Shown here: one piece after another, positions 1 to 23,163 of the stretch
Layout of the letters: each line of letters starts with the position of its first letter
How positions within the stretch are numbered: position 1 is the stretch's first letter
From: a virus
Length of the DNA stretch: 23,163 nucleotides
Reading direction: 5' to 3' (one strand)
Virus record (IMG/VR): IMGVR_UViG_3300009785_001876
Location: 1 to 23,163 of that record
Program-made: the position numbers and the translations under genes
Notes under the pieces: generated by a model
Databases searched by the model: none
What the model was told of the DNA's origin: nothing
The model's input: only the letters and a program-made list of their open reading frames with translations

Positions 1-603
1 AAATCAGATCTTTGTATACACTTGGCCGCAAAAGCAGACATTCGTGAAAGTTTTTCAAAACCAGATTTATACTGGCAAGAAAATGTTGTAAAATGCAGAA
101 CCGTGTTCGACGAATGTGCCAAACATAATATAAGAGTAATATATGCATCATCCTCTGCATGTATAGAATGGCACAGAAATCCATATGCTTTGTCCAAATA
201 TGTAGACGAATTTATTGCACCAAAAAACTCTGTTGGTTTGCGTTTTTCAACTGTATGGGGCGACGGTGCTAATGAATACATGTTGATTTCTAAATTAAAA
301 TTAGGTACAATTACATATGCAACCACACACACTAGAGATTTTATCCATGTGTCAGATGTTGTGAGTGCTATACAAACAATAATAACCAATCCAAAGGAAC
401 AAGGCGTGTTTGACTGCGGTTGTGGAATAGCATTTAAGGTTGACCAATTGGTTGCACGAAACGGATATGTGGTTCCTCTCACAGCAGGAGAAGACTTTGA
501 ATTAGAGTCTAATGTTTTACCATCTGTGAAACTAAGAGCATTGGGTTGGGAACCAAAAGTAAATGTAATGGAAGAAACACTTAATAGGAATGATAAACTT
601 TAA
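1..603 (+). CDS. NAD-dependent sugar-nucleotide epimerase/dehydratase, 5'-truncated by the window
   Basis: This is the C-terminal part of an extended short-chain dehydrogenase (GalE/RmlB-like), which would alter a nucleotide-sugar in the cytoplasm. The reading frame is open from base 1 and reads into a strand ending in IHLAAKADIRESF, the usual segment after the NAD-binding Rossmann start. The true start therefore lies upstream of the window, and the internal TTG at 22 is only where an ORF finder would begin. The catalytic YxxxK motif is visible as YALSK, preceded by the serine-rich YASSSA strand. Later come a TRDFIHVSDV substrate-domain motif and a C-terminal LGWEPK tail, all typical of the family. 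The glycine-rich NAD motif is missing because of truncation. The end overlaps the next start by 14 nt, implying translational coupling. Substrate cannot be told. Confidence 0.85.
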   Translation, partial: KSDLCIHLAAKADIRESFSKPDLYWQENVVKCRTVFDECAKHNIRVIYASSSACIEWHRNPYALSKYVDEFIAPKNSVGLRFSTVWGDGANEYMLISKLKLGTITYATTHTRDFIHVSDVVSAIQTIITNPKEQGVFDCGCGIAFKVDQLVARNGYVVPLTAGEDFELESNVLPSVKLRALGWEPKVNVMEETLNRNDKL

Positions 604-1726
604 TTTAGATGAAATCACTGAATGGCAACTAGAAATTACAACGAGATGTAATGCCGCCTGTCCACAGTGTCCCCGAAACATTAATGGTGGCAAAGTAAAT
701 CCTCACATGCCATTAGTTGATATGGACATTGAATGGATCAAAAAAGCATTTACTAAAGATATATTAGATAGATGCAAACAGATATTTTTCTGTGGCAGTT
801 ATGGTGATCCATCTGTTCACCCGCAGTTTTTAGAAATATTACAATGGTTTAGAGATCAAAGGTCAGACTTGTGGTTATACATACACACCAACGGTGCCAA
901 ACGTAAAGAAGGTTTTTGGGAAGAGATTGCAAAAATTATGAACGGCTATGGACAAATTGACTTTGGCATTGATGGATTAGAAGACACTAATCATCTGTAC
1001 AGAGTAGGAGTGAGATACGAACATGCAATACAAAATGCTAAAAATTTTATCAACGCAGGCGGAAGAGCCAAATGGAACTTTATTGTGTTTAAACACAATG
1101 AACATCAAATCGAAACTGTTAAAAAACTAGCAAAAGAATATAACTTCATTGAATGCCTTGTACGCAAAACAGGAAGATTCTTTGACCAGAAGAAACTAGA
1201 ACCTATGGAAAAATGGCCTGTTAAGAACAGCATAGGTCAAACAGTACGACATCTGCAGATGCCAGATAATCCAGAATATAGGAACGACAGTGTTAGCAGA
1301 GTTAATGAGGTAAAAGAAAAGTACGGCTCAATGGTAGATTACTTTAAACAAACAGATATTACCTGTGATGCATTACTAGGTAATAAAGTGGTAATAACAG
1401 CAGAAGGTATAGTAATGCCTTGTAATTTCTTTGAACATAACCTTTATGATGCACGATTCCATGAGGAAGCAGATCCTGGATCATTTGACCCGTTGGGAGA
1501 AAACAAGTATAATAATCAAATAATAATGATGTATGAAAAATATGGAAAAGAAAACTTACAAGTACAAAACAAATCTATGATAGAAATATTCGAAAACAAG
1601 TTTTGGCCTGATCTAGTAGACAGTTGGAGTAAAAAAGAGTTTAAAGACGGTAGACTGTTTGAATGTGCTTTTACATGTGGACAGACATTTAATAAATGTT
1701 GGGATCAAGGAGGCAGTATAAGATGA
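590..1726 (+). CDS. Radical SAM protein with SPASM-like C-terminal cysteines
   Basis: Radical SAM enzymes use a [4Fe-4S] cluster to cleave S-adenosylmethionine and start radical chemistry. The cluster motif CxxxCxxC is present as C20, C24 and C27 (TTRCNAACPQCPR), followed by a GDPSVHP strand and an HTNG strand typical of the TIM barrel. In the C-terminal part C259, C278, C359, C363 and C370 form a SPASM/twitch-like pattern, suggesting an auxiliary cluster. At 378 aa the protein is of usual size for this class. It sits between two sugar-nucleotide dehydrogenases, with 14-nt overlap upstream and an ATGA overlap downstream. A role in making an unusual sugar, such as deoxygenation, epimerisation or dehydrogenation, is plausible. 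Some SPASM proteins modify peptides instead, so the substrate is unknown. Family call is sure; the reaction is not. Confidence 0.85.
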   Translation: MINFNLDEITEWQLEITTRCNAACPQCPRNINGGKVNPHMPLVDMDIEWIKKAFTKDILDRCKQIFFCGSYGDPSVHPQFLEILQWFRDQRSDLWLYIHTNGAKRKEGFWEEIAKIMNGYGQIDFGIDGLEDTNHLYRVGVRYEHAIQNAKNFINAGGRAKWNFIVFKHNEHQIETVKKLAKEYNFIECLVRKTGRFFDQKKLEPMEKWPVKNSIGQTVRHLQMPDNPEYRNDSVSRVNEVKEKYGSMVDYFKQTDITCDALLGNKVVITAEGIVMPCNFFEHNLYDARFHEEADPGSFDPLGENKYNNQIIMMYEKYGKENLQVQNKSMIEIFENKFWPDLVDSWSKKEFKDGRLFECAFTCGQTFNKCWDQGGSIR

Positions 1727-2307
1727 AAATTTTAGTAACAGGTGGAAATAGAGGTTTAGGTAACGCCATAGTAGAAACATTAAAAGCAGATAGCATAAGC
1801 AGATCTACAAGCAATCACGATATTACTAAAAACATTGACACTATAATAGAAAAAAGTTTGGATTATGATATTTTTATTAATAATGCATTTGATGGGCCTC
1901 CCCAAGAAGATTGGGCAAATTTTGGACAATCCGTATTATTAATGAAAATGTTTCAATCGTGGAAAGCACACAATAAAAAAGGTTGGCTATTCAACATAGG
2001 AAGTATAGCTAGTGATGATAACGTTGCTCCTGAACCTTCATGGGAAACTTATAGAGTATCAAAAAAAAGTTTAGAAGCGGCAAGCCTACAATGCAGTCGT
2101 GCATTTAGAAATAATCAAGTTTCTTTTAAGACAACATTAATTAAACCAGATAGACTAGATACTGAATTGTCTAGATCTAAACCAACATGGACCGGAAATG
2201 GTGTTGATTGTAATGACATTATAACATTTATAAAATATTGTTTAGAAATAAAAAGCAACAGTCAAATAGATCAAGTTACTATTTCATTAAATTATGATTA
2301 CAAGTAA
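1723..2307 (+). CDS. Short-chain dehydrogenase/reductase (SDR)
   Basis: A classical SDR of about 194 aa, somewhat shorter than the usual 250. It would oxidise or reduce a hydroxyl/keto group on a small substrate with NAD(P). The start is placed at ATG 1723, not at the in-frame ATG 1696, for three reasons: a perfect AAGGAGG ribosome binding site lies 9 nt upstream (1707-1713), the start forms an ATGA overlap with the preceding stop, and the protein then begins MKILVTGGNRGLG, the standard glycine-rich cofactor motif (TGxxxGxG). The NNA motif (about residues 53-55), a serine in the NIGS strand (about 94) and YRVSK (Y110, K114) make a complete catalytic set. Its place in a run of sugar-nucleotide genes suggests a carbohydrate substrate, but that is inference. 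Confidence 0.85.
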   Translation: MKILVTGGNRGLGNAIVETLKADSISRSTSNHDITKNIDTIIEKSLDYDIFINNAFDGPPQEDWANFGQSVLLMKMFQSWKAHNKKGWLFNIGSIASDDNVAPEPSWETYRVSKKSLEAASLQCSRAFRNNQVSFKTTLIKPDRLDTELSRSKPTWTGNGVDCNDIITFIKYCLEIKSNSQIDQVTISLNYDYK

Positions 2308-2331
2308 CAAAAGTTTGGGAGAGTAAAAAAT

Positions 2332-2970
2332 ATGCAACTAGTAGAAGGATTATATATACCAGATGATGATCATCCAGAACATCATATTGCACAGTCAGTG
2401 AAAGATCATGACAGTGCTTTACATAAAGAAATTTTACAACGTGCTACAAATTTTAGACACATGGTTGACGTTGGCGGCAATGTAGGACGTTGGGCCATAA
2501 AGTATGCTTCACACTTTGATACTGTAACAGCATTCGAGCCTGCACATTACAACATAGAATGTTTTAAAAAAAACTGCGGAAACTTACAAAATGTTAATCT
2601 ATTTGAATATGGTCTTTCTGACAAAAACACCAGCGGAGTTTTAGATGTTAAAGTACCAAATCATTTAGGTTCAACCATGGTTGTTGAAAGATACAAAGGT
2701 GATATCTTAGGTGATATAAAATTACGTCCAATGGATGAGATGCAGTTCACTCACGTGGATGTTTTAAAAATTGATGTTGAAGGAGCAGAATTACAAGTGC
2801 TTCACGGTGCAAAAAATACTATTGACTCCTCGTCGCCTTTGATATGTTTGGAACGATGTGTGTTCAATCAAGGCAATGATGGCAAACAAGCAATCAATAC
2901 CTGGTTGGAAGGCCTAGGTTATACTAGAGTTTATAAACTCACCAGAGACTGCATTTACCAAAGATTATGA
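2332..2970 (+). CDS. FkbM-family SAM-dependent methyltransferase
   Basis: FkbM-type enzymes methylate hydroxyl groups, commonly on sugars of polysaccharides or glycolipids. The SAM-binding motif I is seen as VDVGGNVG (residues 45-52), followed by the acidic end of strand 2 in FEP (68-70). A diagnostic FkbM block is seen as LKIDVEGAE (about 145-153) followed by VLHGA. Length (212 aa) fits the family. The ATG is preceded by GGGAG (2317-2321) about 10 nt upstream. A 24-nt gap separates it from the SDR gene, one of the few gaps in this island. Its stop overlaps the start of the next gene (ATGA at 2967). It probably O-methylates a sugar made by the neighbouring genes. Confidence 0.85.
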   Translation: MQLVEGLYIPDDDHPEHHIAQSVKDHDSALHKEILQRATNFRHMVDVGGNVGRWAIKYASHFDTVTAFEPAHYNIECFKKNCGNLQNVNLFEYGLSDKNTSGVLDVKVPNHLGSTMVVERYKGDILGDIKLRPMDEMQFTHVDVLKIDVEGAELQVLHGAKNTIDSSSPLICLERCVFNQGNDGKQAINTWLEGLGYTRVYKLTRDCIYQRL

Positions 2971-3971
2971 AAATCCTAATAACAGGATCTCTTGGATTTG
3001 TAGGTTCTCATCTTGCTAAAAGATATCATTCAACAGGACACAAAGTTGTTGGCATAGACAATGGTATAGGTGGATATGATGATAATCTCACTGAAGTTCA
3101 AACATTAAGAATTGATTGTTGTAATCAATCTGCATTAGATCAATTATTTGCTCGTGAAAAATTTGACATTGTTATTCATGCGGCTTGTACAGCATACGAA
3201 GGCCTTAGTATTGTGTCTCCTGTACTTGTTACAAGAAACACATACGATGCTACTGTAAATGTGTTAACAGCGTCAATCAAACACAATATAAAAAGATTTG
3301 TGTATATGAGTTCAATGGCACGTTACGGCAAACAACAGCCGCCATTTACAGAAGACATGAAGCCTGCTCCTGAAGATCCATATGGCATTGCTAAAGTGGC
3401 AGCCGAAGACACTGTGAAATGTTTGTGTGAAGTTAACAACATAGACTGGAGTATTGTGGTGCCTCACAACATTTATGGTCCTAACCAAGTTTACGATGAT
3501 CCTTTTAGGAATGTTGTATCAATATTTTTGCACAGAAACTTGCAAGGCAAACCCTGCATAATATATGGTGATGGTGAACAAAAACGTTGTTTTTCTTACA
3601 TAGATGACACACTGCAAATTTTTGATAGAATTGTTTTTGACACAAAGGCAGTTGGTCAAATATTTAATTTAGGTCCTGATGAAGATTATATCTCTATTAA
3701 CGAACTTGCAGATCTCACAGCAAACGCAACTGGTTACAATGGTTTACATCAGTACATGCCAGGAAGGCCAAAAGAAGTAAAGTATGCAACATGTTCATCA
3801 AATAAAATTAGAGAATATTTCAATTACAAAACAGAAGTAAAAATTAAAGACGGTATCACGCAGACTTTAGATTACATTCAAAAACGTGGCATAAGAAAAT
3901 TTAATTATTCTTTGCCCATAGAAATAGAAAATGAACACACACCACAAACATGGACCAAGAAACTAATATAG
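2967..3971 (+). CDS. NAD-dependent epimerase/dehydratase (extended SDR)
   Basis: A full-length (334 aa) nucleotide-sugar epimerase/dehydratase of the GalE/WbpP type. The N-terminal Rossmann motif GSLGFVG (G7, G10, G13) binds NAD, and an acidic residue ends strand 2 (GIDN). The active site is seen as MSSMARYG with catalytic serines near 115-116, and YGIAK with Y139 and K143. CFSYIDD (about 209-215) is the usual substrate-domain motif. The family interconverts UDP- or GDP-sugars; the specific substrate cannot be decided by eye. It overlaps the FkbM gene by 4 nt and the following glycosyltransferase by 22 nt, indicating a tightly coupled operon. It is intact, unlike the window-truncated epimerase at the left edge. 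Confidence 0.88.
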   Translation: MKILITGSLGFVGSHLAKRYHSTGHKVVGIDNGIGGYDDNLTEVQTLRIDCCNQSALDQLFAREKFDIVIHAACTAYEGLSIVSPVLVTRNTYDATVNVLTASIKHNIKRFVYMSSMARYGKQQPPFTEDMKPAPEDPYGIAKVAAEDTVKCLCEVNNIDWSIVVPHNIYGPNQVYDDPFRNVVSIFLHRNLQGKPCIIYGDGEQKRCFSYIDDTLQIFDRIVFDTKAVGQIFNLGPDEDYISINELADLTANATGYNGLHQYMPGRPKEVKYATCSSNKIREYFNYKTEVKIKDGITQTLDYIQKRGIRKFNYSLPIEIENEHTPQTWTKKLI

Positions 3972-4624
3972 TAATTTGTTGCCCAAGTCGAGGCAGGCCA
4001 GACTATGCCAAACGCATGGAACAATCTGTCTACGCCACTGCAAAATGGCCTAATCAAATAAAGGTAAAATTTTATCTCAATGAAGATGATCCAACACTCA
4101 AGCAGTATCGAGTTTTTGATGCAGACATTGGTATAGATAGAAGCACTGTTATGAGTTGGAATATATTAGCCGAAAGTGAAAACAGCAAGATGTACATGCT
4201 GTGCGGGGATGATGCAGAATTTATTACACCTGGGTGGGATAAAATATTCTTGGATCAATATGAGAAATATCCGGATGGTATTTTTATGATTGGTACAGCC
4301 ACAGGTAAAAAACATGGATTGATACATCGCACATCACCCCATCCTGTCATTACAAAAGAATGGCGCAATGCTTTGGGATATCATTTCCCGCCACAGTTTC
4401 ATCATTGGTACTTGGATGCATACACCAACGATCTTGCAAATGCTGTGGATAGATATATTTTTATGGAAGATGTAATGATCAAAGTAAAAAAAATTACAGA
4501 AGACGACACAGCCAAACGCATACGAACTAGTGCTGTGCATCAAAGAGATACCTGGGTGTACAATAAAACTAAACAGTGTTACTTTGATTATGATGTTAGT
4601 AAACTTAGAAAGGCTATGAAATGA
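3950..4624 (+). CDS. Glycosyltransferase-like protein (GT-A fold)
   Basis: The protein opens with a beta strand and a CPSRGRP loop, the nucleotide-binding start seen in many GT-A glycosyltransferases. Near residues 83-90 it carries a hydrophobic strand ending MLCGDDAEF, consistent with the metal-binding acidic motif of GT-A enzymes. A segment FITPGWDK follows, as in family 2-like enzymes that place a bound nucleotide-sugar. Length is 224 aa, a compact single-domain enzyme with no membrane segment. The start ATG lies inside the end of the epimerase gene (22-nt overlap), and the stop overlaps the next start (ATGA at 4621). Donor and acceptor are unknown. The fold assignment is an inference from motif pattern, not from a clear family signature. 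Confidence 0.65.
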   Translation: MDQETNIVICCPSRGRPDYAKRMEQSVYATAKWPNQIKVKFYLNEDDPTLKQYRVFDADIGIDRSTVMSWNILAESENSKMYMLCGDDAEFITPGWDKIFLDQYEKYPDGIFMIGTATGKKHGLIHRTSPHPVITKEWRNALGYHFPPQFHHWYLDAYTNDLANAVDRYIFMEDVMIKVKKITEDDTAKRIRTSAVHQRDTWVYNKTKQCYFDYDVSKLRKAMK

Positions 4625-5241
4625 ATCTAGCAGTGTTCGGCGATAGTTGGCCAATTGGCACAGAACTTCAACCAGGTGAGATTCCATTTGGTGATCTTTT
4701 ACATGTTAAATTGGAAACTAAAAATTTTTACAATGAAGCAGAACAAGGCACGAGCATCGACTCTTTAATTTTACAATTAGACAACTTTGCAAAACGCAAA
4801 ATACAAGATTGTATTTGTGTATTTTTTATAACAAATCCTACAAGATTTTTACATTTCCAAAACGGACAAAAACAGGTTCTTAGACCAACAGGAGACAAAA
4901 GTGCATTGAATAGATTTTATTTCTCAGACGTTCAGTCAGATGAATTGGATTATCATAGGGCAAACATATCAATACTCGCAGTGCAAAGAATGTGTCAACA
5001 ATTAGGTTACCAAGATTATTACATAGAGGGATGGACCAACATAGATTGGAAATATATAGGTATAGACAAAACAAAATTTATTCCACAAAGTGCTACTGAG
5101 ATGTTTGGGGCCGACACAAATACAAAAACATTAGAACTTGCAAAATTTCAAGACAATGAATACATTAATCCAAACAAGTATCATCCTAATCAAAAAGGTC
5201 ACAGTCTTATAGCAGAAAAACTTTTTAAGTTTATTAGATAA
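4621..5241 (+). CDS. SGNH/GDSL-like hydrolase
   Basis: SGNH hydrolases remove acyl (often O-acetyl) groups from sugars or lipids, and some act as acyltransferases. Block I is clear as VFGDSWPIG, with the nucleophile serine at residue 9. A glycine in EQGTS (about 43) and the asparagine of TNPTR (about 72) fit oxyanion-hole positions of blocks II and III. Block V is KYHPNQKGH, with the catalytic histidine near 188. The position normally holding the catalytic aspartate (three residues before the histidine) is an asparagine (about N185), so activity may be altered or rely on a Ser-His dyad. No signal peptide is seen, so it would act in the cytoplasm on glycan intermediates. It closes the first block of the island, overlapping the preceding gene by 4 nt. 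Confidence 0.7.
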   Translation: MNLAVFGDSWPIGTELQPGEIPFGDLLHVKLETKNFYNEAEQGTSIDSLILQLDNFAKRKIQDCICVFFITNPTRFLHFQNGQKQVLRPTGDKSALNRFYFSDVQSDELDYHRANISILAVQRMCQQLGYQDYYIEGWTNIDWKYIGIDKTKFIPQSATEMFGADTNTKTLELAKFQDNEYINPNKYHPNQKGHSLIAEKLFKFIR

Positions 5242-5287
5242 ATTTGTTTTTGCAACGTCCACGTAGATGTCTGGTTTCACAAAATAC

Positions 5288-5316
5288 TGTACAATACAAT
5301 CTATTCCATATATAAT
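5288..5316 (+). promoter_or_regulatory. Candidate sigma-70-type promoter for gmd
   Basis: TGTACA (5288-5293, 4 of 6 matches to the -35 consensus) is followed by a 17-nt spacer and a perfect TATAAT (5311-5316). The predicted transcription start is about 5323, one base before the gmd ATG at 5324, leaving virtually no leader. It lies in the 82-nt gap between the SGNH gene and gmd, the largest gap in the glycan island. AT-richness makes a chance TATAAT likely, so this is a moderate call. Confidence 0.5.
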
Positions 5317-5323
5317 TATTATA

Positions 5324-6295
5324 ATGAAAAAAGTAGCATTCGTAACCGGTGTGACCGGACAAGACGGTCCATACCTATCCAAACATTTATTAGAAAATGA
5401 TTACAAGGTTTATGGGTTAATAAAAAGATATTCCAATCCTAACCTGGAAAACCTAAGATATCTCGGCATTGAAAATGATATTGAATTATTAACTGGAGAT
5501 ATCACTGACTGTTCAGCAATGAACCATTTAGCAAAAACACTGAAGCCAAATGAATTTTACAACTTAGCGGCACAGAGTTTTGTGAAAGCAAGTTGGGATT
5601 TGACCATGGTCACAACAGAAGCAAACTCTCTAGGTGTGCTGAATATACTGACAGCACTTAAAGAAAATTCACCCAACACAAAGTTTTACCAAGCAAGTAC
5701 ATCTGAACTATACGGCAACAGTTCTGTAGATGGCCAGCAAGATGAAGATACACCTTTTAAACCAAGATCGCCATATGCTATTTCTAAATTGTATGCATAT
5801 TGGATGACTGTGAACTTTAGAGAAAGTTATTCCATGTATACATCTAACGGTATACTTTTTAATCACGAGTCGCCTTTACGAGGAAAAGAATTTGTCACAA
5901 GGAAAATTACAGACGGAGTGGCTAGAATAAAACTTGGTCTCCAAGACAAAATATTGTTAGGCAACCTTGATGCAAAACGAGATTGGGGATTTGCAGGAGA
6001 TTATGTCAAAGCAATGCATCAGATGTTGCAACAGGATGAACCGGACGATTATGTAATATGCACCGGCATACAGAACAGCATTAGAGATTTGTGTGCTATA
6101 GCATTTGAACATGCTGACATATCTGATTGGCAAAATAAAATAGAGTCAGATCCTAGATTTAAAAGACCAGCAGAACTTCATAGTCTGCATGGCTCCAGTG
6201 CAAAAGCAAAACAAAAATTGGGTTGGACTCCTACCATGACATTTGAAGATATGATAAAAAACATGGTCGATGAAGATATAAAAAGGCTCAGTTAA
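5324..6295 (+). CDS. gmd: GDP-mannose 4,6-dehydratase
   Basis: Converts GDP-D-mannose to GDP-4-keto-6-deoxy-D-mannose, the precursor of GDP-fucose, GDP-rhamnose, GDP-perosamine and related sugars. The match is strong: GVTGQDG at the NAD site (about 9-15), ASTSELYG with T126 and E128, PYAISK with Y151 and K155, the family-specific NHESPLRG block, and RPAELHSLHG followed by KLGWTP near the end. The start is set at ATG 5324, giving 323 aa. An in-frame ATG at 5267 would add 19 residues with no counterpart in the family, and those lie under the promoter. No Shine-Dalgarno is seen before 5324. The next gene starts at its last base (TAATG). No fucose synthase partner is in this window, so the next step must come from elsewhere or from one of the nearby epimerases. 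Confidence 0.93.
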   Translation: MKKVAFVTGVTGQDGPYLSKHLLENDYKVYGLIKRYSNPNLENLRYLGIENDIELLTGDITDCSAMNHLAKTLKPNEFYNLAAQSFVKASWDLTMVTTEANSLGVLNILTALKENSPNTKFYQASTSELYGNSSVDGQQDEDTPFKPRSPYAISKLYAYWMTVNFRESYSMYTSNGILFNHESPLRGKEFVTRKITDGVARIKLGLQDKILLGNLDAKRDWGFAGDYVKAMHQMLQQDEPDDYVICTGIQNSIRDLCAIAFEHADISDWQNKIESDPRFKRPAELHSLHGSSAKAKQKLGWTPTMTFEDMIKNMVDEDIKRLS

Positions 6296-7092
6296 TGCAA
6301 ACTTTTAGTGTGGTTACAACGTGGGGAGAGCAACACTGGGATCTTTATGCTAAACGTTCAGTACAAAGTATCATAGACAACTGGCCCAAAGACACACAAA
6401 AGTTTTTTTATCCCGACAACATTGGTCAACAGATCGAAGCAGAAAATACATCATACTTTAGTTTAAAAGAAGTGCAACCAACCTTTGCAGATTTTGCAGA
6501 ACGACACAAAAACAGTGCGTTAGTAAAAACTAAGATGGCAGAGGCCACTGATAATAAGTTTGTGTTTGACGTTGTAAGATTTGCACACAAAGTGTATGCT
6601 GTTATTGATGCGGCTGAAAGAGCAAACACAGAACAGTTGATTTGGATAGACGCTGATACAGTGACATATAAAACTATACCACAAGAATGGTTAGATCATA
6701 TTGCACCTCTAGAGAAATTTACAACATTTATAGGCAGACCAAAAAAAGGATACTCTGAATGTGGATTTGTATCTTATAACTTGGCTTCATTCCATGCACA
6801 AGAATTTTTTGCAAGGTGGAAAGATTATTATGAATTAGACAAATGGAATACGCTGAAAGGATTCACTGATTGTCATACCTATGATGCAGTGAGAACACAA
6901 ATGGTTACTGAAGGCAAAATTAGTGACAACGATTTAAATGATGGAAGATTTTTAGGCTATCGTGGATCTAAACATCCTTTTGTGAATTCAGAACTAGGTG
7001 ATTATATGGACCATCTTAAAGGCGAGCGTAAAGATATTAAAAACTCCAGCAAAGACATGAAAGTAAAAAGAAATCACGATCACTGGCAATGA
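6295..7092 (+). CDS. Glycosyltransferase-like protein with DxD motif
   Basis: A 265-aa soluble protein with an N-terminal strand (FSVVTTWG) and a hydrophobic strand ending in LIWIDADTV. Its DAD (about 119-121) matches the metal- and nucleotide-sugar-binding DxD of GT-A glycosyltransferases. Downstream, an ECGFVSYN segment and a TDCHTYDAV segment resemble acceptor-loop regions of phage and capsule glycosyltransferases. The C-terminus is highly charged and basic (KGERKDIKNSSKDMKVKRN). It starts at the last base of gmd and its stop overlaps the next start, so all three are translationally coupled. I recognise the class but not the donor or acceptor. Confidence 0.65.
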   Translation: MQTFSVVTTWGEQHWDLYAKRSVQSIIDNWPKDTQKFFYPDNIGQQIEAENTSYFSLKEVQPTFADFAERHKNSALVKTKMAEATDNKFVFDVVRFAHKVYAVIDAAERANTEQLIWIDADTVTYKTIPQEWLDHIAPLEKFTTFIGRPKKGYSECGFVSYNLASFHAQEFFARWKDYYELDKWNTLKGFTDCHTYDAVRTQMVTEGKISDNDLNDGRFLGYRGSKHPFVNSELGDYMDHLKGERKDIKNSSKDMKVKRNHDHWQ

Positions 7093-7931
7093 AAATAGCA
7101 GTATTCCCAGATACCTGTGCCAGATCCGGCAAGCCTGTGATGAAAGCATTTATAGAATCGTTGCAGGGCGAAAACATCATAATTTGTAAAAACAACGAAA
7201 GACCGGACTGTGATGTAGTTGTGATGTGGTCATGGCTGTTAGGCATGTATGGCAGAGACTCTATATACAATCATTACAAGAACAAAGCAAAATTTCTCAT
7301 ACTGGAAGTTGGCGGATTAAAACGTAATCATGCATGGCGGATTGGCATAGGCGGTATAAACAGAGACGCTGAATTTGCCAACGAACAGGTTGATGATAAA
7401 AGACTATCATTGTTTAACTTAGAGCCATATGGTTGGCATAACAGCGAAGGTGAATACATTGTCATATGCACACAAAATCCAAAATCAATCGCCTGGGATC
7501 AAGGCTCAATTGAACAGTGGTGTGAAAAACAAATCAAATGGATCAGAACGCACACTGACAAAAAAATACTATTGAGACCGCACCCTAGAGCCTCAGTCAA
7601 TCTAAATAAACTAGTGTCTAATAATGTAGAGATATCTGTCCCCAAGTTTATAGGAGAGCATGACAACGTCGACTTTGATAAACTACTAGGCAGAGCAGAC
7701 TGTGTTGTAAATTATAACAGTAACCCAGCAATAGAATCTGTGCTGGCAGGAATACCTGTATACGTTGATGAATCAAGTTTGTGTAGGCCTGTTGGCAATG
7801 CTATTGGCTCTGATATGATACATGCAAGACCTGATAGATCAGAATGGTGCAAACAGATAAGTTACTGTGAGTGGTTTGTAGAAGAAATTCAACAAGGATT
7901 GCCATGGAAAAGGTTGAGAGAAAAATTATGA
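7089..7931 (+). CDS. Capsule-synthesis-like glycosyltransferase (GT-B type)
   Basis: The C-terminal half has the hallmarks of GT-B capsule-synthesis proteins of the KpsC/KpsS kind. ILLRPHPRA (RPHP at about 163-166) is followed by a LLGRADCVVNYNSNPAIES stretch (about 199-217) and AGIPVYVDE, the nucleotide-sugar-binding region. The N-terminal half is a divergent Rossmann-like domain (VVVMWSWLLGMYG). Known KpsC/KpsS enzymes transfer Kdo to a lipid anchor; that is of interest because kdsA, which makes the Kdo precursor, lies about 5 kb downstream. Whether this protein uses Kdo is inference. It overlaps both the preceding gene and the next (start at 7928) by 4 nt. No membrane segment is seen. Confidence 0.6.
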   Translation: MKIAVFPDTCARSGKPVMKAFIESLQGENIIICKNNERPDCDVVVMWSWLLGMYGRDSIYNHYKNKAKFLILEVGGLKRNHAWRIGIGGINRDAEFANEQVDDKRLSLFNLEPYGWHNSEGEYIVICTQNPKSIAWDQGSIEQWCEKQIKWIRTHTDKKILLRPHPRASVNLNKLVSNNVEISVPKFIGEHDNVDFDKLLGRADCVVNYNSNPAIESVLAGIPVYVDESSLCRPVGNAIGSDMIHARPDRSEWCKQISYCEWFVEEIQQGLPWKRLREKL

Positions 7932-8680
7932 AAAATTTTGTTTGTGTATGTACTGGCAACAAATATGGTTTAGAATATGTTGATAAACTTTACAACATGG
8001 TTATGCGCCATTCTACAGATGTAAAGTTTCACGTTATCACAGACAGTAAAAAAGAATGGCACGAAAATATACATCAAATTATTGTGACGCCTGTGTACCA
8101 AACTTGGTGGAATAAAATCCATATGTTTCGCGACGACATAAGCCTTGACGGCCAAGTGCTGTTTATGGATTTAGATGTAGTGATCATACGAAACATAGAT
8201 CATCTTTGGGATTTTGAAGACAATGCATTTGTCATTATTCAAGACTTTAACAGATGCAGAATAAAAAATTATCATGTGCGTAATTCATCAGTGATGAAAT
8301 TTGTTGCTGGCAAAGAAGTGCATGTATGGAATAAATTTAAAGAAGATCCGTTTGGTATTATTAAAAAATATAGAGGCGATCAAGATTACTTAACAGCACT
8401 GTATAGAGATGGAAAAATTTGGCCTCATAATTGGGTAATGTCATACAAGTGGGAAATTGGTCTAGAAGAAGGAGAAAAACGCAACAGTCCACATGACAAA
8501 TTTGTCACAGAAAGAATAACAAGAGAAAAAGTTATTACAATACAAAATGGCAAGAAAATTGAAACAGAAAGAGTTAAAAAATTTAATCTGCCAGATGATT
8601 GTGCAGTAATGGTGTTTCACGGCAAACCAAATCCTGCACAAATTACTAAAGACCCATTGGTGTTGGAGAACTGGAGATAA
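7928..8680 (+). CDS. Glycosyltransferase-like protein with DLD motif
   Basis: The start is placed at ATG 7928, overlapping the previous stop (ATGA), giving 250 aa beginning MKNFVCVCTGNKYG. A longer frame opens at 7871 but would overlap the previous gene by 61 nt and add 19 residues outside the domain. The strand QVLFMDLDVVIIRNI carries a DxD motif (about 81-83) as in GT8-like GT-A enzymes that handle UDP- or GDP-sugars. Before it, QTWWNKIHMF matches the usual helix contacting the sugar. Downstream, GDQDYLTALY and WNWV-like segments (PHNWVMSYKW) are typical of GT8-type phage proteins. The acceptor is unknown. It is followed by only 7 nt before the peroxiredoxin gene. Confidence 0.7.
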   Translation: MKNFVCVCTGNKYGLEYVDKLYNMVMRHSTDVKFHVITDSKKEWHENIHQIIVTPVYQTWWNKIHMFRDDISLDGQVLFMDLDVVIIRNIDHLWDFEDNAFVIIQDFNRCRIKNYHVRNSSVMKFVAGKEVHVWNKFKEDPFGIIKKYRGDQDYLTALYRDGKIWPHNWVMSYKWEIGLEEGEKRNSPHDKFVTERITREKVITIQNGKKIETERVKKFNLPDDCAVMVFHGKPNPAQITKDPLVLENWR

Positions 8681-8687
8681 TTAAAAC

Positions 8688-9188
8688 ATGTCACTGTTTG
8701 AATTTAATGATTATGGAGTAGAGCATCCAACGGTACCAACAGCAGAAGTATACATTACCAATGTAGAAGATTCATTTTCTATTACTCCGTTGAACCAATA
8801 CATAGACAACAGACGTGTTATATTGATTGGCATACCAGGAGCATTTACTCCTACCTGCACAGAGAAACATTTGCCAGGATTCCTAGATTCTGAAGATAAA
8901 TTTTATGCTAAAGGTGTAGATGAAATTATGTGTCTAAGTGTTAATGATGTGCATGTTATGACTGCGTTTGATGATTACATAAATTCAGAAGGTGGTCAAA
9001 TTACCATGGCAGCTGATCCTTATGGTAACATTGCCAAGCAATTAAATCTGTTGATAGAAAAAGATCATTTAGGTATGCGTATGCAAAGATTTGTTGCAAT
9101 ATGTAAAGATGGAAAAATAATCAAAATGCTTGTAGATGAAAAAGGTCTAGATGTTTCTTCTGCAGAAAACTGTTTGAAGTTGCTATGA
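8688..9188 (+). CDS. Peroxiredoxin (Prx5/type II-like)
   Basis: Reduces hydrogen peroxide or organic peroxides using a reactive cysteine. The Prx active-site signature is complete: PGAFTPTCTEKHLPGF, with peroxidatic C57. A candidate conserved arginine is in GMRMQRF (about 131-134). A further cysteine near the C-terminus (C162 in SSAENCLKLL) is a candidate resolving residue, as in atypical 2-Cys Prx5. At 166 aa it is near the usual 160. A GGAGAT ribosome binding site lies at 8673-8678, about 9 nt upstream of ATG 8688. It is embedded between glycosyltransferase-like genes, with a 4-nt overlap to the next, so its transcription is tied to the glycan island. A role in oxidative protection during infection is inference. 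Confidence 0.92.
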   Translation: MSLFEFNDYGVEHPTVPTAEVYITNVEDSFSITPLNQYIDNRRVILIGIPGAFTPTCTEKHLPGFLDSEDKFYAKGVDEIMCLSVNDVHVMTAFDDYINSEGGQITMAADPYGNIAKQLNLLIEKDHLGMRMQRFVAICKDGKIIKMLVDEKGLDVSSAENCLKLL

Positions 9189-9874
9189 CATTATCCACTT
9201 ACGAGGGCGAAGAAATAATTGCAAGTATTGTGATTAAGCAAGGTAAAAAATATTTTAACAAAGTGTGGATGCCAAGAACTGTTTTCAATGATCCACAAAA
9301 CAAAGACGCATATATTTTAGGCAACGGCGAATCAAGAAAAACATTTGATTTATATTCATTACCACAGGACACATATGGTTGCAATGCTCTGTACAGAAAT
9401 TATACACCAGACTTTTTGGTTTCTGTAGATAGAAAAATTTACAAAGAAATTATAGACAGCGAGTATGAACAAAATAATATTGTGTATACCAACCATAACA
9501 ATTTGACAAAGATTGGAGGCAATGCACATTTGATTCCAGCAAATCCACATCAAGGAGCAGGGCCTACAGCAATGCAAATTGCCATACATGATGGACATAC
9601 GAATTTGATATGCATCGGTTTTGACTGTGGCCGAGACGGCCCTAATAACAATGTGTACAAAGACACAAATGGTTATAACACGGCAGAAACAGTAGTGCAT
9701 CAAACTGTGTGGGCATCGCAAATACATGGTATCATGAAGGCCAATCCAAAGATTACATTCACCTTTGTAGAAGGCGATTTACCATCATATTTCTTTGATC
9801 TTGACAACTGTAAAGCAATATCATATACTGAATTAAGTACACACATAAATAATGGAAATGAGCAAACTACCTGA
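9185..9874 (+). CDS. DUF115/MptE-like protein
   Basis: Residues about 41-50 read DAYILGNGES, the glycine-rich start of the DUF115 (MptE/flagellar-accessory-like) Rossmann domain. This is followed by YGCNALYRNY, PDFLVSVD, and later GAGPTAMQIAIHDG and LICIGFDCG, which match the order of conserved segments in that family. DUF115 proteins are found beside polysaccharide, flagellin-glycan and pterin genes; some are motility-associated glycan factors and one archaeal member is a hydroxymethylpterin pyrophosphokinase. With glycosyltransferases around it, a role in sugar transfer is the more likely. Length is 229 aa with no membrane segment. It begins within the peroxiredoxin stop (ATGA) and its end overlaps the metalloprotease start by 23 nt. 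Confidence 0.6.
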   Translation: MTLSTYEGEEIIASIVIKQGKKYFNKVWMPRTVFNDPQNKDAYILGNGESRKTFDLYSLPQDTYGCNALYRNYTPDFLVSVDRKIYKEIIDSEYEQNNIVYTNHNNLTKIGGNAHLIPANPHQGAGPTAMQIAIHDGHTNLICIGFDCGRDGPNNNVYKDTNGYNTAETVVHQTVWASQIHGIMKANPKITFTFVEGDLPSYFFDLDNCKAISYTELSTHINNGNEQTT

Positions 9875-10220
9875 ATCAATAAAAATAGGTTGGAAAGACG
9901 TCCGGATTGAAAAGGTTAAAACATCCTTTATAAAAAATAATTCTGACTACTGGGGACAATATGTTGCTCGTGAAAGCAAAATTGAAATCCAAGAAGAAGC
10001 AAAAGGCATAGATGTTGCTAATACTTTGTTGCATGAAATCATACATGCAATTGTGTATCACTCATCAATGAACTTAGAAGGCGGCCCACTCAAAGACGAG
10101 TATGCAGAAGAACACGTAGTAAACTCTATGACCAATTGGTTAATGGGTGTGTTCAAAGACAATCCATGGTTATTAGACACTCTCAAAGAAACCATACATC
10201 CAAAAAACTCCAAAAAATAA
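9852..10220 (+). CDS. Small zinc metalloprotease-like protein (HExxH)
   Basis: A 122-aa protein with a zinc-binding helix LLHEIIHAIV, giving H61, E62 and H65. A likely third ligand is in the following helix DEYAEEHVVN (E86 or E87). This is the layout of minimal gluzincin-like peptidases such as the SprT- and ImmA-like families. Short phage versions of this protein are common, with unknown substrates. Two in-frame ATGs exist (9852 and 9858); I keep the first, which overlaps the preceding gene by 23 nt. The C-terminus is lysine-rich. The gene ends the run that starts with gmd, and is followed by an 81-nt gap with a strong promoter. Function might be processing of a host regulator, but nothing in the sequence says which. 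Confidence 0.7.
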   Translation: MEMSKLPESIKIGWKDVRIEKVKTSFIKNNSDYWGQYVARESKIEIQEEAKGIDVANTLLHEIIHAIVYHSSMNLEGGPLKDEYAEEHVVNSMTNWLMGVFKDNPWLLDTLKETIHPKNSKK

Positions 10221-10234
10221 AGACTTTTTGACGG

Positions 10235-10263
10235 TTGACTTATCTTTGGTTATACCATATAAT
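10235..10263 (+). promoter_or_regulatory. Strong sigma-70 promoter
   Basis: TTGACT (10235-10240), a 17-nt spacer and a perfect TATAAT (10258-10263) form a near-consensus promoter. Predicted transcription start is about 10270, giving a leader of roughly 32 nt. The leader contains AAGAGG (10285-10290), 11 nt before the ATG at 10302. This is the one clear promoter in the window with a conventional leader and ribosome binding site. Confidence 0.8.
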
Positions 10264-10301
10264 ATAGATAATAAGAAACACAATAAGAGGTAACAACAAA
10301 A

Positions 10302-10643
10302 ATGACAACTAACGCACAAAAAGTATTAGAACTAATTAAAGACAAACTATGTGATCAAGGAACAACAACTTATCAAGGTAGATCAGGCACATACAAATAT
10401 GTAGAAGGTAGAACAACTTCTGAAGGCACAATCAACGGTGTGGTACAGAAACTTCATTCTGAAGGATATCTTAAAACTGCAGGTTCATTTAAAATTCTAG
10501 AAGATGGCACTGTGTTGAGATTTACAGGTATTGCTACAAAAACATCAAAAGCAATCACAAAAGAAATGCTAATGAATGCACAAACACAAGAAGATACTAC
10601 TGCAGAACTAAGCACTGATACACAAGAATCAATTGCAATCTAA
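10302..10643 (+). CDS. Unknown 113-aa protein, monocistronic
   Basis: I do not recognise this protein. The first 60 or so residues look like a small alpha/beta domain: an opening helix (TTNAQKVLELIKDKL) is followed by a glycine/threonine-rich section and by GTINGVVQKLHSEGYLKTAG. That last segment resembles the recognition helix and wing of a winged-helix DNA-binding domain. The C-terminal 25 residues are rich in Thr, Ser, Glu and Gln and probably disordered. It has its own strong promoter, a clear ribosome binding site (AAGAGG) and a hairpin about 45 nt after its stop. It thus looks like a separately and probably early, strongly expressed gene. A transcription-regulator role is a guess from shape only. 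Confidence 0.75.
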   Translation: MTTNAQKVLELIKDKLCDQGTTTYQGRSGTYKYVEGRTTSEGTINGVVQKLHSEGYLKTAGSFKILEDGTVLRFTGIATKTSKAITKEMLMNAQTQEDTTAELSTDTQESIAI

Positions 10644-10686
10644 GTTAAAATCACTTAGAATATCTAACGTAAAGAAAACACTTTTG

Positions 10687-10717
10687 ACTGTTGAGTCTAA
10701 ATGGGCTCGACAGTTTT
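10687..10717 (+). terminator. Strong RNA hairpin with short T-run upstream of uvsW
   Basis: ACTGTTGAGTC (10687-10697) pairs with GGCTCGACAGT (10704-10714) over 11 consecutive positions, two of them G-U in RNA, around a 6-nt loop. The stem is followed by TTTT (10714-10717) and then directly by the GGAGG ribosome binding site of uvsW. It can be read as an intrinsic terminator for the 113-aa gene, leaky into uvsW. It could instead be a leader structure or processing site that limits uvsW translation. The short T-run makes full termination uncertain. Confidence 0.65.
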
Positions 10718-10729
10718 GGAGGAAAATAC

Positions 10730-12181
10730 TTGCCGCATTGTACAATACAGATTAAAGATGAGGTCAACGTCAAACTAGAAGGATTAGATCTTGTCACTAG
10801 ACGCAAACTAACAAACAAATTTAAATACGAGATTCCAGGTGCAAGATTTATGCCGGCTGTAAAGTTGGGCAGATGGGATGGCACTGTATCATTTTTTACA
10901 CAAGGTGGGTTAACCTATGTGAATCTGCTAGAAGACATTATGCCTATTCTAGAAGAAAACAATTACACATTTGATTTGCAAGACGAAAGAGAAGCATACA
11001 ATCTAACATTTGACAAAGTGAACACAGAAACATTTTCACATGTTGCTTGGCCGGCAGGACACAACAATGCTGGAGAACCAATTTCGTTACGTGATCATCA
11101 AGTTGAAGTAATTAATAATTTTTTAGACAATCCACAGTGTTTACAAGAAGTAGCCACAGCCGCTGGAAAAACTATTATCACTGCTGTACTCAGTAAACTG
11201 ATTGAACCATATGGTCGAAGCATTATAATTGTTCCAAACAAATCTTTAGTCACACAAACGCAAGAAGACTATGTTAACATGGGACTAGATGTTGGTGTAT
11301 ACTTTGGCGACAAAAAAGAAGTAGGACATACACACACCATTGCTACGTGGCAATCATTAAACATACTAGAAAAGAAAAGACTTAATGCAGAAGATGATCT
11401 CATAGAAGAATTTAAAAGAGATGTAGTTTGTGTAATAGTAGATGAAGTACACATGGCCAAGGCAGATGTATTGAGAAGACTGTTGACCAATGTATATGGT
11501 TATGTGCCAATTCGTTGGGGACTCACTGGTACAATACCAAAAGCAGAATATGAATTTAAATCATTACATGTCAGTTTAGGCAACGTTATCAATAAAGTGT
11601 CTGCTGTGGATTTGCAAGAAAAAGGATTGCTGGCCAATCTAAACATTGAGATCATGCAACTTAATGATTTTGTAGAATATAAAAACTACAGAGAAGAACA
11701 AACATATCTTGTAACCAAACAAGAAAGAATCAATTATATCGGCAGAATGGTTGAGCAAATGTCACAAAGCGGTAACACACTAGTGTTAGTTGACAGGATT
11801 AAGTCAGGCGAGTTGTTAACATCAGCAGTACCAGGAGCAACATTTGTGAGCGGTTCTATGAAAGCCAGTGATAGAAAAAACACATATGATGAAATTAAAG
11901 AAGGCGAAGGTAAAATAATTGTGGCCACATACGGTGTTGCGGCAGTAGGTATTAACCTGCCACGTATATTCAATCTTGTGCTATTAGAGCCTGGCAAGTC
12001 GTTTGTTAGAGTTATACAGAGCATAGGTAGAGGCATACGTAAAGCCAAAGACAAAGACTTTGTGCGAATATGGGACATATGCTCTACAGCAAAGTTTTCC
12101 AAAAGACATCTTACAGAACGTAAAAAGTTTTATCGTGAAGCAGAGTATCCGTTTACAATAACAAAGGTTGACTATCAATAG
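10730..12181 (+). CDS. uvsW: UvsW-type superfamily 2 DNA/RNA helicase
   Basis: T4 UvsW unwinds branched DNA and R-loops, and helps switch replication from origin- to recombination-driven. The N-terminal domain has the family block ARFMPAVKLGRWDG. Helicase motifs follow, numbered from this start: ATAAGKT (142-148, Walker A), DEVH (238-241, Walker B), GLTGT (motif III region, about 264-268) and QSIGRGIR (430-437, motif VI with arginine fingers). I set the start at TTG 10730 (483 aa) because GGAGG (10718-10722) lies exactly 7 nt before it. A longer frame opens at TTG 10691 but that codon is inside the hairpin stem and has no ribosome binding site. The gene's tail carries the -35 of the next promoter. 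Confidence 0.92.
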   Translation: MPHCTIQIKDEVNVKLEGLDLVTRRKLTNKFKYEIPGARFMPAVKLGRWDGTVSFFTQGGLTYVNLLEDIMPILEENNYTFDLQDEREAYNLTFDKVNTETFSHVAWPAGHNNAGEPISLRDHQVEVINNFLDNPQCLQEVATAAGKTIITAVLSKLIEPYGRSIIIVPNKSLVTQTQEDYVNMGLDVGVYFGDKKEVGHTHTIATWQSLNILEKKRLNAEDDLIEEFKRDVVCVIVDEVHMAKADVLRRLLTNVYGYVPIRWGLTGTIPKAEYEFKSLHVSLGNVINKVSAVDLQEKGLLANLNIEIMQLNDFVEYKNYREEQTYLVTKQERINYIGRMVEQMSQSGNTLVLVDRIKSGELLTSAVPGATFVSGSMKASDRKNTYDEIKEGEGKIIVATYGVAAVGINLPRIFNLVLLEPGKSFVRVIQSIGRGIRKAKDKDFVRIWDICSTAKFSKRHLTERKKFYREAEYPFTITKVDYQ

Positions 12182-12197
12182 ATAATCCACATATAAT
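12168..12197 (+). promoter_or_regulatory. Sigma-70-type promoter giving a predicted leaderless mRNA
   Basis: TTGACT (12168-12173, within the last codons of uvsW), an 18-nt spacer and a perfect TATAAT (12192-12197). A start 7 nt after the -10 falls at 12204, exactly on the A of the next gene's ATG. No Shine-Dalgarno is visible in between. Confidence 0.7.
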
Positions 12198-12203
12198 AAA
12201 GTA

Positions 12204-12713
12204 ATGCAACTGCTTACTTTAGAAAACAAATCCTACTTGATGGATCGTGTACCCGACAAGGTTGATGACGACTTACGTTTCTCGGTCTTGGATAATTCGG
12301 ACATAACAAATCCAGATTTTTTCTTTGTGCCTTTGATATACCTTGAATCGTTTTCTTCTCCTTCTGCTGTGCTAGAGATAGGAGAAAACAAAATTCAAAT
12401 GCCATTAGATTGGCACATACTGTTGGGTGATCCAGAGTGTGGTGATTTAGAAATTGTGCCATTAACATCATTGAATGATAGATCATATCATGCTTTCTGT
12501 TTCAACCCACTGTCTGACTCGATGCCAAGATATCAAGAAGTCAGAATCACAAACATATACAACGAAGTTGATTGGTTCTTTCCTAGAGTAAAATCCAACC
12601 AATTGATCACAATTCCCACATCATCAAAAACTAAACCTGAATGTGCTTTTTTTATAAAAGAAATAAATCGAAACACTGACATGGTTATGCTCAATAATCT
12701 GTTTCATGCTTAA
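12204..12713 (+). CDS. Unknown 169-aa protein
   Basis: I do not recognise this protein. It appears to be a soluble, beta-rich, acidic single domain. It is aromatic-rich in several patches (NPDFFFVPLIYLESF near 36-50, NEVDWFFPRV near 120-129) and ends with a hydrophobic MVMLNNLF segment. There is no signal peptide, membrane segment or known motif, although some stretches look like a small jelly-roll or SH3-like fold. It begins directly at the predicted transcription start of the 12168 promoter and has no ribosome binding site. Its end overlaps kdsA by 8 nt, so the two are co-expressed. Presence between uvsW and kdsA gives no functional clue. Confidence 0.75.
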   Translation: MQLLTLENKSYLMDRVPDKVDDDLRFSVLDNSDITNPDFFFVPLIYLESFSSPSAVLEIGENKIQMPLDWHILLGDPECGDLEIVPLTSLNDRSYHAFCFNPLSDSMPRYQEVRITNIYNEVDWFFPRVKSNQLITIPTSSKTKPECAFFIKEINRNTDMVMLNNLFHA

Positions 12714-13536
12714 TTTTAAATTCACAAATGCTGGCCCATTGAAAATAATTGCAGGACCATGTCAAATAGAATCAAGAGATCATGCAATGAAGATGGCAGA
12801 AATCATTGCAAACATCTGTCACGAAGAAGGCATGCGTTGGGTTTTCAAATCATCTTTTGATAAAGCCAATAGATCTTCTGCACAAGGACCACGCGGAGTA
12901 GGCATAAAAGAAGGATTAAAAATATTACAAGAAGTAAAAGACCAATTCCAATGCGGTATATTGACAGACATACATCTTCCCAATCAAGCCAAACCTGTAA
13001 GTGCAGTGGCAGACATCATACAGATTCCTGCATTTTTGTGTAGACAAACTGATCTAATTGTGTCAGCATCTAAGACAGGCAAGATTGTAAATGTAAAAAA
13101 AGGTCAATTTTTATCTTACACAGACGTGGACAACATTGTGCAAAAAGTATTAAGCACTGGCAACAAAGAATGTATGATTACAGAACGTGGTACCAGTTTT
13201 GGTTATGGCAACTTGGTTGTCGACATGCGTGGTATTGCCTACATGAAACAAAAATTAAATCCTAAGAGTGCTATCACTACACCTATTGTATTTGATGGCA
13301 CACACTCAGTGCAACAACCAGGAGGCCTTGGCACATCTTCCGGTGGTGATAGGAGCATGGTGGAACCATTGTGTTTGTCTGCTGTGGCTCAAGGTATATC
13401 TGCTGTATTTTTAGAAGTTCATAATGATCCTGACAATGCCCCATCAGATGGGCCTAACATGCTGTATCCAGAAGATTTCCAAAAACTAATACACAAATTA
13501 AAAATACTAGACGCCACTGTAAAACAGAAGTTATAA
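12706..13536 (+). CDS. kdsA: 3-deoxy-D-manno-octulosonate 8-phosphate synthase (metal-dependent class)
   Basis: Condenses phosphoenolpyruvate with arabinose 5-phosphate to Kdo-8-phosphate, the first committed step to Kdo of lipopolysaccharide and some capsules. Signature blocks are all present: IAGPCQIES (about 15-23), FKSSFDKANRSS (47-58), TDIHLP, FLCRQTDL, VKKGQFLS, TERG.SFGYGNLVVDMR and the late FLEVHNDPDNAPSDGPN segment. C19, H200, E237 and D248 fall at the four metal-ligand positions of the metal-dependent class (spacing agrees with the Aquifex enzyme as I recall it). The metal-independent class has Asn in place of the Cys. At 276 aa it is full length and looks intact. It overlaps the previous gene by 8 nt. 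No other Kdo-pathway gene (kdsB, kdsC, kdsD) is in the window. Confidence 0.94.
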   Translation: MLNFKFTNAGPLKIIAGPCQIESRDHAMKMAEIIANICHEEGMRWVFKSSFDKANRSSAQGPRGVGIKEGLKILQEVKDQFQCGILTDIHLPNQAKPVSAVADIIQIPAFLCRQTDLIVSASKTGKIVNVKKGQFLSYTDVDNIVQKVLSTGNKECMITERGTSFGYGNLVVDMRGIAYMKQKLNPKSAITTPIVFDGTHSVQQPGGLGTSSGGDRSMVEPLCLSAVAQGISAVFLEVHNDPDNAPSDGPNMLYPEDFQKLIHKLKILDATVKQKL

Positions 13537-13537
13537 T
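13508..13537 (+). promoter_or_regulatory. Candidate sigma-70-type promoter giving a predicted leaderless mRNA
   Basis: TAGACG (13508-13513, 4 of 6 matches), an 18-nt spacer and a perfect TATAAT (13532-13537), lying in the last codons of kdsA. A start 7 nt after the -10 falls at 13544, exactly on the A of the next ATG. The -35 is weak, so this is less sure than the similar sites at 12168, 18107 and 21048. Confidence 0.5.
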
Positions 13538-13543
13538 AAACAT

Positions 13544-14041
13544 ATGGCCGCTAAGTTTCTCGATATAAAAGCAATGATGGGTGCAGTTGACAGACGCGAC
13601 AAAGCGTGGTACAGTAGACTATCAGAAGAGGATAAAAAATTGTATTCGCCATATATGACAATGCGATGGTCAGCATCTGCAGAAGACAAAAGATTGCAGG
13701 CAGAAGAACCAGACCTACATCGAAACATACAAGAGTATTACGTGCAAGAAGTGAATGAAAACGTTAACAAACATCACTGGACTTTATCAAAAAATCATAA
13801 AGGATTGTTGTGGCATTTGAATGCAATGTGTGGCTCAACCTATGCTGGAATATTTCATCTGTGGATCCCTAGCAAAAAGAAAACAACTACAAAAACCAAA
13901 ACAAAAGATAAAAAATCAAAAATGCAACAACTACAAGATCTATTTCCAAATGCAAAACAAAAAGATTTAGAAGTGTTAGATGCAACTATGTCTACTAAAG
14001 AATTTACAGAGTTAAAATTACAGTATGGCATCGACAAATAA
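13544..14041 (+). CDS. 62: Probable clamp-loader small subunit (T4 gp62-like)
   Basis: T4 gp62 joins gp44 to load the sliding clamp. This 165-aa protein fits the marine T4-like version of gp62 in layout. Near residues 33-39 is YSPYMTMR, like the YxPFxVNR block. It is followed by QEVNENVNKHHW (compare the ANEMN block), then a leucine-rich LLWHLNAM helix, a basic WIPSKKK segment, and a C-terminal part (KQKDLEVLDATMSTKEFTELK) in the position of the family's tail helices. A lysine/threonine-rich linker (about 110-125) looks disordered. The homology is remote and judged from memory of the family pattern. gp44 and the clamp gp45 are not next to it. The start coincides with a predicted transcription start. 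Confidence 0.55.
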   Translation: MAAKFLDIKAMMGAVDRRDKAWYSRLSEEDKKLYSPYMTMRWSASAEDKRLQAEEPDLHRNIQEYYVQEVNENVNKHHWTLSKNHKGLLWHLNAMCGSTYAGIFHLWIPSKKKTTTKTKTKDKKSKMQQLQDLFPNAKQKDLEVLDATMSTKEFTELKLQYGIDK

Positions 14042-14228
14042 ACCAGAGTGTCCTAAGTGTGAATCTTTCTTAGGTGATAATGGCAGATGTAAAAACTGCG
14101 AAACATTAGAACTATTTGCTGAAGGATTAAAAATATCAAGAGCACAGAAAAAAGAGAAACTTGAATTAGAATGGGACGTTGAACCAACTAATAAACCCGG
14201 CGGAGTAGGCAGAAGAAAACTTGATTAA
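14025..14228 (+). CDS. Small zinc-ribbon-like protein
   Basis: A 67-aa protein with two CxxC knuckles, CPKC (about 9-12) and CKNC (about 22-25), separated by a 9-residue loop rich in Gly and Asp. This is a compact zinc-ribbon likely to bind one zinc ion. A basic/acidic helix follows (ISRAQKKEKLELEWD) and a glycine-rich basic tail (GGVGRRK). Such miniature zinc-ribbons in phages usually contact nucleic acid or a polymerase. It starts inside the preceding gene (17-nt overlap), and the next reading frame begins before its stop, so it is part of one operon. Specific function unknown. Confidence 0.7.
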   Translation: MASTNKPECPKCESFLGDNGRCKNCETLELFAEGLKISRAQKKEKLELEWDVEPTNKPGGVGRRKLD

Positions 14229-14256
14229 CCAAGCAACGGCTGTTAAAATAGATATA

Positions 14257-14931
14257 ATGCCAACATGTGAATACTGTAACAAATCATTTTCTAAACAAAG
14301 TACTCTCGAAGTTCATATGTGTGAGCCAAAAAGACGATGGAGCCAAAAAAACAACAAAGTTCATGTGTTAGCATTTGAAATCTTTAGACGTTTTTATGAA
14401 ATAAATTACAACAATCAAAAGCCTAAAACATATACAGACTTTGTTCAGTCACAATACTATAAAGCATTTGTTAAGACAGCAACCTTTATCACAAGCAACA
14501 CACCTATCGAAATTGGAGCATTCATAGACTGGCTTTGCACATCGAACATAAGAATAGACTCGTGGGCCAAACAAGGCACAATAGACACATATCTAAAACA
14601 TTTGATTCGTACAGAACCCGTACCACAAGCACTTAACAGAACTATAATGACCATGGGTGTTTGGGCAGAACAAGAAGACGCAAGACTTGAAGATTTTTTT
14701 AAATACGTAAATTTAAACAGAGTGTGTCAGATGATTGTAAATGGTAGAATATCTCCGTGGGTGTTATTGAATTGCGAGACAGGCAAGGATCTAATTACTG
14801 TGATGCATGATGATCATATAAAAATGATATTTGAAGTAATTGATCCAGAATGGTGGAAGCGTACATTTAAAAAACGTGATGAGGATTTAGATTTTGTTAG
14901 AAATACTTTACGTGAAGCAGGCATAGAATGA
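14257..14931 (+). CDS. Unknown protein with N-terminal C2HC zinc finger
   Basis: The protein starts with a zinc finger: C4, C7, H20 and C22 (CEYC, then VHMC), with the usual F11 and L17 core residues. This resembles a classical C2H2 finger with the last histidine replaced by cysteine at very short spacing. About 200 residues follow in an alpha-helical domain with many aromatic residues (IFRRFYEINY, YKAFVKTATF, WLLNCE-like and WWKRTF segments) that I do not recognise. The start is placed at ATG 14257 (224 aa), where the finger begins. The frame opens at TTG 14221, but those 12 residues have no ribosome binding site and overlap the previous gene. DNA or RNA binding is likely from the finger. 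It lies between gp62-like and DnaE-like genes. Confidence 0.75.
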   Translation: MPTCEYCNKSFSKQSTLEVHMCEPKRRWSQKNNKVHVLAFEIFRRFYEINYNNQKPKTYTDFVQSQYYKAFVKTATFITSNTPIEIGAFIDWLCTSNIRIDSWAKQGTIDTYLKHLIRTEPVPQALNRTIMTMGVWAEQEDARLEDFFKYVNLNRVCQMIVNGRISPWVLLNCETGKDLITVMHDDHIKMIFEVIDPEWWKRTFKKRDEDLDFVRNTLREAGIE

Positions 14932-14944
14932 TAGGAATATTAAA

Positions 14945-15505
14945 ATGGATATAGATATCGACTTTGCAGATAGACAGAAAATACTAGACAAGTTGCCGCA
15001 CGTCAAAGCAACCATTAATGATCATAATGGCCTTAAGTCACACAACACAGGCGTATACTTTACAGATGCTCCTACCATCCCAGACACCAACCAATGCTCA
15101 CTAGATTATCAAGTAGCAGACGAACTTGGTTACTTTAAATTAGACTTGCTCAACGTAAACATATATTCACAGGTAACATCGAGAAAACATTTGCAAGAAC
15201 TTTTTGATAAAGAACCCCCATGGCATAAATTACAAAACAAAGATTTTGTTGATCAATTATTTCATTTGAATAACCATTTTGATGTTGTTTCAAAACTACA
15301 ACCTACTAATTTAGAACAACTTGCATCTTGCTTGGCTATTATTCGTCCAGCCAAACGATATCTGTTAAACATGGGTTGGGAGGAAATACTAAAGCAAGTA
15401 TGGGTGAAACCAACTGATGATCAATATTTTTTTAAGAAGGCACATTCATTTTCATATGCAGGCGCAGTTGCAGTGCATATGAACTTAATCGACTCGACGA
15501 ATTAA
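14945..15505 (+). CDS. Miniature DnaE-like (family C DNA polymerase core) protein
   Basis: Only 186 aa, against roughly 1,100 for bacterial DnaE, yet it shows the DnaE motifs in the same order. DIDIDFADR at the very start matches the PDxDxDF block, so D4 and D6 align with two catalytic aspartates. HNTGVYF (33-39) matches the HAGGVVI region. LGYFKLDLLNVNIY (61-74) matches the LxxVKFDFLGL block, so D67 aligns with the third. LQPTNLEQLASCLAIIRP (118-135) matches the PxxFEDLxALxALYRP block. FFKKAHSFSYA (162-172) matches FNKSHSAAYA. The PHP domain, GRGSAAGS block, most of the thumb and fingers, and the beta- and tau-binding regions are absent. AGGA (14933-14936) precedes the ATG by 8 nt. Its tail overlaps the antisense gene by 21 nt. 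Catalysis is doubtful. Confidence 0.6.
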   Translation: MDIDIDFADRQKILDKLPHVKATINDHNGLKSHNTGVYFTDAPTIPDTNQCSLDYQVADELGYFKLDLLNVNIYSQVTSRKHLQELFDKEPPWHKLQNKDFVDQLFHLNNHFDVVSKLQPTNLEQLASCLAIIRPAKRYLLNMGWEEILKQVWVKPTDDQYFFKKAHSFSYAGAVAVHMNLIDSTN

Positions 15506-15859
15506 TTGAACAGTTTTTCGACGTATTCGTTTAGAAGAAGTAAGATCACTAAGTTGTACAATTGGTCCAAATACTATTGTGACTTCTTTGACAGCAAATG
15601 AAACTAGATAAGGCCTAAACACTCTGAAACTGTCGCCGATGAATATATTAATAGGTAGTTTCCTGTTTGATTCCCACCACCAAGTCTTACCGTTTTCTAA
15701 GAACAATGTTCGTAACTGATGCGGTATTGCATCATAATTGTATATGCTAATAACCCTTGGATCACAGTTTTGACAAATGCCTAAATATTCTTCTTTACCT
15801 ACCTTAATAAGCGTTAAGAACGGGTGATTTGATTGAATATTTTCTAGATCAATGGTCAT
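15485..15859 (-). CDS. Unknown 124-aa protein on the opposite strand
   Basis: I do not recognise this protein. It is one of only two minus-strand genes in the window. It has a beta-rich look, with a CQNCDPRVISIYNYD segment (two cysteines spaced CxxC), a tryptophan cluster TWWWESNRK (about residues 59-67) and a hydrophobic stretch FRPYLVSFAVKEVTIVFGP. The basic C-terminus (SSKRIRRKTVQLIRR) could bind nucleic acid. Its last 21 nt overlap the end of the DnaE-like gene, tail to tail. Upstream lies a TATAAT on the minus strand (15880 down to 15875), which would start transcription near 15868, only about 9 nt before the ATG. The complete frame, no better reading frame opposite and its own -10 box support it as a real gene. 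Confidence 0.7.
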   Translation of the reverse strand: MTIDLENIQSNHPFLTLIKVGKEEYLGICQNCDPRVISIYNYDAIPHQLRTLFLENGKTWWWESNRKLPINIFIGDSFRVFRPYLVSFAVKEVTIVFGPIVQLSDLTSSKRIRRKTVQLIRRVD

Positions 15860-15871
15860 TTCGTTGTAGTT

Positions 15872-15905
15872 ACCATTATATTTTTTCTATCGTTGGTATA
15901 ATGGT
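15872..15905. promoter_or_regulatory. Inverted repeat carrying divergent -10 boxes
   Basis: ACCATTATA (15872-15880) and TATAATGGT (15897-15905) are a perfect 9-bp inverted repeat with a 16-nt spacer. Each arm contains a TATAAT, one facing the minus-strand gene (15875-15880) and one facing the structural gene (15897-15902). No convincing -35 box is seen for either. The symmetry suggests either two mirror-image promoters or a dimeric regulator site. Confidence 0.5.
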
Positions 15906-15907
15906 TA

Positions 15908-15915
15908 TATAAATA
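15908..15915 (+). promoter_or_regulatory. T4-type late promoter motif
   Basis: An exact TATAAATA, the octamer recognised by the T4-type late sigma factor gp55 with the clamp as activator, lies at 15908-15915. The expected start is about 15921-15922, only 5-6 nt before the ATG at 15927. The downstream gene looks like a virion protein, which fits late expression. I noticed no second exact copy in the window. AT-rich DNA makes a chance hit possible. Confidence 0.6.
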
Positions 15916-15926
15916 TTAAAAATGCT

Positions 15927-16730
15927 ATGCAGTATCAAACAGGATATAACCTTACAAATCTTATAGATGTGTTTGTTCACACCTCGGGTACTGAGAGAAG
16001 AGTCGAAAAAGTGTACGAGAGAACTATAAAATTATATAAAGAATTCGACAACAAGTTCACTGTGGTGGTAAAAAACCAAGACCAAAAGAAACAAGTTGTG
16101 GATGGTGCATCATGCGAACTGCAAATATCTGATGATAGCAATAATCTTGTTATTACAGTTGCAGGTGTTGTATCAGATGACGGTAGCACTGTTGCTACCA
16201 AAGGACAAATAGAGTTTACTATTACAGAATCTAATATGCTACAGTTAGATGGTCGATACTATCACGGCGTGTTGAGATTTACCGATACCGATTCAACAGT
16301 CAAACCACTGTATGCTGACACAAGATATGGTGCCGCTTTGAACTTTGAAGTCATGAATGATGCTGGTCCAGAGTTTACAGCGTCAGAACTTGTTACATCT
16401 TTTACATTTGTAGGTGACGAACATGTGTCATCAACAATAGATGCGGAGCCAAATAAAAATTCAAATTCAGCATTGCACACTGCTGTGTACTATCTCACAA
16501 ACTTTACAGGTTCAATAAAAGTTATGGGCACAATGAGTGAAGGTGCGTCATATGGTACTGACTCACAACAATCTGAATTTTTCCAAATAGATAGACAGAC
16601 ATACGATGATGTTAGCACACCTCAGTATGTAAACTTTACTGGAGTTTTTAAACGAGTAGCATTTGTGATTACACTGTCTGATTCCTCAACTATATTAACC
16701 GGTGTTGATAAAATCTTGTATAGAGTTTAG
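15927..16730 (+). CDS. Probable virion structural protein
   Basis: A 267-aa, beta-rich, Thr/Ser/Asp/Val-rich protein with the look of a phage structural or fibre-associated protein. Short strands alternate with turns (VVDGASCELQISDDS, GVVSDDGSTVATKG, GRYYHGVLRFTDTDS). It has only one cysteine and no membrane segment or signal peptide. The first 150 residues resemble a baseplate/receptor-binding N-terminal domain (extended beta, ending NDAGPEF) and the rest a second beta domain ending GVDKILYRV. I cannot name a family. The exact TATAAATA late-promoter motif just upstream supports late, virion-type expression. There is no ribosome binding site; the leader would be only a few nt. Its stop overlaps the next gene's GTG start by one base. 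Confidence 0.65.
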   Translation: MQYQTGYNLTNLIDVFVHTSGTERRVEKVYERTIKLYKEFDNKFTVVVKNQDQKKQVVDGASCELQISDDSNNLVITVAGVVSDDGSTVATKGQIEFTITESNMLQLDGRYYHGVLRFTDTDSTVKPLYADTRYGAALNFEVMNDAGPEFTASELVTSFTFVGDEHVSSTIDAEPNKNSNSALHTAVYYLTNFTGSIKVMGTMSEGASYGTDSQQSEFFQIDRQTYDDVSTPQYVNFTGVFKRVAFVITLSDSSTILTGVDKILYRV

Positions 16731-17716
16731 TGGCTTGCGACATCTTACATTGGCTAGGGCCTGAGGTTGCTATACCTTACGATACATGCAATGAAGACTT
16801 CTTGTACTCTTGTCGTGTGCCCGTAGAACTCCTGCATCAATTACAAAAAAACAATAAAAAAATTTTAGCATTGATCGACTTTTGTTGTCGTCCTATACCC
16901 AAAGACATTGATTGGCATCAATATGATTTAGTAGTTGGTATTCTGTTTGAAGAACTGATAAGTCCATCTGATGTGCATTCTTTCATTGAATACATGAATA
17001 CAAAACAATATCCGTTAGAACAGATAGGTTGCATCACTTACAAAAGTTTAACTCACAAAGACATACCAATTAGTTTTCAATTGCAGTTGCCATACGAAGA
17101 CAGATATCGATACATGTTGGATTTTCAAGTTGATAATCGTCAAGCCAAATATGATTGGTTATGTCTAATAGGACAGCCTCACTTACACAGAATAAATGTT
17201 GTGCAAGACATTAGGCATCATGAAAATATTTTAAAATCATTTGCATCACATTTAGATGAAGATGATCCTGCACTACAAGGAGAGAAACCAATCAAGATAG
17301 ATCAAGGAAGAAGTCATTGCACACATCCTAGCAACATTGAATTGTATAATCAATGCCGAGCAGAACTAGTAGTAGAGACTGCATATTGGGATTGTGATTA
17401 TAGTCCATGGCTCACAGAAAAAACATGGAGAGCTGTGTTATACGGTATGCCGTTTGTGGTTGTTGGTCAAAAACACACTTTGAAATATCTACATTCTTTA
17501 GGCTTCAAAACATATTCTGATCTATGGAGTGAAGATTATGATAATCTAAATGATCAACAAAGATGGTCTGCCATTTTAGAATTAATCAACCAACCACTTG
17601 CAATTGATCCGGAAGTTGTAGAACAAATTTTGTTACACAACCTACAAAACTATGTTACAATAACTAACAACATGGAAGCACAAAGAATTCAAACTTTGTG
17701 GAACACAATAAAATGA
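16730..17716 (+). CDS. GT10-like (fucosyltransferase-type) glycosyltransferase
   Basis: A 328-aa protein. Its C-terminal half carries the GT-B pattern of alpha-1,3-fucosyltransferase-like enzymes: ELVVETAYW (E216), then WLTEKTWRAVLYGMPFVVVG (about 227-246) with E230, K231 and G239, then LHSLGFKTYSDL. The E-K pair in the TEK motif is typical for binding a GDP-sugar donor. The N-terminal half is divergent, with a histidine-rich middle (QPHLHRINVVQDIRHHENI). The gmd gene in this window makes a GDP-6-deoxysugar, a plausible donor class, but the link is inference. The GTG start shares one base with the preceding stop, which couples it to the structural gene. That placement suggests glycosylation of virion proteins or of the receptor glycan. 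Confidence 0.65.
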   Translation: MACDILHWLGPEVAIPYDTCNEDFLYSCRVPVELLHQLQKNNKKILALIDFCCRPIPKDIDWHQYDLVVGILFEELISPSDVHSFIEYMNTKQYPLEQIGCITYKSLTHKDIPISFQLQLPYEDRYRYMLDFQVDNRQAKYDWLCLIGQPHLHRINVVQDIRHHENILKSFASHLDEDDPALQGEKPIKIDQGRSHCTHPSNIELYNQCRAELVVETAYWDCDYSPWLTEKTWRAVLYGMPFVVVGQKHTLKYLHSLGFKTYSDLWSEDYDNLNDQQRWSAILELINQPLAIDPEVVEQILLHNLQNYVTITNNMEAQRIQTLWNTIK

Positions 17717-18126
17717 TGTATGCATCTGTATTTTTACTATTAATCATAAAACATTGTATCTGCGATTATGGTATTCAAGGAAGATTTGATCCTAAAGCAA
17801 CAAAAGATACATGGCTGTCTTCTAGACTATGGTTACATGGGTTTGATCATGCAGTGGGGACCGCAATGGTTTTTGCTGTGTTCTGTGTGTGGTTATCTTT
17901 TGCTATTCCAAATTCTAATGCACTGATGTATCTGTCTATTGTTATTTTTGCTTTCAGTGACCTTGTGATACACAGCATGATTGATTGTGTAAAAAACAAA
18001 GTAATACACGGCAACGGATATAACAGCAGTCAAAGAATTTTTTGGTGGATTAACATGTTTGATCAAATTGCACACAATGTAACCTATTTTATTTTCCTAT
18101 GGTGCTTTGACAAATACTTTTTTTAA
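17713..18126 (+). CDS. Small integral membrane protein, DUF3307-like
   Basis: A 137-aa protein with about four hydrophobic segments (VFLLLIIKHCICDYG; GTAMVFAVFCVWLSF; LMYLSIVIFAFSDLVIHSMI; VTYFIFLWCF). It has a histidine/aspartate pattern: H14 with D18, H42 with H46, H87 with D91, and D117 with H121. Paired HxxxD/HxxxH residues within or at the edges of membrane helices are the mark of the DUF3307 family as I know it, and suggest a metal-binding membrane enzyme. The start is placed at ATG 17713 (a second ATG follows at 17716), overlapping the previous stop. A GTG at 17698 is in frame but has no support. It acts in the host inner membrane. The end holds the -35 and spacer of the primase promoter. 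Confidence 0.6.
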   Translation: MMYASVFLLLIIKHCICDYGIQGRFDPKATKDTWLSSRLWLHGFDHAVGTAMVFAVFCVWLSFAIPNSNALMYLSIVIFAFSDLVIHSMIDCVKNKVIHGNGYNSSQRIFWWINMFDQIAHNVTYFIFLWCFDKYFF

Positions 18127-18134
18127 GTTATAAT
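18107..18134 (+). promoter_or_regulatory. Consensus sigma-70 promoter for primase, predicted leaderless
   Basis: TTGACA (18107-18112, perfect -35, within the last codons of the membrane protein gene), a 16-nt spacer and a perfect TATAAT (18129-18134). The predicted transcription start is about 18141, 2 nt before the primase ATG at 18143. No Shine-Dalgarno is possible. Both hexamers are perfect, so chance is a poor explanation. Confidence 0.8.
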
Positions 18135-18142
18135 AGTTTTAT

Positions 18143-19090
18143 ATGTTTCCTGAACTTAAACAGACAGTCGAATCACATCTGCCTGCTCGTAGGAAGAAAA
18201 CACCGTCGGGTTGGATATCTTTCAATGCACCATGCTGTGTTAACCAAGGAGAAAGTGCCGACACTCGACAAAGAGGCGGAGTCATATATCCAGGCGACGG
18301 ATCTATAAACTATCACTGTTTTAACTGTGGTTTTAAAGCCAACTATACCCCAGGTAGATATTTGAATACTAGATTCCGTAAACTGTTAGGTTGGCTGAAT
18401 GTATCAAGCAGTATCATTGGAAAATTGAGTATGCAGGCAATTGCACTGTCACAAGAAGTAAATCCGGAACAAAAGAAACTAGATGATGAAATAAAATTTG
18501 ACACAATTAGATTACCAACAGATGCTGAACCTATTCGTACTAATCCATACCTTATTGAACGTGGTATTATAGACGTGCCGCATACTCTGTATGAAGCACC
18601 CAGGTCTATGAAGGACAGAGTAATTGTGCCTATAAAATGGCAGGGCAAGTTGATCGGGTATGTGGCCAGAGCAATGACAGACATCTCACCCAAATACTTT
18701 GCACAAGTACAACCTGGCACACTGTTCAACCTAGACAATCAACACTGGTCTAGAAAATTTGTGATACTGGTAGAAGGTATATTTGATGCTATACAGATAG
18801 ATGGTGTTGCTATACTAGGGTCTGAAATAGCACACAAACAAAAATTACAAATAGATGCATTAAACAGAAAAGTTATTGTTGTGCCCGATAGAGATCGTGC
18901 TGGCACTAAACTTATTGATCAAGTAAGTGAATGGGGATGGTCAGTGTCTATGCCTCCATGGGAACCTAATATAAAAGATGTAAATGATGCTGTGATTAAA
19001 TACGGAAAGATACTGACCATTCAGGCAATACTCAAGTACACACATGACTCGAAAGCAAAAATAAAAGTAAATGAGAAACTATGGCTTTAA
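18143..19090 (+). CDS. 61: T4 gp61-type DNA primase
   Basis: Makes RNA primers for lagging-strand synthesis together with the gp41-type helicase at the end of this region. The N-terminal zinc site is formed by C31/C32 and CFNCG (C59, C62). The residues between (TRQRGGVIYPGDGS) match the family loop before the second knuckle. The TOPRIM domain shows VILVEGIFDA (E211) and VPDRDRAG (D249, D251), the acidic metal ligands. PWEPNIKDVNDAV follows, the conserved end block that also occurs in T4 gp61. Length (315 aa) is slightly shorter than T4 (about 340). The ATG sits 2 nt after a predicted transcription start and begins the protein at the expected point before the zinc site. Its end overlaps the nuclease-like gene by 10 nt. 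Confidence 0.93.
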   Translation: MFPELKQTVESHLPARRKKTPSGWISFNAPCCVNQGESADTRQRGGVIYPGDGSINYHCFNCGFKANYTPGRYLNTRFRKLLGWLNVSSSIIGKLSMQAIALSQEVNPEQKKLDDEIKFDTIRLPTDAEPIRTNPYLIERGIIDVPHTLYEAPRSMKDRVIVPIKWQGKLIGYVARAMTDISPKYFAQVQPGTLFNLDNQHWSRKFVILVEGIFDAIQIDGVAILGSEIAHKQKLQIDALNRKVIVVPDRDRAGTKLIDQVSEWGWSVSMPPWEPNIKDVNDAVIKYGKILTIQAILKYTHDSKAKIKVNEKLWL

Positions 19091-19668
19091 CTGTAGAACA
19101 TAGACAACGGTTGATCGAAGGACTAAAAGCGTTTGCAGAGTTTAGAAAACAGACTGGCATTAATGCGTTAGACAACTACGGATATAGAGAAGCATTACAA
19201 ATACTAGAACTAAGAGCATTACTACCGTCAATAGATAAAGTGCCTGGCCGTACTGGCGCTGATGCTAAAGCAGAAGATCAAGGCTACACAAACATAGAAT
19301 TAAAAAGTAATCACTTTGAAAAAAACAAACTTACAATTAGCAATTGGCCGTGTGCAATGTTCGACATGAGTAAAAAAGGTGGCAAAGAAAAATTATACAA
19401 GTTCGAAGGCTTTGGACATGGCCTGTTTAATTCAATTGAACTCACATTAGTTGCCAGTTACTTTATTAAGAAAGAACACATGTATAAAATGCACCCTCTG
19501 TTTGATAAAAAAATTGCACAGTATGAACTATTCAAAGAAAGCAAAGAAACATTACGCGAAGCAATTGAAATATCTTTACAAGAAGTAATAGAACATGTGG
19601 ATCCAGATGATATTGTGTTTTTTAAAAATGGTCAAATAGTAACAATTAGAGAGGAAGGCGAAATATAG
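19081..19668 (+). CDS. PD-(D/E)XK nuclease-like protein
   Basis: A 195-aa protein with a candidate PD-(D/E)XK endonuclease core. GRTGADAKAEDQGYTNIELKS places D61 on one strand and E73-L-K75 on the next, the layout seen in type II restriction endonucleases. A helical N-terminal part (QRLIEGLKAFAEFRKQTG) precedes it. ISNWPCAMFDMSKK and a FGHGLFNSIELTLVASYF segment follow and could complete the fold. The 10-nt overlap with primase and its direct abutment to the oxygenase gene put it in the replication operon, so it may process phage or host DNA during replication. I do not recognise a named family; the nuclease call rests on the motif. An adenine methyltransferase two genes downstream might protect phage DNA from it. 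Confidence 0.5.
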   Translation: MALTVEHRQRLIEGLKAFAEFRKQTGINALDNYGYREALQILELRALLPSIDKVPGRTGADAKAEDQGYTNIELKSNHFEKNKLTISNWPCAMFDMSKKGGKEKLYKFEGFGHGLFNSIELTLVASYFIKKEHMYKMHPLFDKKIAQYELFKESKETLREAIEISLQEVIEHVDPDDIVFFKNGQIVTIREEGEI

Positions 19669-20226
19669 ATGGAAATAAATCTAACTAACAAAACAGTTTT
19701 TAAAGACAGTGTACACATGTTTAGAGATGCAGTAGATCCTATAGTTGCACAAAAGATACTTTTACAATTGGGTATAGATTATTCTTTGAAGCACTTCGAG
19801 CCTAAACAAAAATTAGACAGTGATATTTTTACATATAACTTTGAACAACTCATGACACTGAATAACGATATAAAAACGTATGTGTACAGTGATGACTTTC
19901 ATAAGTTGGTGTCTGAGCAAACAGGCATTGAGGTGTCAAAGACTCTGAGTTGTTGGGCAAGTGCTTACAGTAAAGGACACTATCTTACTCCACACACTGA
20001 TGCAATAAAAGATAGAAAAGTAGCCTACATATTCTATTTCAATGCAGAATGGCGACCACACTGGGGTGGTAACATTGCATTCGAGAAAGATGATCACTGG
20101 ATTATGATTCCTCCCATGCACGGAAGCATGATGCTGTTTGATGTGAGAGATAGTAAAAACAGACACATGGTTACTCCTGTGTGGTCAGATGAAACTAGAT
20201 ATGCAATTACAGGGTGGCTTGTTTGA
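19669..20226 (+). CDS. 2-oxoglutarate/Fe(II)-dependent dioxygenase (prolyl-4-hydroxylase-like)
   Basis: The iron site is clear: HTD (H109 and D111) within GHYLTPHTDA, and H166 in KNRHMVTPV. R177 in DETRYAITGW fits the residue that binds 2-oxoglutarate. The double-stranded beta-helix strands are visible (VAYIFYFN, GGNIAFE, GSMMLFDV). Length (185 aa) is usual for the P4Hc type. Such enzymes are frequent in marine T4-like phages and hydroxylate proteins or other substrates; the target here is unknown. It starts directly after the nuclease-like gene, with no gap, and ends 14 nt before dam. The neighbours make a DNA-related target possible, but the fold points rather to the prolyl-hydroxylase branch. 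Confidence 0.85.
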   Translation: MEINLTNKTVFKDSVHMFRDAVDPIVAQKILLQLGIDYSLKHFEPKQKLDSDIFTYNFEQLMTLNNDIKTYVYSDDFHKLVSEQTGIEVSKTLSCWASAYSKGHYLTPHTDAIKDRKVAYIFYFNAEWRPHWGGNIAFEKDDHWIMIPPMHGSMMLFDVRDSKNRHMVTPVWSDETRYAITGWLV

Positions 20227-20240
20227 TCAAACCATTTAAA

Positions 20241-21080
20241 ATGAGAGTAAAAACGCCGTTGAGATATCCTGGAGGGAAATCAAGAGCAATAAAGTTTTTA
20301 GATACACATTTGCCTAAAAATAGATTTGCCAGATACTGTGAACCTTTCCTAGGTGGTGGATCAATGGCATTACATATCACACAGAAACATCCTGATGTTG
20401 ATGTTTGGGTTAATGATGCACACTGGCCTCTATATGCTTTTTGGCATCAATTAAAATGCAGAGGTGAAGAGTTGGCCGTGGAACTGGAAGAGATAAAATA
20501 CCAAACCATGGCCTATCCCGACGCTCAACGAGAATTGTTTAAAAAAGCCAAACAGGGGTTAGAGTCTGATGATGAATATGAAGCAGGCAAAAACTTTTTT
20601 ATAGTTAACAAGTGTGGCTTTAGTGGGTTGGCATCTACGTTTTCGCAACAAGCATATGATGGCAACTTCACACTAAACAATATAAGAAAGTTACGTGGAG
20701 TTATTCCTATTATAAAAGATTGGGTCATTACCAATTATGATTACAAAGATGTTTGTTTTGGTGTCTGGGGCAACCCTGATTACGGAGATCAATTCACATT
20801 CTTAGATCCCCCATATGACATCAAATCATTTCTGTATGGCAAAGATGGTAATTGGCATCGAGGATTTGATCATGCACAATTTCATGAACAGGTTAAAAAA
20901 ATCGAAGGCGATTGGATGATCACATATAATTCTAATCCAAACATTTTAACCCTATGGGATGCATTTACATTATTAGAATGGGACCTAACATATACTATGA
21001 GATCTACAGGTACATACCGCGACGATCAAAAGAAAAGAAAAGAACTATTGATAACCAATTACAAAAGTGATATAATATAA
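20241..21080 (+). CDS. dam: D12-class DNA adenine N6-methyltransferase (Dam)
   Basis: Transfers a methyl group from SAM to adenine N6 in DNA, probably at GATC, as for most Dam enzymes of this class. The class-alpha order is present: LRYPGGKS (7-14), the SAM motif EPFLGGGSMAL (34-44), a VNDAHWPLYAF segment, KCGFSGL, and catalytic FLDPPYD with DPPY at 189-192. Length is about 279 aa, typical. The start is placed at ATG 20241. A GTG at 20214 is in frame but would add 9 residues and overlap the oxygenase gene. There is no ribosome binding site before either. The last part of the gene contains the -35 and most of the promoter for the helicase. It may protect phage DNA from host or phage nucleases, or regulate packaging or replication. 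Confidence 0.9.
   Translation: MRVKTPLRYPGGKSRAIKFLDTHLPKNRFARYCEPFLGGGSMALHITQKHPDVDVWVNDAHWPLYAFWHQLKCRGEELAVELEEIKYQTMAYPDAQRELFKKAKQGLESDDEYEAGKNFFIVNKCGFSGLASTFSQQAYDGNFTLNNIRKLRGVIPIIKDWVITNYDYKDVCFGVWGNPDYGDQFTFLDPPYDIKSFLYGKDGNWHRGFDHAQFHEQVKKIEGDWMITYNSNPNILTLWDAFTLLEWDLTYTMRSTGTYRDDQKKRKELLITNYKSDII
21048..21076 (+). promoter_or_regulatory. Sigma-70 promoter for gp41-type helicase, predicted leaderless
   Basis: TTGATA (21048-21053, 5 of 6 matches), a 17-nt spacer and a perfect TATAAT (21071-21076), inside the end of dam. A start 7 nt after the -10 is 21083, exactly the G of the helicase GTG start codon. Confidence 0.75.
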
Positions 21081-21082
21081 AA

Positions 21083-22492
21083 GTGCAACAGTATACAACA
21101 GAATTACAGAAATTATTTTTAGAAATGTTTCTAGCAGATGCTGAGTCATTTGTCAGAGCACAAAACATATTTAGATATTCACACTATGATGCATCTTTGA
21201 GAGATGTGGCCAAGTTTGTGCATGATTATGCACAAGAGTACAAAACACTGCCTGATGTTGAAATTGTTAATGCAAAAACTGGTGGACAACTGCAATCGGC
21301 TGCCGACATTGATCCAAAACACTTTGATTGGTTTCTTGACGAGTATGAAAGTTTTGCTAGACACAAGGAATTAGAATCTGCCATACTTGCATCTGCAGAC
21401 TTGCTGGAGAAGGGCGACTATGGCCCAGTAGAGAAGTTAATCAAGGATGCAGTGCAAATTGGTCTAACCAAGGACCTGGGTATTGATTACTTCGCTGATC
21501 CTAAAGCAAGATTGCAGGCTCTCAAAGACAACAATGGTGTAATGCCAACTGGCTGGAAAAACTTTGATAAGAAGTTGTTCGGAGGATTCAACAGAGGCGA
21601 ACTTAACATTTTTGCAGGAGGATCAGGTGCAGGTAAGAGTTTGTTCTTGCAGAATCTTGCAGTGAACTATGCTGAACAGGGCATGAACTGTGTTTACATA
21701 ACACTAGAGTTAAGTGAGAATTTGACTGCGATGAGAATGGATGCTATGATGACTGATACTCCGGCCCGAGACATATTCAAAGACCTAGACACAGTTGACC
21801 TAAAAATAAAGATGAAAGCAAAGACCTTGGGCAAAGTTAGAATCAAATATATTCCAAGTGGCGCAACTGCTGTTGATGTTAGATCATACATTAAAGAGTT
21901 TGAAATACAACATGGCATAAAGTGTGATGTGGTGCTGGTTGATTATCTAGACTTACTGATGCCGATGAATAAAAAAGTATCGCCAAGTGATCTATTTGTG
22001 AAAGACAAGTATGTGTCTGAAGAATTGAGAAACTTAGCAGTTGACTTGAATGCAATATTGATCACAGCATCACAGTTGAACAGAGCCAGTGTTGAAGAAA
22101 TAGAATTTGATCATTCGCACATCTCAGGCGGACTATCTAAGATACAAACAGCAGACATTGTGATTGGTATCTTTACATCTCGAGCAATGAGAGAGCGTGG
22201 CAAGTATCAGATACAGTTCATGAAAACAAGATCCAGTTCTGGTGTTGGTCACAAAGTAGACCTAGAGTTTAATGTGGACACACTGAGAATACTCGATGTG
22301 GCCGAGGAAGAAGAGCATCAATCATTTAAGAAACAATCGTCTTCTATATACAGCAATCTAAAAAGAACATCCACAGTAACAGAAGAACCAAAAGAAGAAC
22401 ACAAAGCCAGTGGTGACGACATAGGCAAAGTAAAAGCCAACGTTGAATCAAGCAAGATAAAAGAGCTTATCCGTAATCTAAATAAAAAATAG
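21083..22492 (+). CDS. 41: T4 gp41-type replicative DNA helicase (DnaB/RecA fold)
   Basis: Hexameric 5'-3' helicase of the replisome, the partner of the gp61 primase encoded 2 kb upstream. The N-terminal helical domain (first 130 residues) is followed by the RecA core. Walker A is GGSGAGKS (179-186), and LEL with E209 is the likely catalytic glutamate. Walker B is VVLVDYLDLL (about 283-292), and ILITASQLNRAS (Q331) is the DnaB H4-like motif. A linker with GWKNFDKKLFGGFNRGEL is typical of DnaB-type helicases. The C-terminal 60 residues are charged and probably disordered. Length (469 aa) matches T4 gp41 (about 475). It starts at GTG 21083, at the predicted transcription start. It ends 1 nt before the convergent sulfotransferase gene. 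Confidence 0.93.
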   Translation: MQQYTTELQKLFLEMFLADAESFVRAQNIFRYSHYDASLRDVAKFVHDYAQEYKTLPDVEIVNAKTGGQLQSAADIDPKHFDWFLDEYESFARHKELESAILASADLLEKGDYGPVEKLIKDAVQIGLTKDLGIDYFADPKARLQALKDNNGVMPTGWKNFDKKLFGGFNRGELNIFAGGSGAGKSLFLQNLAVNYAEQGMNCVYITLELSENLTAMRMDAMMTDTPARDIFKDLDTVDLKIKMKAKTLGKVRIKYIPSGATAVDVRSYIKEFEIQHGIKCDVVLVDYLDLLMPMNKKVSPSDLFVKDKYVSEELRNLAVDLNAILITASQLNRASVEEIEFDHSHISGGLSKIQTADIVIGIFTSRAMRERGKYQIQFMKTRSSSGVGHKVDLEFNVDTLRILDVAEEEEHQSFKKQSSSIYSNLKRTSTVTEEPKEEHKASGDDIGKVKANVESSKIKELIRNLNKK

Positions 22493-22493
22493 T

Positions 22494-23117
22494 TTAATAA
22501 TCGTATTTGAACAGTGCAATATCAGATGCAAAATGTTTTGCCACAATATCTATAGTTTCTTGATCATAATAGGTTTTATAATCTCTGTGTGAACTTGCAT
22601 TTAGGTTGGGCAATGGTGTCGAACACCCTGTCATTTTTTGTATAGAAACAAAGTCATAATCTAAACTTTCATAACGCAGTATCTGATCAACTCCTTCTGC
22701 CCAGTGTTGCTGTTGCCTACTCCAACTGCTCCATCCCCATTGATCAAAGTTTTGCACAAAAAATTTAAATCCTTTTGACAGATGTTCTAATACCATTTCG
22801 CAGTGATCAATTTGATAGTCTGTATCTCTGTGTCTTGGATGTTCGCCTGCGTGATCTGTTACTTCCTGTATATTTCTTGTGAGTTTTGATATGTGGTGGT
22901 GATAGTAACTTACCATTCTGTCCCATGGGTTTCGAATCACGCAGAAGGTATGCCCTACATCTTTGTAAACGTTTTGCATTTTTCTACAGGTGGTGTGTCT
23001 ACGTAGGAATTCAAATCCATCTGCATGTTCCATCAGCCAAGAAGCAACGGACATGCTGGCTGTCTTTGGAATGTCTATAAAAGTTATTACTGTTGGTTTT
23101 CTAACTACAACTGCCAT
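22494..23117 (-). CDS. Sulfotransferase family 2-like protein
   Basis: Transfers sulfate from PAPS to a hydroxyl, usually on a carbohydrate. The 5'-phosphosulfate loop is FIDIPKTASMS (about 13-23), with K18 and the closing serine. The 3'-phosphate motif is VIRNPWDRMVSYYHH (60-74), with R62 and S70. The rest is a helical, aromatic-rich domain of the usual size (207 aa), soluble and without a signal anchor, unlike Golgi-type members. It is encoded on the minus strand, tail to tail with the helicase gene (1-nt gap), with no terminator visible between them. A TAAATA (23130 down to 23125) lies 7 nt upstream of its start, a weak late-promoter-like element. With the glycan island, it may sulfate a surface polysaccharide. 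Confidence 0.85.
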   Translation of the reverse strand: MAVVVRKPTVITFIDIPKTASMSVASWLMEHADGFEFLRRHTTCRKMQNVYKDVGHTFCVIRNPWDRMVSYYHHHISKLTRNIQEVTDHAGEHPRHRDTDYQIDHCEMVLEHLSKGFKFFVQNFDQWGWSSWSRQQQHWAEGVDQILRYESLDYDFVSIQKMTGCSTPLPNLNASSHRDYKTYYDQETIDIVAKHFASDIALFKYDY

Positions 23118-23163
23118 GTGAAAGTATTTAAGTTAGGATTAAAAATGATCAATCAGATCAATG

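Follow-up and report, generated by a model that had tools for sequence, protein, structure and literature searches.

Does transcription in this marine phage begin on the start codons of its genes, and is this a property of one promoter class or of a whole lineage? Within the window, by which we mean the whole stretch of DNA analysed (23,163 nt), a preliminary description had placed TATAAT boxes just ahead of five start codons; its coordinates and spacings are all correct, with 6, 6, 8, 6 and 7 nt (the distance that we call the gap) separating the box from ATG, ATG, ATG, GTG and ATG, respectively. It had also proposed a count of start-spaced TATAAT against shuffled sequence. Among 31 window starts chosen by hand (29 on the plus strand and 2 on the minus strand, with 5324 and 21083 taken as the preliminary description had placed them), 5 have TATAAT at gap 5-8; 1000 whole-window dinucleotide shuffles gave a maximum of 2 and in 935 cases none, and circular shifts over the 29 plus-strand starts gave a maximum of 3. 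Our own ORF caller uses codon usage, prefers the most upstream ATG and ignores upstream motifs; it leaves out starts less than 70 nt (in later counts, 80 nt) from a record end, and likewise ORFs that are shorter than 40 codons or score low. With its calls, TATAAT stands at gap 5-8 before 3 of 28 window starts. Promoter-like matches overall are at chance level in the window (56 versus 49.0 ± 7.5, and 45 versus 43.0 ± 7.1), yet the spacing of TATAAT to the start is far above chance.

The five sites all lie on the plus strand. A 12/12 match precedes the DNA primase gene (18107-18145) and is its predicted promoter: TTGACA (18107-18112), a 16-nt spacer, TATAAT (18129-18134), 8 nt and ATG (18143). 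To be counted as an orthologous upstream, a region needed a protein match beginning within 25 residues and 45 nt of upstream sequence, and upstreams identical over 30 nt were collapsed. Exact TATAAT at gap 5-8 is found in 15 of the 22 distinct primase upstreams, and the remaining 7 have TATACT at gap 6-7, a variant identified by eye in the aligned upstreams. The predicted promoter of the DnaB-like (gp41-type) helicase (21048-21085) has TTGATA (21048-21053), a spacer of 17, TATAAT (21071-21076) and, after 6 nt, GTG (21083), a start that the relatives' helicase upstreams support; TATAAT at gap 6-9 recurs in 26/27 distinct upstreams and the GTG in 23/27. The conserved GTG is odd and counts against the explanation favoured below, because leaderless mRNA starting with GUG is reported to be translated poorly in E. 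coli and in Caulobacter, although efficiently in some actinobacteria (PMC9031893). The third strong site (12168-12206), also predicted to be a leaderless-placed sigma-70-like promoter, combines TTGACT (12168-12173), a spacer of 18, TATAAT (12192-12197), 6 nt and the ATG (12204) of a 169-aa protein of phrog_11279, function unknown; all 7 distinct orthologous upstreams have the box at gap 6-8.

The other two predicted sigma-70-like promoters have weak -35 boxes, a point against the explanation that we favour. One (13508-13546) consists of TAGACG (13508-13513), 18 nt, TATAAT (13532-13537), 6 nt and ATG (13544); its -10 box shares bases with the stop codon of the upstream gene, of the DAHP/KdsA family, and TATAAT at gap 5-7 is present in 8 of 11 distinct upstreams. 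The second (5288-5326) precedes a nucleotide-sugar epimerase: TGTACA (5288-5293), 17 nt, TATAAT (5311-5316), 7 nt and ATG (5324). Here, the box stands at gap 6-7 in 2/3 distinct upstreams, the third belonging to a 27% identical protein that is probably not an orthologue. The ORF list gives 5267 as the epimerase start; 5324 is backed by the start of the relative in G004, called independently at gap 6. Three of the five sites thus match 11-12 of 12 consensus positions and the other two match 10. The preliminary description was right about the three strong -35 boxes and their spacers of 16-18, about the four -35 boxes (beginning at 12168, 13508, 18107 and 21048) that lie within preceding ORFs, and about the lack of a Shine-Dalgarno (SD) sequence: by eye, the 20 nt ahead of each of the five starts contain no AGGA, GGAG or GAGG. 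Of the genes that it named as driven, primase and helicase are confirmed. Its assignment of gene 13544 as the probable gp62 is not supported: the only match is to phrog_11758 (function unknown) and a Pfam search gave no hit.

Further plus-strand sites in the window differ in kind. A late-type ATAAATA (9845-9851) lies 6 nt before the ATG (9858) of a 120-aa gene (feature 9845-9860); the start given in the ORF list, 9852, is to be corrected to 9858. The same motif with an identical gap is found in 4/6 distinct orthologous upstreams; the protein resembles SprT weakly, with an E value of 5e-4 that misses the Pfam cut-off. At 15908-15929, the late-type TATAAATA (15908-15915) is followed after 6 nt by an out-of-frame ATG (15922), then CT and the real start (15927), so that a 5'-terminal upstream AUG is predicted. 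The gene weakly matches phrog_14467, a family of virion structural proteins (E 3e-7). In each of its 19 distinct upstreams, ATAAATA keeps a gap of 11-12 to the real ATG, and another ATG precedes that start by 5 nt. We considered whether ATG 15922 begins a conserved small protein and rejected this, since its frame stops after 14-35 codons and the peptides vary. The placement of ATAAATA at starts had been missed in the preliminary description. A leadered counter-example (10235-10304) has TTGACT (10235-10240), 17 nt, TATAAT (10258-10263) and 38 nt before ATG (10302), with an SD-like AAGAGG (10285-10290); TATAAT is at gap 30-38 in 6/6 distinct upstreams, 5 of which have GGTAACAAC ahead of the start.

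The same placement extends across five related marine contigs (G001-G005, 430 called starts). TATAAT stands at gap 5-8 before 31 starts, against 2.94 ± 1.50 (maximum 8) in 200 per-gene shuffles, and ATAAATA at gap 4-8 before 29, against 1.86 ± 1.33 (maximum 6). Counted per protein family (182 families in G000-G005; G006, nearly identical to the window, was left out), each motif marks 19 families at gap 5-8, and the background per 4-nt bin from gap 12 on is 1-5 for TATAAT and 0-2 for ATAAATA. TTGAC occurs 29 times at gap 29-33 and at most 9 times in any other 5-nt bin. A best -35 box of at least 5/6 accompanies 20/34 near-start TATAAT, 6/24 far TATAAT, 17/458 random positions and 0/29 late motifs. 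Of 66 promoters with 11/12 matches or more, 22 lie at gap 4-9; the figure for eight comparator phages (HTVC008M, Syn9, P-SSM4, PA5oct, G014, G011, T4 and Phosso, the last covered for 400 of 469 kb) is 5 of 214. SD-like strings precede 5/63 motif-adjacent genes (3/34 TATAAT sites and 2/29 ATAAATA sites) versus 90/395 others (Fisher p 0.007). Two observations count against the favoured explanation: 44 of the 66 strong promoters lie outside gap 4-9, a number to which ATG-preferring calls that miss GTG starts may contribute, and conservation is uneven, with exact TATAAT in more than one member for 5/15 multi-member families and ATAAATA for 8/12. The preliminary description had proposed a leaderless early class. 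Statistics and conservation strongly support the leaderless placement; "early", a label drawn from gene names only, is too narrow because the late-type ATAAATA is placed in the same way.

The two motifs mark different genes. PHROGs was run on representatives of 17/19 ATAAATA and 15/19 TATAAT families; 9 of the 17 are tail, head or connector families and 8 have no match or known function, so that each family whose category is known consists of virion or tail genes. Besides replication genes and the gp55-like sigma, the TATAAT class takes in the portal family (3/3 members); this is a further point against our explanation, as are the eight ATAAATA families without a known category. The gp55-like sigma (phrog_234) was found in G001, where a start-adjacent TATAAT with a weak -35 box precedes its gene, and in G002. 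That it was not found in G003-G005, possibly because these are fragments, also counts against the explanation; the window contig lay outside that search.

We suggest that two promoter types have become fused to start codons in this marine lineage: sigma-70-like TTGACA-N16-18-TATAAT ahead of replication and regulatory genes, among others, and T4-type late ATAAATA, read by a gp55-like sigma, ahead of virion and tail genes, among others. As each motif ends 4-8 nt before the start codon, RNA polymerase would initiate on the codon or no more than about 2 nt away, and translation by 70S ribosomes would begin at the 5'-terminal AUG or GUG without an SD sequence. The remaining genes would be read within operons or from leadered, SD-bearing transcripts. 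We regard this explanation as a whole as very probable.

An alternative is that the promoters are real and transcription starts a few nucleotides away, or that the true start codon lies downstream, giving a short leader or an intragenic start. The gap does range from 5 to 9 among orthologues. However, conserved N-termini agree with the starts (the helicase match begins at residue 1-4 in 67/80 loci, the other 13 being partial matches), and at helicase loci L005 and L006, ATG replaces GTG at an unchanged distance. A leader of 1-3 nt would in any case be functionally near-leaderless, and we consider this alternative improbable. That the A/T-rich boxes are translation enhancers or reflect base composition, and are no promoters, draws on the GC content of the contigs (0.36-0.39). 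Per-gene dinucleotide shuffles nevertheless fail to reproduce the boxes, T4, PA5oct and G014 are more A/T-rich (GC 0.32-0.35) and have no TATAAT peak at gap 4-8, and -35 boxes are coupled, at 16-18 nt, to TATAAT, with no such coupling for ATAAATA; we find this reading very hard to credit. Genome compaction alone could have pushed promoters onto start codons, and the median same-strand spacing in G001-G005 (0-8.5 nt) is the lowest of 12 records measured. HTVC008M (12) and Syn9 (10.5) are nearly as compact, however, and have no TATAAT peak at gap 4-8; Syn9 keeps 12/17 late motifs at gap 19-28. Genes with a start-adjacent TATAAT are in fact roomier (median intergenic gap 27.5 versus 12.5). Compaction may have favoured the change; as its sole cause it is most unlikely.

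Attempts to name a host from two markers were rejected. For KdsA, Alphaproteobacteria rank top at 52-54% identity and other phyla reach 50-55% among the best 80 of at least 592 matches. The ribosomal protein bS21 encoded by G003 was compared with 20 genomes picked by hand, most of them alphaproteobacterial: 19 have a match, at 38-56% identity, and of three Pelagibacteraceae two match at 43% and one has no match. SAR11 was likewise rejected as a model: TTGACA-N16-18-TATAAT occurs 11 times versus 45 backward controls in 41 genomes of one Pelagibacteraceae genus, so that full-consensus promoters are not enriched there. The preliminary description had also raised a possible fit of the leaderless class to the host's way of translating; in this respect, one SAR11 contig (340 of 376 kb covered) has only a modest TTGAC peak at gap 29-33, the leaderless position, before 8/340 starts. 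Phage bS21 occurs in G003, HTVC008M and PA5oct among 14 records, and in 2/34 loci spanning its place (L012 and L094, both from G003). As a leaderless switch it was rejected, since PA5oct has bS21 yet is leadered. With E. coli ribosomes carrying the HTVC008M bS21, the GFP made in vitro is reported to reach about 5% of the normal amount (PMC6375957), which fits a leaderless preference and is not a demonstration of it. We mention as a doubtful extension that, in this marine branch of the T4 superfamily, sigma-70-type and late transcripts alike shifted to being translated without leaders as a means of takeover, the phage mRNAs being read by 70S ribosomes, or by ribosomes modified by the phage, that have lost their preference for SD-led host mRNA, and that SAR11 phages took the same step partly, for late genes.

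On the explanation that we favour, leaderless mRNA would be used by a whole phage lineage for two promoter classes rather than for one gene, and the layout gives a simple rule by which promoters, and with them the true starts of genes, can be located in marine phages. Among open-licence papers, judged by listed titles and abstract openings, we found no description of it. AR9 does not serve as a precedent for a leaderless jumbo phage: although the paper on it calls phage transcripts "often leaderless", the mapped UTRs that it reports are 26-491 nt (PMC5312081). The nearest cultured relatives found are PA5oct and Phosso (54% and 47% identity for the window helicase, 50% and 53% for the G001 portal, 45% and 41% for its gp55-like sigma), making the lineage their distant kin within the T4 superfamily. 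Unlike the marine lineage, these and other T4-superfamily jumbo phages have the late motif mainly at gap 19-38, with strong SD signals, and promoters in PA5oct, Phosso, T4 and cyanophages lie mostly 19-38 nt from starts. That leadered promoters predominate in the closest cultured relatives suggests that the start-adjacent layout belongs to the marine lineage.

A TA-like signal lying some 10-12 bp ahead of the start is reported to mark leaderless genes in bacteria (Zheng et al. 2011, PMC3160421). Such genes share with the lineage a -10-like box about 12 bp before the start and no SD sequence; the phages differ in that they often have a -35 box of good quality and that a further sigma motif, of late type, is positioned in the same way. 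The 15922/15927 pair resembles E. coli mRNAs in which a 5'-terminal AUG precedes the real start (Beck et al. 2016, PMC4965119). The E. coli cases described there have a normal SD leader, whereas the ATGs in the window are 5 nt apart, which leaves no room for one, and are kept in 19/19 upstreams. With T4-type late promoters (TATAAATA, gp55) the lineage shares ATAAATA, the absence of a -35 box, virion or tail genes behind the motif in the nine families of known category, and an encoded gp55-like sigma. Such promoters depend on gp33 and the gp45 clamp. The T4 late motif peaks 24-28 nt from the start, as opposed to 4-8 nt in the marine lineage, where an SD-like string accompanies only 2/29. The Pelagibacter phages HTVC008M (11/23) and Mosig (7/31) place part of their late motifs at gap 4-8 as the lineage does, which may be one reason why late-promoter prediction is reported to have failed in pelagimyophages (PMC7029224), and which puts leaderless initiation within reach of tests in cultured SAR11 phages. 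They differ from the marine lineage in that TATAAT is seldom start-placed (HTVC008M 2/22, Mosig 1/20) and, in Mosig, many late genes are leadered with SD-like strings.

All five promoter pairs that the preliminary description had placed so that transcription would begin on the start codon are present as described: TATAAT at 12192, 13532, 18129, 21071 and 5311 precedes the starts at 12204, 13544, 18143 (primase), 21083 (GTG, helicase) and 5324 (epimerase) by 6, 6, 8, 6 and 7 nt, so that a transcript beginning 7 nt after the -10 would have its 5' end at the start codon or 1-2 nt upstream. Matches to a promoter-like pattern are by themselves in no excess over chance across the window. The check proposed there, TATAAT spacing against shuffled sequence, supported the claim: a gap (nt between motif end and start codon) of 5-8 was found at 5 of 31 hand-chosen window starts, with a maximum of 2 in 1000 shuffles and of 3 in circular shifts over the 29 plus-strand starts. 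Our own gene caller, which sets different starts for 5324 and 21083, gives 3 of 28 starts with TATAAT.

In PHROGs searches the window, an IMG/VR virus record of 23 kb, matched a DnaB-like helicase, a primase, a DNA helicase (which we take to be UvsW-like) and a DNA polymerase family; the helicase of PA5oct, a cultured relative, is 54% identical to that of the window. We took 80 related loci from IMG/VR (identity 46-100%) and analysed the larger marine contigs G001-G005 (391 kb in total), together with G006, which is a close copy, and two less closely related ones, G011 and G014. Starts in the window and G001-G005 were called without the use of upstream signals, and an unguided 6-mer scan of the 458 upstream regions taken returned three motif kinds: ATAAAT/TAAATA (gap 4-8), TATAAT (gap 6-8) accompanied by TTGACA (gap 28-30), and Shine-Dalgarno (SD; AGGAGA; gap 4-6). 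TATAAT (31 of 430 starts) and the T4-type late motif ATAAATA (29 of 430) are far in excess of per-gene shuffles (2.94 and 1.86), and each marks 19 of 182 protein families counted once. Across 14 records there are 35 exact matches to TTGACA-N16-18-TATAAT versus 2 backward controls, and SD-like strings are rarer in motif-adjacent genes (5/63) than in others (90/395).

PHROGs was run on representatives of 15/19 TATAAT and 17/19 ATAAATA families. The 15 comprise a gp55-like late sigma, a primase, a DNA helicase, an SbcD-like nuclease, a dNMP kinase, a DNA polymerase family, a nucleotide-sugar epimerase, a methyltransferase, a radical SAM protein, five families of no known function and, as the exception, portal (3/3 members); the window helicase, whose GTG start the caller misses, belongs here. 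Nine of the 17 ATAAATA families are tail tube, tail and tail-fibre proteins, virion structural proteins, baseplate hub and head-tail adaptor, the other eight being without match or known function.

TATAAT is kept in 26 of 27 distinct helicase upstreams (gap 6 in 21, 7 in four, 9 in one; locus L053 lacks it) despite differing -35 regions and surroundings, in 7/7 for gene 12204 and in 8/11 for gene 13544, where three orthologues have degenerate boxes only. For primase it is exact at gap 5-8 in 15 of 22, the other seven having, by eye, TATACT at gap 6-7. Over all families conservation is uneven: among multi-member families, the exact motif recurs in more than one member in 5/15 of the TATAAT and 8/12 of the ATAAATA class. 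Within the window, gene 10302 runs counter to the layout: its TATAAT lies 30-38 nt off in 6/6 distinct upstreams, and GGTAACAAC stands ahead of the start in five. A DAHP-synthase/KdsA-family gene (PF00793; 12706-13536), ~54% identical to the best bacterial matches listed, lies between two promoters.

The helicase GTG is kept in 23/27 distinct upstreams, although the mRNA is predicted to be leaderless. At gene 15927 (15908-15929), ATAAATA-N6/7-ATG-NN-ATG is conserved in 19/19 distinct orthologous upstreams; the leaderless position is taken by an ATG that is out of frame, 5 nt upstream of the real start in all 19. A comparable 5'-terminal AUG is described for E. coli (PMC4965119); unlike gene 15927, that case has an SD leader. 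At 9852-9860, relatives place the start at 9858 rather than at the ORF-list 9852. The 236-aa protein at 14221-14931 has a C2H2 zinc-finger match slightly under the Pfam cut-off; its G003 orthologue adjoins a ribosomal protein bS21 gene (L094:18562-18762, minus strand; L012:4974-5174) with AGGAG before its GTG start, in G003 only among 34 loci spanning the place.

Comparator counts, given as motifs at gap 4-8 over those at gap 0-60 (ATAAATA, then TATAAT), were 29/49 and 31/75 for G001-G005; 11/23 and 2/22 for HTVC008M and 7/31 and 1/20 for Mosig (both SAR11 phages); 2/25 and 1/20 for Melnitz; 4/21 and 6/30 for one SAR11 contig; 9/51 and 2/33 for G014; 1/4 and 0/7 for G011; 1/34 and 2/53 for PA5oct; 0/36 and 0/8 for Phosso; 0/5 and 1/8 for phiM12; 0/1 and 1/4 for Cr30; 0/17 and 0/10 for Syn9; 2/26 and 0/18 for P-SSM4; and 0/23 and 0/24 for T4. 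T4 late genes are leadered, and the T4 ATAAATA peak at gap 24-28 fits this, which serves as a check on the method. Among the sets examined, the start-adjacent TATAAT peak is thus peculiar to the marine group; start-adjacent late motifs are partly common to it, the SAR11 phages and G014. HTVC008M and Mosig have two groups of late-type motifs, start-adjacent and farther off, many of the latter in Mosig with an SD-like string.

Most likely, RNA polymerase with a sigma-70-like factor starts transcription on the start codon, polymerase with a gp55-like factor later does likewise, and 70S ribosomes then bind the 5'-terminal AUG or GUG, the last step being drawn from the leaderless-mRNA literature (PMC9031893 and PMC3160421). 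Neither leaderless genes nor T4-type late promoters are in themselves new, and a passing remark in PMC5312081 calls phage transcripts 'often leaderless'. In the open-licence literature searched (titles and abstract starts), we found no description of a lineage-wide, two-class, start-adjacent layout.

Follow-up and report, generated by a model that had tools for sequence, protein, structure and literature searches.

A probable C-terminal half of a split minimal DNA polymerase III alpha in the replication block of an uncultured T4-related virus

A phage-specific minimal DNA polymerase III alpha (Pol III alpha) that is split in two was described by Iyer et al. in 2021 for the group 2.2 jumbo phages, which are related to T4 (PMC7824862). 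The parts are an N-terminal NTP-binding protein and a C-terminal Mg- and template-binding protein, and their suggested role is to assist the family B polymerase, either in the synthesis of one strand or in repair (PMC7824862). A truncated alpha was noted in the CBB paper (PMC5259590), the Atu_ph07 paper counted the protein as a Pol III subunit (PMC6102473), and PF07733 was found in 51.9% of the members of a marine jumbo-phage cluster (PMC9123017). Our literature search returned no bench study of the split minimal Pol III alpha. The full-length DnaE of other phages (group 3.2 and others, PHROG 405) is also phage-encoded and of family C; however, it is a single long host-like chain with a PHP domain, and serves there as the replicase (PMC7824862).

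The sequence analyzed here (the window) is a 23163-base fragment of an uncultured virus. The 186-residue protein encoded at 14945-15505 is almost certainly the C-terminal half (C-half) of such a split minimal Pol III alpha. It corresponds to the same Mg- and template-binding unit (PHROG 11778), likewise lacks the PHP, OB, and tail domains, and lies in the same type of phage and the same replication block. The window differs from the described system in being known from the 23-kb fragment alone, with the partner, the family B polymerase, and the genome size outside the view, and in that its close relatives also bear a compact DnaE in a single chain. The window protein thus adds a member to a described family, while the compact DnaE is a lead that is new here. 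Since both the family and its split had been published for this phage group (PMC7824862), a DnaE-like core is not unexpected in a T4-like phage, contrary to the initial annotation of this DNA.

The reading frame is open, starts with ATG, and faces a stop-rich opposite strand. Its position and that of its motifs were confirmed as first annotated, and its neighbors are as follows.

10691..12181 (+): UvsW-like helicase, start of the conserved replication block (PHROG 16, E=5e-78; synteny)
12204..12713 (+): 169-aa block protein, PHROG 11279, function not assigned (PHROG match; synteny)
14221..14931 (+): 236-aa block protein, PHROG 11058, shortly upstream of the C-half in most relatives (PHROG match, motif, synteny)
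14945..15505 (+): probable C-terminal half of split minimal Pol III alpha, 186 aa, PHROG 11778 (profile, alignment, fold)
15485..15859 (-): 124-aa gene, convergent, its 3' end overlapping the C-half gene; conserved in 16/16 relatives compared
18143..19090 (+): DnaG/gp61-type primase (profile matches; synteny)
21083..22492 (+): gp41 DnaB-type helicase (profile matches; synteny)

The order UvsW, 169-aa protein, 236-aa protein, C-half, convergent 124-aa gene, primase, and gp41, with further genes after the 169-aa and 124-aa genes, is kept with exceptions in the isolates and environmental relatives compared. One exception is XacN1, in which only the C-half and the convergent gene were seen within the stretch searched. 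The 236-aa protein carries an N-terminal C2H2 zinc-finger-like motif, CEYCNKSFSKQSTLEVHMC, with a Pfam E-value of 4.5e-5, just under the cut-off; beyond this motif and PHROG 11058 nothing was matched, and in particular no gp62 family, the assignment first proposed for this gene. In almost every relative compared, the C-half gene has its 3' end overlapped or abutted by the convergent 124-aa gene, whose product has no match in Pfam. Within the replication block, a DAHP-synthase-family enzyme (12706-13536; PF00793, E=3e-62; KdsA-like by eye) is inserted, a gene retained in some marine relatives only. Additionally, positions 22-7931 hold a run of apparent epimerase/dehydratase, radical-SAM, methyltransferase, and glycosyl-transfer genes, which by eye resembles a sugar or surface-polysaccharide cassette.

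Searches with the window protein as a single query gave no match in Pfam and no relevant match among PDB sequences; profiles were therefore needed. The protein matched PHROG 11778 ("DNA polymerase") at E=1e-60 over 183 residues. A family profile built from 67 members, 34-77% identical to the window protein, gave three collinear local matches to an alignment of ten DnaE proteins: residues 1-17 at PDFDVDF (E=1e-4), residues 50-137 at the D555-to-RPGP region (E=1e-7), and residues 149-175 at FNKSHSAAYA (E=6e-5). The Pfam family DNA_pol3_finger was matched by 53 of the 67 members (best 6e-5), and the best matches of the family profile among PDB sequences were mostly Pol III alpha, albeit weak (best E 0.037). 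The AlphaFold2 model of the C-half, computed from 59 sequences, reached a mean pLDDT of 94.2 and a pTM of 0.83, and placed D2 and D4 at the strand of residues 3-7 and D67 on the strand of residues 66-70. Foldseek against the PDB returned Pol III alpha or PolC as the first 11 matches wherever these were named (best E 2.7e-3, probability 1.00), and unrelated folds appeared only from E 0.8; in a viral library, the top matches were likewise DnaE, Pol III alpha, or PolC wherever named. The predicted fold of the C-half is that of Pol III alpha, with modest fold-search E-values yet without a competing fold. The remote homology to the palm and fingers of DnaE, originally proposed by eye, is supported by the profiles, the confident model, and the fold search.

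Five DnaE motif blocks can be read off the translation in the DnaE order. The metal ligands of E. coli Pol III alpha are D401, D403, and D555, and a further aspartate, D405, is conserved in DnaE and replaced by Asn in PolC (PMC3919608). The E. coli sequence reads P400-D401-F402-D403-V404-D405, and the window protein begins with M1-D2-I3-D4-I5-D6, in which D6 matches D405. As D401 and D403 are the first two aspartates of PDFDVDF, the triad of the window protein is D2, D4, and D67; the triad first annotated (D4, D6, D67) was right in D4 and D67, whereas D6 has to give way to D2. Furthermore, H760 of E. coli Pol III alpha has been modelled as the steric gate (PMC8485763), and its counterpart is H167. 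The residues D2, D4, D6, D67, H33, G36, K65, R134, P135, K137, H167, and Y171 are invariant in 67/67 members. The positions concerned are given below, all on the plus strand.

14948..14950 (+): codon of D2, E. coli catalytic D401; invariant 67/67
14954..14956 (+): codon of D4, E. coli catalytic D403; invariant 67/67
14960..14962 (+): codon of D6, E. coli D405, DnaE-type signature, Asn in PolC; invariant 67/67 (PMC3919608)
15041..15052 (+): H33-N-T-G36, DnaE HAGG (E. coli 511-514), the thumb missing just before; H33 and G36 invariant
15143..15145 (+): codon of D67, E. coli catalytic D555; invariant 67/67
15344..15349 (+): R134-P135, E. coli R639-P640, base of the fingers; invariant 67/67
15443..15445 (+): codon of H167, steric-gate H760 of E. 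coli Pol III alpha; invariant 67/67 (PMC8485763)

The alignment with E. coli DnaE locates two shortened stretches, as F7 to H33 spans 26 residues compared with 105 for F406-H511, and R134 to H167 spans 33 residues compared with 121 for R639-H760. We take these stretches, before H33 and between R134 and H167, to be the thumb and the finger tip of Pol III. By this comparison the 186-aa protein appears to be devoid of both, which renders its template grip and processivity doubtful. Of the regions of a complete DnaE, the PHP domain, the (HhH)2, clamp-binding, and OB regions, and a full set of fingers are missing too. The initial annotation was right that the protein has no PHP, thumb, or C-terminal tails and few of the fingers, as the length comparison with E. 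coli and the total of 186 residues indicate. The GRGS loop, which lines the nucleotide site in Pol III structures, is absent as well. Thus, the C-half shares with bacterial DnaE the motif order, the catalytic aspartates, the counterparts of D405 and H760, and the fold of the palm and fingers base, but differs in having no PHP, thumb, finger tip, or (HhH)2, clamp-binding, OB, and C-terminal domains, and in a palm that is distributed over two chains.

The C-half family comprises 90 phage records found by tblastn and at least 427 IMG/VR loci. Among the tblastn matches listed, nearly all are from jumbo phages, with 35-49% identity over more than 93% of the length of the window protein; they include RaK2, 121Q, PBECO4, PA5oct, Atu_ph07, XacN1, SCTP-2, Vibrio 2.275, and Phosso, and the annotation in phage records is often "hypothetical". 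C-halves are stand-alone proteins of about 170-220 aa that start at (M)PDxDxDF and keep a near-constant length and near-constant ends across 87 loci. No fusion of the two halves was found, the longest C-half measuring at most 238 aa from stop to stop.

The missing GRGS part is encoded separately. A PF07733 search of eight isolate genomes revealed one match above the cut-off in each, a separate protein of about 170-210 aa (the N-half), so the stripped core first described as standing alone has its counterpart as a distinct gene in relatives (8/8 isolates). The N-half stops at ...EFLK/N (E. coli ERFLN), 33-39 residues after GRGS begins, in 87/87 loci; the break point does not vary and lies between E. 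coli L392/N393 and P400/D401. The N-half profile matched Pol III alpha in the PDB at 8e-5, and the fold matches of the N-half model (pLDDT 92.6) in the PDB are headed by Pol III alpha only. Both halves occur in one copy each in 8/8 isolates and in 9/14 large environmental records; of the remaining records, three hold an N-half without a detectable C-half and two the reverse, and deeper profiles added nothing in these five. The genes are 15 to more than 200 kb apart, and none of the loci examined holds both within about 10 kb. In the four phages checked (121Q, Phosso, Paride, and XacN1), the N-half gene is located 3-8 genes from the gp44/AAA clamp loader. The distance matrices of the two halves in 17 phages are correlated (Mantel r=0.57, p=1e-4), as expected from shared descent alone. 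A family B polymerase is present in 19/22 relatives. No N-half was found in the 23-kb window.

Near the C-half of 121Q, RaK2, and XacN1, the annotation shows a DnaQ-like (epsilon-type) exonuclease (L008:2802-3620, L009:2721-3542, and L007:10868-11461), which might accompany the minimal Pol III alpha as its proofreader. An N-half locus on contig L120 was considered as belonging to the window's own lineage; it was rejected, as two neighbor genes 76-87% identical to those of contig G033 are insufficient for a lineage assignment. The same two-gene cassette (L120:12941-13778 and G033:12358-13198) is located close to the N-half on one of these contigs and close to the C-half on the other, possibly owing to horizontal exchange between lineages.

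In close relatives of the window, the weak matches of the N-half profile proved to be a different gene, encoding a single-chain DnaE core of about 565 aa. This compact DnaE displays the motifs TRGSAGSS, LPDVDIDY, HCGGIL, HLKVDILANRG, ADMYRRAF, and RAHAVNLG, matches PF07733 (2.6e-41) and PF17657 (2.9e-14), and aligns to residues 321-787 of E. coli DnaE (BLAST E=1e-30) without a PHP domain. Examples are as follows.

L022:18077-19777 (-): compact DnaE
L359:4765-6462: compact DnaE
L220:9595-11292: compact DnaE
L233:10001-11692: compact DnaE

At least 446 relatives of the compact DnaE were confirmed in IMG/VR. In the phage records searched, its only full-length close relative is in one uncultured 484-kb metagenomic genome (38% identity); in cellular genomes only ordinary DnaE was matched, at 24-28%, and the literature search returned no description of such a protein in these relatives. 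Of 13 window-like loci that were compared, 12 carry it past gp41 in convergent orientation; the distance to gp41 is mostly no more than 2.2 kb and reaches 6.4 kb at its largest (L356). The contig of the thirteenth (L021) ends 2.9 kb past gp41 with no compact DnaE seen. The closest relative that carries it, L359, is 77% identical to the window in the C-half and 84% identical in both primase and gp41. As the window ends 671 bases past gp41, a copy of its own would fall just outside. Elsewhere the compact DnaE is patchy, and C-halves are common where none was found; this persistence with and without the compact DnaE suggests an independent role for the C-half. An origin of the compact DnaE by fusion of the two halves was rejected, since its chain is that of an ordinary, uninterrupted DnaE core, thumb and fingers included, and matches the half profiles weakly; it therefore represents a separate branch. 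The small N-half was not found in 18 marine contigs with a compact DnaE, which are incomplete and without the clamp-loader region, and 17 of which carry the C-half; neither a family B polymerase nor a clamp loader was found in seven compact-DnaE contigs, also incomplete.

In our proposal, a minimal nucleotidyltransferase of family C (Pol III alpha, DnaE-type) is built from two polypeptides, and the 186-aa protein would be its C-terminal subunit. The C-half would contribute the metal-binding D2, D4, and D67, the second half of the palm, and shortened fingers with the steric-gate histidine, while the N-half (about 180 aa, from a separate gene that in relatives lies close to the gp44 clamp loader) would supply the other half of the palm and the GRGS loop, the two chains presumably joining into one active site. 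That site may serve phage DNA synthesis in lagging-strand handoff, gap filling, or repair, alongside a more processive polymerase, which would be of family B in the jumbo phages; in the window's lineage the compact single-chain DnaE is probably an additional processive polymerase. A two-chain enzyme of the phage replisome, with the window protein as its catalytic-aspartate subunit, is the reading we consider probable, although we infer its assembly, its catalysis, and the presence of the partner in the window's phage. The balance tips slightly towards a catalytically competent complex of the two halves.

It is conceivable, though unlikely, that the window's lineage has no small N-half. Close relatives carry a complete DnaE core directly past gp41 in contigs where the N-half was not seen, and a C-half short of thumb and finger tip would suit this reading. 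However, the C-half is retained independently, being common where no compact DnaE was found, and its catalytic residues are invariant in either setting; moreover, N-half and C-half genes are not linked in relatives, and the clamp-loader region, where the N-half gene usually lies, is not seen in the contigs concerned.

The ideas of a scaffold or of a decoy that inhibits the Pol III of the host through mimicry of the palm and fingers, both put forward in the initial annotation, are disfavored by the catalytic and steric-gate residues, which are invariant in 67 divergent members and argue against a dead decoy. The resemblance to DnaE and the occurrence in phages of many hosts speak for mimicry, but the similarity to host DnaE is remote only, no clamp- or tau-binding part is available for competition, the replication-gene neighborhood is conserved, and the complementary half is co-inherited. 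A decoy is accordingly very improbable, while an inhibitor that is active or partly active is conceivable; a role in replication or repair rather than in host inhibition is likely. That the gene is a decaying remnant of a captured dnaE, as its truncated length and the very word "truncated" in the CBB paper (PMC5259590) might suggest, is scarcely credible, as it is already contradicted by the constant boundaries in 87 loci and the conserved active site, together with strong conservation overall, a confident fold, and an identical break point everywhere.

Returning to the two-chain enzyme, if the halves do form one, we would know of no smaller family C polymerase; it would be thumbless and split through the palm, and it would put to the test the claim of Iyer et al. 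that the split forms model an ancestral Pol III (PMC7824862). As the break is constant and the active site invariant, the question could be addressed directly with two small proteins from a cultured phage, for example 121Q or RaK2. A separate lead is the compact DnaE near gp41 in marine relatives. More tentatively, the replication module of this uncultured marine T4-related lineage may contain two active sites of family C, one in a thumbless Pol III alpha of two chains with an as yet unseen N-half and one in a PHP-less single-chain DnaE core by gp41, which would amount to a division of labor new to studied replisomes.
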